A stretch of 64,000 nt of DNA from Prevotella sp. KH2C16 (GTDB taxonomy: Bacteria > Bacteroidota > Bacteroidia > Bacteroidales > Bacteroidaceae), in contig NZ_FOOW01000006.1 in NCBI RefSeq assembly GCF_900113305.1, positions 75,005 to 139,004 on the forward strand, read 5' to 3'. The position numbers were made by a program, and so were the translations under genes. The notes beneath the pieces were generated by a model. It worked only from the letters and a program-made list of their open reading frames with translations. It made no database searches and had not been told where the DNA came from. Below, in pieces: positions 1-64,000 of this stretch. Every line of letters begins with the position of its first letter. Position 1 is the stretch's first letter.

Positions 1-36
1 GTTGCTATATATCTTCTTTCTACATCAAACCGCAAC
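1..36 (-). CRISPR. Leader-proximal type II-C CRISPR repeat (array continues outside the window)
   Basis: A 36-nt sequence whose minus-strand form begins GTTGC and ends GCAAC, the length and end structure usual for type II repeats. Only one copy is visible because the window ends here. The proof comes from the tracrRNA upstream of cas9. Plus-strand bases 17-26 (TTTCTACATC) are identical to 5091-5100, and 31-35 (CGCAA) are identical to 5105-5109, with the same 4-nt gap. So a minus-strand crRNA would base-pair with a plus-strand tracrRNA. The array therefore reads leftwards, in the same direction as the cas genes, and the spacers lie outside the window. Confidence 0.85.
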
Positions 37-127
37 ATATATCTCCTATTCTTCTGCATATCAACTGATTAGGCAGGATTCTTTCAATATGAAGCGGCTG
101 TTTTTGATGCTTCCTTCTGCAAATATA
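37..127 (-). promoter_or_regulatory. CRISPR leader with minus-strand promoter box
   Basis: This short stretch separates the cas2 stop from the first repeat. On the minus strand it carries TATATTTG (complement of 120-127), a match to the Bacteroidota -7 box TAnnTTTG. It would start transcription near base 113, about 75 nt before the repeat. No convincing -33 TTTG was found. The position between cas2 and the first repeat is where a leader is expected; the promoter role is inference. Confidence 0.5.
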
Positions 128-466
128 CTAAAAAAATTCGAGCTGCATCGGCTGCGGCTCTTTTTTTGCTTTAATTTCGCCCCATATATTTATAATATTT
201 GAGTATTGCTTGTCTGTTATTGTTAAAATACTCACCATGCCGCGTGAAGGAGTAAGCGATTTCACTCTTTTTATGTGCACATGCGCACTCTCTAAAGAAC
301 CGCAATAGCGTATATAGACACTAAACTGATGCATGACAAAGCCGTCTTTCTCCAATTCCTTACGGAATTTGGCCGATATATGCTTGTCTTTTTTAGTTAC
401 CGTCGGTAAATCGAACATGACAAACAACCACATAATATGATAACTATTCAACCGGTCTTCACTCAT
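128..466 (-). CDS. cas2: CRISPR-associated endoribonuclease Cas2
   Basis: Cas2 forms the adaptation complex with Cas1 that inserts new spacers at the leader end of the array. The 112-residue product carries the Cas2 first strand MWLFVMFDLPT with its conserved Asp, followed by basic residues and a ferredoxin-like fold pattern. Its length is normal for type II Cas2. I chose the ATG at 466 because it overlaps the cas1 stop as ATGA, a common coupling arrangement. The frame stays open upstream to 511 but that would run into cas1. It is the last gene of cas9-cas1-cas2, and its stop abuts the leader. Confidence 0.93.
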   Translation of the reverse strand: MSEDRLNSYHIMWLFVMFDLPTVTKKDKHISAKFRKELEKDGFVMHQFSVYIRYCGSLESAHVHIKRVKSLTPSRGMVSILTITDKQYSNIINIWGEIKAKKEPQPMQLEFF

Positions 467-1350
467 TTCAACGCAGGAAGGCTTAAACTTTTTTGTTCTT
501 TCGCCAAACATTTAGCCAGTGATGCCATCGTCATCGACAGGCCGATGTCAAGAGGTCGCATAGTTTTAGGAAACCAAGTGTCGCTATACATTACACGGAT
601 AAGCCGTCCCTTGGTCTCTTTATCCAGATTTTCTTTGCCGTCCTTAAGGAGCTGAAATACGATTTCGTCAACAAAAGGCCGATAGGGCTCCATCATGTCG
701 TCGGCCAGCGGGAAGGCATTACTCCTGTTATGGTGGAAGATTCCTAACGCTGGAAAGAGTCCCGAACTCATGATAGCCCTTGCCGTAGCAGCCCGCAACA
801 CCGTATATCCATAATTGAGCAAGGCATTGACTCCCGGCAGGTCGCGATTGCGAACAAAGTTCTTCCCAAACAACTCCTGAAAGTAAATTCGTGCTGCGAT
901 ACCCTCATTGTTATTGGAATCACCAGAGGCCACATTCTTATAATAGGGTTTCAACTGCTCTCCGTTCTTACCATACTTGATCAGCAGGTTGCTTTGATTC
1001 CTTATCTTGGCCTCTACAACCTGCTTCCACAAGTTTTTCTTAAGGGGTTCTGTGGCGTTTATCTGATTTTGAAGAACTTCTCCCTGAGTATTGTTGGTGT
1101 CTAAATTCTGCAACATGGAGGCGGGCATACCCTTTTCATTGCAAAACACTACCGCTATATTATTATCCGACAGGGCGTTCAGCAACGGCATCGTGATAGA
1201 TACCAGGGCATTGTCTATCATTACAAAGCCCAGATCTTCAATCGGAATCGTCCGCTTCTCATCAGGAAAGTCCTTCAGTTTGACGACTAACTGCCTGTCC
1301 TTCAACGACAGCATGGCGGGATTCTGGAATACAACACTTCGTTTCAACAT
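463..1350 (-). CDS. cas1: CRISPR-associated integrase Cas1 (type II)
   Basis: Cas1 is the metal-dependent integrase of the Cas1-Cas2 spacer acquisition complex. The 295-residue protein starts MLKRSVVFQNPAML, typical of type II Cas1. It holds the expected acidic/His sites: the Glu in RIYFQELFG, the His in GIFHHNRSN and the Asp in MEPYRPFVDE. The start at 1350 lies 10 nt after the cas9 stop. An in-frame upstream start at 1416 would overlap cas9 by more than 50 nt and add residues not seen in the family. It is coupled to cas2 by a 4-nt overlap. No csn2 or cas4 follows, which points to subtype II-C. Confidence 0.95.
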   Translation of the reverse strand: MLKRSVVFQNPAMLSLKDRQLVVKLKDFPDEKRTIPIEDLGFVMIDNALVSITMPLLNALSDNNIAVVFCNEKGMPASMLQNLDTNNTQGEVLQNQINATEPLKKNLWKQVVEAKIRNQSNLLIKYGKNGEQLKPYYKNVASGDSNNNEGIAARIYFQELFGKNFVRNRDLPGVNALLNYGYTVLRAATARAIMSSGLFPALGIFHHNRSNAFPLADDMMEPYRPFVDEIVFQLLKDGKENLDKETKGRLIRVMYSDTWFPKTMRPLDIGLSMTMASLAKCLAKEQKSLSLPALK

Positions 1351-1360
1351 AGGACATATA

Positions 1361-4300
1361 TTAAATAGGTGTGATTTTCCCAAGCTCTGATATACGGAAA
1401 TCCTTGCCCTCGACAAGAGCCTTCAATTGAGTATGGAGCATCGTAATTGCCGGCCGATGTTCCTCGCCATTTTTATATGCCCCGTTTTTCGACTTGATTT
1501 CTTTCGATGCCCTTGCTTCTTGATGGTATCGCAAATTTATTACGCCATATTTATTACCAGATATAGTCATAGACGACATGCCAGAGACTCTATAAAGCCG
1601 CCTGTCTAAATCCTTATAGTTCGCGAAGTCTACTTCCGCAGCCGTCTTCTCATAAAGCAGGACATGGGTGCCTATCTTTAGCTTGCAATAAAGCGGGAAA
1701 CCGTTTTTCGTACTCTTTTCTGGAATAATGGCAGGCCAGTCTCTCCTGTCCATACTCTGCCTGTAATAGTCAGCGGCCTCCAAGTTGTTCACGATTTCAA
1801 AGTCGCGCTTCGGCTTTCCCTTCACCTCACCTTCATAGATTGCCAACATATAGTTGAGGTCGTTTGCCACATGGAATTCTTGTTTGTAATCTTTCCGAGA
1901 AAGATCTCTCTGTCTGCGGATATGCAGCGGATTGGTTACCGAAGGCACAAACACCCTCACCTTATTGATGCGGATACCTTTCTCCTTATTCATATAGATG
2001 GGGTCTGCGATAGCTGTCTTAAACTCTTTCCCCGCAACGGCCTCCCTCACGATTTGCTTGACGGTCTCGTCGACAATTTGGTCAAGGTCCTTCTCGCTCG
2101 CAAAGCTGCTCAACGGCTTGCGTACCACATAGCGAACCTTACCCTCCCGCTCGATGGCTCCATAGTAAGTATCAAGATGCAGACTGCAGCGAGCGCTGTC
2201 GCCCGTAGCAAGAAACTTGCCGTGAGGCGTGCGCACCATTTTCCGTGCATGCTTCTTCATGTTGTCCGGAGTGTCGTGAGCCACGAGCAGGCTTTGCTCT
2301 ATGCCAAGCACATCTTCCGTGAATGTAGGCCAGGGCTTCGGAAAGTGCGGCCGATTAGCCCTACCCTCATCATAGGCCTCCTTTTCTCGGTAATAATGAG
2401 CAGACTTGTCATACTCCGCCTTGCCGATACAGGCGATGGTAATGGCATCGATGCAATGGTGGATATGGTTGTCGCGGCTCTTCTTCTCATACTCGCCCTG
2501 CAGCCCCCACATACGGCGGAACTCGGCGGTAGACGCTCCCTTCACCACATAGACATTGCTCTTATTGCGGTCGCCCTTCTTGTGGAAGAGCGATTTCAGA
2601 TAGAGCCCGGCATATTTCGACACAAGTCCGATGCCTGCACCCTGCCTGCGGGCAAAGCCTTCAGGCACTTCCGTCATGGTAAACTGCTCGTATTTTCCTC
2701 GCCAGTAATCACGCTGCAGTTGCAGTAAATGTCTTTTTTGGATGATGCGATCTTTCTGCGCCTTGTCCATACTGCCGTTGGTATGCTTCTTGTCGATTTG
2801 CTTTGAGAGCTCCTCATACTTTTCCTTCCAAGGCTCAAGGCGAGAGAGGATATCCTCGTAATTGGCCAATACCGACGGCAGTTGGGCCTTCTTCACCTCA
2901 CGATTGAAGCGACTCTCACAGAGGGTGAGATTCTCCATCGTGCTGTCTCCACCCGCACTCTGCGGCACGGTGTGCTCAATGTCGAATCTTGGGTTGGGTC
3001 CTATGAAATCGGCTATGCCTATCTGATTTCCCGTATAGAGGCAGATGTGGTCCTGTTCTTCCCAAAGCTGGAATTTCAACACCTCCGCCTGGGTGGGCTC
3101 AATGTCCTTGCCCGTCTCATCCTTATAGAGCTTTTTTATTTCATCAGCATACCGCTTGCGGCGGTTTTCTAGATCTTTGTTATAGCGCATGATGGCCTGA
3201 CGCTTATTGGAATCGTTCAGTTCGCGGGCATACTCGATATGTACCTCGGTATTTTCATCGATTGTTCCGGCTTTGAGCAATGCGTTCACCACCTTCCTTA
3301 ACTCGTGGAGCGAGCGCATGGCCATGGGATTCCGCACGGAAGAGGTGCGCGGCGAGCCCAGTTGATAGACGCCCGCCTCATTTCTTCGAGCATCCTGATA
3401 GGTCTCAATCATCGAGGGATGGTAGAGCTTTTCTGCCGCGCCGGGCTCCAGACTGAAGTTGTCCTGCAGGAATCCCTTGATGCAGAAGTCCTTTGTGGCA
3501 AGGTCTTTGTCGTCGAGATAAGCTTTCACATTCTCAAGGATGAAGTTCTTCTTCTGCTCCCATGCATACTCGCCGACAATGGAGGGAATGTTCGCCATTG
3601 CCACGGCATGCGAATAGACCATGCCCTCACGCAGGAAAGGCAGTATCTTGCGGATGGCCTTGAGGCTCAAGGAGGCAAAGCTGTGCGTGAGCCGAATCTT
3701 CGAGAACTGCTCGGCCTTGTCGTCATCGAGCTGCAGTCTGTCTTTCGCAAAGGCCACAAGATGCTCCTTGTCGGCAAACGAATAGAGCACATTCCATATG
3801 TCGTCGGCCATCTCCCGAGGGGTCTTCAGCGTCCCGTCCTTCCTCGTATTGAGTGTATAGGTCTCGGCAATGCCCCGGTGCCAGTCGTCGCCGAACACCT
3901 CCTTCAGCTGCGCCGTGGTCGGACAGCCCGCAACACCCTGTGTCATACGGAAGTTGAACTTATAGGGCTTGTATCCCGCATCTTTAATATGCTGGTAATT
4001 GCCTTTGCCCGCCAAGGCCTTGGCAATATCTTCAAAATTGAAATTCTGCTTGCTCTTGCGATAAAAGAGTGGGAGGATGTGGGCACGCTCCGTGTCGTCG
4101 AGCGGGCGCAGAGCCGTATCAAAGGGTCCTTGGATACGCACGGCATTGATGAAACTCAGCATTCTGAACTCCTCAAAGTCCGGATGAGAGTCGGCACAGC
4201 GAGGGCAGCGAGGCTCGAAGGTGCATTTCCCCACGCCCTGCCGCTGCGACTTCAGCGGCCGCTGGAAATAGAGGGCGCGCTCCAGCTCTGCCGTCAGCGT

Positions 4301-5014
4301 CTCGTCAAGACCCTGCTTCCAGCAGATGGCATGGAACTCCTTCTTGTAGTGCTCCTCACGGTCGGTATACCGGCTGCGCAGCCTGACACGGTTGCCCTGC
4401 TCGCTATAGAGCTTGAAGAAGTAGTCGCCCAGATATTCGCATCCTGCCTCCCTCGTCTCGTCGGAGAGCCCCGTGATGGCTTCTTTCACCTTGCCGGTCT
4501 CCTTCTCGTCGGTCTGCTCAAGACGGTTGCTCCGAAATCCGCGCCGTTGTGCCAGATGATAGAGTGCCCGGCCGAGGATGAACCGTTCCCCGATGTCATC
4601 CAGATTGAGCTGCCTGTGCAGGCAGATATGGCGGTAATAATAGGGATTCTTGTCCTCGTTGTCGCTCGTGCGCTGCCAAAGCATGAAGTCGTCGTTCTTT
4701 GGATACTTCTTGTGCACATGCCACTCGTGCAGTTCCTCGTCGGAGAGATGAGGACAGAGATTATGAGCCACGAGTACCTTCAGTACCTCTATCTTGCGCA
4801 GACGACGGCGAAAATACTGCCGGCGCAAGGCTCGGTGGGCGGTGCGCTCGGAAGCCCTCGACGACTCGATGCCCTTCTCTATCTTCACACCTTCCTGAAA
4901 AATCATCACTCCCCGATCGACGAGCGCATACTCGCCACTCTCCTCATCACGATCCACGACAGCCCATCCAAGGCTGTTCGTACCTGTATCCAATCCCAGA
5001 ATCCGCTTCTTCAT
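1361..5014 (-). CDS. cas9: Cas9 RNA-guided endonuclease, subtype II-C
   Basis: Effector nuclease that cuts DNA matching a crRNA:tracrRNA guide. At 1217 residues it lies between compact (about 1,000-1,100) and long (about 1,400) type II-C Cas9s. All catalytic sites are present: RuvC-I LGLDTGTNSLGWA with Asp9; an Arg-rich bridge helix at about 51-81; RuvC-II IEYARELN with Glu594; HNH DIEHTVPQS with His681 and the later Asn of ESRFN; RuvC-III HHCIDA with His853 and Asp856. A KCTFEP segment with a following CPRC pair lies in the recognition lobe. The reading frame is intact, so the nuclease is predicted active. The start is the only ATG just ahead of the RuvC-I strand. The tracrRNA gene is divergent upstream. 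Confidence 0.97.
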   Translation of the reverse strand: MKKRILGLDTGTNSLGWAVVDRDEESGEYALVDRGVMIFQEGVKIEKGIESSRASERTAHRALRRQYFRRRLRKIEVLKVLVAHNLCPHLSDEELHEWHVHKKYPKNDDFMLWQRTSDNEDKNPYYYRHICLHRQLNLDDIGERFILGRALYHLAQRRGFRSNRLEQTDEKETGKVKEAITGLSDETREAGCEYLGDYFFKLYSEQGNRVRLRSRYTDREEHYKKEFHAICWKQGLDETLTAELERALYFQRPLKSQRQGVGKCTFEPRCPRCADSHPDFEEFRMLSFINAVRIQGPFDTALRPLDDTERAHILPLFYRKSKQNFNFEDIAKALAGKGNYQHIKDAGYKPYKFNFRMTQGVAGCPTTAQLKEVFGDDWHRGIAETYTLNTRKDGTLKTPREMADDIWNVLYSFADKEHLVAFAKDRLQLDDDKAEQFSKIRLTHSFASLSLKAIRKILPFLREGMVYSHAVAMANIPSIVGEYAWEQKKNFILENVKAYLDDKDLATKDFCIKGFLQDNFSLEPGAAEKLYHPSMIETYQDARRNEAGVYQLGSPRTSSVRNPMAMRSLHELRKVVNALLKAGTIDENTEVHIEYARELNDSNKRQAIMRYNKDLENRRKRYADEIKKLYKDETGKDIEPTQAEVLKFQLWEEQDHICLYTGNQIGIADFIGPNPRFDIEHTVPQSAGGDSTMENLTLCESRFNREVKKAQLPSVLANYEDILSRLEPWKEKYEELSKQIDKKHTNGSMDKAQKDRIIQKRHLLQLQRDYWRGKYEQFTMTEVPEGFARRQGAGIGLVSKYAGLYLKSLFHKKGDRNKSNVYVVKGASTAEFRRMWGLQGEYEKKSRDNHIHHCIDAITIACIGKAEYDKSAHYYREKEAYDEGRANRPHFPKPWPTFTEDVLGIEQSLLVAHDTPDNMKKHARKMVRTPHGKFLATGDSARCSLHLDTYYGAIEREGKVRYVVRKPLSSFASEKDLDQIVDETVKQIVREAVAGKEFKTAIADPIYMNKEKGIRINKVRVFVPSVTNPLHIRRQRDLSRKDYKQEFHVANDLNYMLAIYEGEVKGKPKRDFEIVNNLEAADYYRQSMDRRDWPAIIPEKSTKNGFPLYCKLKIGTHVLLYEKTAAEVDFANYKDLDRRLYRVSGMSSMTISGNKYGVINLRYHQEARASKEIKSKNGAYKNGEEHRPAITMLHTQLKALVEGKDFRISELGKITPI

Positions 5015-5048
5015 ATTTCGTATTATTTAAAGATTTACAAGAAAAAAG

Positions 5049-5079
5049 TTTGTCGTTTCAGATATTATGCCTATATTTG
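5049..5079 (+). promoter_or_regulatory. Promoter of the tracrRNA
   Basis: TTTG at 5049-5052 and TATATTTG at 5072-5079, separated by 19 nt. This is a full match to the Bacteroidota -33/-7 consensus. It places the transcription start at about 5086, just before the anti-repeat. Confidence 0.75.
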
Positions 5080-5085
5080 CACCAT

Positions 5086-5165
5086 AAGATTTTCTACATC
5101 TTATCGCAATAAGGCTATATGCCGAAGGTTTAAAGACCTATAACCCCTCTTCGGAGGGGTTTTCT
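5086..5165 (+). ncRNA. tracrRNA of the type II-C system
   Basis: Trans-activating RNA that pairs with the crRNA repeat and loads it into Cas9. The anti-repeat is 5091-5110. TTTCTACATC (5091-5100) pairs perfectly with 10 nt of the repeat, then a 4-nt step with two mismatches and one G-U pair, then CGCAA (5105-5109) pairs with the repeat 5' end: the usual bulged type II duplex. Next comes AAUAAGGC and a small GGC/GCC nexus hairpin (5113-5123), similar in layout to II-C tracrRNAs such as that of Neisseria. A second hairpin GGTTTAAAGACC (5128-5139) follows, then a terminator. The gene is divergent from cas9 and about 75 nt upstream. The ends are inferred from promoter and terminator. Confidence 0.88.
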
Positions 5166-5167
5166 CT
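5142..5167 (+). terminator. Rho-independent terminator ending the tracrRNA
   Basis: Stem CCCCTC/GAGGGG with a TTCG tetraloop (5144-5159), extended by two A-T pairs and followed by a T-rich run (TTTTCTCTTTT). Confidence 0.85.
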
Positions 5168-5382
5168 TTTCGCAAATATACGGTTTTTTATTTATAATCA
5201 CAAAATATTTGCGAGATTTTTCCAGGGTGTGCCGGATACCAGGCTTTCGGCTGGAGACCGGCATTTGCGTAGATAACAGTAGGCAGATGCCGGTTTCCGG
5301 CATGCGAAACGGCTGGCAAACGATAACCGCAGACTGCGCAACAGGCCATTTCCGGAAAACCCGGCAGCCACTGACCTCGGGA
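5168..5382. other. Structured non-coding stretch downstream of the tracrRNA
   Basis: No credible gene is seen between the tracrRNA terminator and the palindrome array. The stretch contains inverted repeats: ATGCCGG/CCGGCAT with a 3-nt loop at 5287-5303, and a longer imperfect pairing of GACCGGCATTTGC (about 5257) with GCAGATGCCGGTTTC (about 5284). Open frames here are short and have no recognisable content. It may be a degenerate mobile or terminator-like element; its function is unknown. Confidence 0.4.
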
Positions 5383-5443
5383 TTACAAGCCGTGTGTAAT
5401 CGTGTTACAAGCCGTGTGTAATCGCGTTACACGCCGCTTGTAA
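5383..5443. repeat. Palindrome array A1: three 17-nt units with 22-bp period
   Basis: Units TTACAAGCCGTGTGTAA at 5383-5399 and 5405-5421, then an inverted unit TTACACGCCGCTTGTAA at 5427-5443, with 5-nt spacers. Each unit is itself an imperfect palindrome, and units 2 and 3 can form one larger hairpin. The same family and layout recur at 16619-16679. It lies between the plus-strand tracrRNA and the minus-strand gene ending at 5616. Confidence 0.9.
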
Positions 5444-5538
5444 GATTGCAGGGAACGGCCAATGGCACCATCATCGACCGCTGCCAGAGCTCCTGCCCAC
5501 GGCAAGGAGAGGAAATGAGAGGAACTGACAAGACACAG

Positions 5539-5568
5539 AGAAGCCGGAACTCTCGCTCCGGCTTCTTG
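5539..5568. terminator. Hairpin after the zinc-ribbon gene, probable terminator
   Basis: AGAAGCCGGA and TCCGGCTTCT form a 10-bp stem with an 8-nt loop, about 50 nt beyond the minus-strand stop at 5616. The following U-tract is weak on both strands, so the terminator role is inferred from stem strength and position. Confidence 0.5.
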
Positions 5569-5615
5569 TCCATCCTTGAAGGAGGAATTATAACGACAGG
5601 TTAAAAAAGTAGTTC

Positions 5616-6461
5616 TTATGCTTCCTCCTCTGCCTCTTCGGGCTCAGTTTTCTTGGCTGTCTTGCGCACGGCGCGCTTGCGCTTCGGCTTCTCCTCGGCG
5701 GTCTCCATGGGCTTGATGCCTGCCAGTTCGGGGTCGATGAGAATGCGGCCGCAATACTCGCAGACGAGAATTTTCTTGTGCATCTTGACATCAAGCTGTC
5801 GCTGGGGCGGAATCTTGTTGAAGCATCCGCCGCATGAGCCGCGCTGCACCACGGTAAGTCCGAGTCCGTTGCGCGCACCCTTGCGAATGCGTTTGAAGCT
5901 GCGGAGCAGTCCCGGCTCTATCTTCTCTTCCAGGTCGCGTGCCTTGTTCTTGAGTTTTTCTTCCTCGTCGCGGGTCTCCTGCATGATGTCGTCGAGCTCG
6001 GCCCGCTTCTCGCTGAGGGCGGCCTCACGGTCGGTTATGAGTTCACGGGCTTCCTCCAGCTCCTTCTGCTTTTCCTCTACCTTCACGCCAGCCTCCTTGA
6101 TCTTCTTGTTGCAGAGCTCCACTTCGAGGCTCTGGAACTCGATTTCCTTGCTCAGCGTGTCGTATTCGCGGTTGTTCTTCACCTCCTCGAGCTGCGCCTT
6201 ATACCGTGCAATGCTGGCCTCGGCGGTGGCTATCTCACCTTTTTTCTGTACTACCGCCGCACGGAAATCTTCTATTTCGGCGTTGATTTTCTCGAGGCGG
6301 GTATTCAAACCAGCAAGCTCGTCCTCAAGATCCTGCACCTCCAAGGGAAGCTCACCGCGCAGGGCGCGCTTCTCGTCGATGGCGCTGAGATAGGTCTGCA
6401 ACTGATAGAGAGCCTTCAGCTTCTCTTCTACTGTCAAGTCTGTAGGATTCTTTTTTGCCAT
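5616..6461 (-). CDS. C4-type zinc-ribbon coiled-coil protein (DUF164/CdsZ-like)
   Basis: The 281-residue protein has a long coiled coil (about residues 10-185, heptad-rich and very acidic/basic). A C-terminal zinc ribbon follows with Cys210, Cys213, Cys234 and Cys237 (CGGC and CEYCG). The tail from about 245 is rich in Lys, Arg, Pro and Glu. This is the layout of the bacterial DUF164/CdsZ family, whose better-studied members bind nucleic acid or act in secretion or translation; the function here is not known. It starts 3 nt after the NIF3 gene, a pairing that is common across bacteria and suggests one transcript from the promoter box at 7273-7280. Confidence 0.85.
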   Translation of the reverse strand: MAKKNPTDLTVEEKLKALYQLQTYLSAIDEKRALRGELPLEVQDLEDELAGLNTRLEKINAEIEDFRAAVVQKKGEIATAEASIARYKAQLEEVKNNREYDTLSKEIEFQSLEVELCNKKIKEAGVKVEEKQKELEEARELITDREAALSEKRAELDDIMQETRDEEEKLKNKARDLEEKIEPGLLRSFKRIRKGARNGLGLTVVQRGSCGGCFNKIPPQRQLDVKMHKKILVCEYCGRILIDPELAGIKPMETAEEKPKRKRAVRKTAKKTEPEEAEEEA

Positions 6462-6464
6462 AAT

Positions 6465-7253
6465 CTATAAATAAATTATCGGATTGGTGCATATCTCGGT
6501 GAGACAACATCTCACCCCCGGGCACCGTTCCTCTATGATTGATTGAAATATTTCGCTGGTATACTGCTCGCTCTGGAAGTGCCCTATGACGGCTATCTGT
6601 ATCTCCTGCTCGTGGCCGAAGTAGTCGTGATAGTGCATTTCGCCCGTTACGAAAGCATCTGCTCCCTGTCCTATGGCCTCTGGAAGGAGAAACGAGCCGG
6701 CACCGCCGCAAAGAGCCACCTTCCTGATCGGGCGGCGCAGCAGCTCATTGGCCTGCACGCACTCCACGCCGAAGGTGTGCTTGAGCATCAGGATGAAGTC
6801 GTCGGCTGCCATCGGCTCGGGCAGCATACCAATGACTCCCTCGCCTCCCTGCACGCCGTCGACCGACTTCTCTGCTCCGAAGAAGCCGAGGTCTCGGAGC
6901 CCCATCTTGGCAGCCATCTTATGGTTGACGCCTCCCTGGGCACAGTCCATGTTGGTGTGCATGGAGACGATGGCCACATTGTTCTTGATGGCTTTCATCA
7001 CCGCACGCTGCACATAGTCCTCGCCCGTGATGCGGCGGAGCTTGTGGAAGATGAGCGGGTGATGTGAAACGATGAGGTTGCAGCCTTTCCCGACGGCCTC
7101 GTCGACGACGGCCTCGGTAACATCAAGGCACAATAAAGCCCCTGAGACATCCGCATCTGTCAATCCGATTTGCAGGCCGGCATTGTCAAAGTCTTCCTGC
7201 AAGGGCAGAGGCGCGAATCGTTCAAGGGCACTAACCACTTCTTTTATTTTCAC
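6465..7253 (-). CDS. NIF3-family dinuclear metal-centre protein
   Basis: The 262-residue protein has the NIF3 signature. It begins MKIKEVVSALE, then has DNAGLQIG, the metal-ligand segment SHHPLIFH, HTNMD, and a second ligand set in GEMHYHD and the C-terminal GHFQSEQYTSE. NIF3 proteins form toroidal hexamers with two metals per subunit. They are often labelled GTP cyclohydrolase I type 2, but their physiological role is uncertain. This is the short form without the inserted PII-like domain of the roughly 365-residue Gram-positive versions. It is the first gene of a two-gene unit with the zinc-ribbon protein, 3 nt apart. Confidence 0.9.
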   Translation of the reverse strand: MKIKEVVSALERFAPLPLQEDFDNAGLQIGLTDADVSGALLCLDVTEAVVDEAVGKGCNLIVSHHPLIFHKLRRITGEDYVQRAVMKAIKNNVAIVSMHTNMDCAQGGVNHKMAAKMGLRDLGFFGAEKSVDGVQGGEGVIGMLPEPMAADDFILMLKHTFGVECVQANELLRRPIRKVALCGGAGSFLLPEAIGQGADAFVTGEMHYHDYFGHEQEIQIAVIGHFQSEQYTSEIFQSIIEERCPGVRCCLTEICTNPIIYL

Positions 7254-7272
7254 GCTAACATGAATTAATATG

Positions 7273-7280
7273 CAAAGATA
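7273..7280 (-). promoter_or_regulatory. -7 box upstream of the NIF3 gene
   Basis: Minus-strand TATCTTTG matches TAnnTTTG and lies 20 nt before the NIF3 start codon. No clear -33 element was seen. Confidence 0.5.
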
Positions 7281-7378
7281 AGCATTTTATCCGGAACGGG
7301 AAAGAAAATCAAGGAAAATTAAGAATTATTCCCCGATTTTCGTTCAGATACTCCTCCGCAGTCTGCCGACTGCGGTCT

Positions 7379-8248
7379 TTAGTGGTAGCGTTCGGGATAA
7401 GCGGGATTCCAGCTTTTGATACGAGCCTCAGCCTCTACCCTTTCCTCCGTGCGGTCGTCGAGAGCCGGGAAGAAGTCGATGCCCGTGAGCCGCTCTATCT
7501 CGTCCACGGTGCGGATACAGTCGTATACATTCTGCTTCTTGCCGGTATTCTGATATACGAATCCGATGGCCTTGGCACCGCTGTTGCGGCAGAGCACCAC
7601 CTTGAAGAAAGCGTCGGGCACGCGCACCTTGTTGCGCCCTATGGTCTTCCGCTCACCGCTGAAGACCGGACCGCACACCACATCCACGGAGCCATACTCA
7701 CGCGCCCACGACCGGCAGAGTATCTCTATGTCGTTCCATTCATAACGGTTCAGGTTATGGTTCTGCGGACAGATGTTGGTGAAGAGGAAGCTCTGGCGCA
7801 GAGCGTTCTCGTCCCACTTGTTGTCCCCGGCCGGGCACATGTGGCCCCGATCGTATCGGGAGTTGTAGTAATCCTGGTCGGTGGCACGCGGTGCATCCAC
7901 GCTCTCGTCTTCGGTAAACATCTCCTGCGACCGCTGCGCACGGCCGTAGGTATGCTGTCGGGTGAGGTGCCAGGCCACCCAGTTGGGCGTCTTAGTCTCC
8001 CTGTTGTAGGAAACCGTGTAGCCCATACGCGTGAGAATCTGCTCCGGGCGGTCTTTGAGCGGAACCGGGAGTTCGAATTTAGTAACGGTCTTCAGCCTTG
8101 GGCGCATGGCCTGAGCCGGTTCGGCGGGCGACTCATACAGCCCCGCCATCCGGCCGATGGCGGCCTGGGGCTTTTGCGATTGTCCACAAGCTGCAAGCAG
8201 CATGATGCCCGCAGCGAGCACTATCATCTTCAATGTTCTTAGTTCCAT
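7379..8248 (-). CDS. Lipoprotein DNA/RNA non-specific endonuclease (NucA/EndA type), copy 1
   Basis: The 289-residue product has a lipoprotein signal (lipobox LAAC, Cys21), then a beta-beta-alpha-Me nuclease domain. It carries DRGH at 133-136, whose His136 should be the general base, and NICPQNHNLNRYEW with the metal-binding Asn. The family degrades DNA and RNA with Mg or Mn. The lipid anchor suggests an envelope or surface location, so nucleotide scavenging or digestion of extracellular DNA is likely. Its start overlaps the end of the upstream paralogue by 10 nt. It is the last gene of the coupled unit with the FetA/FetB-like genes. Confidence 0.88.
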   Translation of the reverse strand: MELRTLKMIVLAAGIMLLAACGQSQKPQAAIGRMAGLYESPAEPAQAMRPRLKTVTKFELPVPLKDRPEQILTRMGYTVSYNRETKTPNWVAWHLTRQHTYGRAQRSQEMFTEDESVDAPRATDQDYYNSRYDRGHMCPAGDNKWDENALRQSFLFTNICPQNHNLNRYEWNDIEILCRSWAREYGSVDVVCGPVFSGERKTIGRNKVRVPDAFFKVVLCRNSGAKAIGFVYQNTGKKQNVYDCIRTVDEIERLTGIDFFPALDDRTEERVEAEARIKSWNPAYPERYH

Positions 8249-9090
8249 TTGCTTATGTTTTCTTCTTTTTCCACTTTTTCTTCCATATCATCCGGCAGCG
8301 AGGGGAAGAAGTCGATGCCGGTGATGCGCTCCACCTCGTCAATGGAGTTCACATACGAGTCCATCGGGCGGTTGCCCGAGTTGTTCTTATAGATGAATCC
8401 GATGGCCTTCGGCTCGCCCTGCAGACAGAGGATGACCTTGAAGAAAGCCTCCGGAACGGTGATTTTGTTCCGCCCGATGGTCTTATGCCGCTGTCTGTAG
8501 AGCACGGGACCGCAGACGATGTATAGGTCGCCGTATTCTTCCGCCCACCGGCGGCATGCCATTTCGAGCTCGTTCCAATCTCCGCCATTGAGGTTATGGT
8601 CCTGCGGACACATGTTGGAGAGCAGGAAACAGTCCTGTTGGGCTTCACGACTCCACTTGTTATCACCCGACGGGCACATGTGTCCTCGGTCATAGCCTGA
8701 CTGCTGATAGTCGAAGGTCGTGGCGCGGGGAGCGGGCACCTCGGTGTCTTCCGTATAGGCAATGCCCTTACGCTTGTGCGGTCCGCTGGTATGGTCGGCC
8801 GTCAGATGCCAAGCTACCCAGTTCACGATGCGCAGATTCCTGTTATAGGAAGCGGTGTAGCCCGTGCGCCGGAGTAGTTGTTCCGGCCGGTCATTCAGCG
8901 GAGCGGGAACCTCAATGCCGCCGTCGGTCGGGGCCAGAGAATCTTCCTCGGAATCCTGATTCCACACCTCCTCACGGTCAGCCATCGATCTCTTGATACC
9001 GCCTATCAGCGGCTTATGCGGTCTTCCGCCGGTACAACTCACGCAGAAAAGCACCGTCAGGAGCAGGAAGAATGAATGCCACGACCTCAT
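8239..9090 (-). CDS. Lipoprotein DNA/RNA non-specific endonuclease, copy 2
   Basis: 283-residue paralogue of the next gene. It has a lipobox CVSC (Cys19), DRGH at 134-137, and NMCPQDHNLNGGDW with the metal-binding Asn. The two proteins align over their whole nuclease domains (shared VPLKDRPEQ/APLNDRPEQ, WVAWHLT, YDRGHMCP), while their linkers after the lipid anchor differ. That indicates an old tandem duplication with both catalytic sites kept. Its start overlaps the permease stop as ATGA at 9087-9090, so translation is probably coupled to the transporter genes. Confidence 0.88.
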   Translation of the reverse strand: MRSWHSFFLLLTVLFCVSCTGGRPHKPLIGGIKRSMADREEVWNQDSEEDSLAPTDGGIEVPAPLNDRPEQLLRRTGYTASYNRNLRIVNWVAWHLTADHTSGPHKRKGIAYTEDTEVPAPRATTFDYQQSGYDRGHMCPSGDNKWSREAQQDCFLLSNMCPQDHNLNGGDWNELEMACRRWAEEYGDLYIVCGPVLYRQRHKTIGRNKITVPEAFFKVILCLQGEPKAIGFIYKNNSGNRPMDSYVNSIDEVERITGIDFFPSLPDDMEEKVEKEENISKWN

Positions 9091-9851
9091 TTCCCGGGCT
9101 TCAGGTTATCGTATTCGTCGAAAGAATACTTGCGTGCGGCATAAAGGGTGATGAGCAAAGAACTCAGCGAGGCGGCAAACATCAGGATCATGATGAGCAT
9201 CTGATAGGCCAGAGCCTCGAGAACGCTACTCCCCATGAAAAGCATCACCCAGAGGATGACTGGCGACACACCCACCACCATGTAGCCCATCTGGTGAATC
9301 CAAGGCAGTGCCGCCCGTTCAAGGGCACGGCGGAAGAAATGCTTCACGGCCTCGTCGTGGGTGGCTCCGTTGCCCACGAGGTAATAGTAGAGCTGGTTGT
9401 GGTGCTCGAGTCCGGCGTAATAGGTCGAAAGGGCCTTGGCATTCGTCTCAATCATTCCTCCCGTCATTATCCCCAGGACGGGCACGAAATAGCGGGCATC
9501 AAAGGGATTCTGCAATCCCATCACAAAGAAGAGGAAGTAGAGTCCGATGACAAGAACGCTCACGATGACGCCCACGGCGACCGGCACCACATACTTTCCG
9601 CCCAGCAGCCGTGCACGCCGCACGGTCATCCCCGAGGCCGCAAGGGTCATGAGCAAGAAGCAAAGGAGGTTCAGGAAGAGGCTGTTCCACTCCATGACGA
9701 AGTAGAGACAGAGCCCCGTCAATAGCAAATAGGCCGCCATCTTGCCCGCACCCACAAGCACTTTCCGTAGGATTTTCACCTGAAAGGCATAGAGTATGTA
9801 GAGCGGGAGGACGATAAGTGCCAGCCCCAAGATAAATCTAAATATGGTCAT
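9087..9851 (-). CDS. FetB/UPF0014-like ABC transporter permease
   Basis: The 254-residue integral membrane protein has about seven hydrophobic segments. The UPF0014 core is recognisable: PVLGIMTGGMIETNAKALS, then GATHDEAVKHFFRRALERAALPWIHQMG, then a final long segment with YQMLIMILMFAASL. In Escherichia coli FetB works with FetA as a putative iron exporter that helps against oxidative stress. Here the canonical second-half motif (PGMMTGQ) is diverged (VVGVSPVILWVMLF), so substrate and direction are uncertain. It is translationally coupled to the ATPase (ATGA at 9848-9851) and to the nuclease (ATGA at 9087-9090). Confidence 0.75.
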   Translation of the reverse strand: MTIFRFILGLALIVLPLYILYAFQVKILRKVLVGAGKMAAYLLLTGLCLYFVMEWNSLFLNLLCFLLMTLAASGMTVRRARLLGGKYVVPVAVGVIVSVLVIGLYFLFFVMGLQNPFDARYFVPVLGIMTGGMIETNAKALSTYYAGLEHHNQLYYYLVGNGATHDEAVKHFFRRALERAALPWIHQMGYMVVGVSPVILWVMLFMGSSVLEALAYQMLIMILMFAASLSSLLITLYAARKYSFDEYDNLKPGK

Positions 9852-10447
9852 AGTCTGATGATTTTATCAAAGTTTGCGGCCACCTGTTCATCGCAGGTCG
9901 TTATCACGGCCGACACCTGATGACTGTTGAGCGCGGCGATAGAGTCCATCCAGCGAGTGGAGCGCAGGTTGTCGATAAGCAGGATGCGCCGTTTCAGGAT
10001 GCCCTCGGCGGCGAGCATCACGCCCTGAAGGGTCTCCGCGTCAAGGTTCCGGAGGGGCATATTGTAGACATCCGGAGCCAATCCAAGGAGCGAGAACTCC
10101 CGGATAACGGCCTCCTTGCTCACTTCTACATCACGGTTTACGGCCAGACTGAACAGTTCTTCCAACAGATCGCTCACCTTCTCATAAGGCAGTTGCGGCG
10201 CGTCGGGCACAAAGGCCATCCATCGGCGGAAGTAAGGGGCCGAGAGACGGCTGTAACGCTCGCCGTCAAGGGTGAGGAATCCCCCCTTTATCGGCAGCAG
10301 TCCCTGCAGCGCAAGGAGCACGCTGGTCTTGCCGCTCCCCGCCGCCCCGACGACGCAGAGATTCTCGCCGTCGGCCAGCGCAAGGTTCACATGGTCGAGA
10401 ATCACTCTTCCGCCGTGCTCCAAATATACATCTTTCAGTTCAAGCAT
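9848..10447 (-). CDS. FetA-like ABC ATPase with degenerate catalytic motifs
   Basis: 199-residue ABC domain. Walker A is intact (GAAGSGKT). The signature position reads NLDAETLQ instead of LSGGQ, the Walker B end reads LLIDNL, so the catalytic Glu is replaced by Asn, and the switch His is Cys (TTCDEQ). ATP binding is plausible, but normal hydrolysis is doubtful. The reading frame is clean and the gene is tightly coupled to the permease. That argues for a maintained, divergent protein rather than a decaying gene. The start ATG at 10447 lies 23 nt after a -7 box on the minus strand (10471-10478). Confidence 0.75.
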   Translation of the reverse strand: MLELKDVYLEHGGRVILDHVNLALADGENLCVVGAAGSGKTSVLLALQGLLPIKGGFLTLDGERYSRLSAPYFRRWMAFVPDAPQLPYEKVSDLLEELFSLAVNRDVEVSKEAVIREFSLLGLAPDVYNMPLRNLDAETLQGVMLAAEGILKRRILLIDNLRSTRWMDSIAALNSHQVSAVITTCDEQVAANFDKIIRL

Positions 10448-10470
10448 CGTACTGTTTACGCTTCTTTCTG

Positions 10471-10478
10471 CAAAAATA
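10471..10478 (-). promoter_or_regulatory. -7 box upstream of the FetA-like/nuclease operon
   Basis: Minus-strand TATTTTTG matches TAnnTTTG. It lies back to back with the agmatine deiminase promoter at 10513-10520. No clear -33 element. Confidence 0.45.
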
Positions 10479-10512
10479 CAAATAATTATTTAAAGTTATA
10501 GATATTATTCAT

Positions 10513-10520
10513 TATCTTTG
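10513..10520 (+). promoter_or_regulatory. -7 box upstream of the agmatine deiminase gene
   Basis: TATCTTTG matches TAnnTTTG and places the transcript start near 10527, only about 12 nt before the ATG at 10539. This argues against the in-frame TTG at 10518, which would lie inside the promoter. Confidence 0.55.
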
Positions 10521-10538
10521 CCTAAAATATTCCCGCTG

Positions 10539-11567
10539 ATGAAAAAAGAGCGTCCTTACCTGCCCGCGGAGTGGGCTCCGCAACACGGAGTGCAGCTGAC
10601 ATGGCCTCATGCCGGCACCGACTGGCTGCCGTATCTCAATGAAATCACGCACACCTATGTCCTTCTGGCTGCCGCCATCGCTGCCCGCGAGCCCCTGCTC
10701 ATCGTCGCCCCGCACCCCGGGGAGGTTGAAACCTTGCTCCGAACGACTCTGGATGCCGCCTCACTAAGGAACATCCGCTACTTCGAGTGCGACACCAACG
10801 ACACTTGGGCACGCGACCATGCCTTCCTCACGCTGAAGGACGGCGACGAGCGCATCCTGCTCGACTTCCGGTTCAACGGCTGGGGAGAGAAGTTCGCATG
10901 GGAAAAGGACAACGCCATCAACCGTCGGCTACATGCCACAGGCATCGTGCAGGGGAACTATGAAGACCACGGCGACTTCGTGCTCGAGGGCGGATCGATA
11001 GAGAGCGACGGCAGGGGTACCGTCTTCACCACCTCGCAATGCCTCCTGGCATCGCACCGCAATCAGCCGCTCACACAAGCGCAGATAGAGAGCCGCCTCA
11101 AGGAGAGCCTCCGTGCCGACCGCATCGTGTGGCTCGACCACGGCACCCTCATCGGCGACGACACCGACGGGCATATCGACACCATCGTGCGCACGGCTCC
11201 CCACGACACCTTATTATATGTGAGATGCCTTGACGAGGGCGACCCGCAGTATGCCGACTTCAAGGCTCTCGAAGAGCAACTCACGACCCTGCGCACCCCG
11301 GATGGCAAGCCCTATCGCCTGCTGCCGCTGCCCATGCCGGAGCCCATCGTCTTCAACGGCGAGCGACTGCCTGCCACTTATGCCAACTTCCTGATACTTA
11401 ACGGAGCCGTCATCGTGCCTACCTACGACCAGCCCGACAACGACGAGACTGCCTGCGAGACCATCCGACAGGCCTTTCCCGACCGTGAAATCATCGGCAT
11501 CGACGCCCGCGTCATCATCCGACAGCATGGAAGCATACACTGCATCACCATGCAATATCCCCGATAA
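10539..11567 (+). CDS. aguA: Agmatine deiminase
   Basis: Converts agmatine to N-carbamoylputrescine and ammonia, the first step of the agmatine route to putrescine. The 342-residue protein begins MKKERPYLPAEW and holds the guanidino-modifying enzyme sites: EGGSIE near residue 150, DTDGHID with His212, and the nucleophilic Cys335 in GSIHCITMQ near the C-terminus. Length is normal for bacterial AguA. The amidase that uses its product starts 13 nt downstream, which fixes the pathway assignment. Peptidyl-arginine deiminases share the fold, but the lack of a signal peptide and the partner gene favour agmatine. Confidence 0.93.
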   Translation: MKKERPYLPAEWAPQHGVQLTWPHAGTDWLPYLNEITHTYVLLAAAIAAREPLLIVAPHPGEVETLLRTTLDAASLRNIRYFECDTNDTWARDHAFLTLKDGDERILLDFRFNGWGEKFAWEKDNAINRRLHATGIVQGNYEDHGDFVLEGGSIESDGRGTVFTTSQCLLASHRNQPLTQAQIESRLKESLRADRIVWLDHGTLIGDDTDGHIDTIVRTAPHDTLLYVRCLDEGDPQYADFKALEEQLTTLRTPDGKPYRLLPLPMPEPIVFNGERLPATYANFLILNGAVIVPTYDQPDNDETACETIRQAFPDREIIGIDARVIIRQHGSIHCITMQYPR

Positions 11568-11580
11568 AACCGAAAACAAC

Positions 11581-12537
11581 ATGAACATACTACGCATCGG
11601 ACTGCTACAGCAGCACAACACCGCCTCACAGGAGGACAACATGCGCCGCCTCGCCGAGGGCATCACCGACCTCGCACGGCGCGGGGCACAGCTCATCGTA
11701 TTGCAGGAACTGCACAACGGACTCTACTTCTGCCAGGAGGAACGAGTAGAGTATTTCGACCAGGCAGAGCCCATTCCGGGTCCCTCCACCCATTTCTACG
11801 GCGAGCTGGCAAAGTCGCTCGGGGTGGTCATCGTTACCTCGCTTTTCGAGAAACGCGCCCCGGGGCTGTATCATAACACCGCCGTCGTGATGGAACGAGA
11901 CGGCTCTATCGCCGGCAAATACCGCAAGATGCACATCCCCGACGACCCAGCCTATTACGAGAAGTTCTACTTCACGCCCGGCGACCTCGGCTTCCACCCC
12001 ATCGACACATCGGTGGGACGGCTCGGCGTGCTCGTCTGCTGGGACCAATGGTACCCCGAGGCAGCGCGCCTGATGGCGATGCAGGGAGCCCAGCTGCTCA
12101 TCTACCCCACCGCCATCGGCTACGACAGCCACGACACCCCGGAGGAGCAGCAGCGGCAGCGGGAGGCATGGACCACCGTAATGCGCGGCCATGCCGTGGC
12201 CAACGGACTGCCCGTGATGGCCGTAAACCGCGTGGGCTTCGAGACCGTGAGCGGTGAGGAAAAACCTTATTCACCCGAGGAACCGGGCATCCGGTTCTGG
12301 GGAAGCAGTTTCGTGGCCGGCCCGCAGGGCGAGCTGCACTATCGTGCCTCCGAGACCGAAGAAGAGAGCCTCGTCGTGGAGATCGACCTCGATCACGGCG
12401 AACAGGTGCGCCGATGGTGGCCGTTCCTGCGCGACCGCCGCATAGATAGCTACGGCGACATCACCCGCAGGTTCATTGACGGAGACCAATCAGTTTCCCA
12501 CTTCGACCACGGAGACCCTGAAGACAACGCAGGTTAA
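11581..12537 (+). CDS. aguB: N-carbamoylputrescine amidase
   Basis: Nitrilase-superfamily enzyme that hydrolyses N-carbamoylputrescine to putrescine, carbon dioxide and ammonia. The 318-residue protein shows the Glu-Lys-Cys triad: Glu43 in VLQELHNG, Lys116 in KYRKMHIPDDP and Cys153 in GVLVCWDQWYPEAARL. These match the AguB subfamily. The start at 11581 is the ATG of MNILRIGLLQQ. The frame is open further upstream, but that would overlap aguA. With aguA it forms a two-gene putrescine operon. No arginine decarboxylase is in the window, so agmatine must come from elsewhere. Confidence 0.94.
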   Translation: MNILRIGLLQQHNTASQEDNMRRLAEGITDLARRGAQLIVLQELHNGLYFCQEERVEYFDQAEPIPGPSTHFYGELAKSLGVVIVTSLFEKRAPGLYHNTAVVMERDGSIAGKYRKMHIPDDPAYYEKFYFTPGDLGFHPIDTSVGRLGVLVCWDQWYPEAARLMAMQGAQLLIYPTAIGYDSHDTPEEQQRQREAWTTVMRGHAVANGLPVMAVNRVGFETVSGEEKPYSPEEPGIRFWGSSFVAGPQGELHYRASETEEESLVVEIDLDHGEQVRRWWPFLRDRRIDSYGDITRRFIDGDQSVSHFDHGDPEDNAG

Positions 12538-12619
12538 TCTGTGTTAAGCCTTTCTGCGGCAAGGAGCGTGAACGCGCAATTCCTACATCCATGTAAGTAG
12601 CTTACGCAAAAGTACCCTC

Positions 12620-12650
12620 TTGCACAAGCCGTTTTTTCTGCCTACCTTTG
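12620..12650 (+). promoter_or_regulatory. Promoter of the cupin gene
   Basis: TTG at 12620-12622 and TACCTTTG at 12643-12650, 20 nt apart. The transcript would start near 12657, 27 nt before the ATG. Confidence 0.6.
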
Positions 12651-12683
12651 CATCCGTAAACATTGACAACCAAAAACATTAGA

Positions 12684-13136
12684 ATGATGAAAGAGATCAA
12701 GACCCTTGCGGAAGGCAAGGAATTCAAGGCAGTAGATTTCGGAAAGTTGAGTGAACTTGGCGGCTTTGTGCTACCGCTGGGGCCCGGCGTAGAGCTAAAG
12801 GGCAAGGCGTTCGGCGGCCAGGCCGTCGGCGCGACCGGCGCGGAGTTCTCGTTTCAGATCTTCGAGCCCGGTCAAGAGGGCGGCTTCTACCACACCCACA
12901 AGCACCACGAGGAACTCTACTTCTTCCTGAGCGGTACGGGCGAGTATCAGGTAGACGGCCGGAACATTCCCGTAAAGGAGGGAACGGTGATACGCGTCTC
13001 GCCTGAAGGCAAGCGCGCAGTACGCAACAACGGCACCGAACCCCTCGTGATGCTCTGCGTGCAGTATCGCGGCAACAGCTTCACGGCCGAGGATGCCTCC
13101 GACGGCGACATCCTTCAGGAAGAGGTGAAGTGGTAG
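12684..13136 (+). CDS. Small single-domain cupin protein
   Basis: The 150-residue protein has a C-terminal cupin barrel. Motif 1 has metal ligands in FYHTHKHHEELYFFLSG, and motif 2 lies around EGTVIRVSPEGKRAVRN, where the usual His is Arg/Lys. Such stand-alone cupins bind a metal and may act as isomerases, dioxygenases or sensors; the substrate cannot be told. The start at 12684 is the first of two adjacent ATG codons. An upstream in-frame TTG at 12663 sits too close to the promoter. It is a single-gene transcript, bounded by its own promoter and the terminator at 13259. Confidence 0.75.
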   Translation: MMKEIKTLAEGKEFKAVDFGKLSELGGFVLPLGPGVELKGKAFGGQAVGATGAEFSFQIFEPGQEGGFYHTHKHHEELYFFLSGTGEYQVDGRNIPVKEGTVIRVSPEGKRAVRNNGTEPLVMLCVQYRGNSFTAEDASDGDILQEEVKW

Positions 13137-13168
13137 TCGGACGGCACGCCAACGGCAAACAGGCCGAT

Positions 13169-13251
13169 AAAATCGGCGAGATTGTAGAACAAAATCGGCG
13201 AGAATGTCATACAAAATCGGCGATTTTGTCAATCTCTTAACGGCTAAAAGA
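13169..13251. repeat. Palindrome array B1: three AAAATCGGCG units plus one TAACGGC unit, 22-bp period
   Basis: 17-nt units start at 13169, 13191 and 13213 with 5-nt spacers. The third extends to the perfect palindrome ACAAAATCG-G-CGATTTTGT. A fourth 17-nt unit in the same phase (13235-13251, TCTTAACGGCTAAAAGA) belongs to the family that forms array C1 at 55290. The array lies just after the cupin stop. Confidence 0.9.
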
Positions 13252-13258
13252 ATCACAG

Positions 13259-13299
13259 GAGACGGCTTCCGAGAAAATCGGCAGTCGTCTCTTGTTTTT
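13259..13299 (+). terminator. Rho-independent terminator after the cupin gene
   Basis: GAGACG pairs with CGTCTC and the stem continues inward with CT/AG and CCGA/TCGG, followed by TTGTTTTT. It ends the cupin transcript after array B1. Confidence 0.75.
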
Positions 13300-13311
13300 C
13301 AAAACACCTCA

Positions 13312-13343
13312 TTTGCCGTTTCCAAGAATTATCATTACCTTTG
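13312..13343 (+). promoter_or_regulatory. Promoter of the HxlR regulator gene
   Basis: TTTG at 13312-13315 and TACCTTTG at 13336-13343 with a 20-nt gap, a full consensus match. The predicted start is near 13350. Confidence 0.7.
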
Positions 13344-13391
13344 CAGAAGGTGTGAACACACTGATTCACGAACCATAAAGACAAAGAACAT

Positions 13392-13775
13392 ATGACAGAT
13401 ACTGCATCAAATTTCATCACCGACCCCATCTTTCCGGAGTGTCCCGTGCGCAACATCCTCGCACGGATAGCCGGGAAATGGGCACTCCTGATTCTGATAA
13501 CCCTCGACAAGAAGGCGGATGGCATGCGCTTCAGCGAGCTTGCCAAGGCCATTCCCGACATCTCGCAGCGCATGCTCTCCACGACCCTGCGCTCGCTTGA
13601 AGCCGACGGGCTGGTAAGTCGCAAGGCTTATCCGGAGGTGCCCCCACGCGTGGAATACACCCTCACGGAACGCGCCCACACGCTCATCCCGCTCGTGGAC
13701 TCACTGGTGGACTGGTCGCTCGAGAACTATAAAGACATCATGGAAGACCGCCGGAGATTTGACAAGAATAAGTAG
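13392..13775 (+). CDS. HxlR-family (DUF24) winged-helix transcriptional regulator
   Basis: The 127-residue protein is a complete HxlR-type MarR-like regulator. The conserved N-terminal Cys sits in ECPVRN, followed by the winged helix with FSELAKAIPDISQRMLSTTLRSLEADGLVSRK and a wing with PPRVEYTLTERA. The N-terminal Cys is the thiol sensor in well-studied members such as YodB and HypR, so a redox or electrophile signal is plausible here. It binds as a dimer to an inverted repeat. The likely partner is the DUF1848 gene 21 nt downstream in the same operon. Confidence 0.92.
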   Translation: MTDTASNFITDPIFPECPVRNILARIAGKWALLILITLDKKADGMRFSELAKAIPDISQRMLSTTLRSLEADGLVSRKAYPEVPPRVEYTLTERAHTLIPLVDSLVDWSLENYKDIMEDRRRFDKNK

Positions 13776-13796
13776 AAAATCCCCGAACGACGCCCC

Positions 13797-14726
13797 ATGA
13801 TACTGAATACAGGCGGAAGGACCGACACGGTGAACTACTTCTCGGAATGGCTGCTGCGCAGGTTCCGCGAGGGATTCGTCTATTCCCGCAACCCCTTCAA
13901 CCCCGATGTGGTGAGCTCCATCAGGCTCGACCCGGCCACCATCGATGTAGTGGAGTTCTGTTCGAAAAACTACCGTCCCATCCTGCCGCGGCTGCACGAG
14001 ATTACCGACAGGTTCAACTGCCACTTCCACTACACCATCACAGCCTACGGGAAGGATGTGGAGCCGCGCGTACCGACTATCGACGAGAGCATCGAGACGC
14101 TGAAGGAGCTCGCCCGACAGGTGGGAAGAGAGCGGATCGTGTGGAGATACGACCCCGTACTCCTCACCCGCCACTACACCGTGGAGCGACATATAGAGAT
14201 CTTCGCGAGAATGGCCGGGCAACTGGCGCCCTATGTCGACAGGGTGCTCTTCTCGTTCGTGGTATGGTATAAGAAGCTCGCTGCCAACATGCCCGACTTG
14301 CTCCCGATCAGCGAATCGGACAAGATACGCCTCGCACGGGCATTCGGCGAAATCGCCCGGAAGAACCATCTCACCATCCAGACCTGTGGAACCATAGCTG
14401 ACTATACGCCATACGGCATCCTAAAGAGCGGCTGTATGACCCGCGAGATATTCGAGCACGCCCTGGATCTGAGGTTCAGGAACATGCCCCAAAAGGGCAA
14501 CCGACCGGGCTGCCGATGCATGGAGAGTCGGGGACTGGGCGACTACAACACCTGTATCAACGGCTGCCGATACTGCTATGCCAACTCCGACCCGCGACTC
14601 GCCATGGCCAACTATGCGCTCCACGACCCCGAGTCGCCCCTCATGACAGGGCACATCAAGCCCACCGACCTCATACGCCCCCTGCGTCAGGAGAGCTTCC
14701 TCGACAAGGAGCCCCGCCTCTTCTGA
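13797..14726 (+). CDS. DUF1848 protein with C-terminal cysteine cluster
   Basis: The 309-residue protein matches the DUF1848 pattern. It starts MILNTGGRTDTVNYFSEW, with YSRNPFNP and VWRYDPVLLT in the middle. A C-terminal cluster (about 238-262) has cysteines in GCRCMESRG, NTCINGCRYCYAN. This CxxxCxxC-like set resembles iron-sulfur or radical-SAM cluster sites. The biochemical role of the family is not established as far as I know. It follows an HxlR regulator by 21 nt, so it is probably induced by that regulator's signal, perhaps thiol stress. No signal peptide, so cytoplasmic. Confidence 0.8.
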   Translation: MILNTGGRTDTVNYFSEWLLRRFREGFVYSRNPFNPDVVSSIRLDPATIDVVEFCSKNYRPILPRLHEITDRFNCHFHYTITAYGKDVEPRVPTIDESIETLKELARQVGRERIVWRYDPVLLTRHYTVERHIEIFARMAGQLAPYVDRVLFSFVVWYKKLAANMPDLLPISESDKIRLARAFGEIARKNHLTIQTCGTIADYTPYGILKSGCMTREIFEHALDLRFRNMPQKGNRPGCRCMESRGLGDYNTCINGCRYCYANSDPRLAMANYALHDPESPLMTGHIKPTDLIRPLRQESFLDKEPRLF

Positions 14727-14790
14727 CCACGCCCCACAGTCCGCCGAGGTCTCTCCTTCTGCTCCGTGCGGGAGAAATCACGGTCTTTTG

Positions 14791-14821
14791 TTGGCCTATT
14801 GAACTTTTTTAGCTATATTTG
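14791..14821 (+). promoter_or_regulatory. Promoter of the EttA-like gene
   Basis: TTG at 14791-14793 and TATATTTG at 14814-14821, 20 nt apart. The predicted start is near 14828, 30 nt before the ATG. Confidence 0.6.
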
Positions 14822-14857
14822 CACAAACTTCCGAAAGGAAAATCCACAATCAACAAT

Positions 14858-16555
14858 ATGGCAACAACAGAAGACAAGAAGATCATCTTCTCCATGGTGG
14901 GCGTGTCGAAGACCATCCCACAGAACCAGAAACAGATTCTGAAGAACATCTATCTCTCGTTTTTCTACGGAGCGAAGATAGGCATCATCGGCCTCAACGG
15001 CGCGGGAAAGTCCACGCTGATGAAGATTATAGCCGGCCTGGAACAGCCCACGCAGGGCGAGGTGGTATGGAGCCCGGGCTACTCCGTGGGCTACCTGCCG
15101 CAGGATCCGCCGCTCGACGATGAAAAGACGGTGATGGAGAATGTGCGGGAAGGCGTGCGCAAGGTGTACGACGCGCTGAAGGAATACGACGACATCAACG
15201 CCAAGTTCGGCATGGAGGAATACTACGGCGACCCCGACAAGATGGAGCAGCTCATGAAGCGACAGGCCGAAGTGCAGGACATCATCGACTCCACGGACGC
15301 CTGGAACATGGACTCCAAGCTCGAGCGAGCCATGGCCGCCCTGCGCTGTCCGCCCCCCGAGTGGCCCGTGAAGAACCTCTCGGGAGGTGAGCGGAGGCGC
15401 GTGGCTCTCTGCAAACTCCTCTTGCAGAAGCCCGATGTGCTGCTCCTCGACGAGCCCACCAATCACCTCGACGCCGAAAGCATCGACTGGCTGGAGCAAC
15501 ACCTGCAGCAGTATGAGGGCACGGTAATCGCCGTTACCCACGACCGCTACTTCCTCGACGATGTGAGCGAGTGGATTCTCGAGCTCGACCGGGGCGAGGG
15601 CATTCCCTGGAAGGGCAACTACTCCTCGTGGCTGGAGCAGAAGACCCGCCGCATGGAGCAGGAGGAGAAGACCGTCTCCAAGCGTCGCAAGACCCTCGAG
15701 CGCGAGCTGGAATGGGTGCGCATGGCACCCAAGGCACGACAGGCCAAGGGCAAGGCGCGCCTGAACTCCTATGAGCAGATGCTCAACGAGGAGCAGAAGG
15801 AGCGCGACGAGAAGCTCGAAATCTTCATCCCCAACGGCCCCCGACTGGGCAACAAGGTCATCGAGGCGCAGCATGTGAGCAAGGCCTTCGGCGAAAAAGT
15901 ACTCTTCAGCGACCTCAACTTCAGCCTCCCTCCCAACGGAATCGTGGGCGTGATAGGCCCCAACGGCGCCGGCAAGACTACCCTCTTCCGCCTCATCATG
16001 GGACTGGAGCAGCCCGACGGCGGCACCTTCGAGGTGGGCGAAACGGTGAAACTGGCGTATGTGGACCAGCAGCACAAGGACATCGACCCGCGGAAGAGCG
16101 TCTACGAGGTGGTGTCGCAGGGCAACGAGACCTTCCGCATGGGCAGCCGCGATGTGAACTCGCGCGCCTATCTCTCGCGCTTCAACTTCAGCGGAACCGA
16201 CCAGAACAAGCTCTGCGGCGTGCTCTCCGGCGGCGAGCGCAACCGCCTGCAACTGGCTTTGGCGCTGAAACAGGAGGGAAATGTGCTGCTGCTCGACGAA
16301 CCCACCAACGACATTGATGTCAACACGCTCCGCGCGCTGGAGGAAGGACTGGAGAGCTTTGCGGGCTGCGCCGTCGTCATCAGCCACGACCGCTGGTTCC
16401 TCGACCGCATCTGCACCCACATCCTGGCCTTCGAGGGCAACGGCGAAGTGGTCTATTTCGAGGGCGACTACTCGGAATATGAGATCAACAAGGCGCGCCG
16501 CCTCGGCAACGAGGAAATCAAGAAGACCCGCTATCGCAAGCTGATGGAGGACTAA
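14858..16555 (+). CDS. ettA: ABC-F translation factor, EttA-like
   Basis: The 565-residue soluble protein has two ABC domains and no membrane segments. The first has Walker A GLNGAGKST, signature LSGGERRR and Walker B LLLDEPTNHLD. The second has GPNGAGKTT, LSGGERNR and LLLDEPTNDID. A charged linker (about 240-320) contains the arm expected of EttA. EttA binds the ribosomal E site and gates entry into elongation according to ATP level. Length and the conserved start (MVGVSKTIPQNQKQILKNI) fit EttA rather than antibiotic-resistance ABC-F proteins. It is transcribed alone, followed by palindrome array A2. Confidence 0.93.
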   Translation: MATTEDKKIIFSMVGVSKTIPQNQKQILKNIYLSFFYGAKIGIIGLNGAGKSTLMKIIAGLEQPTQGEVVWSPGYSVGYLPQDPPLDDEKTVMENVREGVRKVYDALKEYDDINAKFGMEEYYGDPDKMEQLMKRQAEVQDIIDSTDAWNMDSKLERAMAALRCPPPEWPVKNLSGGERRRVALCKLLLQKPDVLLLDEPTNHLDAESIDWLEQHLQQYEGTVIAVTHDRYFLDDVSEWILELDRGEGIPWKGNYSSWLEQKTRRMEQEEKTVSKRRKTLERELEWVRMAPKARQAKGKARLNSYEQMLNEEQKERDEKLEIFIPNGPRLGNKVIEAQHVSKAFGEKVLFSDLNFSLPPNGIVGVIGPNGAGKTTLFRLIMGLEQPDGGTFEVGETVKLAYVDQQHKDIDPRKSVYEVVSQGNETFRMGSRDVNSRAYLSRFNFSGTDQNKLCGVLSGGERNRLQLALALKQEGNVLLLDEPTNDIDVNTLRALEEGLESFAGCAVVISHDRWFLDRICTHILAFEGNGEVVYFEGDYSEYEINKARRLGNEEIKKTRYRKLMED

Positions 16556-16618
16556 GGAGCAGCTGCCCTGCTGCCCCGTCGCCGCCTCGGGAGAACGCTT
16601 TTGCCGTCAGCGGCAGGA

Positions 16619-16679
16619 TTACAAACGGCGTGTAAGGAGATTACAAGCGGCGTGTAACACGATTACACGCCGCTTGTAA
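16619..16679. repeat. Palindrome array A2: three 17-nt units with 22-bp period
   Basis: TTACAAACGGCGTGTAA (16619-16635), TTACAAGCGGCGTGTAA (16641-16657) and inverted TTACACGCCGCTTGTAA (16663-16679), with 5-nt spacers. Layout is identical to A1 and the inverted unit has the same sequence as in A1. It is followed by a short T run and lies downstream of ettA, so it could also end that transcript. Confidence 0.9.
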
Positions 16680-16822
16680 CATTTTTGCCGATGGCTCCCC
16701 GCCGATCCTCTCGTATCGGGCAAAACACCCGGCAGCCGCCCGCAACAGCCGGACAGACCGCCGTCTGTACAGGCCGGGAAGGGCAAAAAAAGCACAAATA
16801 GCGTATATTTGTGCAAAATCTG

Positions 16823-16853
16823 TTTGTTTTCTGGTTTCTTTTTACTATCTTTG
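16823..16853 (+). promoter_or_regulatory. Promoter of the sodium-pump decarboxylase operon
   Basis: TTTG at 16823-16826 and TATCTTTG at 16846-16853, 19 nt apart, a full consensus match. The predicted start is near 16860, with a 5' UTR of about 54 nt. Confidence 0.75.
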
Positions 16854-16913
16854 AGGCAGGTTAGGAGGCATGTTCCGCCTCCATGCCACACACGAAGAAA
16901 ATCTGTCTGCTAT

Positions 16914-17858
16914 ATGAGGAAAACGATTTTTAGCGGTTGTCTGCTTCTCCTGGGAGTCCTGTCCTCGGCGGGGCAAGGAGCCTACAACATCAGGATCAAC
17001 GAGGTGATGACCTCCAACACGCAGAGCATCGTGGACGAATATGACCAGCACCTGCCTTGGATGGAACTCGTGAACACCTCCTACTCTACCTATGATGTGA
17101 GGGGAATGTTCATCACCACCAACCGAAAAGTGCTCGACAAGCACCTGACCGCACCGCAGCGCATCAGGCTCATGAGCGTCATCCCTGACAATGGGGAGGA
17201 GACCACCCTGAAGGCACGGCAGCATCTCGTGCTCTACCTTGCCTCCCATCCCGCCAAGGGCAGCAGCCACCTTTCGGCTCCCGTGAAGCCGCCGCTCTGG
17301 CTGGCTCTCTATGATGCCAACGGCACCGACCTCATCGACTCGGTATCCGTGCCGCCCCTCGCCCCCAACACGACCTACGCCCGCTATAACGACGGCGCAC
17401 GGAAGTGGGTGGTCAAAGCACCGGATGCCGTAACGCCGGACACGGAGAACTTCATTCAGGTTACCGAAAGCAAGGTGGCTAAGTGGAAGCGCGACGACCC
17501 GCACGGGCTTGCGCTCTCGCTGCTCTCCATGGGCATCGTCTTCGCCTGTCTCTCCCTGCTCTACCTCGTGTTCCGACTGTCAGGCTCCTACATGGAGCAC
17601 CGACACCGCATCAGCGAGGCCACGCGCAGCCATCCGCACCTCATGTCGCTGCTCAAGGCGGGCGAGAAGGTGGCGCAGACCGCCCACAAGACCACTGTCA
17701 TCCTGAAGGAAGGCCCCCAGACGGCCGGTATCGACAAGGAGGTGTACATCGCCGTAATCTCCATGGCGCTGCACGAATACCTCGAAAAGGCCCACGACAT
17801 GGAGAGCAACATTATCACCATCAAGCCTAAACACACCAGATGGAGCAACATAGGATAG
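16914..17858 (+). CDS. OadG-type decarboxylase gamma subunit with N-terminal lamin-tail domain
   Basis: The 314-residue protein has an unusual layout. After a signal peptide (about 1-22) comes a lamin-tail-like domain (about 25-180: IRINEVMTSNT, LPWMELVNTS, then a beta-rich stretch). A single membrane segment follows (about 198-220), then a short cytoplasmic tail typical of OadG. Classical OadG is about 85-120 residues and only anchors the complex. The extra domain would face the periplasm. The neighbours (biotin carrier, beta subunit) make the assignment to a sodium-translocating oxaloacetate or methylmalonyl-CoA decarboxylase firm. It is the first gene of a three-gene operon. Confidence 0.8.
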   Translation: MRKTIFSGCLLLLGVLSSAGQGAYNIRINEVMTSNTQSIVDEYDQHLPWMELVNTSYSTYDVRGMFITTNRKVLDKHLTAPQRIRLMSVIPDNGEETTLKARQHLVLYLASHPAKGSSHLSAPVKPPLWLALYDANGTDLIDSVSVPPLAPNTTYARYNDGARKWVVKAPDAVTPDTENFIQVTESKVAKWKRDDPHGLALSLLSMGIVFACLSLLYLVFRLSGSYMEHRHRISEATRSHPHLMSLLKAGEKVAQTAHKTTVILKEGPQTAGIDKEVYIAVISMALHEYLEKAHDMESNIITIKPKHTRWSNIG

Positions 17859-17889
17859 TAAACAAGACAGAAACAAACGATTTCCGACT

Positions 17890-18342
17890 ATGAAATATCA
17901 GTATAGAGTTCAGGGTGTCGACTACGAGGTAGACATCAAGGAGATAGAGGGTAGCATTGCCCGGGTGAGCGTGAACGGAGCAGACTTCGAGGTGGAGCTG
18001 CAGACTCCGGTAAGGCCCGTGAAGAAAACCGTGGTCATCGCAGCTCCGAAACCCGTCGAGAACCATGCCAACGACGGACTGGTGGACATGAAGCGGGACA
18101 CCGGCGCACGACAGAACGCCCCCATATCTGGCACCCCGGTGCTGGCCCCGCTCCCCGGCACGATAACCGCCGTCAAGGTCAGAATGGGTCAGACGGTAAA
18201 GCGGGGCGACACCGTCGTGGTGCTCGAGGCCATGAAGATGCAGAACAACATCGAGGCTGAGGCCGACGGCGTGATAACTTCCATCCCCGTCGCAGAGGGC
18301 GAAGCCGTGATGGAAGGCAATGTGCTCGTAACCATCGGATAA
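17890..18342 (+). CDS. Biotin carboxyl-carrier subunit of a sodium-pumping decarboxylase
   Basis: The 150-residue protein has a biotinyl domain at about 80-150 with the biotin-accepting Lys116 in EAMKM. It is preceded by an N-terminal beta-rich segment (MKYQYRVQGVDYEV) and a flexible linker. It carries the carboxyl group from the carboxyltransferase (alpha) to the membrane beta subunit. Biotinyl domains also occur in acyl-CoA carboxylases, but the flanking OadG and beta genes show its role here. It lies 31 nt after the gamma subunit. Confidence 0.92.
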   Translation: MKYQYRVQGVDYEVDIKEIEGSIARVSVNGADFEVELQTPVRPVKKTVVIAAPKPVENHANDGLVDMKRDTGARQNAPISGTPVLAPLPGTITAVKVRMGQTVKRGDTVVVLEAMKMQNNIEAEADGVITSIPVAEGEAVMEGNVLVTIG

Positions 18343-18374
18343 AGTCATTCAACCTAAAAAACAATTCTCCGCCT

Positions 18375-19532
18375 ATGGGTTTCTGGGATTTAATAGCAAA
18401 CAACTTCAACGACTTCCTCACTTACACGGGCTTCGCCAACGCCACGGTGGGAAATCTCATCATGATATTGGTGGGCGGCCTCTTCATCTGGCTGGCCATC
18501 CGGCACGACTTCGAACCGCTGCTCCTCGTGCCGATAGGGCTCGGCATCATCCTGGGCAACATTCCCTTCCGGGCCGACGCGGGACTGGAGATCGGACTGT
18601 ATGAGGACAACTCCGTGCTGAACATCTTCTATCAGGGCGTGCGGCAGGGCTGGTATCCGCCGCTCGTGTTCCTCGGCATCGGAGCCATGACCGACTTCTC
18701 GGCCCTGATCAGCAACCCGAAGCTGATCCTGATAGGAGCCGCAGCCCAGTTCGGAATCTTCGGAGCCTACATGATAGCCCTGCTCTTAGGGTTTGAACCG
18801 AACCAGGCCGCCGGCATCGCCATCATCGGCGGCGCCGACGGACCTACCGCCATATTCCTCTCGTCGAAGCTGAGCCCCAACCTCATGGGAGCCATCGCCG
18901 TGTGCGCCTACTCCTACATGGCTCTCGTACCGGTAATCCAGCCGCCCCTGATGCGCCTCCTCACCACGAAGAAAGAGCGTGTCATCAAGATGAAGCCGTC
19001 GCGTACGGTGAGCCAGACCGAAAGGATTATCTTCCCCATTGCCGGCCTGCTGCTCACCACCTTCATCGTGCCCTCCGGACTGCCGCTGCTCGGCATGCTC
19101 TTCCTGGGCAACCTGCTGAAGGAGAGCGGCAAGACCACACGGCTGGCCAAGACGGCCGGCTCGGCACTCAACGACATCGTCGTCATCCTGCTGGGGCTCA
19201 CCGTAGGCTGCTCCACGCAGGCCTCCGAGTTCCTCACCGTCGACACCATCAAGATATTCCTGCTGGGAGCGCTGGCCTTCATCATCGCCACTTGCAGTGG
19301 CGTGCTCTTCGTGAAGTTCATGAACCTGTTCCTCGCCAAGGGCAAGAAGATGAACCCCCTCATCGGTAATGCCGGCGTGAGTGCCGTGCCGATGGCAGCG
19401 CGCATCTCCAACAACCTCGGTCTTCAGTACGACCGCCACAACTTTCTGCTCATGCATGCCATGGGTCCGAATGTGGCGGGAGTCATCGGGTCGGCCGTGG
19501 CAGCCGGTGCCCTGTTGGGGTTCCTGAGCTAA
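18375..19532 (+). CDS. Sodium-ion-translocating decarboxylase beta subunit
   Basis: The 385-residue integral membrane protein has about nine hydrophobic segments. It carries the beta-subunit signatures GGADGPTAIF, with the Asp essential in oxaloacetate decarboxylase beta, and the later NAGVSAVPMAAR and NFLLMHAMGPNVAG. It decarboxylates carboxybiotin and pumps sodium outward. In Bacteroidales it usually serves methylmalonyl-CoA decarboxylation in the succinate-propionate route. The carboxyltransferase (alpha) gene expected in the same operon is missing here. A strong hairpin follows at 19552. Confidence 0.94.
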   Translation: MGFWDLIANNFNDFLTYTGFANATVGNLIMILVGGLFIWLAIRHDFEPLLLVPIGLGIILGNIPFRADAGLEIGLYEDNSVLNIFYQGVRQGWYPPLVFLGIGAMTDFSALISNPKLILIGAAAQFGIFGAYMIALLLGFEPNQAAGIAIIGGADGPTAIFLSSKLSPNLMGAIAVCAYSYMALVPVIQPPLMRLLTTKKERVIKMKPSRTVSQTERIIFPIAGLLLTTFIVPSGLPLLGMLFLGNLLKESGKTTRLAKTAGSALNDIVVILLGLTVGCSTQASEFLTVDTIKIFLLGALAFIIATCSGVLFVKFMNLFLAKGKKMNPLIGNAGVSAVPMAARISNNLGLQYDRHNFLLMHAMGPNVAGVIGSAVAAGALLGFLS

Positions 19533-19551
19533 GAAAAGACATTGAGACACG

Positions 19552-19588
19552 CAATCCTCCCCTGAACGCTTGGTTCAGGGGAGGATTG
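19552..19588. terminator. Terminator hairpin between convergent genes
   Basis: Perfect 16-bp stem (arms 19552-19567 and 19573-19588, loop GCTTG) between the plus-strand beta subunit and the minus-strand hybrid regulator. It can stop transcription from both sides. Confidence 0.8.
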
Positions 19589-19636
19589 TCATTTATGAGG
19601 CGACGACGGGAAAGACCTTCTTCCTATCCTTGCCGG

Positions 19637-22471
19637 TTACACATTCTTGCGGTATTGATTGGGCGTGATGCCCACGACTTGCTTGAAGATGCGGCTGAAA
19701 TAGGCCTGGTCGGTGAAACCGCAGCACATGGCGACCTCGTTGATGGAGAATTCCGGCCGGCGCTTGAGCTGCTGCCGGGCGTAGTCTATGCGTATCTTCA
19801 TGACATAGTCGTTCAGCGTCTCGCCCGTCAGGTCTACTATCTTGCGGCGCAGGGTGCGCTGGCTCATGAAGAGTTTCTGCGCCAGTTCCTCCAGGTCTAT
19901 CACGCAGGTGCGCATCTGGTCGTAGATTATGTTCGTGAAGCGAGATATGAAGTCGATGTCTTCCCTCGATATGTCGGGCTTCACCTCGCTCAGTTCATGC
20001 GAGGCGAGGAGGAACTTCTCCTGCAGCATGCGCCGCTCGTTGAAGATGGCATCGATGCGCAGAAGCAACTCGTTGGCACTGAACGGCTTGAAGATATAGG
20101 CATTCGCGCCCGCCTTCAGGCCCTCCTCGAGGTCGCCCTGAGTGGTCTTTGCCGTGATGATAATGATGGGAATGGTGTTCGTTGACTCGTTGGCGCGGAT
20201 GCGGCGGCACAGCTCCAGTCCGTCGACACCCGGCATCATGAGGTCGGTGAGGATGAGGTCGGGCAGCAGGTCGGCGGCCTTCCGCAACCCCTCCTCGCCG
20301 TTGGCGGCATAGGCCACGCTGTACTCCCCGGGAATCAACTCCCCTATATAGTGCGCCACATCGGCGTTGTCCTCCACGACGAGAATCTGTATCGGGCGGT
20401 CGCCTCCCTTCTCCCTGTCCTCGGGATAGTCGGGCTCTTCCGTCCCGACGGTCAGGGGCGGCCGTACCGACGGCTGTTCCTCCAACGGCTTCCAGCTTCC
20501 CGTGCCGTGCCTGCGAGGCAGGAGGACGGTGAAGGTCGACCCCTTGCCGGGCTCGCTCTCCACCCGGATGGTTCCCTTCATGGCCTTCACGAGCTGGTAG
20601 ACCAGCGAGAGGCCAACGCCGGTGCCGATGTGCGTGCTCTCGGTGTCGGCCTCGAAGAAGGGTTCGAACACACGCCCCTTCACCTCCTCGGACATGCCGA
20701 TGCCGTCGTCGGCCACCTCGATTTGGAAGTCAGGCCCCTGTTTCTTGCACGAGACGATGATGCTGCCCCGCGGACTGGTGAACTTCACGGCGTTGGAAAT
20801 CAGGTTGCGCATGATCTTTTCCAGGTAATCGGGCACAATATCCATCTTCACATCATTTTCATTAGGCAGAAAGAGCATCGATATATTCTTGGCCCGGGCG
20901 AGCTGGAGGTTCTCCTCTATAATCATATGGAGGTATGGCACGGCGTTGCCCGTATGCCAATCGGCCTCCCCGACCTCTGACTTCACCTTGCTGATGTCAA
21001 GCAACTGGTTGACTAGCGTCAGTAATGAGCGCCCCTGCCTCACAATCATTTCTCCGGCCTTATGTATCGCGCCGAGGTCGGTTGTCTGCCCAACGGCCAA
21101 CTGCTCGCCCTCGCCCAGAATCACGGTAAGCGGCGTCCGGAACTCGTGGGTTATGTTCGTGAAGAAGCGTTCGCGGACTTCGCTCATCTGATGAACAACC
21201 CGCGTCTTCTGCCGGCGTACCCTCAAGAGATACCAGAGCTGAAGGATGACGGCCACCAGCAGCACGAGGATGACGATGAAAGCTGCCAGCACGATGTCCT
21301 TCACCTTACTCCGAGCCTTGATGGAGGCCGTGGCAAGCTTGATTTCCTGCTGCTTCTTGCTCCGCTCGAAGCTGATGCGGAGGTTCTGGATACGATTCAG
21401 GTTGGCAACATTCACCACGCTGTCCTTATAAAGATGAGCCAGACGCTGCTCCTCGAAGGCTCTCTTGTAGTTGCCCTGACTGTCGTAGAGCTTTCCGTAG
21501 AGCTCGTGCACGGCATGCAGGTGCTCGTTGGAATGAATCTGCTCGGCCACGCTGTCGGCCCTGTCCAGATAGCGGCCGGCCGTGGCGAGGTCGCCTTTAC
21601 TCAGATAGACGCGCCCGAGGGCGATGCACGACTCCAGCCAGTGCCACTTGTCGGGGTCGTTCTCCATGATGGCATATGCCTGCCTGTACTCCCGGATTGC
21701 CTTCTCCAGCTCCCAGTCCTTCTCGTAAAGCTGACCGAAGGCGTTATGGTTGAGCGACACTCCCAGCTTCGATCCGGCCAGCGTATTGTATTCCAGCGAC
21801 TTGCGATAGTAGTACCACGCCGAGTCGGTCTGTCCCCTCGTCTCCTTGATAGCGCCGATGTTGGCATAGTTGATGGCCTGGCCGAGCGAACTTCCAAGCA
21901 ACCGCTCACCCTCCAGCGAGAGGCGGAAAACGCTGTCGGCCGACTCCAGGTTGCCCGCCGTGAGATACACATTGCCCAGCCCGTTGAGGGATACCACGCG
22001 ATACTTGTGCATGATCTGCGAGGCCTGGTCGCTGTATTCCATCGACAGGTTGAGTGCCTTGATGTGATAGGCGGAGGCCTCGTCGAGGATGCCCATGCGC
22101 CGGAAGGAGGTGCCGATGCCGTTCAAGGCAAGGATGGCTTCCACGGTGTCGCGGGCCTTCTCTGCCAGTTGCAGCTCCTGGTTGTGATAGCGTATGGAAC
22201 GGGAGAAGTTGCTCGCCTCGCGATACAGCTTCCCCAACTGGCGCAGGGTGGCCTCCTGATAGAGAATGTTTCCCTCCCGCTGATAGCCCCTGAGCATCTC
22301 CTGCAGTCGCACGGTGTCGTTACAGGCCATGACGATACTGTCAGCCTCGAGGCGCTCCGACTCCGAAGGACCCGGGGCGTCTTTCTTATCCGCGCACCCC
22401 GCAGCATAAAGCGCAAGGAATACGCAGAGCAGGCTGCACAGCAGTTTGGGGTGCCTCATTCGTATTTCCAT
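19637..22471 (-). CDS. Hybrid two-component regulator: TPR sensor, histidine kinase, receiver, AraC output
   Basis: One-protein signalling system of 944 residues. An N-terminal lipoprotein-like signal (AAGC, Cys26) is followed by TPR repeats (about 60-370) and a membrane segment (about 400-425). Next come a HisKA domain with HEFRTPL and phospho-acceptor His442, an ATPase domain (NLISNAVKF, DDGIGM, GTGVGLSL) and a receiver with Asp743 in LTDLMMPGVDG. An AraC-type DNA-binding domain (about 845-944) ends it. Typical Bacteroidetes hybrids regulate a neighbouring nutrient operon. This one uses TPRs rather than a Y_Y_Y propeller, so its ligand is probably not an oligosaccharide bound in the classical way. 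The target operon is not evident. Confidence 0.9.
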   Translation of the reverse strand: MEIRMRHPKLLCSLLCVFLALYAAGCADKKDAPGPSESERLEADSIVMACNDTVRLQEMLRGYQREGNILYQEATLRQLGKLYREASNFSRSIRYHNQELQLAEKARDTVEAILALNGIGTSFRRMGILDEASAYHIKALNLSMEYSDQASQIMHKYRVVSLNGLGNVYLTAGNLESADSVFRLSLEGERLLGSSLGQAINYANIGAIKETRGQTDSAWYYYRKSLEYNTLAGSKLGVSLNHNAFGQLYEKDWELEKAIREYRQAYAIMENDPDKWHWLESCIALGRVYLSKGDLATAGRYLDRADSVAEQIHSNEHLHAVHELYGKLYDSQGNYKRAFEEQRLAHLYKDSVVNVANLNRIQNLRISFERSKKQQEIKLATASIKARSKVKDIVLAAFIVILVLLVAVILQLWYLLRVRRQKTRVVHQMSEVRERFFTNITHEFRTPLTVILGEGEQLAVGQTTDLGAIHKAGEMIVRQGRSLLTLVNQLLDISKVKSEVGEADWHTGNAVPYLHMIIEENLQLARAKNISMLFLPNENDVKMDIVPDYLEKIMRNLISNAVKFTSPRGSIIVSCKKQGPDFQIEVADDGIGMSEEVKGRVFEPFFEADTESTHIGTGVGLSLVYQLVKAMKGTIRVESEPGKGSTFTVLLPRRHGTGSWKPLEEQPSVRPPLTVGTEEPDYPEDREKGGDRPIQILVVEDNADVAHYIGELIPGEYSVAYAANGEEGLRKAADLLPDLILTDLMMPGVDGLELCRRIRANESTNTIPIIIITAKTTQGDLEEGLKAGANAYIFKPFSANELLLRIDAIFNERRMLQEKFLLASHELSEVKPDISREDIDFISRFTNIIYDQMRTCVIDLEELAQKLFMSQRTLRRKIVDLTGETLNDYVMKIRIDYARQQLKRRPEFSINEVAMCCGFTDQAYFSRIFKQVVGITPNQYRKNV

Positions 22472-22542
22472 AGGCTCTTTCGCAAATCAATATGCTTTAA
22501 GACAGAGTTATATATATTACCTGTACAAAGCGTTGTTGTTTA

Positions 22543-22550
22543 CAAAGATA
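22543..22550 (-). promoter_or_regulatory. -7 box of the hybrid regulator gene
   Basis: Minus-strand TATCTTTG, 72 nt upstream of the start codon. No clear -33 element. Confidence 0.5.
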
Positions 22551-22779
22551 AGAAAATAAATTAAACATGGCACTTCTTTTTCAAGAAAAAATACGAAAAA
22601 ACATTCAAAACTCCGTGAACGGGAGTTTTAGTCTATAAAGCATTTTGACTTCTCAACTGCTTGGTTATCATACTGTTTTAGTGTTTTTGTGGCCGAATAT
22701 TACAAAAACCAGAGAGCAGATTGTCAACTATTCACAAAATATTGTCCGTATTTTGCAAGCCGGCCGCAAAATTAATTCC

Positions 22780-23088
22780 TATTTTTGCCCTCGTAAATAA
22801 GATCTGCTCACTACTGACTAAAGGATATATGACAAATGAAAGTATACTTACCCCTGGCGGGACAAGATGACAATGGGAAGGAGAAATCTGACAAATAGGC
22901 GTCAACTGAAAGGGAACTATTGTTTATATATATTATAATTTTAGAGTATATCAAAAAAACTTTTACCAAAGGTAAATGACTGGATTGTGAAATCAGGTCG
23001 CCTTGTTCTTTTAATGACTATTATTATCATCGTGATGGTGAATTTCCGCAACCCCGGATTTTATTCCCCCCGGGGTTGCTGCTTTTTT
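22780..23088 (+). promoter_or_regulatory. Orphan leader-like transcript unit ending in a strong terminator
   Basis: A plus-strand -7 box TATTTTTG at 22780-22787 is followed by about 290 nt that end in a strong terminator. Two tiny ATGA-coupled frames (13 and 23 codons, from about 22829) come first. Next is a TTACC-AAA-GGTAA inverted repeat near 22968. The last frame starts at 23014 with MTIIIIVMV and runs into the terminator stem GCAACCCCGG/CCGGGGTTGC (23048-23079, then TTTTTT). A run of branched-chain codons abutting a terminator is the form of an ilv- or thr-type attenuator. However, no plus-strand biosynthetic gene follows, so it is either an orphan leader or a stand-alone small RNA. Confidence 0.4.
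23048..23088 (+). terminator. Rho-independent terminator of the orphan leader
   Basis: 10-bp GC-rich stem GCAACCCCGG/CCGGGGTTGC with a 12-nt loop, then TGC and a run of six T. Confidence 0.85.
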
Positions 23089-23207
23089 ATTCCAGAAAGA
23101 AAAGGAAAAGATCCGACTACTGAATTGCAGCCATGCTGAACACCACGATCCGGCCGAACAGGAGTCTCTGCCTGCAGCGGCAAGCCCCTATGAAAGGGAG
23201 TAGCCGG

Positions 23208-24431
23208 TCAGTCGGCCATATGCGTCCCGGCGACGAAGCCCGTCGTCCATGCCGCCTGAAGGTTGAAGCCGCCCGTAACGGCATCGATGTCAAGCACCTC
23301 GCCGGCAAAGTAAAGACAGGGCACCACCCTGCTTTCGAGGGTATTCCAGTCGACGGCCGAGAGCGCAATGCCCCCGCAGGTAACAAACTCCTCCTTGTAG
23401 GCGCCCTTGCCGCTTACGGCATAGACATCGTTCACAAGCGTCTCCACAAGGTGGTTCAAGCCCTTCTTGCCCACCTCGACCCACCGCTTTTCGGACGCCA
23501 GACCGCTGCGCAGAACCAAGTAATGCCAAAGCCTCGATGGCAATCCGTGCGGATTCCATGTGCCCGTCTGCTTCTGCGGATTGGCAAGGACGAACGCCTG
23601 CAGCGTGGCCTCCGTTTCCTGACGGGATACCTCCCCCATCCAGTTTACCGCCACCTGAGCCCTGTATTCCCGCTCCGCAAGATAGCGCGCGGCATGGGAA
23701 GAGAGCTTGAGCACGGCCGGACCGCTCATGCCCCAATGGGTGATGAGCAGCGGACCGGCGGCACGAAACTTGCTCCCGGGAATCGAGACGGCCGCCTCCA
23801 CCACCGTTCCCATCAGTCTGGTAAACTGCCGGTCGGCAATGTTGAAAGTAAAGAGCGACGGCACGGGCTCCGCAATCTCATGCCCCAAAGCCGCCAGCCA
23901 GCGCAGTCCCTCGCCTCGCGGCGACCCGCCCGTGGTAACGGCTACGCGGTCGAACTCCTCCGAGCGGCCGTCCCGGAAACCCAGCCGCAGCCGTCCGTCG
24001 GCCAGCGGCGTGAGTCCTTCCACACGGCAGGAGGTAACGAGCCTCACTCCGAGCCGACGCGCCTCGGCGAGCAGACAGCCGACGATGGTCATGGCATCCT
24101 GCGACTGCGGGAATACGCATTCGTCGGCTTGCGTAACGAGAGGCACGCCCCGATGCTCGAACCATGACTGGCAGTCGAAGTGGTCGAAGTGGCAGAGAAG
24201 TCGCTTCATAAGCCTGTATCCGCGCGGATAGACCTGCTTCAGGTCGCTGACCCGCCCGAAAGAATTGGTCAAGTTGCATCTCCCGCCCCCCGTTATCGCC
24301 ACCTTGGCGAGCGGCCGGGCGTTCTTCTCGTAGACGATAACCTCGGCGTCGGGCCTCAGTTCCTTTGCCCTGACGGCGGCAAAGAAGCCTGCTGCGCCCC
24401 CTCCGATGATTGCGATTCTGAGTGTTGCCAT
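23208..24431 (-). CDS. HI0933/BaiN-family FAD-dependent oxidoreductase
   Basis: The 407-residue flavoprotein begins with an FAD-binding Rossmann motif (IAIIGGGAAGFFAA) followed by ITGGGRCNLTNS, a hallmark of the HI0933/BaiN family. C-terminal motifs include TCGGIALSAVD and CLYFAGEVLDIDAVTGGFNLQAAW, the second FAD contact. Characterised relatives reduce unsaturated steroid intermediates (BaiN), but the general substrate is unknown and many genomes carry one housekeeping copy. It is transcribed alone, downstream of array B2 and upstream of the orphan leader. Confidence 0.88.
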   Translation of the reverse strand: MATLRIAIIGGGAAGFFAAVRAKELRPDAEVIVYEKNARPLAKVAITGGGRCNLTNSFGRVSDLKQVYPRGYRLMKRLLCHFDHFDCQSWFEHRGVPLVTQADECVFPQSQDAMTIVGCLLAEARRLGVRLVTSCRVEGLTPLADGRLRLGFRDGRSEEFDRVAVTTGGSPRGEGLRWLAALGHEIAEPVPSLFTFNIADRQFTRLMGTVVEAAVSIPGSKFRAAGPLLITHWGMSGPAVLKLSSHAARYLAEREYRAQVAVNWMGEVSRQETEATLQAFVLANPQKQTGTWNPHGLPSRLWHYLVLRSGLASEKRWVEVGKKGLNHLVETLVNDVYAVSGKGAYKEEFVTCGGIALSAVDWNTLESRVVPCLYFAGEVLDIDAVTGGFNLQAAWTTGFVAGTHMAD

Positions 24432-24557
24432 ACGGATTCTGTCGTGTCGTGAATAATCTGGCGGCTAAGTTACGAAAATTATCCGGAATACAAGCAACCG
24501 CCGCAAGGAAATGCGGCGGCATCTCCTCCTCGCCCTCCTGACGGCTGCCAGCGCGAC

Positions 24558-24640
24558 AAAATCGGCGAAATTGAACGACAAAATCGGCGAAATTGTCCAT
24601 CAAAATCGCCGATTTTGTAAACCTTATAACGGCATTTTAC
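24558..24640. repeat. Palindrome array B2: three AAAATCGGCG-type units plus one TAACGGC unit, 22-bp period
   Basis: Units start at 24558 and 24580. The unit at 24602 is inverted (AAAATCGCCGATTTTGT). A fourth unit in phase at 24624-24640 (TTATAACGGCATTTTAC) closely resembles the last unit of array C1 and overlaps the stop codon of the protease gene. The array lies at the 3' end of the minus-strand four-gene operon. Confidence 0.88.
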
Positions 24641-26838
24641 CTGTTTTGTCCCAACCTATGGATGGCACGGCGCAACTCTGCGTCAAGCCCTTTGTCGGTT
24701 GTCTTGATCTGCCGCAGCGACCGGGCGATGTCGGCGCGGCGGTAGCAGAGGTCATACCAGCCCAGAGTCTGTACGGCATAGAGGCGCACCTCCACAGGGC
24801 GCGACTCGTCGGCCGCAATGCGCAGAAACTCGTCGGCCATGAGCGGCGTGGGATGGTTGCGGTAGGCATAGATGTCGTTACGGTAGACACCCAGCTTCTG
24901 TCCGGGCACGGCAAGCTCCTTCAGGTCGCCGTCCATGCGCGCTTGGCCGCTACGCACAGACAGGCGAATCTCATTGAGAACCGTGTCGCCGTAGACGATA
25001 CGCCCCTCAAGCTGGCGGTCGAGCTCACGCTGCAACGCACCGGAGTCAAAAGCCATCGTGGCCCCGGAGAGCCGGAAGCTGAGTCTCCGCTCGTGTCCGC
25101 GGTTCAGGAAAGTAGCGACAAAGGCCGGGATGAGTGCCGGATCGGCGATGCGCTCCACATATTCGCCGGAGAGGCGCCGCACCAGCTCGTAGCTGTCGTT
25201 GAGGCTCATCTGGAGCGTGGAGACGGCCTGCTCAGGGAAGTTCAGCGACAGGAGCTTCACGGCCTCCATACGCACGACGAAGTTATCGGAACCCAGATAG
25301 GTGCGGTGGAGCAGTTCCGGCAGCCCCTTCTCGCCGGCATAGAGCAGCTGGCGCAAGGCCATAGCTTGTACATCGGGCAGCGTGGCGGAAAGCTGCTTGC
25401 GCCAGAAGGCCGCGTCGCGGTCATGCAGCGTCAGGGCCTGGTTGATGTCAAAGGAGAGCGAGCCGTCGCCCTTGAAGTGAAAGGTGGGATCGCCGATGAC
25501 ATGGCTTTCCAGATAACCGGTGAAGCGGTTCAGCTGTCCTACGCGCATGCCGGCGGCCAGCAGTCCGACAAACTCATCGGGCCACTTGTCCTGCAGGGCG
25601 TTCACCGTGCCGGCGACAACAGCCACCGTGTGTCCCGGGGCGAAGATGTAGGAGCCGGCGAGATAGTCTTTCTGGTGGAACGAGCCGTTGAAACACGCAT
25701 CAAAGAGGATGAAGCGGGCTCCAGGGCGGAGCTTGCGCACATCGTAGGTATGAATGTCGAGTGCCTCGTTGAACAGCGAGTCCTGCACGAGCTTGAGGGA
25801 ATCGAAGGCTTCCTCGCACCACTCCCTCGACACGCCCAGATACTCCGAATACTCCTTGATGGCCTGCTCACGGCCCACCTTGCGGGCTCTCGACGGCAAC
25901 TTGCTGCGCAGATAGAGCTTGATGTTCTCTATGCTCCCGGCAACGGATGAGGTCTCAGGATAGCCGTTGATGTACTCTGTGTCGGGAGCTCCGTGGTGAT
26001 GGAAGAGCATCACATCGAGCGCAGGGTCCTGCACTTCATTGAGGAAGATATTCTTCATGGGGAAGACATCGTCGTAGTCGAAGAACTTCACCGTGCCTCC
26101 CGGCCTGAATAGGCGCGGCATCTGCTCGCGCAGGGCCAGCTGTTCGCCCGCCCAGGCGAGCTTGTCCTGCGAATTATAGCCGTGGCCGCGAGCCATGGAG
26201 AGGTGGTCGAGCACATTGCCCGAGTCCTGCTTCTCGCGCACCACCTTCATCAGATAGTCGCTCAGGAGGCGGTATTTGTCCGTGCCCTCGGTCTCGGTAG
26301 GCTTGATGCGGCCGGAGTAGATGTCTGGCGAGAGGAAGGTCTTGGAGTCCGGCCGGAGCGAATAATAGAAGTAGAGCGGTCGGTCGGCATCCTGCCGGAT
26401 GAAGTCGAAACGTAATGAGAAATCGTCGTAGAAGCGGTCGCTGGCCACGCTCGACTCCTTCCAGTCGGCCTTCTGGTTCATCTTGAAGGCCGAGGTGAGG
26501 TACTGTGCGTCACGAATCATGGGGATTGGGATATCGCCCACGAAGACGCATCCCTCGAGAGGCTGCTTCCTGTCGGCGTGATATTTCACGAGCAATTCGC
26601 GGATGGACTCGGGCGACTTGAAGTTGCCAACTACCAGATAAGTACCCAGACCATCGGCCTCCACACTCTGCCGATAGGCATCGACGGCGGCCTTCGCATG
26701 GTCGTAACTCACCTGGTCGACGAAGATGGCGAAGCTGGTGGGCGTTTTCACCGACGGCTTCGTGATGGTCTGCGCCGCCATGCCGAGGCTCACGAGGAGC
26801 ATTAGCACGAGGGACAGGATTTTTTTCTTTCTATTCAT
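24637..26838 (-). CDS. Secreted C25/caspase-like cysteine protease with HEAT-like repeats
   Basis: The 733-residue protein has a signal peptide (about 1-22, ending MAAQ) and a caspase-fold domain related to gingipains (peptidase family C25). The catalytic His is in FHHHGAPD (His282 most likely) and the Cys in LFDACFNGSF (Cys382). Residues about 480-733 form repeated alpha-helical units resembling HEAT repeats. No C-terminal type IX sorting domain is visible, so periplasmic location is as likely as surface. It is the last gene of an operon with a TonB receptor, a DUF4876 lipoprotein and a DUF6850 barrel. It may process a protein ligand, or a component, of that system. Substrate specificity cannot be read. 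Confidence 0.75.
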   Translation of the reverse strand: MNRKKKILSLVLMLLVSLGMAAQTITKPSVKTPTSFAIFVDQVSYDHAKAAVDAYRQSVEADGLGTYLVVGNFKSPESIRELLVKYHADRKQPLEGCVFVGDIPIPMIRDAQYLTSAFKMNQKADWKESSVASDRFYDDFSLRFDFIRQDADRPLYFYYSLRPDSKTFLSPDIYSGRIKPTETEGTDKYRLLSDYLMKVVREKQDSGNVLDHLSMARGHGYNSQDKLAWAGEQLALREQMPRLFRPGGTVKFFDYDDVFPMKNIFLNEVQDPALDVMLFHHHGAPDTEYINGYPETSSVAGSIENIKLYLRSKLPSRARKVGREQAIKEYSEYLGVSREWCEEAFDSLKLVQDSLFNEALDIHTYDVRKLRPGARFILFDACFNGSFHQKDYLAGSYIFAPGHTVAVVAGTVNALQDKWPDEFVGLLAAGMRVGQLNRFTGYLESHVIGDPTFHFKGDGSLSFDINQALTLHDRDAAFWRKQLSATLPDVQAMALRQLLYAGEKGLPELLHRTYLGSDNFVVRMEAVKLLSLNFPEQAVSTLQMSLNDSYELVRRLSGEYVERIADPALIPAFVATFLNRGHERRLSFRLSGATMAFDSGALQRELDRQLEGRIVYGDTVLNEIRLSVRSGQARMDGDLKELAVPGQKLGVYRNDIYAYRNHPTPLMADEFLRIAADESRPVEVRLYAVQTLGWYDLCYRRADIARSLRQIKTTDKGLDAELRRAIHRLGQNR

Positions 26839-26885
26839 AATGTTTTCTTAAATATTGAATGACCGTAAATAATGAGGTTAAGACC

Positions 26886-28439
26886 TCAGAAATTGCACCC
26901 AGCCGTGAACGAGAGCTGCTGTCGTTTGTCGAACAGGTCGCCGCTCGGCTTCGTATAGCTGAAGCCCACCCGTGCGTAGATGTTCATCTTCTTGCCAGAC
27001 TTCACCAGCTGCGAGTAAGTGAGCGAGGCGCCCGCGTTCCAACTGTCGCTTACGAGATAGGCCTCGTCAAGCGGCTCCATGGAGGCAGCGGTGGGATAGT
27101 CGGCATTGGCGCCGCCATACTCATAGCTACCGCTCATGCCGTTGCGGAAGCCTCCGCCTACGGCCGCCAGCAGCCGGCGCTGCATGGCCGTTCCGAGCTT
27201 GAAGTTCTTCTTGACATCGGCCTGGACGGCCAGCGACTTGAAGTCCTTCGCCGACTTGGGGAGGATATACTCGCCGGCGTAGCCCACATAGGCTATCCGT
27301 GCGTCGGCACGCCAGTCGTATTCGTCGCCCGAGGGCTTGACAATGCCGTAGGCGAGAGAGGCCGACCGCACTTGATATACCGACCTCACGAGATGGGTAA
27401 GCTCCACCCAGCCGGAATGGCTTTCCGTGTTGTCGCGTTTCATCAGATACTGCGTGCCGTCAATGTGGCGGTAGTCCCAGCCGGCCTTCAGCTCATGCGT
27501 GAGGGCTTCGCCCTTGTAGAAGGCAGTAGCCTTGAGGCTGACATGTTTGTCGTCGACGGCTCCCAGCTTCTTGGGTGATGTGAAGCTCTGCTCCACATTC
27601 TCAATCTTCTTGTCGTAGGCAGCCTCGAGGAGCACATTCCACGGGCCTTGCGCATACTGATACTGCAGCCCTAAGCCCCAGAGATTGCCGAAATAGTTGA
27701 GCGTAACGCCGTCTCCCAAGCCGTGGGAGGCCGCTCCGAGACCATAGAGGATGTAATAATCCTGAGAGACATAGGTGTTCTCGTTGCTCATCTGAGCGTC
27801 CTCTTTCAGCGAGGAATAATAGACATCCAGACCTACACGGCTGGCAGGGCCGAAGGAATAGGTAACGCCCGGGCTCAGCCGCAGGTTGTAGAAGCGGCTG
27901 TCTACACGGGGGTCGCGCTGCTTGGCGGCCAGCGAAGCCTTGTAGGCTCCCGACAGACCGAAGGTGAGGCGGTTCCAGCAGAGCGGCGTGCTCACGCGGA
28001 ACGCCAAATCGTAGAACTGGTCGCGCCACTTGCTCTGATGGGTGTCGGCCACATAGAAGGGCATTCCGCGGAAGGGATCCGTTATCGAGGCGTTGTACTG
28101 TGCGTCGTCCAGGTTTTCGTGGCGGAAGTCGAACGAGCCCCACACATACACGCTCCGCAGGTTGATGAAGCCCTCGCTGCCTATGCCGAGCGTCCTGACC
28201 CGCTCGCCCTGCTGGGGGCGCTTGTAGTCGCCGCTCACGGCATCATAGCCCACCCGCACATCCGAGTAGTTGCGCGTATCATCGAAAGCCGTACCGGCGG
28301 CATTGTCTGACTGCAGCCACACGCGCCGCTCCTTCTGCCACTCGAGGGCGGCGGGCGAAAATCCCTGTGCGGCCGCCGAGAGAGAGGCCGAGAACAGCAA
28401 GCCCGCTGCCAACACCTTATTTATATAGTTGCTTTTCAT
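26886..28439 (-). CDS. DUF6850-type outer-membrane beta-barrel protein
   Basis: The 517-residue protein has a signal peptide (about 1-24, SLSAAAQ), then the motif SPAALEWQKERRVWLQSDNAAG seen in this family. A run of amphipathic strands with frequent aromatic ends follows, closing with a terminal Phe (FTAGCNF). This is the pattern of an outer-membrane barrel. It resembles the DUF6850 family, which I recall as a regular companion of DUF4876 lipoproteins and TonB receptors; no function is established. It sits 17 nt after the DUF4876 gene and 47 nt before the protease. Confidence 0.75.
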   Translation of the reverse strand: MKSNYINKVLAAGLLFSASLSAAAQGFSPAALEWQKERRVWLQSDNAAGTAFDDTRNYSDVRVGYDAVSGDYKRPQQGERVRTLGIGSEGFINLRSVYVWGSFDFRHENLDDAQYNASITDPFRGMPFYVADTHQSKWRDQFYDLAFRVSTPLCWNRLTFGLSGAYKASLAAKQRDPRVDSRFYNLRLSPGVTYSFGPASRVGLDVYYSSLKEDAQMSNENTYVSQDYYILYGLGAASHGLGDGVTLNYFGNLWGLGLQYQYAQGPWNVLLEAAYDKKIENVEQSFTSPKKLGAVDDKHVSLKATAFYKGEALTHELKAGWDYRHIDGTQYLMKRDNTESHSGWVELTHLVRSVYQVRSASLAYGIVKPSGDEYDWRADARIAYVGYAGEYILPKSAKDFKSLAVQADVKKNFKLGTAMQRRLLAAVGGGFRNGMSGSYEYGGANADYPTAASMEPLDEAYLVSDSWNAGASLTYSQLVKSGKKMNIYARVGFSYTKPSGDLFDKRQQLSFTAGCNF

Positions 28440-28456
28440 CTTTCATTTCCTCCTTG

Positions 28457-29734
28457 TTAGTAAGTTTCGTTCCATGAGGGGGTGCTCGCCCCATATCTGT
28501 GCAGCACCGGAATCACATTCCGCTCGAAGTCGTCGGTGGAATTGTTAGTATCCTGGAATATCAGGGCACCGTTGTCGCGACGCAGGGTGTCGCCGTTCTC
28601 GTCGAGGCTAACCTTGCGCACCACGCCCTGCCCGCAATAAGTGGCACCCACCCAGGTAATGCCGGCGTCGAGCACGGCACGCACGCGCTTGCCCGACGAC
28701 ATCCCCTCGTTGCGTACACACTCCACGGCGTCGAGCACATACTTGATGGGTATCTTCGCATAGAGCGTCCGACTGTTGGGCTTGCTCAGGTCGGTGGTGT
28801 GCATGGAGGGGTCGTTTACGGGGTCGTAGGACACGCCCTTGGGCACCTGGAACATGCAGTAGGCCGGACCGAAGACCGACATCAGATACTGCTTCAAAGT
28901 GCCCTTGCCGGCCGAACCGTTATAGAACACATGCAGCATGTCGGTGGCCTTCTGATCGGGATACTGCGTATTGTCCATGTTGAATTCAAACTCTGCGTGA
29001 GAGCAGTCTACCGGCGAGTTGGGATTATAGGTGTCAGACTTGTGGTTGACGGCGAACTGTGCCACCACCGCCGATTCTCCCGGCTGAAGCGGATAGTCGG
29101 TGCCCGTGCCGGGAAACTTCCATACCCGCTCGGCATACACATAGTCGATGCCGTCGGCCTCGGGCCATACGGGCAGGGTCTTGGTGGCCGTGCCGGGGTA
29201 GAGATTACCGAAATAGATGCCGTCGAGATACTGTATTTTGGAGGAGTTGTTATACACCTCGAAGAACTGATCGCGGAAGTAAGAGTTACCCACAGGGGGC
29301 CTGGAACCGGAGAAATAGAGTTCCTTGAAGACCAGCGGGCTCACTTTCAGACCCTGTACGGTAATCGTGATGTCGGTCTGTCCGTTCATCAGGGCGATGT
29401 TCACCTGATTGCCCGCCACATAATACTCTGTGCCCTCGCCGTCGAGAGCCGATCCGGATACGGACACGGTGTAGATGCCGGGTACGACATCGGCCACGCT
29501 CACCGTCTCGCCGTCAAACTCCTTCACATAGTGATAGCCGTCCTCATAGTTGTCGAGCTTCACCTTCAGACCCGAGGCCGAAGCTATGTTCTCCACCTGG
29601 ATGTCAAGGTTCACCTTCACCTTAAGGGGGGCGACCCTTTCGGAATCGCTCACGCTGCGCCACTCGTCGCAACCGGCAAGGAGCAGCACGCATGCCGTGA
29701 GCAATCCCGCTATATAATATTTTCTTTGTCTCAT
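28457..29734 (-). CDS. DUF4876-type surface or periplasmic lipoprotein
   Basis: The 425-residue lipoprotein has lipobox LAGC (Cys22). An Ig-like beta-domain follows (about 35-135: LKVKVNLDIQVEN, GETVSVADVVPGIYTVSVSG). A larger domain (about 140-425) begins LVFKELYFSGSRPP and holds FFEVYNNSSKIQYLDGIYFGN, a lamin-tail-like pattern. This matches DUF4876 proteins of Bacteroidales. It probably works as the substrate-binding partner of the TonB receptor encoded 23 nt upstream, analogous to SusD without its TPR fold. That role is inference from context. Confidence 0.75.
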   Translation of the reverse strand: MRQRKYYIAGLLTACVLLLAGCDEWRSVSDSERVAPLKVKVNLDIQVENIASASGLKVKLDNYEDGYHYVKEFDGETVSVADVVPGIYTVSVSGSALDGEGTEYYVAGNQVNIALMNGQTDITITVQGLKVSPLVFKELYFSGSRPPVGNSYFRDQFFEVYNNSSKIQYLDGIYFGNLYPGTATKTLPVWPEADGIDYVYAERVWKFPGTGTDYPLQPGESAVVAQFAVNHKSDTYNPNSPVDCSHAEFEFNMDNTQYPDQKATDMLHVFYNGSAGKGTLKQYLMSVFGPAYCMFQVPKGVSYDPVNDPSMHTTDLSKPNSRTLYAKIPIKYVLDAVECVRNEGMSSGKRVRAVLDAGITWVGATYCGQGVVRKVSLDENGDTLRRDNGALIFQDTNNSTDDFERNVIPVLHRYGASTPSWNETY

Positions 29735-29757
29735 ATTCTTTCTATTCTTGATGTTGG

Positions 29758-32601
29758 TTATATCTTCAGGGCCAGCTCCATACCAAAGTAGAAGCGGTTG
29801 TTCAGCTTGTAGAACTCGCCGGGGCTGCGCCTGCTCTCCCGACGGGGATGGCTACGGAACATGTTGTTCGCAAAGAACGACATGCGCAGCAGGTCGCCGA
29901 TTTCCTTCGTAATATTGATGTTGAAGCAGAAGTAGGGGCTGAACGACTCCTTGATGGAGTAAGAGCGGCTGCTCGAGGTGTCCAAGAGATAGTCGAGGCC
30001 GGCCTCCCTCAGCTGTTGGGTCGTGGTGTACTGCCCCGGGGTGAACCAGTTGACCCGTCCGTCGGCCAGCGCGATGTAGCCCGTGGGGATGGAGTCGTTG
30101 TGGTAGACGCCCCAGTCAGACTGATTCCAGATGGCCTGTGCCGTGAGGGTTACTACGAATCCGATGCGCGGAATATTGTGGGTGGCGCGCAGGGTGGTAA
30201 CGAACTGCTGGTCGTAATAGTCCACCTTGCGCTTGTCGTAGACGGCGATGTCCTTGCGGGCGGCGGGTGCCTCGGGGGTGTTGTCATAGAAATCGTAGGC
30301 CTCGGAGTAGTGGCTGCTCCTCATCCAACTGCCGCTCAACTGGAACGAAGTGCGGATGGACTCGATGCGGGCGACATCAATCTCGAACTCCACGCCCTTG
30401 GTATTGACGAAGTTGTTATTGGTGGGAGTATAGTAGCTAGACAGCACGGGGTATCTGCCCGTGAGCTCAAGGGCTCCCGCGGCGTTGCGCCCGTAGACAT
30501 CATAGGAAACGGGTACGAAAGTAGCCAGCGTCTTGTTCAGCGCATAGCCGTTCTTCAGCCGCTCCAAGAAACCCGTGAGCCCTACCCTCACCTTGCCCAG
30601 ACGGAGGTCAAGTCCGACCTCCGACTTGTAGTTGCGGGCTATCTTCAGGTCGCGGTTCTGCGAATTGAAGATGCGCGTGGTAGTAATAAACCTGCGGTCG
30701 GCCTCGGGTAAGTTCTCGTTGGCGAGCTCGTTCAGGTTGATGTATTCGAAGTAAGCGTTCTCGGGATAGAGATATAATAAGGTGGGCATCTTGGCTGCAA
30801 TGCCGAAGCCGCCACGCAGGGCGAGCACCTCGGGCACGATGTCAATCGAGGCGTTGAGGCGCGGCGAGAGCACGCTGCCAGCCACCGAGACATGGTCGAA
30901 GCGCAACCCTGCCTGCAGGTTCAGCGTATGGGTGCCACCGATCATCCAGTTGAAGTTGTCCTCCACGAAAGCTCCCAACTGGTTGATATACGGGATGTCC
31001 TTGTAGGCACGGGGACGGAAGGCGGCGTTCTTCTGCTGCAGGTTGCGGTAAGGCGGACGCTGGGAGTCGTAGGTCTTGCCGTCGCCCTCGTTGCCGTCGG
31101 TCTTGAAGTCCACGCCCAGCAGGATGCGGTTATTCACCCGCCCGAAGCGCTTGAAGAAGTTGGCCGTGAGCTTGGCATAGAAGTTCACTTCCCTGCTGTC
31201 GATGTCGTAGCGTCCCAGGTACGACGAGGGCAGGTACAGGGCGTAGTGCCCAGCGTCGTCCTCTCCGAAGCGGGTAATCTCCGTGCCGCCGGCCGTGAAG
31301 AGGTGCTCGCCCGCCACATTGGAGAGCACGGCACCGTCGGTCATGGTCATGGAGTAAGGCGCGTTGGCCGACGAGTAGGCCGTCTCGCTGTAGCTATCCT
31401 TGGCGGTGTAGCTGGCCGAGACCACATAGCGCAGGTTTTCCAGCCATCCGCGGCCTATGTTCCAGAGGCCGTTGGTGTTGAAGCGGAGCCCCACATCCTG
31501 CCCCCGGTGGCTGGTAAGCTCAATCTCGTCGTCGGGATTGCGGTCGCGGGCATCCTTTCCATAGAAGAAGTCGAGCGAGGTATTGCTACGCAACTTGTTG
31601 CCGAAGAAAGTGTTGGAATAGAGTACCTTGGCCGTGAGCCGTTGATAATGGTCGTAGCTCTCCGTCGGGTTCTTGATGTTGTAGGCGTAGTCAGCACTCA
31701 GGTTGAGCGATCCGCCACGCTTGCCGAGACTGAAGCCGCCGCCCACGCTGCCCTGATAGACATTGGGGTTGGCCTTGGCACGGATGCGCAAGGGCTCGCG
31801 GCCGGCCTTGGTGTGGATGATGACGGCACCCGAGGTGAGGTCGCCATACTCCACCGATGGGATGCCGCGTACGACCTCCACATTCTCGATGTTCTCCGTG
31901 GAGATGGCACGCACATCGAATCCCGAGTTGGGCGAGCTGCCTCCGGCCAGCGAAACGGCTCCCCCGGCCACCGTGGGATTCAGCGAGCTCAGGTTGGCGT
32001 TGTTGGAAATCGGGGCTCCGTCCTGGATGATGGCCGTGCCCAGCGAGTTCAGCTCGGTGTCCCGCCCGCCATCCACCTGCCGGATGTTAAGCGTCTTGGC
32101 CGAGTTCAGATCCTGATTCTTGCTGACGCCACCGGGCGTCAGAGCCATCAAGTCGGCAAGGTTCGTGGCCTGCATGTGGTCCATAGCCTGCCGTGAGATG
32201 TTGCTCGAGGTAGCCCTGCCGGCCGCACTCTGCTGTGCCGTAACCACCACCTCTTTCAGGCGGAAGTCCTCGTCCTGAAGGACAAAGTCCAGATTCTTCA
32301 TGCTCCCGCTGATGTTCAGCTCACGGTCTAGCTGCGCCTTGCCCAGGAACGAGACGCGTACCTTCACCTTGCCCACGGGCACATTGTTGATGGTGTAACG
32401 CCCGCCGCCCGCCGTCGTAGCCGCCAGCCCATAGTCAGGAAGCGAAATCGTGGCGAAGTCAAGAGGCCTCTGCCGCCCCTCGGAAACCTCGTAAACCGTC
32501 CCTGACAGGCTGTACTTCTGCTGGGCTACGGCCACAGCGGCATGAGCCAGTATCAGGAAAGCGAGCAGGCATATCCTGCCCCAGTCGTTCTTTCTTCTCA
32601 T
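29758..32601 (-). CDS. TonB-dependent outer-membrane receptor with N-terminal carboxypeptidase-like domain
   Basis: The 947-residue protein has a signal peptide (about 1-27), a CarboxypepD_reg-like domain (about 32-115), a plug domain (about 125-255, with LADLMALTPGGVSKNQ and VEVVRGIPSVEYGDLTSGAVII) and a 22-strand-type barrel ending YFGMELALKI. It imports a ligand across the outer membrane using TonB energy. It is not of the SusC/RagA subfamily and its operon partner is DUF4876, not SusD. So the cargo is more likely a metal complex, cofactor or peptide than a glycan; that is inference. First gene of a four-gene operon. Confidence 0.88.
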   Translation of the reverse strand: MRRKNDWGRICLLAFLILAHAAVAVAQQKYSLSGTVYEVSEGRQRPLDFATISLPDYGLAATTAGGGRYTINNVPVGKVKVRVSFLGKAQLDRELNISGSMKNLDFVLQDEDFRLKEVVVTAQQSAAGRATSSNISRQAMDHMQATNLADLMALTPGGVSKNQDLNSAKTLNIRQVDGGRDTELNSLGTAIIQDGAPISNNANLSSLNPTVAGGAVSLAGGSSPNSGFDVRAISTENIENVEVVRGIPSVEYGDLTSGAVIIHTKAGREPLRIRAKANPNVYQGSVGGGFSLGKRGGSLNLSADYAYNIKNPTESYDHYQRLTAKVLYSNTFFGNKLRSNTSLDFFYGKDARDRNPDDEIELTSHRGQDVGLRFNTNGLWNIGRGWLENLRYVVSASYTAKDSYSETAYSSANAPYSMTMTDGAVLSNVAGEHLFTAGGTEITRFGEDDAGHYALYLPSSYLGRYDIDSREVNFYAKLTANFFKRFGRVNNRILLGVDFKTDGNEGDGKTYDSQRPPYRNLQQKNAAFRPRAYKDIPYINQLGAFVEDNFNWMIGGTHTLNLQAGLRFDHVSVAGSVLSPRLNASIDIVPEVLALRGGFGIAAKMPTLLYLYPENAYFEYINLNELANENLPEADRRFITTTRIFNSQNRDLKIARNYKSEVGLDLRLGKVRVGLTGFLERLKNGYALNKTLATFVPVSYDVYGRNAAGALELTGRYPVLSSYYTPTNNNFVNTKGVEFEIDVARIESIRTSFQLSGSWMRSSHYSEAYDFYDNTPEAPAARKDIAVYDKRKVDYYDQQFVTTLRATHNIPRIGFVVTLTAQAIWNQSDWGVYHNDSIPTGYIALADGRVNWFTPGQYTTTQQLREAGLDYLLDTSSSRSYSIKESFSPYFCFNINITKEIGDLLRMSFFANNMFRSHPRRESRRSPGEFYKLNNRFYFGMELALKI

Positions 32602-32680
32602 ATCTTAATCGTTTTGGTCTGTCTTCAGTTCTTCATGGTCGTGAAAAAGCCATGGAGACCTTATCTTCTCTTACACAACG

Positions 32681-32711
32681 CAAATATACAACTTTTTGCG
32701 GGAATTAACAA
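32681..32711 (-). promoter_or_regulatory. Promoter of the TonB receptor operon
   Basis: Minus-strand TATATTTG (32681-32688) with TTG (32709-32711) 20 nt upstream. The predicted start is near 32674, giving a 5' UTR of about 70 nt. Confidence 0.6.
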
Positions 32712-32801
32712 TACCTAATAATAAGTATTTTTCTCCATGGAAACTTTTATGGCACATCTTAGATTTGAGGCCATATAAGATACTTCATCATAATCCCATT
32801 T

Positions 32802-34466
32802 TCAAATCCCTTTGAGCCCGATTTCCATAACTTGGCGTTCAAAATCAACCCTGTTACCTATAGCTCCGTTCTTTATACGAGCACGATATGCATAAATAGA
32901 ATTGGGCGAATAGTCGAGGAATTCCGCTATATTAGAACTTTCGGTTATCCCCAGACGAATCAACGCGAATATCCGCAGCGGGGTATTCAGCGTACCGCTT
33001 TCCTTAGGAAAGGTCTTACAATCATCGCGAAGCAGCTTGTTGAAGTCCACTATAAAAGAAGGGAAGAGATGCAGGAACACGGTATCAAAATGATTCAGAA
33101 GCCCTTTCATCTCGTCTTCCTTCAACTGTTCAGAGTCCGTAAACTGGATTGTATACTTTATTTGGTTAGCCTTGAGATTCCTATTTACTTTTATGCGGAA
33201 GTTGTCCAGCTTCTCTATATACTTCAAGCAAATGTGAAAGAAATATGTGATATACTCGTCTTTTACCCTGTTGCTATCCACAAGCCGCGCATTCAAAAGC
33301 TTCAACTCTTCATTAAGCCCCGAAAGAGCCTCATAGGCCTGCTGCACATCGACCTTGCTCTTGGTAATAACCTTTCTGTCTTTCAGGACAACAAAGAGCG
33401 CTACCAACAGGAAAACGGAAAGAAAACCTACGATGACGGACAAAGATAACAGATTGGTATTCATGTTGTTTAGCCTTCCGCGATAGTTCTCGTTAATCGA
33501 TGTCAGAATCGGAACTACCACCCAACTACGCTTGTGGGGACTGAAATAAGATATACAGCGCCAGGAAACATCTATATAGTTAAAGGCTCGTTTCAAATCC
33601 CCATCATTCTGCATGATCTGCGCAAGATTCCAAAGTGATGTCTGGTTGTTAATGGCGCATTCCAATTCACATATAGCTCCTAAAGCCAGCCAATACTTTT
33701 GCTTTTCCGGCTTGTGCCTGATCCGATATATTTCTGAACGGTAATAAGCCATATTTGCGTATCCGCGCGTGCGTGGCCTGACATTCTTCATCCACTCGTC
33801 ATTTATCCTCATAGCCTTTTCATACTCTTGCTTGAAGAACAGAGATATACAACGGCGCTGATAATAAAGTTCGTATTCGGGCTTCAAGGTACTATTAACC
33901 GAGTCAAGATATGTGAGTGCCAGACCACGGTATCTTTGCCTCAATACCTCGTCCGAACAATATTGCTCCAGCTCTCGGTACAAATGATTCTTATAGTAAT
34001 AATAGGTATTGAGCTGTTCGCCCTTAAATAACCTTGGGTTTACATTCTCAAAATATTGTTCTGCATTGGTAAAATAGCCCGAGACGACATATTGATGAGC
34101 GACAAGCAGATTGCAGTAAGACTCCAAATCCGACCTTTTCATCTTCTTTGCCAAGTCTATACAGTTAAACAGAAATGTCAGTGCCAAATCATTCTGGAAT
34201 ACCCGATACTCCAAATATAATGCCATCGAATGTTCGTAAAGCCCATCCGCGTTTCTTGCCAACCTTAATAATAGCTTCTGTTTCTCAATTGACTTCTGTT
34301 TCTCTGCTTTATACTTTTCCGTGTTGGAAATGGCCTCATCCAGCTTTGTATATACAGACCTAATGTCTTCTGCACATGCCGAAAAAGGCATAATTATTAA
34401 TAAAAGGCTAATCACCTTATGAATTACCAGCCTGTCAGCACCGCCTATGTCTCGAATTCCGCACAT
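32802..34466 (-). CDS. Membrane-anchored TPR regulator (DUF6377-like) with C-terminal helix-turn-helix
   Basis: The 554-residue protein has an N-terminal signal or anchor (about 14-30), a TPR-like helical sensor region (about 35-325), one membrane segment (about 340-362), a coiled coil (about 370-405) and a cytoplasmic C-terminal domain. That domain ends in a putative helix-turn-helix: LIRLGITESSNIAEFLDYSPNSIYAYRARIKN (about 500-535), similar to LuxR-type recognition. It resembles DUF6377 proteins, which sit beside nutrient operons and probably sense outside and bind DNA inside without phosphotransfer. It is divergent from the seven-gene isoaspartyl-peptide operon, with direct repeats between them. 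The exact start among several nearby candidates is uncertain. Confidence 0.75.
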   Translation of the reverse strand: MCGIRDIGGADRLVIHKVISLLLIIMPFSACAEDIRSVYTKLDEAISNTEKYKAEKQKSIEKQKLLLRLARNADGLYEHSMALYLEYRVFQNDLALTFLFNCIDLAKKMKRSDLESYCNLLVAHQYVVSGYFTNAEQYFENVNPRLFKGEQLNTYYYYKNHLYRELEQYCSDEVLRQRYRGLALTYLDSVNSTLKPEYELYYQRRCISLFFKQEYEKAMRINDEWMKNVRPRTRGYANMAYYRSEIYRIRHKPEKQKYWLALGAICELECAINNQTSLWNLAQIMQNDGDLKRAFNYIDVSWRCISYFSPHKRSWVVVPILTSINENYRGRLNNMNTNLLSLSVIVGFLSVFLLVALFVVLKDRKVITKSKVDVQQAYEALSGLNEELKLLNARLVDSNRVKDEYITYFFHICLKYIEKLDNFRIKVNRNLKANQIKYTIQFTDSEQLKEDEMKGLLNHFDTVFLHLFPSFIVDFNKLLRDDCKTFPKESGTLNTPLRIFALIRLGITESSNIAEFLDYSPNSIYAYRARIKNGAIGNRVDFERQVMEIGLKGI

Positions 34467-34549
34467 ATACCAAACTCTAATTTCAACGACTTAAAGGTAA
34501 TAAAAAAATATATATAAATTATAAATTCACTATATTTTTTATCATTTTC

Positions 34550-34669
34550 ATCCATATTTTAAGAAGAACCATCCATATTTCTATTAAAAACATTATCATA
34601 TAAGATATTGATAACTTGCAGTTTCCAGATTTACAGATACTCATATCATCCATATTTTTATCCATATCT
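34550..34669. promoter_or_regulatory. Four ATCCATAT direct repeats, candidate operator cluster
   Basis: ATCCATATTT at 34550-34559, 34571-34580 and 34648-34657, and ATCCATATCT at 34660-34669. The first pair are 21 bp apart (two helical turns) and the last pair 12 bp apart. They sit in the AT-rich divergent region between the DUF6377-like regulator and the operon starting at 34744, all in the same orientation. They are the obvious candidates for the regulator's binding sites. Confidence 0.6.
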
Positions 34670-34743
34670 ACAACCTTAAGATAAAAAAAACAACGAATTT
34701 TGTAACATCTCTAAATGCAGACAAAAAACAATCTATAAATCTT

Positions 34744-35772
34744 ATGAAACTAAAAAGAAACATTTTTGGATTTGCTACGCTAAGTTTGGTCGCTTCTGTC
34801 TTCAGCTTGTCAAGTTGTACGACAGATGATGTTGAAGCTGAAGTTGTCGATGAGAACTTACCGCAGCAAGCTGTTTTTGACTTTACCAATGGTGAGGCAA
34901 TAACTGGATGGGGATTAGAAATCCCAGGTGGAAGCAGTGGAACGCCCGTTAACAGTATAACAACAAAAGAAGTTACCCTGACAACAATAAATAATGGTTC
35001 TACGCCCATACGCATTTATTCTACTGGCTCGGGAGTCTTGGACCTGCGTTCTTATTCTGGTGATATCCTGATATTCTCCGTTCCTGAGGGCTATATCATT
35101 ACAGGTATTAACTGGTCTTCCGCCAATGAATCTACAATGGACGCATGGAGCCCGTCATTCGGAACTATTGCCGGAGGTATATGGACAGCTCCGACAGACG
35201 GCACTTTGAGGTCCGTATCGTTTACTGCAACAGGAACTACGCGCATGAATGTACTTACAGTTACATACGAGAAAGGTTCTGCTACACTTGTAAACGAGCC
35301 CCCCACTCCAGAGCCGCCTCCCACCCCTGAATCACCAACATCGCTTTCGTTTGACTTCACCTCATCTACAGCCATTATAAGTTGGGGATTCGAAGTTCCA
35401 GGAAAGAGCGAAGGAGTTGTACTGAGCAAGCCAATTACGGAAGGGAAGTTTACAATCACTCCTACTAATGCAGCAGGGGCTACAGAGGCTACAAGTATCC
35501 GATTCTACACTTCCAAGGGTGGAGCAACAGATCTTAGGATTTATACCGGAGACACCATGACTTATAGTGTGCCAGAAAACTATGTCATCAAAGAACTGTC
35601 ATGGACTTCTGCCAATGCAGAGACTATAGATGCTTGGACGACAGATGCCGGCACATTGAAAAATGGCGTTTGGACGGGTGAGGCCGGTAAAAAGTATTCC
35701 AGCATTAAATTCACGGCTACTGGTACGACGCGGATAGATGTTCTTACTGTAACTTATCAACCAGCTGAATGA
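34744..35772 (+). CDS. Lipoprotein with two tandem beta-rich domains, unknown function
   Basis: The 342-residue lipoprotein (lipobox LSSC, Cys25) is built from two copies of a domain of about 140 residues (about 42-180 and 205-342), joined by a Pro/Thr linker (PPTPEPPPTPESPTS). Each copy has FDFT near its start, then GWGLE/SWGFE, IRIYSTGS/IRFYTSKG, LDLRSYSGD/TDLRIYTGD, NWSSANESTMDAW/SWTSANAETIDAW and ends FTATGTTRMNVLTVTYE/FTATGTTRIDVLTVTYQ. I do not recognise the family; the folds look like beta-sandwich binding domains. First gene of the operon, overlapping the transporter start as ATGA at 35769-35772, so a surface binding role for the same substrate is likely. Confidence 0.7.
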   Translation: MKLKRNIFGFATLSLVASVFSLSSCTTDDVEAEVVDENLPQQAVFDFTNGEAITGWGLEIPGGSSGTPVNSITTKEVTLTTINNGSTPIRIYSTGSGVLDLRSYSGDILIFSVPEGYIITGINWSSANESTMDAWSPSFGTIAGGIWTAPTDGTLRSVSFTATGTTRMNVLTVTYEKGSATLVNEPPTPEPPPTPESPTSLSFDFTSSTAIISWGFEVPGKSEGVVLSKPITEGKFTITPTNAAGATEATSIRFYTSKGGATDLRIYTGDTMTYSVPENYVIKELSWTSANAETIDAWTTDAGTLKNGVWTGEAGKKYSSIKFTATGTTRIDVLTVTYQPAE

Positions 35773-37163
35773 TGATTCTGATAGGAACGATAATATCCAT
35801 TATATTTATCATTGCCGTAGCATACGCGCTGACGCATAAGTTCAATCCCCAGATTGTTCTGCTTACCTCTGGGTTGCTTATGCTCGGGACGGCAATGATA
35901 CTGGGCACCTTTACCATCGATGTGCAGAAAGATCTTGGTGGTAACGGTACGGGCTGGATTGTCTTCGATATCTTCAGGCTTATAAAGGAGGTGATGAATA
36001 CCAACATGGGGCGCGTCGGCCTGATGATCATGACCATTGGCGGCTATGTCGCATACATGAAGAGTATTCAGGCAAGCGATGCCTTGGTTTATGTGTCAAT
36101 GCGTCCTTTGATGTTATTCCGAAAGGCACCAGATTTAGCGGCAATACTCGTGCTGCCAATAGGTCAGATGCTTTTTGTATGTACACCAAGTGCAGCTGGT
36201 TTAGGTTTGCTGCTCGTTGCTTCTGTATTTCCCATCCTCGTTAATCTTGGCGTAAGTCGTTTAACAGCGGTTTCTGTTATTTCTGCATGTACAATCTTTG
36301 ACATGGGGCCAGGATCGGCTAATACTGCTCGTGCGGCAGAGCTGGCAGGCATGACCAATATGCAATATTTTGTGGAACATCAACTTCCACTTGCCATACC
36401 TGTAACAATTCTATTAATGGTTTTATATTTTGCATGTAATCGTTACTTTGACGAGAAAGACCGTGCACACGGCATCGTTTCCGAAGCCGTTACAGATGTT
36501 AAGAACATGAAGGTGGACGCACCATTGATATATGCCATTCTCCCGGTATTGCCACTGGCCTTGCTGATAATATTCTCCAATTATTTTCAATTGTTTGGCA
36601 GTCTGATAGTCCTTGACACTACTACGGCTATGTTTATTTCTCTTTTCGTTACAATCAGCTTTGAGCTAATCCGGTATCGTTCCGTCCGAAAGACCTTTGC
36701 CCAGGTAAAAGCTTTTTGGACAGGCATGGGGACAGTATTTGGAAATGTAGTAACATTGATTATCTCCGCCGAGATTTTCTCGAAGGGACTTATTTCTTTG
36801 GGATTTATCGATTCTATTGTTAATGCCTGCACGCATATGGGGTTCCCCGGAGCATTAGTAAGCGTCGTTATCATTGCTGTCATCTTCATGGCTGCTATAC
36901 TTATGGGAAGCGGCAACGCCTCTTTCTTCTCATTCGGACCGCTCGTCCCAGACATAGCTGCCAAGGTGGGCATGAAACCCGTAGATATGTTATTGCCCAT
37001 GCAACTGTCATCCTCTATGGGAAGGGCTATCTCTCCAATTGCCGGGATTATCGTAGCTGTTGCCGAAGTGGCGGGAGTAAAACCCAATGATTTAGTAAAG
37101 CGCAATGCCATTCCTTTAACTACAGGCCTATTAGCTATGGTCATTATTCATTATATCTTCTAA
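35769..37163 (+). CDS. DcuC-family C4-dicarboxylate transporter
   Basis: The 464-residue inner-membrane protein has about 12 hydrophobic segments and DcuC-family motifs, including LPIGQMLFVCTPSAAGLGLL, FDMGPGSANTARAAEL, GSGNASFFSFGPLVPDIA and SSSMGRAISPIAGI. DcuC proteins exchange fumarate, malate, aspartate or succinate under anaerobic conditions. Its place directly before isoaspartyl dipeptidase suggests uptake of aspartyl peptides or exchange of aspartate for succinate or fumarate; relatives in this family may carry amino-acid-like substrates. It is coupled by a 4-nt overlap to the lipoprotein and lies 5 nt before iadA. Confidence 0.88.
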   Translation: MMILIGTIISIIFIIAVAYALTHKFNPQIVLLTSGLLMLGTAMILGTFTIDVQKDLGGNGTGWIVFDIFRLIKEVMNTNMGRVGLMIMTIGGYVAYMKSIQASDALVYVSMRPLMLFRKAPDLAAILVLPIGQMLFVCTPSAAGLGLLLVASVFPILVNLGVSRLTAVSVISACTIFDMGPGSANTARAAELAGMTNMQYFVEHQLPLAIPVTILLMVLYFACNRYFDEKDRAHGIVSEAVTDVKNMKVDAPLIYAILPVLPLALLIIFSNYFQLFGSLIVLDTTTAMFISLFVTISFELIRYRSVRKTFAQVKAFWTGMGTVFGNVVTLIISAEIFSKGLISLGFIDSIVNACTHMGFPGALVSVVIIAVIFMAAILMGSGNASFFSFGPLVPDIAAKVGMKPVDMLLPMQLSSSMGRAISPIAGIIVAVAEVAGVKPNDLVKRNAIPLTTGLLAMVIIHYIF

Positions 37164-37168
37164 ATATT

Positions 37169-38314
37169 ATGTTTACACTAATAAAAAACATTCACCTTTA
37201 TACACCTGAAGACAAGGGCATACAAGAAATTCTCTTGGCCGGTGAAAAGATTGTCGCCATTGGCGACAGGCTTGAAATAGCCGGTACAGAGGTGAAAACT
37301 ATAGACGGACAGGGCATGACTTGCATGCCCGGACTCATCGACCAACATGTACATGTCATCGGAGGTGGCGGCCAGACAGGATATTTCTCATTGGCTCCGG
37401 AAGTGCCTCTGTCCAAACTGATTGAAGCTGGAACAACGACCGTTGTCGGATTGTTGGGGACAGACGGTTTCGTAAAAACCCTACCTCAGTTATATGCCAA
37501 GACCAAAGGTTTGTGCCAAGATGGCATCAGTGCCTATATGCTGACAGGGTTCTATGGGCTTCCTACTCCAACAATCACCTCTTCAATAGCAGAAGATATG
37601 ATCTACATAGACCGCTGTATCGGCTGCAAGATAGCAATAAGCGATGACCGCTCCTCCTATCCCACAAAGCAGGAACTACTACGCATCATCCAACAGGTGC
37701 GCTTAGGGGGATTCACATCTGCGAAAGGGGGCATCATGCATGTTCATCTCGGGGCTTTGTCTACAGGCATTGAAGTCCTCATAGACATTGCAAGGGAAAT
37801 ACCAAACCTGACCACATACATCTCGCCTACTCACATGGGGCGTACCCATGACTTATTCTTGCAAGGTATCGAGTTTGCCAAACTGGGCGGCATGATAGAC
37901 ATCAGTACCGGTGGTACAAAATATGCCGAGCCTCATGAAACCGTAATGGAAGGCCTTGAAGCCGGAGTTCCCATTGATTTGATGACATTCTCCAGCGACG
38001 GGAACGCCGGAGTGCGTCGTAAGAATGCTGAAACAGGCGAAGACACTTATCTGTTGGCTCCACTGCATAAAAATCTGGAGCAAGTGGTCTGCCTCATCAA
38101 GGAAGACCAGATAGCACCAGAGGAGGCTTTCAAACTCATTACCGTCAACCCTGCGAAGAACATGAAGTTGCATGGAAAGGGAAGAATAAGTGTCGGGGTT
38201 GATGCAGACCTTACCTTCTTCGATGACCAGTGGAACCTGCAAGGTGTCTGGGCACGCGGCATAGAGATGATGCATGAAAGGAAAGTTATCAAGAAGGGCA
38301 ATTTCGAACAATAA
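37169..38314 (+). CDS. iadA: Isoaspartyl dipeptidase (beta-aspartyl peptidase, M38)
   Basis: Cytoplasmic amidohydrolase of 381 residues that cleaves beta-aspartyl (isoaspartyl) dipeptides to aspartate and an amino acid. Metal sites are visible: DQHVHVIGG (first His pair), the carboxylated Lys in CKIAISDDRSS, HVHLGA, SPTHMGR, and the catalytic Asp in FSSDGN. The substrate loop GGGGQTGY matches IadA. Length is normal. No signal peptide. In this operon it would be the last step after outer-membrane entry and peptide trimming, and it releases aspartate that the adjacent DcuC-type carrier could handle. Confidence 0.93.
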   Translation: MFTLIKNIHLYTPEDKGIQEILLAGEKIVAIGDRLEIAGTEVKTIDGQGMTCMPGLIDQHVHVIGGGGQTGYFSLAPEVPLSKLIEAGTTTVVGLLGTDGFVKTLPQLYAKTKGLCQDGISAYMLTGFYGLPTPTITSSIAEDMIYIDRCIGCKIAISDDRSSYPTKQELLRIIQQVRLGGFTSAKGGIMHVHLGALSTGIEVLIDIAREIPNLTTYISPTHMGRTHDLFLQGIEFAKLGGMIDISTGGTKYAEPHETVMEGLEAGVPIDLMTFSSDGNAGVRRKNAETGEDTYLLAPLHKNLEQVVCLIKEDQIAPEEAFKLITVNPAKNMKLHGKGRISVGVDADLTFFDDQWNLQGVWARGIEMMHERKVIKKGNFEQ

Positions 38315-38327
38315 CCGAAGCGTGATT

Positions 38328-39746
38328 ATGAAAAAGTTTTTGCTAACACTATTGGGATTCCTGCTTATCAATGCGACTGCCTATAGTCAGGATGAGATCG
38401 ACGAGGTGGATGCCAGCGAGATGTCGGAAGAAACTGACAGAGAAGCCAATGACACACAAAAGGCTTCTATCAATCCATATCGTCTGGGCAACGGCATCCG
38501 CCTGATTGCCGGAAACGGGAATAACCTTGTTCTTTCCGGACTTGTACAGACGACTGCCAGCACCAAGAAATATGGTGATATAGACAAGCATTATAATCGT
38601 TTTAGAGTGCGCCGTGCACGCGTGCGACTTGATGGAACGGCCTTGGGCAGCAAAATCCGATACCGTGTAGGGCTGGATCTTGTCAAGGGGAGTGAGACTG
38701 ATGATGACGGTGCCGGCTCTTTACTTCAGGATGCATGGATTGGATACCGTCCGTGGGGAGACAACAGAATGCAGATTTCATTTGGCCAGCGTTCCACCCC
38801 TACTGACAATATTGAGTTATCTATGTCGTCCCATACATTATCTTTTGTAGAACGAAGCAGAATAACATCTGTATTCGCTACAATCCGTGAAATCGGTTTC
38901 TTCGTAGAGTCGAGTCTAAGGTTAGGCCATACACAAGGTATTCTTCGTCCGTCTATCGCTATTACTGACGGCGACGGGCCAATATCCGGGGGCAAGCGTT
39001 ATGGTGGACTTAAATACGGAGCCCGCATCAACTATCTTCCCTTCGGGACATTTCGCAACTATGGTCAGACTCGCGAGAGTGATATGGTCTATGAATTTAC
39101 TCCAAAGCTGAATATCGGAGTTGCCTATAGTTATAATCAAGGTGTCAGCGACAGGCGGGGCGGTCGGGCATCCGGCGACATTCTCTATATGGACGCAAAA
39201 GACCACTATAAGCTGCCCGACATGGGGAAACTCGTAGCTGACATTAACTTCAAATATGCCGGATTCTCTTTTATTGCTGAGTTTGCAAAGACTTGGGGAT
39301 ATGTGTCAGACAAGATAACTCAGCGCGTCCGTACGGCAGGTACGACAACAACAGACTTTGCCTTTGAAAGAACCATTATTGACGCTGCCGGCAATCAGAC
39401 CACCCAAACTGTTCAGGATAAAGAGAGCTACATAAAGAACAGAATGCTGTTAGGCTGGGGCCTGAATATCCAGATGGGATATATGTTCCGCAGCCTTTGG
39501 AGCATCGACGCCCGCTATACACATATTCAGGCTGATGATGTTTCATTCCTGAACAACGACCTGTATTTTAACCGTCCCGACTATGTCGACCTTGGCATCT
39601 CCAAGTACCTTACACATAGCTATGCCAGTAAACTCCAACTTACTGTAGGATGGGGCAACCCAGATGGACAATGCAGGACTCCGGATAGTCGCTACTATAG
39701 CGGCAATGAATGGAATGTAGACCTAATGTTTCAACTAAAATTCTAA
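38328..39746 (+). CDS. Outer-membrane porin (phosphate-selective porin O/P type)
   Basis: The 472-residue protein has a signal peptide (about 1-20, NATAYSQ), an acidic N-terminal segment (DEIDEVDASEMSEE) and a porin O/P-like barrel. It contains FRVRRARVRLDGTALGSKIRYRVGLDL, RMQISFGQRSTPTDN and a terminal strand VDLMFQLKF. The start at 38328 (MKKFLLTLLGF) gives a proper signal sequence. Upstream in-frame ATGs would overlap iadA. It probably forms a channel for the operon's substrate. Porin O/P proteins in Bacteroidota are not always phosphate-specific, so no ion is assigned. It follows iadA by 13 nt. Confidence 0.82.
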   Translation: MKKFLLTLLGFLLINATAYSQDEIDEVDASEMSEETDREANDTQKASINPYRLGNGIRLIAGNGNNLVLSGLVQTTASTKKYGDIDKHYNRFRVRRARVRLDGTALGSKIRYRVGLDLVKGSETDDDGAGSLLQDAWIGYRPWGDNRMQISFGQRSTPTDNIELSMSSHTLSFVERSRITSVFATIREIGFFVESSLRLGHTQGILRPSIAITDGDGPISGGKRYGGLKYGARINYLPFGTFRNYGQTRESDMVYEFTPKLNIGVAYSYNQGVSDRRGGRASGDILYMDAKDHYKLPDMGKLVADINFKYAGFSFIAEFAKTWGYVSDKITQRVRTAGTTTTDFAFERTIIDAAGNQTTQTVQDKESYIKNRMLLGWGLNIQMGYMFRSLWSIDARYTHIQADDVSFLNNDLYFNRPDYVDLGISKYLTHSYASKLQLTVGWGNPDGQCRTPDSRYYSGNEWNVDLMFQLKF

Positions 39747-39754
39747 GGAAAACG

Positions 39755-41287
39755 ATGAAAAAGCATATCTTGTTTTTATCACTCATCATGGCTATGACAC
39801 TACAAAGTGCTATGGCTCAACAACCTGGAAAGGTTACGCGCAAATGGTTTCCTGATCCAGATATAAAAATAGAGTCTCCGGCCTTCACTACTGGTAAATA
39901 CTATACGACATACAAGGGCATGAAGAAGTATCTTCAAAAGCAACTTGCCGCATACCCTCAGTTAATGGACATCACCTCTATTGGCAAGACCCAAAAAGGC
40001 AGGGAGATACCGATGGTTACGATATCCGACAAAGCTTCTTCTCAGACTAAGCTCAGAGTATTATTTACCGGAGCAATGCACGGTGACGAGCATGCCGGTA
40101 CAGAAGGACTGATGTGGTTTATCCATCAACTTGGAGCAGACGCTTCCACTCGGGAGTTGTTGACCAAGATTGATTTCTATATCATCCCAATGCTAAATGT
40201 AGATGGCTCCGAAGCCGACACTCGCTACACACATAACGGCACAGACCCTAATCGTGATCACACACGCTTGTCCACGCCCGAAATAACATGCCTGCATAAG
40301 GTGGCTACAGATGTCAAGCCGCATTTGTATGTGGATTACCATGAGTTCAAGCCCCTGCGTACTTCCTACGAAGAGATTTCTGACCGTATTATCTCCAATC
40401 CCAATGATTTCATGTTCCTTTACAGCTCTAATCCCAATGTATATCCGGAGTTAACAGAGCTGATAGAACAGGAGTTTATCCCCAACACAAGGAAGATGGC
40501 AGAGAGCTGGAATCTGAGAAATTCCATTTACTACACAACCAGAGGAGGCAGCGACGGAACCATTATGAATGTTGGAGGACATTCTTCCCGTTCTTCAAGC
40601 AACATCATGGCCTTGCGTGGATGTGTGTCTATGCTTATGGAGATACGCGGCATAGGACTTGGAAAAACTTCTTATCTGCGCCGTGTAAACACGATTTACC
40701 AGCTGTGCCAGTCCTATTCCCAAACTGCATTTAATAATAGTAGTCGCATCATCGGCAGCGTGGAGAAAGCCGAAAGACAAAACCGCCCTGTCGCCATCGC
40801 ATATAGCATAAAAACGGAGAAAAACCAGCCGTTCCTTTTCTTGGATCTGCTGAAGAACGAGATTATAACCTATCAAGTGGATGCCAAACCAGCCAAAGAA
40901 CTGAAGGTTACCAAGAAAGTCTCCCGTCCTAAAGCATATGTGATTGATGGTAGGCAGACTCTTGCAATTGATCTTATCAAGAAGTTCGGCATCAGATATG
41001 AAGAGTTTAGGCAGCCCCGGCAGCTGGATGTAGAAGCCTATCGCGTAAAGTCTTCGGTAACCCAGAAAACGGAACTGCTGAATATACATCCAGTAGCCGT
41101 AAAGGTTCAGCCCGAAACGCTTCATGCTACTCTCCCTGAAGGAAGCATTCTTATTCCGATGAGCCAACCCTTGTTTACGCTGGCAGCAATTCTCTTAGAG
41201 CCTGAATGTGTCAACAGCTTTGTTTATATGCAAGTTATTGACGCACAACTAAATGAATGTTTGCCCGTATATCGTATAAATGAATAA
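39755..41287 (+). CDS. Secreted M14-family zinc carboxypeptidase
   Basis: The 510-residue protein has a signal peptide (about 1-23, SAMAQ) and an N-terminal M14 domain (about 50-320). Zinc ligands are His109 and Glu112 (AMHGDEHAG) and His196 (VDYHEF), with catalytic Glu296 (LMEIRGIG). The substrate-binding Arg lies in DPNRDHTR. A C-terminal beta-rich region of about 190 residues follows. It trims C-terminal residues from peptides outside the inner membrane. Between two porins and after iadA, it fits a role in reducing isoaspartyl-containing peptides to sizes the transporter and dipeptidase accept. Start chosen at MKKHILFLSL. Confidence 0.88.
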   Translation: MKKHILFLSLIMAMTLQSAMAQQPGKVTRKWFPDPDIKIESPAFTTGKYYTTYKGMKKYLQKQLAAYPQLMDITSIGKTQKGREIPMVTISDKASSQTKLRVLFTGAMHGDEHAGTEGLMWFIHQLGADASTRELLTKIDFYIIPMLNVDGSEADTRYTHNGTDPNRDHTRLSTPEITCLHKVATDVKPHLYVDYHEFKPLRTSYEEISDRIISNPNDFMFLYSSNPNVYPELTELIEQEFIPNTRKMAESWNLRNSIYYTTRGGSDGTIMNVGGHSSRSSSNIMALRGCVSMLMEIRGIGLGKTSYLRRVNTIYQLCQSYSQTAFNNSSRIIGSVEKAERQNRPVAIAYSIKTEKNQPFLFLDLLKNEIITYQVDAKPAKELKVTKKVSRPKAYVIDGRQTLAIDLIKKFGIRYEEFRQPRQLDVEAYRVKSSVTQKTELLNIHPVAVKVQPETLHATLPEGSILIPMSQPLFTLAAILLEPECVNSFVYMQVIDAQLNECLPVYRINE

Positions 41288-41316
41288 TAATCGACAATAT
41301 AAAATACATCCAAAAT

Positions 41317-42549
41317 ATGAGAAACAAAATTTTTCTTTCCGCTCTGATGTTCCTGTCTGTCAACATGGCATGGAGCCAGTCGTTGCATAGCGAGGCTGAA
41401 AACACCCTTACGGACGGCATTCTGAATCTCGACTTAGGAGGCCAGGGCAACAGGGTTCGCATTGGAGGATTCGTCTCCGCAGGAGGACACTTTACGGAAA
41501 TAAAGAACGCCGAGTCGGATAATGGATTCAATATTGACAACGCCTTCCTTTCCTTAGAAGGCTCTTTCCTGAATGACAAGTTAGGCTTCTTCCTGCAGGC
41601 AGACTTCGCCGACAGCTATCCCCTACTGGATGCTTATGTTACTTACCGACCCATAAAGGATCTCGTATTCTCCGTCGGACAGAAGCAGACCTTTACGAAC
41701 AGCCGCGACCTGATGCTACATGACCAAAGTACAGCCACGGGTGAGCATTCGCCGATGAGCCAGGAGTTCAATGAAAGAGGGCGTGAATTGGGAGCCTATG
41801 CCGAATACCGTCTTCCAACGACACGCCTGGGAGTAGACCTCGGCCTTGCCGTAACAAGTGGCGACGGTCGTAATTCCTTCGGCTCGTCCAGTACTGATCC
41901 TGATAATGGAAGCTTGAAATACGGCGGTCGTGTCACGGTCTATCCGATGGGATATTTCAAAAGAGGCAACGAACTCGTATTCTTCGACTTCATAAGAGAG
42001 GCTACTCCAAAGCTTGCCATTGGCGGAGCCTTCAGCTATAATAACGGCGCAAGCAACGCAAAGGGTGAAGGACACGGGGATTTCACCATGTACGACAGGG
42101 AGGGCAATGCCGCATACCCAGGACTTCGCAAGCTCACGGCCGACCTCCTCTTCAAGTGGCAAGGCTTCACCTTCCTGGCAGACTACACGAATACTACCGG
42201 TGCCAAGCTTGACAACCTCTATACGGCAGCTAATGTCAACGCCAAGCTCCAGCCCGAAGAAATCAGCCAGTATCTCGCCCTCGGCAACGGCCTTGATGTC
42301 CAGGCTGGCTACATTACGAAGTCCCTATGGGCTGTCAACTTCGGCTACAGCTATGTAAAGCCGGAATTTGCAGAAGTGGCCAACTCTGTCCTGAGGAGAA
42401 TGTCTTCCTATGACATCGGCATTTCAAAGTTCTTCTGCAAGAACACATTCAGGCTGCAACTACTCGGTAATTACACACATTACCACAAGGAGGTCATGAC
42501 GCCTTATAAGAATCGATCCATTAAAATGAATCTTCAAATTATGTTCTGA
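41317..42549 (+). CDS. Second outer-membrane porin of the operon
   Basis: The 410-residue protein has a signal peptide (about 1-21, NMAWSQ) and a porin O/P-like barrel: GFFLQADFADSYPLLDAYVTYRP, LVFSVGQKQTFTNSRDLM and terminal strand MNLQIMF. It differs clearly from the porin at 38328, sharing only the general plan (SRDLM versus the TDNIEL loop), so the two probably have different selectivity. Codon use is closer to the GC-rich flanks than in the genes before it. It starts 29 nt after the carboxypeptidase gene and ends 1 nt before the hydrolase gene. Confidence 0.8.
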   Translation: MRNKIFLSALMFLSVNMAWSQSLHSEAENTLTDGILNLDLGGQGNRVRIGGFVSAGGHFTEIKNAESDNGFNIDNAFLSLEGSFLNDKLGFFLQADFADSYPLLDAYVTYRPIKDLVFSVGQKQTFTNSRDLMLHDQSTATGEHSPMSQEFNERGRELGAYAEYRLPTTRLGVDLGLAVTSGDGRNSFGSSSTDPDNGSLKYGGRVTVYPMGYFKRGNELVFFDFIREATPKLAIGGAFSYNNGASNAKGEGHGDFTMYDREGNAAYPGLRKLTADLLFKWQGFTFLADYTNTTGAKLDNLYTAANVNAKLQPEEISQYLALGNGLDVQAGYITKSLWAVNFGYSYVKPEFAEVANSVLRRMSSYDIGISKFFCKNTFRLQLLGNYTHYHKEVMTPYKNRSIKMNLQIMF

Positions 42550-42550
42550 T

Positions 42551-43495
42551 ATGAATAGACTGATTAGAAACACTTGGACATGTCTCTGCCTCCTGCTAAC
42601 GACACAATGCCTTGTCGCATGCTGGGAGGATGATGTGCTGCCCCCGGAGGACACGCAGACGGCAGCTACCGTCACACTGACTCAGGACGGGAACGAACAT
42701 CAGATAGTCTATAATGGATTCGAGGCACTCAAAGACAAACCCGTTACCGTATATTATAACATTCCATCAAGCGGAGACATGACGAAAATGCCCGTTCTCT
42801 TCATCTTCCCAGGCGAAGATCGCAGTGCAAAAGAGCATATGGCACTATTCACTGACTGGGCTCGCCGGCAGAAGGTAATGCTCTTCGCCTTCGAATTTCC
42901 CACTGCCTATTATCCGACGACCACCGAGTATATCTTAGGCGGCATGAATACGAGGCAAAGCAGCGAAGGGCTCACGGCTAAGGAAAAGTGGAACTTCAAC
43001 TATGTAGAATCCTTTTTCAAGTCTGTTCAACAATTTACGAAAACCACCCAGACCACTTTCGACATGTGGGGGCATAGCGCTGGCGCCCAGTTTGTCCATC
43101 GATTCTGCACTTTCATGGAAGATACCCATGTCAATAGAGCCATAGCGGCCAACTCTGGTTGGTACACGATGCCTGATGCCGACTTGTCCTTCCCCTATGG
43201 ATACAAAGAAGTTACAGATGTGGACTGGAGTCATCAACTGCCAAAAGTGTTTGCACAAAAACTATACATACAACTTGGCGGTGCTGACACAAGCACGGAG
43301 GGACTGAACAACACCACGGGTGCAATGTCCCAGGGCTCCACGAGACTTGAGCGAGGACAGCATTATTTCACGACTTCACGGAATACAGCAAGTAGGAAGA
43401 ACCTGCCGTTTAATTGGTCTATAACCATCGTGCCTAACATTGGACATTATGCCTCAGGAATGGCGCAGGCCGCCATGGACACTTTGAATTATTAA
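42551..43495 (+). CDS. Alpha/beta-hydrolase-fold lipoprotein
   Basis: The 314-residue lipoprotein (lipobox LVAC, Cys24) has a short Ig-like start (ATVTLTQDGNEHQIVYNGF) and an alpha/beta-hydrolase domain. The nucleophile elbow is GHSAG (in DMWGHSAGAQFV), an acidic position is likely in LGGADTS, and the His is in VPNIGHYASG. It resembles feruloyl-esterase or polyhydroxybutyrate-depolymerase-like secreted hydrolases (FIFPGEDRSAKEH). It may remove an ester or act as a peptidase on the operon substrate; the substrate is unknown. Last gene of the seven-gene operon. Confidence 0.75.
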   Translation: MNRLIRNTWTCLCLLLTTQCLVACWEDDVLPPEDTQTAATVTLTQDGNEHQIVYNGFEALKDKPVTVYYNIPSSGDMTKMPVLFIFPGEDRSAKEHMALFTDWARRQKVMLFAFEFPTAYYPTTTEYILGGMNTRQSSEGLTAKEKWNFNYVESFFKSVQQFTKTTQTTFDMWGHSAGAQFVHRFCTFMEDTHVNRAIAANSGWYTMPDADLSFPYGYKEVTDVDWSHQLPKVFAQKLYIQLGGADTSTEGLNNTTGAMSQGSTRLERGQHYFTTSRNTASRKNLPFNWSITIVPNIGHYASGMAQAAMDTLNY

Positions 43496-43615
43496 CATGG
43501 CTTGCAGCTGACGAGGTGTCTTGCTCTGCGGTAATCAGCTTTCCCCCAAAGGAAGGGCTGCATAAAATAAGGAAAGATCTTTTTGGGGATTAAGGGCATT
43601 TCAAACGCAACCGCC

Positions 43616-44278
43616 CTATCTGATTACCTCGTCCATTTTATCGAAGAGTGCGTTTGGGTTGGTCTGCACAAGATTTTTGTCCATCGTGTCGACAAACGAC
43701 ACCAGGACGGGATAGTCGGCAAACTCTGCCTTGAGAGCCTTGCGCTGCTTGTCGGTCAGGTTTTTCCGCAGATTGAATATGGCCTGAGCCATTGTCATGC
43801 CATTGCTCTTGTAGAGCACGCGCTCCCCAAGGATGGCATCCGAAGCGGCATAAACTGTGATATTCTTGCCCCGATAGATGCATGCGGCGAATATTTTGTG
43901 GCTGGGCACGGACGGCATGGAGGTCTTGTAGGCAATGTTGGCCGCTATGGGAATCCAGGTGATACGACTGGCCTCCGGATTAGCTGCATAATAGGTAACG
44001 ACACTATCTACCTCGCCAATATCATATTTCGGCTGCTTGGCCAAGAGTCTGGAGCCTATCACACTGATTTTCACGAAGTCGTCAGTAGTACTGAACAGGG
44101 GCGACACATAGAGGTGAGCATGCATGGTGGGGTTCATCAGATAGCCCTCTGCGATGGAATCATTGTGCAGGTAGACAGTGGCAATAGGCTCTCGCTTATT
44201 CACTTTAGCTTTCTTTTCTTGGGCATTGGCGCCCATCAGGCAAAGAAGGCCAAGGCCAAATAAAATAGAAGCTTTCAT
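43616..44278 (-). CDS. Secreted protein of unknown function
   Basis: 220-residue product with a clear signal peptide (about 1-20, LMGANAQ). It is followed by a region with a beta-strand pattern (PIATVYLHNDSIAEGYLMNP) and a helical C-terminal half (LRKNLTDKQRKALKAEF, NALFDKMDEVIR). I do not recognise a family. No lipobox and no barrel end, so periplasmic. It is a single gene, convergent with the isoaspartyl operon, with its own promoter at 44309-44338. Confidence 0.65.
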   Translation of the reverse strand: MKASILFGLGLLCLMGANAQEKKAKVNKREPIATVYLHNDSIAEGYLMNPTMHAHLYVSPLFSTTDDFVKISVIGSRLLAKQPKYDIGEVDSVVTYYAANPEASRITWIPIAANIAYKTSMPSVPSHKIFAACIYRGKNITVYAASDAILGERVLYKSNGMTMAQAIFNLRKNLTDKQRKALKAEFADYPVLVSFVDTMDKNLVQTNPNALFDKMDEVIR

Positions 44279-44308
44279 TTCGATGCAGTTTTATGAGTTC
44301 TATGTCCA

Positions 44309-44338
44309 CAAAGATAGGTTATTCCTGTGAGGTAACAA
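44309..44338 (-). promoter_or_regulatory. Promoter of the secreted-protein gene
   Basis: Minus-strand TATCTTTG (44309-44316) with TTG (44336-44338) 19 nt upstream. Confidence 0.6.
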
Positions 44339-44530
44339 GCGTTTTCTTTGAGAAATGACATCTTTTAACCTTTTACCAAATAACAAAACAATCCCATGAT
44401 AAAATCGACAACCAGAGGGCTATGCATATAACGACAGTCAACTCGTCAAGATAGACGACTCCGCGACGAATCCCGTCTGCAGGGGAGGCTTCACCTTCAA
44501 GGGCAGGACGGAGATGACATGGAGGATGAC

Positions 44531-44591
44531 AAAATCGGCGATTTCTTCCTATAAAATCGGCGACTTTGTCGCACAAAATCGCCGATTTTGT
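44531..44591. repeat. Palindrome array B3: three AAAATCGGCG-type units, 22-bp period
   Basis: Units at 44531 and 44553, and an inverted unit at 44575-44591 (AAAATCGCCGATTTTGT), with 5-nt spacers. Unlike the other arrays it lies in a divergent intergenic region of about 510 bp (44279-44789), upstream of lutA. I see nothing else in that gap except the two promoters. Confidence 0.9.
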
Positions 44592-44716
44592 CATCCTTCC
44601 TGCCGCTTCCTGTAAAAAAGGCGATCACCCCCCGCGGCAGCAAGCAGTATTCCCGACACTTCTGAAAAAATTTCAAAGAAAAACCCGAAACATCTTCCGG
44701 TTTTCAAAAAAATGAT

Positions 44717-44724
44717 TACCTTTG
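44717..44724 (+). promoter_or_regulatory. -7 box upstream of lutABC
   Basis: TACCTTTG matches TAnnTTTG and sits 65 nt before the lutA start. No good -33 element. Confidence 0.45.
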
Positions 44725-44789
44725 CCATGAGTGGGACTTGTTTCCATGCCTCAAGTCCGACTTGGAAACTTAAATATTTAGCGAAAAAG

Positions 44790-45521
44790 ATGAAAATCGG
44801 TTTGTTCGTACCTTGCTATGTCGACGCGCTCTATCCCGAGGTGGGTGTCGCCACCTACAAGCTACTCAAGCATTACGGCCTCGAGGTGGAGTATCCCGAG
44901 AAACAGACCTGCTGCGGCCAGCCCATGGCCAATGCGGGCTTTGAGGAGATGACGCTGCCGCTGGCCGAGAAATTCGAGACTCTCTTCAAGGACTACGACC
45001 ACATCGTGGCTCCCTCGGCCTCGTGCGCCTCCTATGTGAAGGCCTACTATCCCCACCTGATGCACCATGAGTGCGTGAGCTCCGGGAAGATTACCGACCT
45101 CGTGGAATTCCTCCACGATGTGCTGCGGGTGGATCATGTGCCTGGCAAGTTCCCGCATGTGGTGAGCGTGCACAACTCTTGCCACGGCGTGCGCGAGCTC
45201 GGCCTCTCGTCGCCGTCGGAGCTCCGGATACCGCCGTTCAACAAGATCGTCGACCTGCTCAGCCTCGTCGAGGGCATCACAGTGAAGGAACCCGAGCGCA
45301 AGGACGAGTGCTGCGGCTTCGGCGGAATGTTCTCCGTAGAGGAGCCCAATGTGTCGGTCCGCATGGGCGAGGACAAGATAGCGCGCCACATGGCGACGGG
45401 CGCCGAGTACATCACCGGCCCCGACAGCAGCTGCCTGATGCACATGCAGGGCATCGCCCGGCGCGAAAAGACGCCTGTAAAATTCATTCATGTAGCACAA
45501 ATCTTAGCAGCAGGACTATGA
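44790..45521 (+). CDS. lutA: Lactate utilisation protein LutA (CCG-motif Fe-S protein)
   Basis: The 243-residue protein has two cysteine-rich CCG domains: TCCGQPMANAGF (about 48-58) and ECCGFGGMFSVEE (about 170-182), with paired Cys in APSASCASY and VHNSCHG. These bind an iron-sulfur centre, as in LutA/LldE and heterodisulfide reductase-type subunits. With LutB and LutC it forms the flavin-free L-lactate dehydrogenase. Start at MKIGLFVPCY; the frame is open upstream but that stretch is not conserved. It is coupled to lutB by ATGA at 45518-45521. Confidence 0.94.
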   Translation: MKIGLFVPCYVDALYPEVGVATYKLLKHYGLEVEYPEKQTCCGQPMANAGFEEMTLPLAEKFETLFKDYDHIVAPSASCASYVKAYYPHLMHHECVSSGKITDLVEFLHDVLRVDHVPGKFPHVVSVHNSCHGVRELGLSSPSELRIPPFNKIVDLLSLVEGITVKEPERKDECCGFGGMFSVEEPNVSVRMGEDKIARHMATGAEYITGPDSSCLMHMQGIARREKTPVKFIHVAQILAAGL

Positions 45522-46894
45522 GTACAGCACATTCAAGAGCAGCCCGCGAGTTCACAAAAAATCGCGAGAAGACCGCATGGCACGACGACACATTCTGGTC
45601 CATACGCACCAAGCGCGACCACATGGCCTCGGAACTGCCCGAGTGGGAGGAGTTGCGCGAGCATGCCAGTGCCATCAAGAGGCACACCGCTACCCACTTG
45701 GCCGACTATCTGGACAAGTTCTCCACGCAGCTCGAGAGCCGTGGAGTCATCGTCCACTGGGCGAAGGACGCACAGGAATTCAACGAGATCACATTCGGCA
45801 TACTCGAAAGCCACAAAGTGGAGAAGATGGTGAAGTCGAAGTCGATGCTCACGGAGGAATGCGGAATGAACGCTTACCTCGAGCAACGAGGCATCGATGT
45901 GGTGGAGACCGACCTCGGCGAGCGCATCCTCCAGCTGCTCGGCCAGAAGCCCAGCCACATCGTGATGCCCGCCATCCACCTGACGAGACAGGAGGTGGGC
46001 GAGATGTTCGAGCAGAAAGGCATCTCGCACGAGAAAGGCAACTACGACCCCACCTATCTTACGCGCTGTGCCCGCCGGCACCTGCGCGACGAGTTCATGG
46101 AGGCACAGGCCGGCATGACGGGCTGCAACTTCGGCGTAGCCGAGACAGGCGACATCGTGGTATGCACCAACGAGGGTAACGCCGACATGAGTACCTCTAT
46201 GCCCAAGCTGCACATCGTGGCCATGGGCATAGAGAAGGTGGTGCCCGACTATGACAGCGTGGCCGTCTTCCAGCGACTGCTCTGCCGCTGCGGGACAGGC
46301 CAGCCCACCACCACCTATACCTCCCATTTCCGACAGGCAAGGCCGGGGGCAGAGATGCATGTCGTGCTCGTGGACAACGGGCGCAGCGACATCCTCGCCA
46401 ATCCCGAGCACTGGGAGACGCTGAAGTGCATACGCTGCGGTGCGTGCATGAACACCTGTCCCGTCTACCGGCGTAGCGGCGGCTACAGCTACACCTACTT
46501 CATCCCTGGGCCCATCGGCGTAAACCTCGGCATGCTGCACGACCCACAGCAGCACTCCGGCAACCTCTCCGCCTGCTCGCTCTGCCTCAGTTGCGACAAT
46601 GTATGCCCCACCAAGGTGAACCCGGGCTCGCAAATCTACTACTGGCGACAGGACCTCGACCGGCTCGGCAAGGCCGACAAGATGAAGAAGGCGATGTCTG
46701 AAGGCATGAGCCTGCTCTACAACCACCCCGCACTCTACACCACCGCACTTCGACTGGCACCGCTCGCCAACCTCGTACCCGAGAGCCTGACGCGCAGCGA
46801 CAGCCTCAATCCCTGGGGCATCGGGCATGCCAAGCCTGAATTCGCCAAGAAGAGCTTTCACCGAATCTGGAAAGAAGACATCGACAAGAAATGA
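45518..46894 (+). CDS. lutB: Lactate utilisation protein LutB (ferredoxin-like subunit)
   Basis: 458-residue iron-sulfur protein. The N-terminal LUD domain (about 60-300) includes KSMLTEECGMNAYLEQRGI and ETGDIVVCTNEGNAD. Two 4Fe-4S motifs follow, CIRCGACMNTCPVY (about 308) and CSLCLSCDNVCPTKVNP (about 358). It passes electrons from lactate oxidation to the respiratory chain. Length and order of domains match LutB/YkgF. It overlaps lutA and lutC by 4 nt each. Confidence 0.95.
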   Translation: MSTAHSRAAREFTKNREKTAWHDDTFWSIRTKRDHMASELPEWEELREHASAIKRHTATHLADYLDKFSTQLESRGVIVHWAKDAQEFNEITFGILESHKVEKMVKSKSMLTEECGMNAYLEQRGIDVVETDLGERILQLLGQKPSHIVMPAIHLTRQEVGEMFEQKGISHEKGNYDPTYLTRCARRHLRDEFMEAQAGMTGCNFGVAETGDIVVCTNEGNADMSTSMPKLHIVAMGIEKVVPDYDSVAVFQRLLCRCGTGQPTTTYTSHFRQARPGAEMHVVLVDNGRSDILANPEHWETLKCIRCGACMNTCPVYRRSGGYSYTYFIPGPIGVNLGMLHDPQQHSGNLSACSLCLSCDNVCPTKVNPGSQIYYWRQDLDRLGKADKMKKAMSEGMSLLYNHPALYTTALRLAPLANLVPESLTRSDSLNPWGIGHAKPEFAKKSFHRIWKEDIDKK

Positions 46895-47472
46895 AAAAGG
46901 AAGATCTATTTGCCAAGCTCAGGGCCAACGCGCAAGAGCCCTGCGACATGCCCGACATGAACATTCGGGGCATACAATATGCCGACCCCTACAAGCAGTT
47001 CGTGGAGATGACCGAGACCGTAGGCGGCCAGGTGGTGGAAGCAAGGAAGACCGACGACTTGAACGCCGTCATCCGCGGCATCTATCCTGACGCCAAGACA
47101 TATGCCAGCAACCTGCCTTTCATCACCATCGCCCAGCGAAACCCCGACACCGTGGCCGACGCTGCCGACCTTAACGGCACCGATGTGGGCATCCTGCAAG
47201 GAGAAATCGGCGTGGCGGAGAACGCCTGCGTCTGGATTCCGCAGACCATGAAGGAGAAAGCCGTGTGCTTCATATCCGAGTATCTGGTTATCATCCTCGA
47301 CAAACAGAACATCGTCAACAACATGCACGAGGCCTACAGGCGCATCCAGATGGATCCGCGCTACAACTTCGGTACCTTTATCAGCGGCCCGAGCAAAACC
47401 GCCGACATCGAGCAGTCGCTCGTGATGGGAGCCCAGGCCGCTCGCGGCGTTACCGTGCTCATCGTGGAATGA
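46891..47472 (+). CDS. lutC: Lactate utilisation protein LutC
   Basis: The 193-residue LUD-domain protein is the third subunit of the LutABC lactate oxidase. Features are the N-terminal helix MKKEDLFAKLRAN, the core GILQGEIGVAENACVWI, and the C-terminal FISGPSKTADIEQSLVMGAQAARGVTVLIVE, the most conserved LutC segment. It is coupled to lutB by ATGA at 46891-46894. No regulator gene (LutR-like) or lactate permease lies nearby. Confidence 0.93.
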   Translation: MKKEDLFAKLRANAQEPCDMPDMNIRGIQYADPYKQFVEMTETVGGQVVEARKTDDLNAVIRGIYPDAKTYASNLPFITIAQRNPDTVADAADLNGTDVGILQGEIGVAENACVWIPQTMKEKAVCFISEYLVIILDKQNIVNNMHEAYRRIQMDPRYNFGTFISGPSKTADIEQSLVMGAQAARGVTVLIVE

Positions 47473-47587
47473 CATGACCGTCCGCCCTTCAGCGACAAGC
47501 GGGGGGTACAACCATGGCCGGACGGAGCCTGTCTGTCTGCCCATCCACACCAGCCACATAGGAGTACATAGGATAGATTATTTCATG

Positions 47588-47692
47588 CTATCTGAAAGCA
47601 TAGCAGGGAGCTGAACTTACGGCAAGTTGGAGGAAACGCCCTAAGGTTCGTCCCTTGAGTCCCCAGCGGGTACAGAAGAACTCTATGTCCAC
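47588..47692 (-). pseudogene. Remnant of a gene start, possibly a TIM-barrel sugar isomerase/epimerase
   Basis: From a GTG at 47692 a 34-codon frame reads VDIEFFCTRWGLKGRTLGRF and continues LQLAVSSAPCYAFR to a stop at 47588. A +1 shift in the last part gives AMLSDSMK. The opening IEFFCTRWG resembles the first strand of Bacteroidetes sugar phosphate isomerase/epimerase (xylose-isomerase-like TIM barrel) proteins. Only the N-terminus is present, with frame damage. It lies downstream of susD on the same strand but beyond the susD terminator. The family call is from memory and tentative. Confidence 0.35.
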
Positions 47693-47713
47693 CCCCGGTT
47701 TTCTACCTCAAAG

Positions 47714-47756
47714 AAAAAAAGACAGCCGTGCCGGGTATATCCCACGGCACGGCTGT
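47714..47756 (-). terminator. Rho-independent terminator of the susC-susD operon
   Basis: 12-bp stem ACAGCCGTGCCG/CGGCACGGCTGT (47722-47756), followed on the minus strand by a run of seven T. Confidence 0.85.
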
Positions 47757-47777
47757 TCTCTATAGGCTGAAGAAGCG

Positions 47778-49328
47778 TCAATCCCAGTTGGGGTTCTGCT
47801 TCAGCACACCCTTTGACAGGTCTATCTCCTCAAGCGGAATCGCCCACAGATAGTCGCGGGCTGGATTAAACTTGCGCTGCTCCACCAAGAACTTCTCACC
47901 ATTGGGGCGCATGCCGTAGACGGGCTTCGTTACGGCAGCCTCCGTAGTCTTGTAGCTCCGGGTGTCGAACAGATGGATGCCTTCGAAGGCCAGTTCCAGA
48001 CGGCGCTCCAGCCTGATGGCGGCACGCATCTCGTCCTTTGACAATCCAGGGGCAAGCCTGGGCAGGTTGACACTCTTGCGCTGGCGGATCGCATTCACGG
48101 CATCATAGACCTCCTTGTCGGGAGCCGCGAGTTGCTCGTTGCGGGCTTCCGCATAGGTGAGCAACACCTCCGCATAGCGGATGAAGATGAAGTTGGTCCA
48201 GTCGTAGTTGTTGATTCCGTCGTTCTCGGGGTTCATATACTTGCGCATACAGTATCCAGTGCGAGTATGGTTGCCATCGCCGATACTGTTGGTGGTGTAC
48301 TCGTGCCCGGCAATCATGTCTCCATGATGGAGAATAGAGGCCGCCAGACGGGGGTCTCTGTTGGCAAATGGATGGGCCGGATCATAAAGCGGCGACTCCT
48401 TGATAGACTTACCATCGGTGCAAGGGTAGGCATCCACCATATCCTGTGTTGGCGACAGGGCCTCCCAGCCGCCCATGACGATGGGGGCGAAGAACTGTCC
48501 TATCCAGCTTCCTTCATTTGAATTCTTGGGATTCGACAAATATTCGCGGTCGAAGATTATCTCGTTACAGGTCTCGGCAACGGGCTGGAACAGGCCTGCA
48601 TAGTCGTCATAGAGACCATACTTGCCCATATCCATCACCTTCTTGGCCGCCTTTTCGGCTTCATCATACTTATGGGCATAGAAAGCCAGACGAGCCTTGA
48701 GGGCATAGCAGGCTCCCGCACTGGGCTTGCCGTGGTCGTCAACCTGACGGATATCAGGCAGCGCGGGGGCAGCCTTGTCGAGCAGTCCGACGATGTGGTT
48801 ATAGGTTTCCTCCTCCGTGGCGCGTGCCGGCATGGGTTCCTTCAATGCCAAGGGATGATCGACGATGGGCACGCCGCCCATATACTTCAGCAGGGTGGAA
48901 TAGAAGAAAGCTTCCAGAAACTGCACCTCACCCGTGATTTCGGCTCTGTAGGCATCGTCCATCGGCACTTCGCCTATATGTTGGTAGAACACCTGGCAGC
49001 GGCGTATCCCGGCATAGGCTGCATCCCAGAGTTGCTTGAAATGGGGATTGGACGATACGGCCGTACCTGCAGACAGGGATCCCTGCTCTGCTCCCACATG
49101 CACGGGAACGGCATTGTCCGTATAGCAGTCTGTCATGATAGTGTGGTTCTCCGGTTCCACCAGAAAGAGGTAGATGCCGTTTACATATTCCTCTGCCTCG
49201 GCAGCCGTCTTCCAGAAAGATCCGTCAGACTGCCGGTCGGTGGGCTCGCGCTGCAGGAAACTGTCGTTACAAGAACAGAACAGTACGATAGCCAACAGGC
49301 AAGCCATGATACTATATTTTGTCTTCAT
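47778..49328 (-). CDS. SusD/RagB-family surface lipoprotein
   Basis: The 516-residue lipoprotein (lipobox FCSC, Cys20) has the RagB/SusD start NDSFLQREPTDRQSDGSFWKT. TPR-like helices follow (FLEAFFYSTLLKYMGGVPIVDHPL, CYALKARLAFYAHKYDEAEKAAKK). The family C-terminal half (NFIFIRYAEVLLTYAEARNE, IRLERRLELAFEGIHLFDTR) is present and it ends LKQNPNWD. It binds oligosaccharide or peptide at the surface and acts as a lid on the SusC transporter encoded 13 nt upstream. The ligand is not determinable; the fucosidase at 53714 is the only glycosidase nearby. Confidence 0.93.
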   Translation of the reverse strand: MKTKYSIMACLLAIVLFCSCNDSFLQREPTDRQSDGSFWKTAAEAEEYVNGIYLFLVEPENHTIMTDCYTDNAVPVHVGAEQGSLSAGTAVSSNPHFKQLWDAAYAGIRRCQVFYQHIGEVPMDDAYRAEITGEVQFLEAFFYSTLLKYMGGVPIVDHPLALKEPMPARATEEETYNHIVGLLDKAAPALPDIRQVDDHGKPSAGACYALKARLAFYAHKYDEAEKAAKKVMDMGKYGLYDDYAGLFQPVAETCNEIIFDREYLSNPKNSNEGSWIGQFFAPIVMGGWEALSPTQDMVDAYPCTDGKSIKESPLYDPAHPFANRDPRLAASILHHGDMIAGHEYTTNSIGDGNHTRTGYCMRKYMNPENDGINNYDWTNFIFIRYAEVLLTYAEARNEQLAAPDKEVYDAVNAIRQRKSVNLPRLAPGLSKDEMRAAIRLERRLELAFEGIHLFDTRSYKTTEAAVTKPVYGMRPNGEKFLVEQRKFNPARDYLWAIPLEEIDLSKGVLKQNPNWD

Positions 49329-49341
49329 GATTATAATGCTT

Positions 49342-52300
49342 TTAGAATGTAATGTTTAGACCGAAGGTATAATTACGCGTCAACGGGTAGTAAGTGCCGC
49401 TTACCAGCTCTGGATCTACGCTGTCGAAGCTTGAGATAGTGAAAAGATTGTCGATGCTGCCATAGATTCTCAGCCGGCTGATGCCATACTTGCCGAGCAC
49501 CTTGGCCGGCAGGGTATATCCCAGCTGGATGTTGCGCATCTTGAGGTAAGACGCATCCTGCACCCAAAAGCTTGAGATAATCCGATTCTTATCGTCCTTC
49601 ATCGAAAGGCGGGGCATGGAGGCATTCGGATTCTCCGGCGTCCAACTGTCAAGATACTTGTCGGTCAGCTTGCCACCATTGTAAAAGGCGTATCTGATCT
49701 CTGCCACAGGCAGTCCCTTCACGGCAGCCGCCCCCTGTAGCACGGCGCTCAGGTCGAAGCCCTTGTACTGTACATTGAAGTTAAGGCCATAGTTGACCTT
49801 CGGGAAATAAGAGCCCAGCACCTTGCGGTCGTTACTGTTCACCGTCTGGTCGTCATTCAGATTGCGATACTTCAAGTCGCCGGGAACAGGGTCTCCCATT
49901 GCCTGTGCTACATGGCTATCGATTTCCTGCTCAGAGCGGAAGATGCCGTCGCACACATAACCGTAATATGCCCACAACGGATCGCCTACCGACTGTCCCG
50001 GCGTGTCGCCGCCGCTGAGGTCTACAATCTTGTTGCGCACATAGCTGAAGTTTCCCGTTACGGAGTAGACGAGATCGCCGATGTGGTCGTTGTAGCCTAC
50101 CTGGAACTCAAATCCCGTATTGCGCACTTTTCCTGCATTCTGCATGGGAGGATCCACACCCATCAGGCCGGGCATGGGCAGCTGCAGCAGGATGTCGCGG
50201 GTATCCTTGCGGAAGATGTCGAGCGTGAAGTTCAGCCTGTTGCCGAAGAGTGTAGCATCGATACCGAGGTTCCATTGTGCCGTCTTCTCCCAGGTAATGT
50301 CCTGATTGGCCATGGGGCTTGCGATGGAAATACCAGTCTGCAGCTTGTCGTTGAAGCTATAGTCATATCCGTAGCTGTAGGTGTTCTGGTAAGGATAATA
50401 GTTAACAGTCCCGTCAGCGTTTATGGTTTCCTGATTACCCAAGAGGCCCCACGAGAGACGCAGCTTCAGGTTGCTGAGCCATGACCGTGCCGACTGCATG
50501 AAGCTTTCCTCCGAGATTCGCCAGCCCATGGAGAAAGAGGGAAACGCTCCGAAACGCTTGTTCTTCGGGAAGCGCGAAGTACCGTCATAACGCAGGTTAG
50601 CCTCGAAGAGATACCTGTCGTCATAGACATAGTTCAGGCGTCCGAACGCGGAGCGGAGCGCATATTCCACTTCCGTTCCTCCCGTGCTCTGTCCGGTTAC
50701 CTCACCCGCATTCAGCTGGCTGAGTGAATTAGGAATGTTCTTGCGCCTTGCATTCAGCCAACGCGTCTGTTGGTAAATCTGCGACAGGCCCAGGAGGCCG
50801 CTGATGGCATGCTTGCCGAAGGTCTTGTTGTAATCCAGATAAGCCTGCAGGTTGGTCTCAAAATGCTTGGTGTCATATTCAGAGATGAAGCTCTGGGTGG
50901 TCTTCACCAGCTCCGTCCCCTGGCCGCCCATTTTATAGAAGGGCATGGACATGGTATGCACGGGGTTATCGTTGAACTTGAAGGATCCTGCGGCGATGCC
51001 ACGGAATTTCAGGCCGTCGAATATGTCCACGGTCAGGCCCAGGCTTCCCTGGAAGCTTGTCGTAATGTCTTTGCTGGTTCCGCCGATACGGGAATAGGCC
51101 ACGGAGTTATGCTCGTTCTTGAAAAGAGGATAGCGTCCGTCAGCAAACTGTATGGGCGTTACGGGAGTCTCCCTGAAGGCATAGTGAATCAGGTTGTCCA
51201 CGCCATCGGCCGGAGTGAGCTGCCTGCTCCTGTAGAAAGAGATGTTCGTGGAGAGCTTCACCCGCTTGTTGATTTGCGCATCAAGATTGGTGCGCACATT
51301 GAACTTCTTGAAGTTGGTGTTATAGATCAGCCCGTTCTTATCATAGAAGTTCAGGGCGAGCGAATAAGTAATGCGGTCGCCACCACCCTTTATGCCGATA
51401 TGGTGATTGTGGAAGAATCCGTTCTCGCTGAGCAGGGCGTCAAGCCAGTCGGAGTCAGGATAACGCTCGGGATCGCTCCCGTCTCTGAACTTCTGGAGGT
51501 CAGTCTCCGAATAGGGAGCGTTCTGCCCATCGTTGGCATAGGCCTGGTTCATCAGTCTGGCATAGTCGTAGGAACCCACATACTTAGGCATGCGCGTAGC
51601 CTGCTGCCATCCCGCATAGCCGTCGTAGGACACCGTCGTACGCCCTTTCTGCCCGTGCTTGGTGGTGATGAGAATCACGCCGTTGGCAGCACGCACGCCG
51701 TATATGGCCGAGGCTGCGGCATCCTTCAGCACCGAGATGTTGTCGATATCGTTGGGGTTCACCTCACTCATGCTCGATTCCACACCGTCTATGATTACCA
51801 TGGCACTGGCATTGCCCATCGTTCCCAGTCCGCGCACCCTCAGGATGCCTTCGTCGGCACCGGGAAGGCTGGAGTTCTGTATAATCGTTACTCCGGGCAT
51901 CAGGCCCGTCAGCATGTTCGTAACATCGCTTCCCGTACGGTTCACCAGCTTGTCGGCCGTAACCGTGGCGATGGATCCGGTCAAGTTCACCTTCTTCTGG
52001 GTGCCGTAGCCCACCACCACTACATCCTCAAGCGTCTTGTTGTCTTCCTTCAGCGTGATGGCATAGCTGGTCTTTCCGGCCTCCACCACGAACGAGGAGG
52101 TCTGGAAGCCCACACAGCTCACCACGAGTTCCGTACCCTCGCCGGCCTCTATCGTGAAGTTGCCCTGCACATCGGTAATAGCACCGGTGCGCTGACCCTT
52201 CTTCACCACATAGGCTCCGATGATCGTCTCTCCGTTCTCATCCGTTACCGTGCCGTGAATCACATTGCCTTTCTGCTGTGAAATCATGACATAATTGTCC

Positions 52301-52416
52301 GACGGGGACGCCTGTCCCAGCATCGGAAACATGCACCATGAAACTGCACATAGACCCGCCATAAGAAGTTTCCTCCTCATTGCCTTTGGCCTGAGTTCTG
52401 ATTTTGTTTTTTCCAT
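49342..52416 (-). CDS. SusC/RagA-family TonB-linked outer-membrane transporter
   Basis: 1024-residue transporter with signal sequence (about 20-36), CarboxypepD_reg-like domain (about 52-125: GTVTDENGETIIGAYVVKKG), TonB box/plug region (VVVGYGTQKKVNLTGSI, then GVESSMSEVNPNDIDNISVLKDAAASAIYG, the SusC/RagA hallmark) and a large barrel ending TFGLNITF. It imports the ligand captured by SusD. The operon contains only susC and susD in the window. No ECF sigma, anti-sigma or hybrid regulator is adjacent, so control must come from elsewhere. Confidence 0.95.
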   Translation of the reverse strand: MEKTKSELRPKAMRRKLLMAGLCAVSWCMFPMLGQASPSDNYVMISQQKGNVIHGTVTDENGETIIGAYVVKKGQRTGAITDVQGNFTIEAGEGTELVVSCVGFQTSSFVVEAGKTSYAITLKEDNKTLEDVVVVGYGTQKKVNLTGSIATVTADKLVNRTGSDVTNMLTGLMPGVTIIQNSSLPGADEGILRVRGLGTMGNASAMVIIDGVESSMSEVNPNDIDNISVLKDAAASAIYGVRAANGVILITTKHGQKGRTTVSYDGYAGWQQATRMPKYVGSYDYARLMNQAYANDGQNAPYSETDLQKFRDGSDPERYPDSDWLDALLSENGFFHNHHIGIKGGGDRITYSLALNFYDKNGLIYNTNFKKFNVRTNLDAQINKRVKLSTNISFYRSRQLTPADGVDNLIHYAFRETPVTPIQFADGRYPLFKNEHNSVAYSRIGGTSKDITTSFQGSLGLTVDIFDGLKFRGIAAGSFKFNDNPVHTMSMPFYKMGGQGTELVKTTQSFISEYDTKHFETNLQAYLDYNKTFGKHAISGLLGLSQIYQQTRWLNARRKNIPNSLSQLNAGEVTGQSTGGTEVEYALRSAFGRLNYVYDDRYLFEANLRYDGTSRFPKNKRFGAFPSFSMGWRISEESFMQSARSWLSNLKLRLSWGLLGNQETINADGTVNYYPYQNTYSYGYDYSFNDKLQTGISIASPMANQDITWEKTAQWNLGIDATLFGNRLNFTLDIFRKDTRDILLQLPMPGLMGVDPPMQNAGKVRNTGFEFQVGYNDHIGDLVYSVTGNFSYVRNKIVDLSGGDTPGQSVGDPLWAYYGYVCDGIFRSEQEIDSHVAQAMGDPVPGDLKYRNLNDDQTVNSNDRKVLGSYFPKVNYGLNFNVQYKGFDLSAVLQGAAAVKGLPVAEIRYAFYNGGKLTDKYLDSWTPENPNASMPRLSMKDDKNRIISSFWVQDASYLKMRNIQLGYTLPAKVLGKYGISRLRIYGSIDNLFTISSFDSVDPELVSGTYYPLTRNYTFGLNITF

Positions 52417-52480
52417 AAAATAATTACATTGTAAGATTAATATATTACCAAAAGACTTAGGTTTCCCACAATATTAGTTG

Positions 52481-52510
52481 CAAATATAGTCATTTTTCCA
52501 AAAGAACAAA
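52481..52510 (-). promoter_or_regulatory. Promoter of the susC-susD operon
   Basis: Minus-strand TATATTTG (52481-52488) with TTTG (52507-52510) 18 nt upstream. The predicted start is near 52474. Confidence 0.6.
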
Positions 52511-52653
52511 AACAATAGGGTGCTTTTTTCACGAAAATCTCCACTCCTGGGAAGAAAAACAAGCGGGAGATCCCTATATCTTATATAATATATTAAGGTG
52601 GAGTATGAATTGGATATATAACCGTTGTCCTTCTTGATGGCATTGTGTAAACG

Positions 52654-52697
52654 AAAAAAAAAGTGGCAGACGATGAGAATATCTCATCGTCTGCCAC
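52654..52697 (-). terminator. Rho-independent terminator of the small secreted-protein gene
   Basis: Perfect 15-bp stem (GTGGCAGACGATGAG and its complement, loop AATAT, 52663-52697), followed on the minus strand by nine T. Confidence 0.9.
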
Positions 52698-52718
52698 ATC
52701 GTCTGGTTCCTGTTGGAT

Positions 52719-53306
52719 CTATAATATTTTATGAATAGCCGGCTCGAAAACATAATAAGCATCAGGAGTCTTGAGCCCTGTGGTGGGTAGGACTGGCAGC
52801 TTGACCTTGCTAAGCTGGCCGAGAACCTTGCGAATCTGGTCTTCATTGATACACTTGCCAGCCCCTTCGAAAACGATAAACATCGGGAAGCATTTGTGCT
52901 CCTTATTATATACATACATGTTGGCCTCGAATGGATTGTTCCGCAAGTCATTGAAACGGGCGATTTGGTCAGCGGTCAGTACGCTCTTCAGAGCCTTGGT
53001 CAGCTCGGCACGGGCTGTGCTGGCTGTCTGACGAGCGTATTCCCGGTCAACGCTGTAGACTCTTGTCAACTTGTTCTTCTCGATATACTTCTCGGCTGCG
53101 TCCTTCTCGGCTGCGAAATAGTAGAAGTGAATCCTACCCGTCTTACCTTTGAAAGGCAGGTAACGAACCTGCTCCTCCAGTCCGCCATCGTGCTTTATCA
53201 CATCTACATCCATCAGCCCCTTCAGGAATCCTTGTGCCTTTATTTGGTGAACGCCGCCAAATATTAATATCATTGTCAGTAAACAGAACTTGAAGACAGC
53301 CTTCAT
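52719..53306 (-). CDS. Small secreted protein of unknown function
   Basis: 195-residue product with a signal peptide (about 1-24, HQIKAQ). The mature part is mixed alpha/beta, with a helical middle (ARAELTKALKSVLTADQIARFNDLR) and strands with KCFPMFIVFEGAGKC, where two Cys could pair. No family recognised. The start at 53306 (MKAVFKFCLL) gives a normal signal peptide; an in-frame upstream ATG would add about 20 polar residues. It is a stand-alone gene between susC and the fucosidase, with its own terminator. Confidence 0.65.
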   Translation of the reverse strand: MKAVFKFCLLTMILIFGGVHQIKAQGFLKGLMDVDVIKHDGGLEEQVRYLPFKGKTGRIHFYYFAAEKDAAEKYIEKNKLTRVYSVDREYARQTASTARAELTKALKSVLTADQIARFNDLRNNPFEANMYVYNKEHKCFPMFIVFEGAGKCINEDQIRKVLGQLSKVKLPVLPTTGLKTPDAYYVFEPAIHKIL

Positions 53307-53661
53307 CGTCTGCTTTTTAGTGTTGTTTTTGCATTCCATACATTCTGAATTTAAAATTTCCATCACTTTGTTTCTTTCTTTTTTAATATCTTTTGCGCTT
53401 GCAAAATTACGAAAAAATCTTGGTTAGAGCATAGGGAAATGCCTATCAATGTAATCCTTTTCCCTAAAAAGTCCATATTGGTGCAGCTGGTTCGGATGCC
53501 CATGCGCAAGAAAAGCCGTCATCAAGATATAGCTATCTGATTGTTAAAAAAGGGTTCTAATAGTCTTTGTTGTTTCAATTCTATTCATTGTGGTTACGAC
53601 TAAGCTTTATCCCAAACTGGGCTATAAATGCCAATCTTTAGTCTTTTTTAATAGAATTTAC

Positions 53662-53692
53662 TTTGATATGAGCCAGTATTCTCGTAACTTTG
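53662..53692 (+). promoter_or_regulatory. Promoter of the alpha-L-fucosidase gene
   Basis: TTTG at 53662-53665 and TAACTTTG at 53685-53692, 19 nt apart, a full consensus match. The predicted start is near 53699, only about 15 nt before the ATG. The rest of the 53307-53661 gap shows no gene. Confidence 0.7.
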
Positions 53693-53713
53693 GGCTGCTA
53701 AATTTACTACATC

Positions 53714-55012
53714 ATGAAGAAAACAATCTTACTGTTCCTTTCCCTGACGGCCTGTCTGGGCGCGTTCGCGCAGTATCAGCCGACGCGGGAGAACCTGGAG
53801 GCACGCAAGGCTTTCCAGGACATGAAGTTCGGAATCTTTATCCACTGGGGCATCTACTCCATGCTCGGCGACGGCGAATGGGTGATGAACAACAAGAGCC
53901 TCAACTACGAGGAGTATCCCCACCTGGCCGGCGGGTTCTATCCCTCCAAGTTCAACGCCGACGAATGGGTGAAGGCATTCAAGGAAGCCGGAGCCCGGTA
54001 CATCACCTTCACCACTCGCCACCACGACGGGTTCTCCATGTTCAAAACCGAGCAGTCGGACTATAACATCGTCGATGGCACGCCCTACGGCAAGGATGTG
54101 CTTCGCTCGCTGGCCGATGCCTGCAACCGCGAGGGGCTCTCGCTCCACCTCTACTACTCCCACCTCGACTGGGGCAGGCTCGACTATCCCCTCGGGCGCA
54201 CGGGGCGCAAGCTCGGAAGACCCATCGACCAACAGAACTACGACAGCTACTTCCAGTTCATGAACCGCCAGCTCACCGAGCTGCTCACCAACTACGGCAA
54301 AGTGGACTGCATCTGGTTCGACGGCTGGTGGGACCACGACTCCGACAAGACGCCCTTCGACTGGCGACTCGATGAGCAGTACGCCATGATCCACCGACTG
54401 CAGCCGGCATGCCTCATCGGCAACAACCACCACCACACCCCCTATAAGGGCGAAGACATACAGATGTTCGAACAAGATCTGCCTGGACAGAACACCTACG
54501 GGCTCTCCGGACAGGACATCGGCCAGCTGCCCCTGGAGACCTGCCTGACCATGAACGGGAGCTGGGGCTACGACATCACCGACAAGAAATACAAGACCGC
54601 CGACTTCCTCATCCAGCAGCTCGTGGGCGCGGCAGGACGCAACGCCAACCTGCTCCTCAATGTGGGACCGCGTCCTGACGGACAGTTGCCCGTAGAGGCC
54701 ATGGAGCGGCTGAAGGCCATCGGCAACTGGATGAAGCAGAACGGAGAGACCATCTACGGCACACGCGGCGGCATCGTGGCTCCCCACGACTGGGGCGTTA
54801 CCACCCAGAAGGGCAACACGCTCTATGTGCACATCCTGAACCTCCGCGATGCATCGCTCTTCCTCCCCGTGGCCCCGCAGAAGGTGGCCAAGGCACGCCT
54901 GTTTGCCGGCAAGCAGCCCGTGGGCGTAGTCAAGTCCAAGGACGGCGTGCTCCTCCAGTTGCCCGCAGTGCCCAAGGGCGTGGACACCATCGTGGAGGTT
55001 ACCCTGAAATAG
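53714..55012 (+). CDS. Secreted alpha-L-fucosidase, glycoside hydrolase family 29
   Basis: The 432-residue enzyme has a signal peptide (about 1-19, GAFAQ). The GH29 core follows: MKFGIFIHWGIYSMLGDGEW, TTRHHDGFSMF, and the catalytic nucleophile Asp203 in CIWFDGWWD. A short C-terminal beta-domain ends it. It removes L-fucose from glycans in the periplasm. The length is that of compact GH29 members without extra carbohydrate-binding modules. It is transcribed alone, divergent from the susC-susD region, so functional linkage to that pair is possible but not shown. Confidence 0.94.
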   Translation: MKKTILLFLSLTACLGAFAQYQPTRENLEARKAFQDMKFGIFIHWGIYSMLGDGEWVMNNKSLNYEEYPHLAGGFYPSKFNADEWVKAFKEAGARYITFTTRHHDGFSMFKTEQSDYNIVDGTPYGKDVLRSLADACNREGLSLHLYYSHLDWGRLDYPLGRTGRKLGRPIDQQNYDSYFQFMNRQLTELLTNYGKVDCIWFDGWWDHDSDKTPFDWRLDEQYAMIHRLQPACLIGNNHHHTPYKGEDIQMFEQDLPGQNTYGLSGQDIGQLPLETCLTMNGSWGYDITDKKYKTADFLIQQLVGAAGRNANLLLNVGPRPDGQLPVEAMERLKAIGNWMKQNGETIYGTRGGIVAPHDWGVTTQKGNTLYVHILNLRDASLFLPVAPQKVAKARLFAGKQPVGVVKSKDGVLLQLPAVPKGVDTIVEVTLK

Positions 55013-55034
55013 AAGGATGCCATCTGAAGCCCCG

Positions 55035-55059
55035 CCTCCTCCCTCTCACAGGGAGGAGG
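55035..55059 (+). terminator. Hairpin downstream of the fucosidase gene
   Basis: 10-bp stem CCTCCTCCCT/AGGGAGGAGG with a 5-nt loop, 22 nt after the stop codon. It is followed by A rather than T residues, so termination is uncertain. Confidence 0.4.
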
Positions 55060-55078
55060 ATAAAAAAGCTCTCCCTAA

Positions 55079-55155
55079 CCATTACCCCCCTCGTTGTCCA
55101 TCGCACTGGCTATGCCGACAGCGACTACTCGGTCGATGACCGACGGTTCCCCAAG
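55079..55155. repeat. Intergenic repeat D, copy 1
   Basis: About 77 nt closely similar to 56565-56642 (shared TATGCCGACAGCGA-like core and GACCGACGGTTC). A degenerate GATGAATCACGC hairpin arm follows about 70 nt later (55227-55238), where copy 2 has a full terminator. The 55013-55820 gap otherwise holds array C1 and no credible gene. Confidence 0.7.
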
Positions 55156-55289
55156 GGGAGGGCAACATGTGGAGGATTGATTTATTATGCTCCGAAGATA
55201 CTGCAAAAAACGCAATGGCAGAGCATGATGAATCACGCCCTGATGACATTCTTATTCCCTCTATTTCATGACCCTCATTCCCCATTTTT

Positions 55290-55372
55290 CTTTTAGCCGT
55301 TAAAAGCTCTCCTTTTAGCCGTTAGAAGCACTCCTTTTAGCCGTTAAAAGGTCGCCTTCTAACGGCCTTTTA
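55290..55372. repeat. Palindrome array C1: four 17-nt TTTTAGCCGTTAAAA-type units, 22-bp period
   Basis: CTTTTAGCCGTTAAAAG at 55290, 55312 (one change) and 55334. The fourth unit is inverted, CTTCTAACGGCCTTTTA at 55356-55372. Spacers are 5 nt. Same 17 + 5 architecture as the A and B arrays, with an unrelated sequence. Confidence 0.9.
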
Positions 55373-55820
55373 CTTTGCGGGCGGAAATCAAACAGATATC
55401 AAGGGTTGTTATTCCCCACTTAATTTCATTAAAAAGAGTTATATTTATAATGGAATACAACTCAAACCATATCGTTAACTGCCCGCAGTTCTCACCGCGG
55501 AAGGCAAGGGCACAAAAAGCCGAAACAAGATGAAAACAAGGGAACGGGCTGCCACGGCTTCCGTCCGGGAACTAAATACTGACGGCTTTGCGGTATTCTG
55601 TTTGGCGTCTTGGCTGGTCTTTTTGCGGCATCCTCAGTTTAAAATTGCCCAAAAAGCAGTCTTGACAGCTGCCTGTTGTTTAATAAAGATTAAATTCCAC
55701 GGCGGGGAATGACACCGTTTCTGTGTTGTCGCTATATTTATAAAATATTCCTCATGGCATGAAGGCTGTGGGGAAAAAGGCGATGTCGGCCAAGTAGACA
55801 CTAACCCAACCTTCAAGATA

Positions 55821-56549
55821 ATGAGATACCTGATATTGCTCGCTATGCTGCTTCTCATGAATGCAGCCGTCTGCGCACAGCCCGGCGAGCGGCAGAAACG
55901 GAAATGCGCATATGTGAAATCGGAATTCGACATCGAATGGAACATACCGAAAGGATTCTATGTAGGGGAGGAGGACAACCTTGTCTACGGGCCTAACCTG
56001 AGCCGTAAGTCCGGTGCCGTGTACGGCGGATTCACCTACTGGATGACGGCCCTGTCGCAAGGCGGAGACTGCAAGCTGCTCTATCCCCTGCTTACCCTGC
56101 TTACAAGGCTCTACCAGAGGGAGCCGGGCGACGGCAGCGCCGCCAACATCCAGCTTCAGAACGAGCTGTTCGGCGCGGTGAACGACGGTCTTCCCCCGTA
56201 TCACGAAGCCTGGCTCAAGCCAGAATGGGCGAAATACATCACCGCCTATGGAGGCGAAAAGGCAAGGCGCGACTTCAACGCCGACCCCGTCTTCGTAGTC
56301 GACTTTCCTATCATCCGTCCGTTTCAGGATAAATACACCTACTGCTTGGGCATCTACCTGAAGAAGTCGGGCTACTTCCCTGTCTTCCTGAAATGTCTCC
56401 TCACCGACCAAGGCTACCGGGAGAAAGAACAATATCTTGATGCCGCCCGGCAGGCCGTCAAATATGGCGACGGACCGTGGAACTACGACCGGAAGAAAAT
56501 AGAGGAGGCCTATTCAAAGGTGATGAAAGAAATAGGGAATAAGGAGTAA
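55821..56549 (+). CDS. Secreted protein of unknown function
   Basis: 242-residue product with a signal peptide (about 1-19, AAVCAQ). The mature domain has WNIPKGFYVGEEDNLVYGPN, an Arg/Lys-rich start and a helical C-terminal part (EQYLDAARQAVKYGDGPWNYDRKKIEEAYSKV). I do not recognise a family. It stands alone, preceded by array C1 and followed by repeat D copy 2 and a terminator at 56734. Confidence 0.65.
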   Translation: MRYLILLAMLLLMNAAVCAQPGERQKRKCAYVKSEFDIEWNIPKGFYVGEEDNLVYGPNLSRKSGAVYGGFTYWMTALSQGGDCKLLYPLLTLLTRLYQREPGDGSAANIQLQNELFGAVNDGLPPYHEAWLKPEWAKYITAYGGEKARRDFNADPVFVVDFPIIRPFQDKYTYCLGIYLKKSGYFPVFLKCLLTDQGYREKEQYLDAARQAVKYGDGPWNYDRKKIEEAYSKVMKEIGNKE

Positions 56550-56564
56550 CCTCTTCTCCCCCAG

Positions 56565-56642
56565 CCATTATCTTCCTCGTTTGTCCGTCGCACCTGCTAT
56601 ACCGACAGCGATTGCTTGCAGACGACCGACGGTTCTCCCAAG
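56565..56642. repeat. Intergenic repeat D, copy 2
   Basis: About 78 nt matching 55079-55155, again directly after a plus-strand gene. The remainder of the 56550-56857 gap holds the terminator at 56734 and nothing else recognisable. Confidence 0.7.
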
Positions 56643-56733
56643 AAGAAACGGATTAGGAATAAAAGAATAAAAGCCAATAGCCAATCTGCCTCTGCAGGAG
56701 GAAATCAGGGAGAGGCCGTAAAAAGAAATTTGC

Positions 56734-56760
56734 AGGAGCGTGATGAATCACGCTCCTTTT
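56734..56760 (+). terminator. Terminator after the secreted-protein gene
   Basis: Perfect 10-bp stem AGGAGCGTGA/TCACGCTCCT with a TGAA loop, then TTT. It lies between convergent genes. A damaged version of the arm occurs at 55223-55238. Confidence 0.75.
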
Positions 56761-56857
56761 GTCTGTCTGACATTGTAAACCGTTAGCAACCTGATAAACC
56801 CAAAACCCTACAATATTTATCTCACCCTTTTCCTTGAGAAAGAATCGACATGAAGGA

Positions 56858-58195
56858 TTATTCCTCCTTCTTCCCGAAGTGCGGGTCGATCTTGAGGAAG
56901 GCGGTAACGAGATAGGTTACGGAGCAGAAGGCCACTACGATGAGGAAAAACATGCGGTAACCCACAGCCTCCTGCAGCGCACCGGCAAACAGGCCGGGAA
57001 TCATCATCGAGAGTGCCATGAAAGCCGTGCAGATGGCATAGTGGCTGGTCTTGAATGCTCCGCGGCTATAATAGATAAGGTAGAGCATGTAGGCCGTGAA
57101 ACCGAATCCGTAGCCGAACTGTTCGAGGAAGACACAAGCGTTCACCGTGAGCAGACTCGTGGGCAGCGCATAGCTCATGTAGACATACACGAGGTCGGGA
57201 ATGGTGATGGCCATTACCATCGGCCAGAGCCACTTCTTCAGTCCGTCCTTGCCGGCCGCCATACCGCCGAGGATACCGCCCAGCGTGAGGCCTACCACGC
57301 CCACCGTGCCCTGCACCAACCCGTATTCCTGGGGTGAGAGACCCAGTCCGCCACCGTGGCGTGCGTCGATGAGGAAGAGAGCCGACACCTTGGCCAGCAG
57401 GCCTTCAGGCATGCGATAGAGCAGCATAAATAGGATTCCCACGAGCGCATCGCTGCGCCAGCTCCAGCGGCTCACGGTCTCACGGCTGCCGTCGGCATGT
57501 TCCACCACCTCCTCATGCTCCACGCGGAAGAAGGTCTTGATGGTGTTGAGAAACTCCCGCCAGATGGTCAGCACGGAGATGTCGCGGCGGGGCGCGTCCT
57601 CGCGGGGGCGCGGCAGGATGTAGGCGTGCCACAGCCAGAGGGCTATGAAGAGCCCCGTAACGCCATAGAACATCAGGCTCCACGAAAAGCTGATGGAATT
57701 TCGGTAGATGACTTGCAGGTTGCCTGCAATCATCACGAGAATGCCCTGCCCGAAAATGGTGGCCAGACGATAGAAGGTGGAGCGGATGCCCACGAACCAG
57801 GCCTGCTGGTGGTCGTCGAGCCCGAGCATGTAGAAGCCGTCGGCAGCGATGTCGTGGGTGGCACTCGAGAAGGCCATCACCCAGAAGAAGAACAACGAAC
57901 CCTGCAGCCAGAACGAGGTGGGAATGGTGAAGGCCACGCCTCCGAAGGCCGCACCGATGAGCAGTTCCATCGACACAATCCACCACCGCTTGGTGCGGAT
58001 GAGGTCAATGAAAGGACTCCATAGCGGCTTGATGACCCACGGCAGGTAGAGCCACGAGGTGTAGAAGGTAATCTCGGCATTGCTCAGGCCGAGCTGCTTG
58101 TAGAGGATGATGGAGATAGTCATCACGGCCACATAGGGAAGCCCCTCGGCAAAATAGAGGGTCGGTACCCAGCTCCAAGGTGTCTTTGCTCTCAT
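56858..58195 (-). CDS. AmpG/MurT-type major facilitator transporter
   Basis: 445-residue inner-membrane protein with about 12 membrane segments. The opening TPWSWVPTLYFAEGLPYVAVM and the FYTSWLYLPWVIKPLWSPFID segment are typical of AmpG-like MFS permeases. AmpG imports anhydro-muropeptides; a Tannerella relative (MurT) imports N-acetylmuramic acid. The gene upstream in the same operon (67 nt away) carries a SpoIID/LytB domain acting on peptidoglycan, which supports a role in cell-wall recycling. A long loop (about 215-260) separates the two halves. Confidence 0.85.
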   Translation of the reverse strand: MRAKTPWSWVPTLYFAEGLPYVAVMTISIILYKQLGLSNAEITFYTSWLYLPWVIKPLWSPFIDLIRTKRWWIVSMELLIGAAFGGVAFTIPTSFWLQGSLFFFWVMAFSSATHDIAADGFYMLGLDDHQQAWFVGIRSTFYRLATIFGQGILVMIAGNLQVIYRNSISFSWSLMFYGVTGLFIALWLWHAYILPRPREDAPRRDISVLTIWREFLNTIKTFFRVEHEEVVEHADGSRETVSRWSWRSDALVGILFMLLYRMPEGLLAKVSALFLIDARHGGGLGLSPQEYGLVQGTVGVVGLTLGGILGGMAAGKDGLKKWLWPMVMAITIPDLVYVYMSYALPTSLLTVNACVFLEQFGYGFGFTAYMLYLIYYSRGAFKTSHYAICTAFMALSMMIPGLFAGALQEAVGYRMFFLIVVAFCSVTYLVTAFLKIDPHFGKKEE

Positions 58196-58262
58196 AGAAT
58201 CATGTTGGTTGTCCGTCCTGCCCCTGCTCCGCCCTCAAAGGGCAGCCGTCGGGAGGGTGCGG

Positions 58263-61200
58263 TTATTGATAGATTTTTTGGATTTCAGCTCCCTGATAAT
58301 AGTGCAGGAGGATGTCATGGTAGTCATAGCCCTGCTCGCCCATCACGGCGGCGCCTATCTGGCAGAGGCCCACGCCGTGGCCCCATCCTGCCCCGTGGAT
58401 GACGAACCGCTGCGGGATGCCATCCTGTAGGTCGAGCCTATCGACCACGAAGGCCGAGCTGTAGAGGTGGGTCTCACTGAGCGCACGGCGTATCTCCAGC
58501 TCCTTGCCGATGGTGAAGGTGCGCTCGGTACCCACGATTTTGAGCTTCGAAATGCGCCCGCTCCTGCCCCGCTCCACGGGAACGAGGTCCACGATGGCAC
58601 CGAAGTCCATCTTCAGCTTGTCCGAGAGGAGCGCAGAGAGTTCACCCTGACTGTACTCCACCGTCCACCGATAGAAGTCCTGCGTCTCCTGGTCATAGTC
58701 GTTGAGCACCTGGGCGAGCACCTTGCGGTCGGCCGTGTTGCAGAATGCCGGCTGATTCGTGCGTATCCAGCGGTCGGCCTCGGCCTCCACCGTGAGGTCG
58801 GGATTCTGCCGCTGTGCCGGCGAGATGCCCTGTGCGATGTCGCGCACGGCTGTCAGATAAGGCTTCGGGGTGTTCTCCCAGCAATACTGATATTCCTCGG
58901 TCATACCACCGCAGCATTTGGAGAAGCGGGCGTCGCAGATGTCGCCCTCCGAGGTGAGAATCTGTCCGCGAGTGTCGCTTACGGCTTCGGCCACCCGTCG
59001 GCTGGTCTCCTTCGTGATGCCCTGATAGCGCTGGCAGTGGTCGTCGGCACAGACATCGAAGATAGTGTGTTCCTCACGGTCGTACCAGCGGATGAGCTCG
59101 TCGTCTTTCTTGATGAACGAGAAGAAGCTGTCGGTCTCCTCGCCGAGCCGCTGTCGCCGCTGCATCTGGGCAAGAAGCCAGCTGCGTGAGATGACGGCAT
59201 GCGCTTTGAGTAGCTCCAGACTGGAGGTGGCACTCATCTCGCTTGAGATGACGCTCTCCAGATATTGCTCTACGGGCAGCTCGTTGATGGCGCAAATCTT
59301 GTCTTCCTCGACCACGAAGCGCAGCGTCCCGAGGAAGGTCTGCATCTCCTTACGCTCCCAGTGGAAGTTGACGCCGATGGTAACATCGTGGAGCGAGAAG
59401 GAGGCATCCGGCCGTTGCGGGGTGAACTTCAGTTCCCTGTATTGATTGCCGTTCCACAGGATTCCGCCCTCGGCAAAGCTCACTACCTGCTCGCCGCTGA
59501 TTTCCTCGCCCTTGGCGAGATACGGTCGGTTGAGGGCAAAATGAATTTCCTCGCCACTCACGATGCCCACGCTCACCTCGGGTTCCTTACGGTAGAGGTC
59601 GGAAAAGCGCAGGCTTTTCTCCTCCCCGCGGTCTTCCAGTACGGCCGTAACGGCGGCCATCTGTTCGTCGTCAAGGCTCACCTCTTTTAATATAGAGACC
59701 GCCGTGGCTGCATCCATACGGGCAAAGTCTTCGGCTCGCGGCGTTATCAGGAGTCCGCTCATGTCGAGCGCACCGGGGCTGACCATCATCTGATCCGCCC
59801 CCGACCGGTAATAGCAGTCAGGGCGGTGCTTGCGACGGGGGAAGACCACGCTCACATATTCGTCGGCCGCACGCCATGCCACGATGTTCATCATCGGCTC
59901 TGTGTCGCCCTCCTGCACGGGCAACACCTTGTAGAGCTGACGGAAGAGACTGGTGTCGGGCTCCCTCGTCCTACTGCGGATGACGAAAGCCGGGACGGGA
60001 AAGTCATGCAACAGAGAGAGAGTGGCATCATCGCCGAGCGTTACTACGACCTGCAGGCTACGACTCAGTCGCTGCCACTCTCGCTGCAGGGGAAGGATGC
60101 CGCTTGTGCCAGCCTGGAAGTGCAGGTGGTCAGGTGCCGACGCGCCGCAGCGCGGACCGTTATAGAACACCGTCAGATAGGCAAAGCGCTCCAACAGCCG
60201 GTGCATCTCGCCATAATTGTGCAGGATGGCCTGGGGCTGATGCGCAACGGCGGGGATTGTGTAGTGTTCGGGCAGGATGGGATACGGGTTGACAAGTAAC
60301 TGAAAGCGGGATTCCAGGCCTTTCTTCATCTGCTGTGGCGGACGGTTCTCGTCGCAGAGGAAGCAGGGACGCTCCGCAAGACTCCTGCGGTCGATCCTCG
60401 CCCCCGTGGAGACCATGCGGGCGGGATTGAACTGCACACGGAGGGTGGTGTCTCCACAAGAGAGCTCACAGCTTTCCACCGACTTCAGATCGTGAAAGTG
60501 GCGGTGTGCATCCTCCCACACCTCAAGCTGCCGGTTGAAGAAGCGTTGCAGACTGTCGCCCATGAGAGGGTCGGCAGTCCCCGTATTCATCCGCTGGCGG
60601 GCGTTCAGCTCCAGCGTGCGCAGCCGGTCTTTATAGAGATTATTGGCATTTGTCCGCTCGATGTTCAGCGCATGGTCGCTGTTGCCTGTCCAACGGCGGC
60701 AGAAGTAGAGCTCGTCATAGATGCGTCCGATGCGGTAGTGGCGTGAGAAAGCCAGCCCCACGGCGTAGTCTTCTCCGTAGCTGGTGTTGGGGAAACCAAT
60801 CTGCCGGAGCAGCGGCGTGAAGAAGGCGCGCGGCGCGCCCAGTCCGTTGATGCGCAGGGCGTTGTTGCAGCCGTTCTCCTCGGTCCACTCCCGGTGGTCG
60901 ATAAGTCCCGGCGGCAGCGTGTGAAGGTCGAAGTCGCACATGCGGTAGGAACCCACGATCATCGCCGCCTTCTGCCGGTGGAACTCATCGACGATGCGCT
61001 GCAGGGTGTGGGGCGAGGAATAGAGGTCGTCGCTGTCGAGCTGCACGGCGAAGCGGCCGCAGCGCACATCGTGCACGGCCATGTTCCAGCAGCCGCCGAT
61101 GCCTAAGTCGTCGCGCTCTGGGACGAGATGACACACCTGCGGATCCGCAGCCGCCAGCTCGTCGATAATCTGCGGCGTGTGGTCGATGGAATGGTTGTCT

Positions 61201-62051
61201 ACAACGATGACATTAAACCTGAAATCGGTCTGCTGACTGCAGGCCGACCGCACGGCGTCGGCTATCGTCCGCTCACGGTTGTACACGGGGATGACGACCG
61301 AGGCCTCAAATTCAAAGTCCTGTTCGCCGAAGTCGGGCTGCGCATGGAGCGAGGAATCAATGAGCGCACTCATCTCACGGAGATGCTCGGTGCAAGCTCG
61401 CTCCATTTCAACCTGTACTTCGCGGTTGCGTGGGTCCACATAGTCGAACTGCCGCTCGCCTTCCTTGTGTGCCCTGGCCTCCCGTGTCGTGTAGAGATAT
61501 TCGTTCAGATGGAATATCTCTCCACTACGGGAGAGGAAGAGGCGCAGGTCGTAGAACCCCGCAAAGTGATAATCGGGATGCGGCAAGGCGGCATATTCGC
61601 GAAGCAGCGATGACCGGATGAGCAGCAGCTGACCGAAATCGAAGTCGTCGCGCAGCGACCCTTTCTGATAGTCTATCAGCGGATGACTGCGCCGCTCGCC
61701 ATCCTCCATGGAATAATGGTCGGCATAAAGCAGGGCGGCATCCTCGTCAACAGCCGCCCGCAACATGCGCTCAAGGGCGTAGTAGCCGAGGCTGAAGGGT
61801 GTGGCCTTCTGGCTCAGGAGCACATACTCGACTTCGGCCCGAGCCGCTATCTGGAGCATCGTGGCCACGGACAGCGGCGAGTCTACCTCTACCAGTCGGC
61901 AGTCGCCAGGAACACGGGCGTCCCTGGCAAACCCGGCCGACACCAATAGATAAATATATCGCGTGGTCTTGCTCTGCCTCAAGGCCTCGAGCGTGCCCTC
62001 CAGCGCACCCAAGTCATCGCAAGGCAGGAAGCAGTCAATCAATTGTCTCAT
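58263..62051 (-). CDS. Giant fusion: two glycosyltransferase-like domains, DUF4922 and SpoIID/LytB
   Basis: 1262-residue protein. Residues 1-240 are a glycosyltransferase-2-like region without a clear catalytic motif. About 250-480 is a second GT2 domain ([33 protein letters not shown]). About 560-860 is DUF4922 ([10 protein letters not shown], then [10 protein letters not shown] near 640, a HIT-like His motif as in GDP-hexose phosphorylases). About 890-1262 is SpoIID/LytB ([39 protein letters not shown]), which cleaves or activates cleavage of stripped glycan strands. No signal peptide is seen with the start at 62051 ([13 protein letters not shown]), which is odd for a wall-acting domain. 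A start further upstream (62204) only adds residues over the promoter. Confidence 0.85.
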
Positions 62052-62078
62052 CTTTCTGAAAAACCGTTTTACTGATTG

Positions 62079-62086
62079 CAAACTTA
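62079..62086 (-). promoter_or_regulatory. -7 box of the giant fusion/AmpG operon
   Basis: Minus-strand TAAGTTTG matches TAnnTTTG, 28 nt before the start codon at 62051. It supports that start over the longer frame. Confidence 0.5.
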
Positions 62087-62128
62087 CAAAAAAAACGGGA
62101 AAACAGGGATAATTATAAGAAAAAACCG

Positions 62129-62136
62129 TATCTTTG
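62129..62136 (+). promoter_or_regulatory. -7 box upstream of the DUF4253 gene
   Basis: TATCTTTG, 67 nt before the start codon, divergent from the box at 62079-62086. No clear -33 element. Confidence 0.5.
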
Positions 62137-62202
62137 CCCGGATAAATAACGGGAAGAGAAGACAACTTTCCCGAAATAGCAACAAATCTAAAACTACAGG
62201 AC

Positions 62203-63324
62203 ATGGACTTACAACTGGCAATCGTGATAGGACTGGTCGTCTTCTTCGCCGTCTGGATTCTGCTCTACCAGCGCAAAAGACGGCAGGAGGCACAAATGGG
62301 GCTCGACCTCGAGACCATGATAGACAAGGAAGACTGGCAGGGTGTGTGCCGACTATTGCGCCGACAGCTATGGCTCTGGGGAGCCGTCATTGCCGCCACG
62401 GGCTTCGTCCTCGTCGGCCGCCTCATGGTCGGAGGAAGTCCGTTGGCTCCCGCGCTGATGCTAGCCTACTTTGTCTACCGCTACATCCCGCTCGTGAAAA
62501 GCTATCGAAACGCCGCCTACAACAGGCGCGTCCAAGGCGAGGAGCAGGAACAGAGGGCGGCTACGGAGGACACCGTACGCCAGTTTACCACTCTCATAGA
62601 TTGCAACTATACAATCCTGGGCAGCGATTGTACCGACGAGAAGGCAACAGCGCGCTATCAAGAGACCTTGGAGCGCGGCAGGAAAGAAGGCTTTTGGCCG
62701 TGCATAGCTTATGTAGATGAGATTCTCTTAGACTCGATGAACATCGCCATAGAGAGCAACGACGGCACAGAGCCGACGGAACCTTCCCTTCAAATCCTCA
62801 CACAATGGCGCGAAAAACAGCTCCATAAGCCCGTGGGCAATGGCAAGGCTTTTTTGACAGAAACTCTTCAGGAAAAGAAGGATTTTGTGGATACTCAAGG
62901 CGAAGGCTGGTGGCAGCGGGATGTCATAGGCGAGGAAGTGGACGCTGACGAGGTCGAAGCGATGAGTGTGCTGACGCAAGCTTCCGACACGGCGGTCGCC
63001 GTACTTCTCGAGATTCCCGTCAAGGAGCCGTGGCAAATCTTTGCTTATCTCCCCTACGGAGGGTGGAATGAATGTCCCGAAACAGAGCAACACATGAGCG
63101 TAGCCCGGTATTGGTATGAGCAATACGGTGCCGTTCCGGCAGCCATCGGCGGCGATACGGTGCAGTATTTTCTGACGAGACCCTTCTCGGCGGTCAACCT
63201 CGAAGAGACAGCACTGGAGCATTTTGCCTATTGCGAAGACTCCATCTCCCAAGGTTACGGAAGTATCTCAGCATGGAAGGCAGCCCTTCCAAAGTCGTCC
63301 TACTGGTTTTTCTGGTGGGACTGA
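62203..63324 (+). CDS. Membrane-anchored DUF4253 protein
   Basis: The 373-residue protein has an N-terminal membrane segment (about 5-21) and a second hydrophobic hairpin (about 57-95). A soluble region follows, ending in a DUF4253-like domain (about 260-373: [21 protein letters not shown], then [28 protein letters not shown]). The DUF4253 function is unknown; the domain is sometimes found in immunity-like or SUKH-like settings. It is a single gene, divergent from the cell-wall operon. The 63325-63647 stretch after it holds no gene I can support. Confidence 0.75.
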
Positions 63325-63647
63325 CCCGCCTTGAAAAGGTCTGGTATAAGTGCAGGTCTTATTCAAAAGTTCTTCACCTCCGCTGAAGGGTTTCTTGCGA
63401 AAGTTGCAAGAATTCTTGCCATACACCCTTGATACACATATTTTTGTCCTTTCTATTATTTGGTAACCCTAAACAACGCATGCACATTCTTATCGTAGAG
63501 AGACTTGTTCTGGAGGTTATCTGAATCTCTATGGTACACTAATACTTTTGTTATCCCATGCAAAGATATGTATATTTTTTTTCGGCTATGCAAGAAAAAG
63601 ACAAGAAAAAAACATATTCCCCGGTTTGCCCGCCCTAATCAGGGATT

Positions 63648-64000
63648 TTATCTGAACTCAATACTCACAAGGAAATAGTGGGGAATATGAAAATAATCGC
63701 CCAGTTGTTCCGGCCTTACACCTGACTGCACGACCTCGCAATAGGAGGCTGTGCCGTCGACATGTCGCGTAGGCGTGATAACGGCAAAAAGAGCCCTGCG
63801 TTCATGAAGCCCTACCTGCATTTCTTCGCTTCTGCCGAAGAAGTCCTTCACTGTGTAGGAATCGGTGTCCGCATCGAGCCCGAAATACTTGGTCTTGCTT
63901 GAGAAGAAACTGCCATGCAGACTCACTTTCAATTTCTGGCCGGCTATCTTGAAGAAGAAGCGCAATGAAGCCCCATCATTCTTGACACGGAAGATGTCGT
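63648..64000 (-). CDS. C-terminal part of an unidentified gene, cut by the window end
   Basis: An open frame enters from the right edge and runs 116 codons to a stop at 63648. Coding continues past the apparent TTG at 63965 (reading DIFRVKNDGASLRFFFKIAG), so that TTG is not a start. The visible part alternates polar and hydrophobic residues (LKVSLHGSFFSSKTKYFGLD, FHIPHYFLVSIEFR) and looks beta-rich with a terminal aromatic/charged strand. That would fit the end of an outer-membrane or secreted beta protein. No family recognised. Confidence 0.6.
   Translation of the reverse strand, partial: DIFRVKNDGASLRFFFKIAGQKLKVSLHGSFFSSKTKYFGLDADTDSYTVKDFFGRSEEMQVGLHERRALFAVITPTRHVDGTASYCEVVQSGVRPEQLGDYFHIPHYFLVSIEFR

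Follow-up and report, generated by a model that had tools for sequence, protein, structure and literature searches.

The window, the whole stretch of DNA analysed (64,000 nucleotides), carries at positions 32802-43495 a divergent regulator gene and seven packed plus-strand genes, whose intergenic gaps are, in order, -4, 5, 13, 8, 29, and 1 bases. An earlier note had read the seven as encoding a lipoprotein, a DcuC carrier, an IadA homologue, a porin, an M14 enzyme, a second porin, and a hydrolase lipoprotein; this gene set was confirmed, and all eight genes were found at the coordinates first given. The starts of 38328-39746 and 39755-41287 were corrected by reading from the mechanical open reading frames (ORFs), and Met codons were present. 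The features are as follows.

32802..34466, minus strand: DUF6377/SusR-like sensor-regulator, divergent from the operon (PF19904, NF058541)
34550..34669, plus strand: four ATCCATATYT copies, candidate operator, in the divergent intergenic region (motif count)
34744..35772, plus strand: putative surface lipoprotein (lipobox; sequence only)
35769..37163, plus strand: DcuC-family C4-dicarboxylate carrier (NF037994)
37169..38314, plus strand: IadA-like binuclear amidohydrolase with altered acyl pocket (TIGR01975; Q69 for E77, G281 for S289)
38328..39746, plus strand: porin A, OprP/OprO-like (fold of AF2 model)
39755..41287, plus strand: M14 metallo-exohydrolase, N-terminal signal by eye (PF00246; fold)
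41317..42549, plus strand: porin B, second porin of the outer membrane (homologues in this position in relatives)
42551..43495, plus strand: PahZ1-like alpha/beta hydrolase, putative surface lipoprotein (9o7u and 6ve6 matches)

The eight-gene locus lay inside a low-GC island, and the gene set was probably acquired. The insertion point was sought as an empty site in five same-genus genomes; lutAB was present, and the other probes, for island genes and for the window's flanking genes, had no match in the stretches. A sigma-70-type scan gave 24 matches against 21.6 expected, and Rfam gave no match in the window.

The conservation of the genes was examined in relatives, among them distant ones, in which the set is kept together. 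Among 301 genomes from the family, IadA was present in four, the window's own included, and the other three carried dcuC, M14, and pahZ alongside, which argues that the linkage is more than chance. IadA searches turned up five other genomes within the family or class; in each of them dcuC adjoined iadA, and M14 and pahZ were in the fetched stretch. The earlier note had named an unlinked iadA as the result that would refute it; none was found in those five genomes, and the expected linkage was borne out. The probe order dcuC-iadA-porA-M14-porB-pahZ was repeated in 13 other loci, one of which (L066) had an extra gene before a partial second pahZ. Another order, dcuC-iadA-pahZ-M14, was present at 11 distinct loci, and in eight of these pahZ and M14 formed a single ORF of about 1010 residues; in the Bacteroides version, the fusion stood beside dcuC-iadA and SusC/SusD were present. 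An M14-anchored search yielded seven newly fetched loci, with iadA beside porin A in all seven and dcuC in six, the contig of the seventh ending before the dcuC place. No pahZ was seen in the stretch of five of these seven loci, and among 37 named pahZ loci, 10 had M14 without iadA in the stretch and 9 had neither. The gene set forms one real unit, and no paper on this gene combination was among the literature matches listed.

The gene at 42551-43495 was found to encode a homologue of PahZ1, a poly(aspartic acid) hydrolase (9o7u, E=1e-44; 6ve6, E=1.7e-41). LpqC, annotated only as a putative PHB depolymerase, also matched, with 142 bits against 256 and 225. Residues S176, D246, and H299, which by alignment we take to be the catalytic triad, were invariant in four rows, and C-W-E-D-D after the lipobox (by eye) marked the protein as a putative surface lipoprotein. 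Of the 46 inner branches of the PahZ tree, 13 were open forks, and the branch leading to the window protein was long; only three groupings were used from this tree: the clade of fused proteins, the group of the window with L006 and L060, and the pairing (97/94) of the Pedobacter KP-2 enzyme with the PahZ from L063, whose genome belongs to the window's order. A type IX secretion (T9SS) tail was found on PahZ in some marine relatives, the test covering seven flavobacterial-type proteins chosen for greater length; the habitat words used here (marine, gut, aquatic) mostly follow genus names, and in places record titles. PahZ1 cleaves beta- and not alpha-amide bonds of oligo-Asp, and the KP-2 enzyme cuts beta-tri-Asp and leaves alpha-tri-Asp and beta-di-Asp intact (PMC4456602).

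The M14 protein matched PF00246, and H109, E112, N166, R167, H196, Y259, and E296 were invariant in 24 rows; we take these to be the HxxE+H zinc site, Asn-Arg, Tyr, and Glu. Its model (pLDDT 93) had the carboxypeptidase fold (Z 28.8), and by this predicted fold and its site the protein is a funnelin metallocarboxypeptidase. Porin A, aligned and modelled with AF2 without the five N-terminal residues of the corrected protein, had a mean pLDDT of 75 and was closest to OprP (Z 30.1) and OprO (Z 30.0), the next protein reaching 24.8. Neither window porin matched Pfam, including PF07396, which was matched by 9 of 16 alignment rows of the porin A family (the window row matched 0 families). Porin B had no family match in Pfam or NCBIfam, and its homologues occupied the same place in relatives. 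DcuC scored 381.3 bits in NF037994 (cut-off 100), and its gene lay directly upstream of iadA in relatives. The transporters added in some relatives were C4-dicarboxylate types. Two that were tested were DctA-like (511 and 503 bits, cut-off 513), with 295 and 303 against GltP (cut-off 638); one other was a DASS protein over the cut-off, and DASS homologues lay 19-60 bases from pahZ in six loci. The window's own island contained no DctA or DASS.

The IadA-like protein scored 364.6 bits in TIGR01975 (cut-off 331.25), and no signal peptide was seen by eye. It resembles the isoaspartyl dipeptidases of E. coli, Fervidobacterium, Colwellia, and Leucothrix in sequence family and in metal ligands, including the type II Lys: the ligands and catalytic Asp (H68, H70, K162, H201, H230, D285) were kept as H60, H62, K154, H193, H222, and D277. 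The equivalents of T106, Y137, R169, and R233 were retained as well, and Tyr and Arg contacts are shared. However, Q69 stood at the position of E77 (E. coli numbering) and G281 at that of S289. The E77 position held Q, K, or T in all 33 locus IadAs compared, whereas Glu was present in all six others, and Gly filled the S289 position in 33/33 locus homologues. Among the 33, no compensating acidic residue was fixed at the 90% level. In this tally L098, cut by a contig end, was left out, and L008 and L031, which are one contig, were counted once, as in the neighbour-gene tallies of 44 M14 loci. E77 of E. coli IadA, like E80 of Colwellia IadA, binds the free alpha-amine of the substrate, and Colwellia IadA E80Q has no activity on beta-Asp-Leu (PMC5517026). 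The isoaspartyl-peptide reading is therefore open to doubt: the amine-binding Glu is replaced in every locus enzyme compared, and Colwellia IadA is inactivated when its Glu becomes Gln. Of the substrate proposed in the earlier note, the beta linkage gained support from the homologue of PahZ1, which is beta-specific, but an ordinary isoaspartyl dipeptide as the final substrate was not supported.

The regulator matched PF19904 (DUF6377) with 250.8 bits and the NCBIfam SusR model NF058541 with 444.8 bits, under its cut-off of 480. Homologues were detected by tblastn in six other M14 loci, and the protein probably switches the operon on. The motif ATCCATATYT, picked after the repeats were seen, had four matches, all in the divergent intergenic region and the only ones in 64 kb (0.21 expected), and the repeats are a candidate operator. 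An operator common to relatives was also sought; the array occurred only in the window, and in relatives isolated copies were scattered over 6 of 70 loci, one of them within dcuC in L020 and another between porB and pahZ in L012. The lipoprotein at 34744-35772 had two similar halves by eye, acidic residues after its lipobox, and no match in Pfam or NCBIfam; comparable places in relatives held LRR, Ig-like, or LTD lipoproteins. A MocR-type regulator was near 14 of 44 M14 loci by tblastn (Pfam check for L014 only). The effectors known for MocR proteins are either amino compounds or PLP.

Beta-poly(L-malate) is a fungal and slime-mould polyester, the O-for-NH twin of beta-poly(aspartate). We estimate a chance of about one in two that the island serves the utilization of a water-soluble polyanion built from beta-linked C4-diacid units, most likely this polymer, a choice suggested by residues and transporters as read from sequence. 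The pathway we infer from the observed gene content, order, conservation, folds, and active-site residues would begin with the surface PahZ lipoprotein cutting the polymer internally. Fragments would cross the outer membrane by way of the OprP/OprO-type porins, two in number (in Bacteroides, SusC/SusD); in the periplasm, the M14 enzyme would trim them at the carboxyl end, and DcuC may import monomers as well as dimers. In the cytoplasm, the IadA-like enzyme, its amine-binding glutamate lost, would then split dimers to malate (or aspartate). The PahZ1 homology, the two conserved gene orders, and the presence of iadA beside porin A in all seven new M14-anchored loci argue for this polymer reading. 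So do the Glu replacement, seen in all 33 locus enzymes compared and in none of the six others, and the S289G change with no new acid fixed at the 90% level, as well as the DctA-like and DASS transporters and the pckA gene adjoining the cluster in L009 and L025. Polymalate is also a natural water-soluble polyester on which certain bacteria grow (PMC9210645).

Several observations argue against polymalate, and some of them favour a beta-aspartyl polymer or peptide, close to the idea of the earlier note, with aged Asp-rich protein or polyaspartate as candidate sources. PahZ would then cut beta-Asp runs to beta-Asp-Asp, DcuC would import it, and IadA would release aspartate. PahZ1 is known from polyaspartate and not polymalate, and the beta-di-Asp that the KP-2 enzyme leaves uncut (PMC4456602) would be a dimer for IadA. 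IadA and M14 are amide-hydrolase families, a better fit to peptides than to an ester polymer; the window IadA is over its family cut-off and keeps its metal ligands and the equivalents of T106, Y137, R169, R233, and D285. MocR-type regulators near M14 loci point the same way, as do L036 and L041 (Bacteroidales), where PahZ lies between a cyanophycinase (S51; over cut-off) and an S46 peptidase. The window's own genome has an aspA homologue (679.3 bits, cut-off 681.2). DctA is able to carry aspartate, and the island has neither DctA nor DASS. Polymalate is further disfavoured by the M14 loci without pahZ and the pahZ loci without iadA or without both partners. In addition, the Comamonas polymalate hydrolase is unlike PahZ or M14, being reported without serine- or metallo-esterase activity (PMC9210645). 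Against the beta-aspartyl alternative stand the loss of the amine-binding Glu in 33/33, a change that abolished Colwellia IadA activity (PMC5517026), and the accessory symporters tested, which were DctA-like and DASS, not GltP-like. We also know of no natural beta-polyaspartate. We regard this alternative as possible rather than probable.

The lost Glu and S289G would also suit another carboxylate conjugate without a free alpha-amine (for instance N-blocked beta-aspartyl or citryl-type amides, or ester-decorated glycans), with PahZ an ordinary esterase; pahZ without iadA or M14 occurs near DUF4886 (SGNH-like) genes (L017, L035) or a SusC homologue (L036). This is unlikely, as the presence of two porins with both an exo- and an endo-hydrolase points to a polymer whose acidic units repeat, and the conserved core has no glycosidase. 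The cyanophycin-like polymer of the earlier note, with scavenging of beta-Asp-Arg, is very improbable, even though cyanophycin dipeptides are acted on elsewhere by IadA and M14-family enzymes (PMC10206079). No cyanophycinase was found in the cluster (Pfam, NCBIfam), and cyanophycin was set aside after the TIGR02069 test in 10 cluster genomes, of which one, not the window's own (28.5 bits, cut-off 126.6), was over the cut-off. The IadAs beside S51-like genes in L067-L069 were distant in type and had the normal Glu, and no dcuC, M14, or pahZ was in the stretch. The cyanophycin utilization locus (Ben Hania 2017, as cited in PMC10206079) likewise combines an IadA-family enzyme and a transporter in Bacteroidota, but here PahZ, M14, and porins stand in place of the cyanophycinase.

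Like a polysaccharide utilization locus of the SusC/SusD type, the polymer locus proposed here has a surface lipoprotein enzyme and a SusR-like regulator, and its Bacteroides version has SusC/SusD; in contrast, the window version has OprP/O-type porins and a core without glycosidase. It differs from the PahZ1 systems of Pedobacter KP-2 and Sphingomonas KT-1, with which it shares clear homology and the Ser-Asp-His positions, in that PahZ here belongs to a conserved locus with M14, an IadA-like enzyme, porins, and a carrier, and is sometimes fused to M14. The literature matches listed included no polymalate degradation locus, and no reference gene was found among them. As part of the polymalate reading, we tentatively suggest that the locus has spread horizontally, as a modular unit, in aquatic and gut Bacteroidota. 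With similar reserve, it may be the first recognised genetic system for consuming beta-poly(L-malate), with IadA re-tooled for beta-malyl dimers and PahZ1 originally a polymalate depolymerase. What separates the two candidate dimers is a single group (OH or NH3+) together with the type of bond (ester or amide); the residue that reads that group is the one changed in sequence. The locus is a conserved genetic unit with either polymalate or a natural beta-aspartyl polymer as its predicted substrate, and it offers a natural role for PahZ1, an enzyme studied on synthetic polymer (PMC4456602).

All eight genes of the island that the earlier note had described were present, namely a regulator divergent from seven genes whose neighbours overlap by 4 bases at the closest and lie 29 bases apart at the widest.

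Genes of the island
Regulator: DUF6377 family (Pfam/NCBIfam)
First operon gene: lipoprotein, no family assigned (Pfam/NCBIfam)
Carrier: DcuC family (Pfam/NCBIfam)
Amidohydrolase: IadA, over the TIGR01975 cut-off
Porin A: porin, 5' of the M14 gene
M14: peptidase family M14
Porin B: porin, between the M14 and pahZ genes
Last gene (pahZ): lipoprotein, no Pfam/NCBIfam family; PahZ1 homologue by structure-database match

The GC content per kb was 0.35-0.50 at 33-45 kb and 0.52-0.62 in the flanks (24-33 and 45-52 kb); because it is low against both flanks, the island looks acquired. Other features of the window were also recorded.

1361-5014 (-): Cas9 gene with RuvC_III, HNH_4 and Cas9 alpha-helical lobe, which makes the presence of a type II CRISPR system at the window edge probable
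26886-32601 (-): DUF6850, DUF4876 and TonB-dependent receptor genes in series, immediately adjoining the island, possibly another uptake locus
47778-52416 (-): SusC/SusD pair, with an alpha-L-fucosidase gene nearby on the opposite strand, 53714-55012 (+)
58263-62204 (-): single 1312-residue ORF with the odd combination of family 2 glycosyltransferase, DUF4922 and SpoIID domains

The window PahZ matched two structures of poly(aspartic acid) hydrolase-1, 9o7u at E=1e-44 and 6ve6 at E=1.7e-41, with LpqC a weaker match; a four-sequence PahZ profile gave 256, 225 and 142 bits, respectively. By eye, acidic residues follow the lipobox in PahZ of the window and of the comparison locus L006. A type IX secretion tail scored over the cut-off in all seven flavobacterial-type PahZ proteins tested, which were chosen for extra length, and did not in L006 PahZ. 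The porin A model (mean pLDDT 75) had the fold of the OprP/OprO porins, with Z scores of 30.1 and 30.0 against 24.8 for the next protein. The M14 model (pLDDT 93) had a carboxypeptidase fold (best Z 28.8 over 250 residues), and its catalytic positions did not vary across 24 sequences. No signal peptide was seen by eye in the window IadA; a carrier is therefore needed to deliver its substrate, and DcuC is the sole such carrier in the operon.

IadA was rare: the family search gave it in 4 of 301 genomes and a phylum sample in 7 of 296, the KH2C16 genome being included in both counts. In each of the five further genomes from this family or class (three from the family search, two from the phylum search), dcuC adjoined iadA and the fetched stretch contained M14 and pahZ, which bears out the linkage of iadA to its partners in relatives. 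The four IadA genomes of other classes had no cluster partner in the fetched stretch, and their IadA was 34-42% identical. In three of these four an S51-like gene adjoined iadA (tblastn); Pfam confirmed S51 in L068, and L069 encoded a cyanophycin synthetase. In contrast to the island, L069 (9730-14653), with distant IadA, S51-like and cyanophycin synthetase genes in a row, is a normal cyanophycin cluster.

A pahZ profile search gave 37 named loci, with iadA in 18, dcuC in 19 and M14 in 28, these counts being lower bounds because contig ends cut many stretches. All 18 iadA-bearing loci also had dcuC and M14; M14 occurred without iadA in 10, and neither in nine. Among whole genomes of the order, pahZ was found in 7 of 393; of the six besides KH2C16, four had the unit and two (G326, G381) pahZ alone. 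The order dcuC-iadA-porA-M14-porB-pahZ was shared by the window and 13 loci, including those of Polaribacter, Winogradskyella, Lacinutrix and Formosa (in L066 an extra gene precedes a partial second pahZ). The order dcuC-iadA-pahZ-M14 was found in 11 distinct loci, including those of Bacteroides oleiciplenus, timonensis, stercorirosoris and muris; pahZ and M14 formed a single ORF of 1007-1013 residues in eight of these, SusC/SusD lay upstream in ten, and the pahZ parts of the group formed a single clade (support 100/100). When the search was anchored on M14, 11 of the 395 genomes of the class were positive, KH2C16 counted, and in seven newly fetched stretches iadA was beside porin A in all, with dcuC in six and pahZ in two. 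The data showed that the island gene set is a conserved unit. A DUF4886 (SGNH-like) gene adjoined or lay near pahZ without iadA or M14 in L017 and L035 (Pfam score below the cut-off in L035), and in the Bacteroides fusion this domain also separates the PahZ part from M14.

In Colwellia IadA, the substrate nitrogen N11 is bound by Glu80 and Thr109, and the E80Q mutant is inactive on beta-Asp-Leu (PMC5517026); the equivalent E. coli residue, E77, is listed as substrate-binding in PMC10206079. Among 33 distinct locus IadAs (fragment L098 excluded), this position was Gln in 15, Lys in 17 and Thr in one, and that of S289 was Gly in all, with no new fixed acidic residue at the 90% level. Glu was present in all six other IadAs (L067-L070, E. 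coli and Fervidobacterium). The window IadA retains the metal ligands as well as the contact residues Tyr and Arg; exceptions among the aligned sequences were two Tyr-to-Phe and one Thr-to-Ala. Because these are kept while the E77 equivalent is replaced and S289 is Gly, the locus IadA looks active but adapted to an acyl group without free ammonium. This is an inference across types, as Colwellia IadA belongs to the Glu-ligand type and the window IadA to the Lys-ligand type. Thus, of the earlier reading as a self-contained isoaspartyl-peptide uptake and degradation system, the conserved linked gene unit stands, but isoaspartyl peptides as substrate are doubtful, since the amine-binding Glu is replaced in 33 of 33.

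A locus for utilization of a beta-linked C4-diacid polymer ranked first, with malate favoured. Beta-poly(L-malate) is the beta-poly(aspartate) chain with O replacing NH and an OH terminus. Physarum, Penicillium and Aureobasidium make this polyester naturally, and certain bacteria grow on it as a carbon source (PMC9210645, PMC11905612). The transporter content agrees with polymalate because DcuC is in the operon, and DctA-like and DASS genes are in other M14 loci (7 and 4 of 44, respectively; tblastn). Two DctA-like proteins scored slightly below the DctA cut-off and well above GltP, one DASS protein scored over its cut-off, and DASS lay 19-60 bases from pahZ in six loci. A PEP carboxykinase gene follows the cluster in L009 and L025, which fits malate and aspartate equally.

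The beta-aspartate version of such a locus is a serious rival. M14 and IadA are peptidase families, and MocR-type regulators were found in 14 of 44 M14 loci (tblastn, one checked by Pfam). Known MocR-type regulators respond to amino compounds or PLP. In L036 and L041, pahZ is flanked by cyanophycinase and S46 peptidase genes, and a homologue of aspA (679.3 bits against a cut-off of 681.2) is present in the KH2C16 genome. PahZ1 KP-2 cleaves beta-tri-Asp and spares beta-Asp-Asp (PMC4456602), exactly what a working IadA would need. Against polymalate, the Comamonas polymalate hydrolase is reported to be without serine- and metallo-esterase activity (PMC9210645). The rival is opposed by the loss of Glu in all 33 locus IadAs, given the inactive Colwellia E80Q (PMC5517026). 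Malate was therefore ranked ahead, with aspartate kept because of the opposing evidence. L041 (6875-20082) and L036, which come from Bacteroidales MAGs (isolates Emb289P1bin57 and bin74), each encode a cyanophycinase, a PahZ-like protein, an S46 peptidase and a SusC homologue; L041 has M28, DcuC and M14 genes further on. They are perhaps a distinct cyanophycin/peptide locus.

The literature matches listed, with most subscription journals outside their scope, gave no account of this locus, which belongs with the nutrient-utilization loci of Bacteroidota but has a substrate class that is unusual among them.
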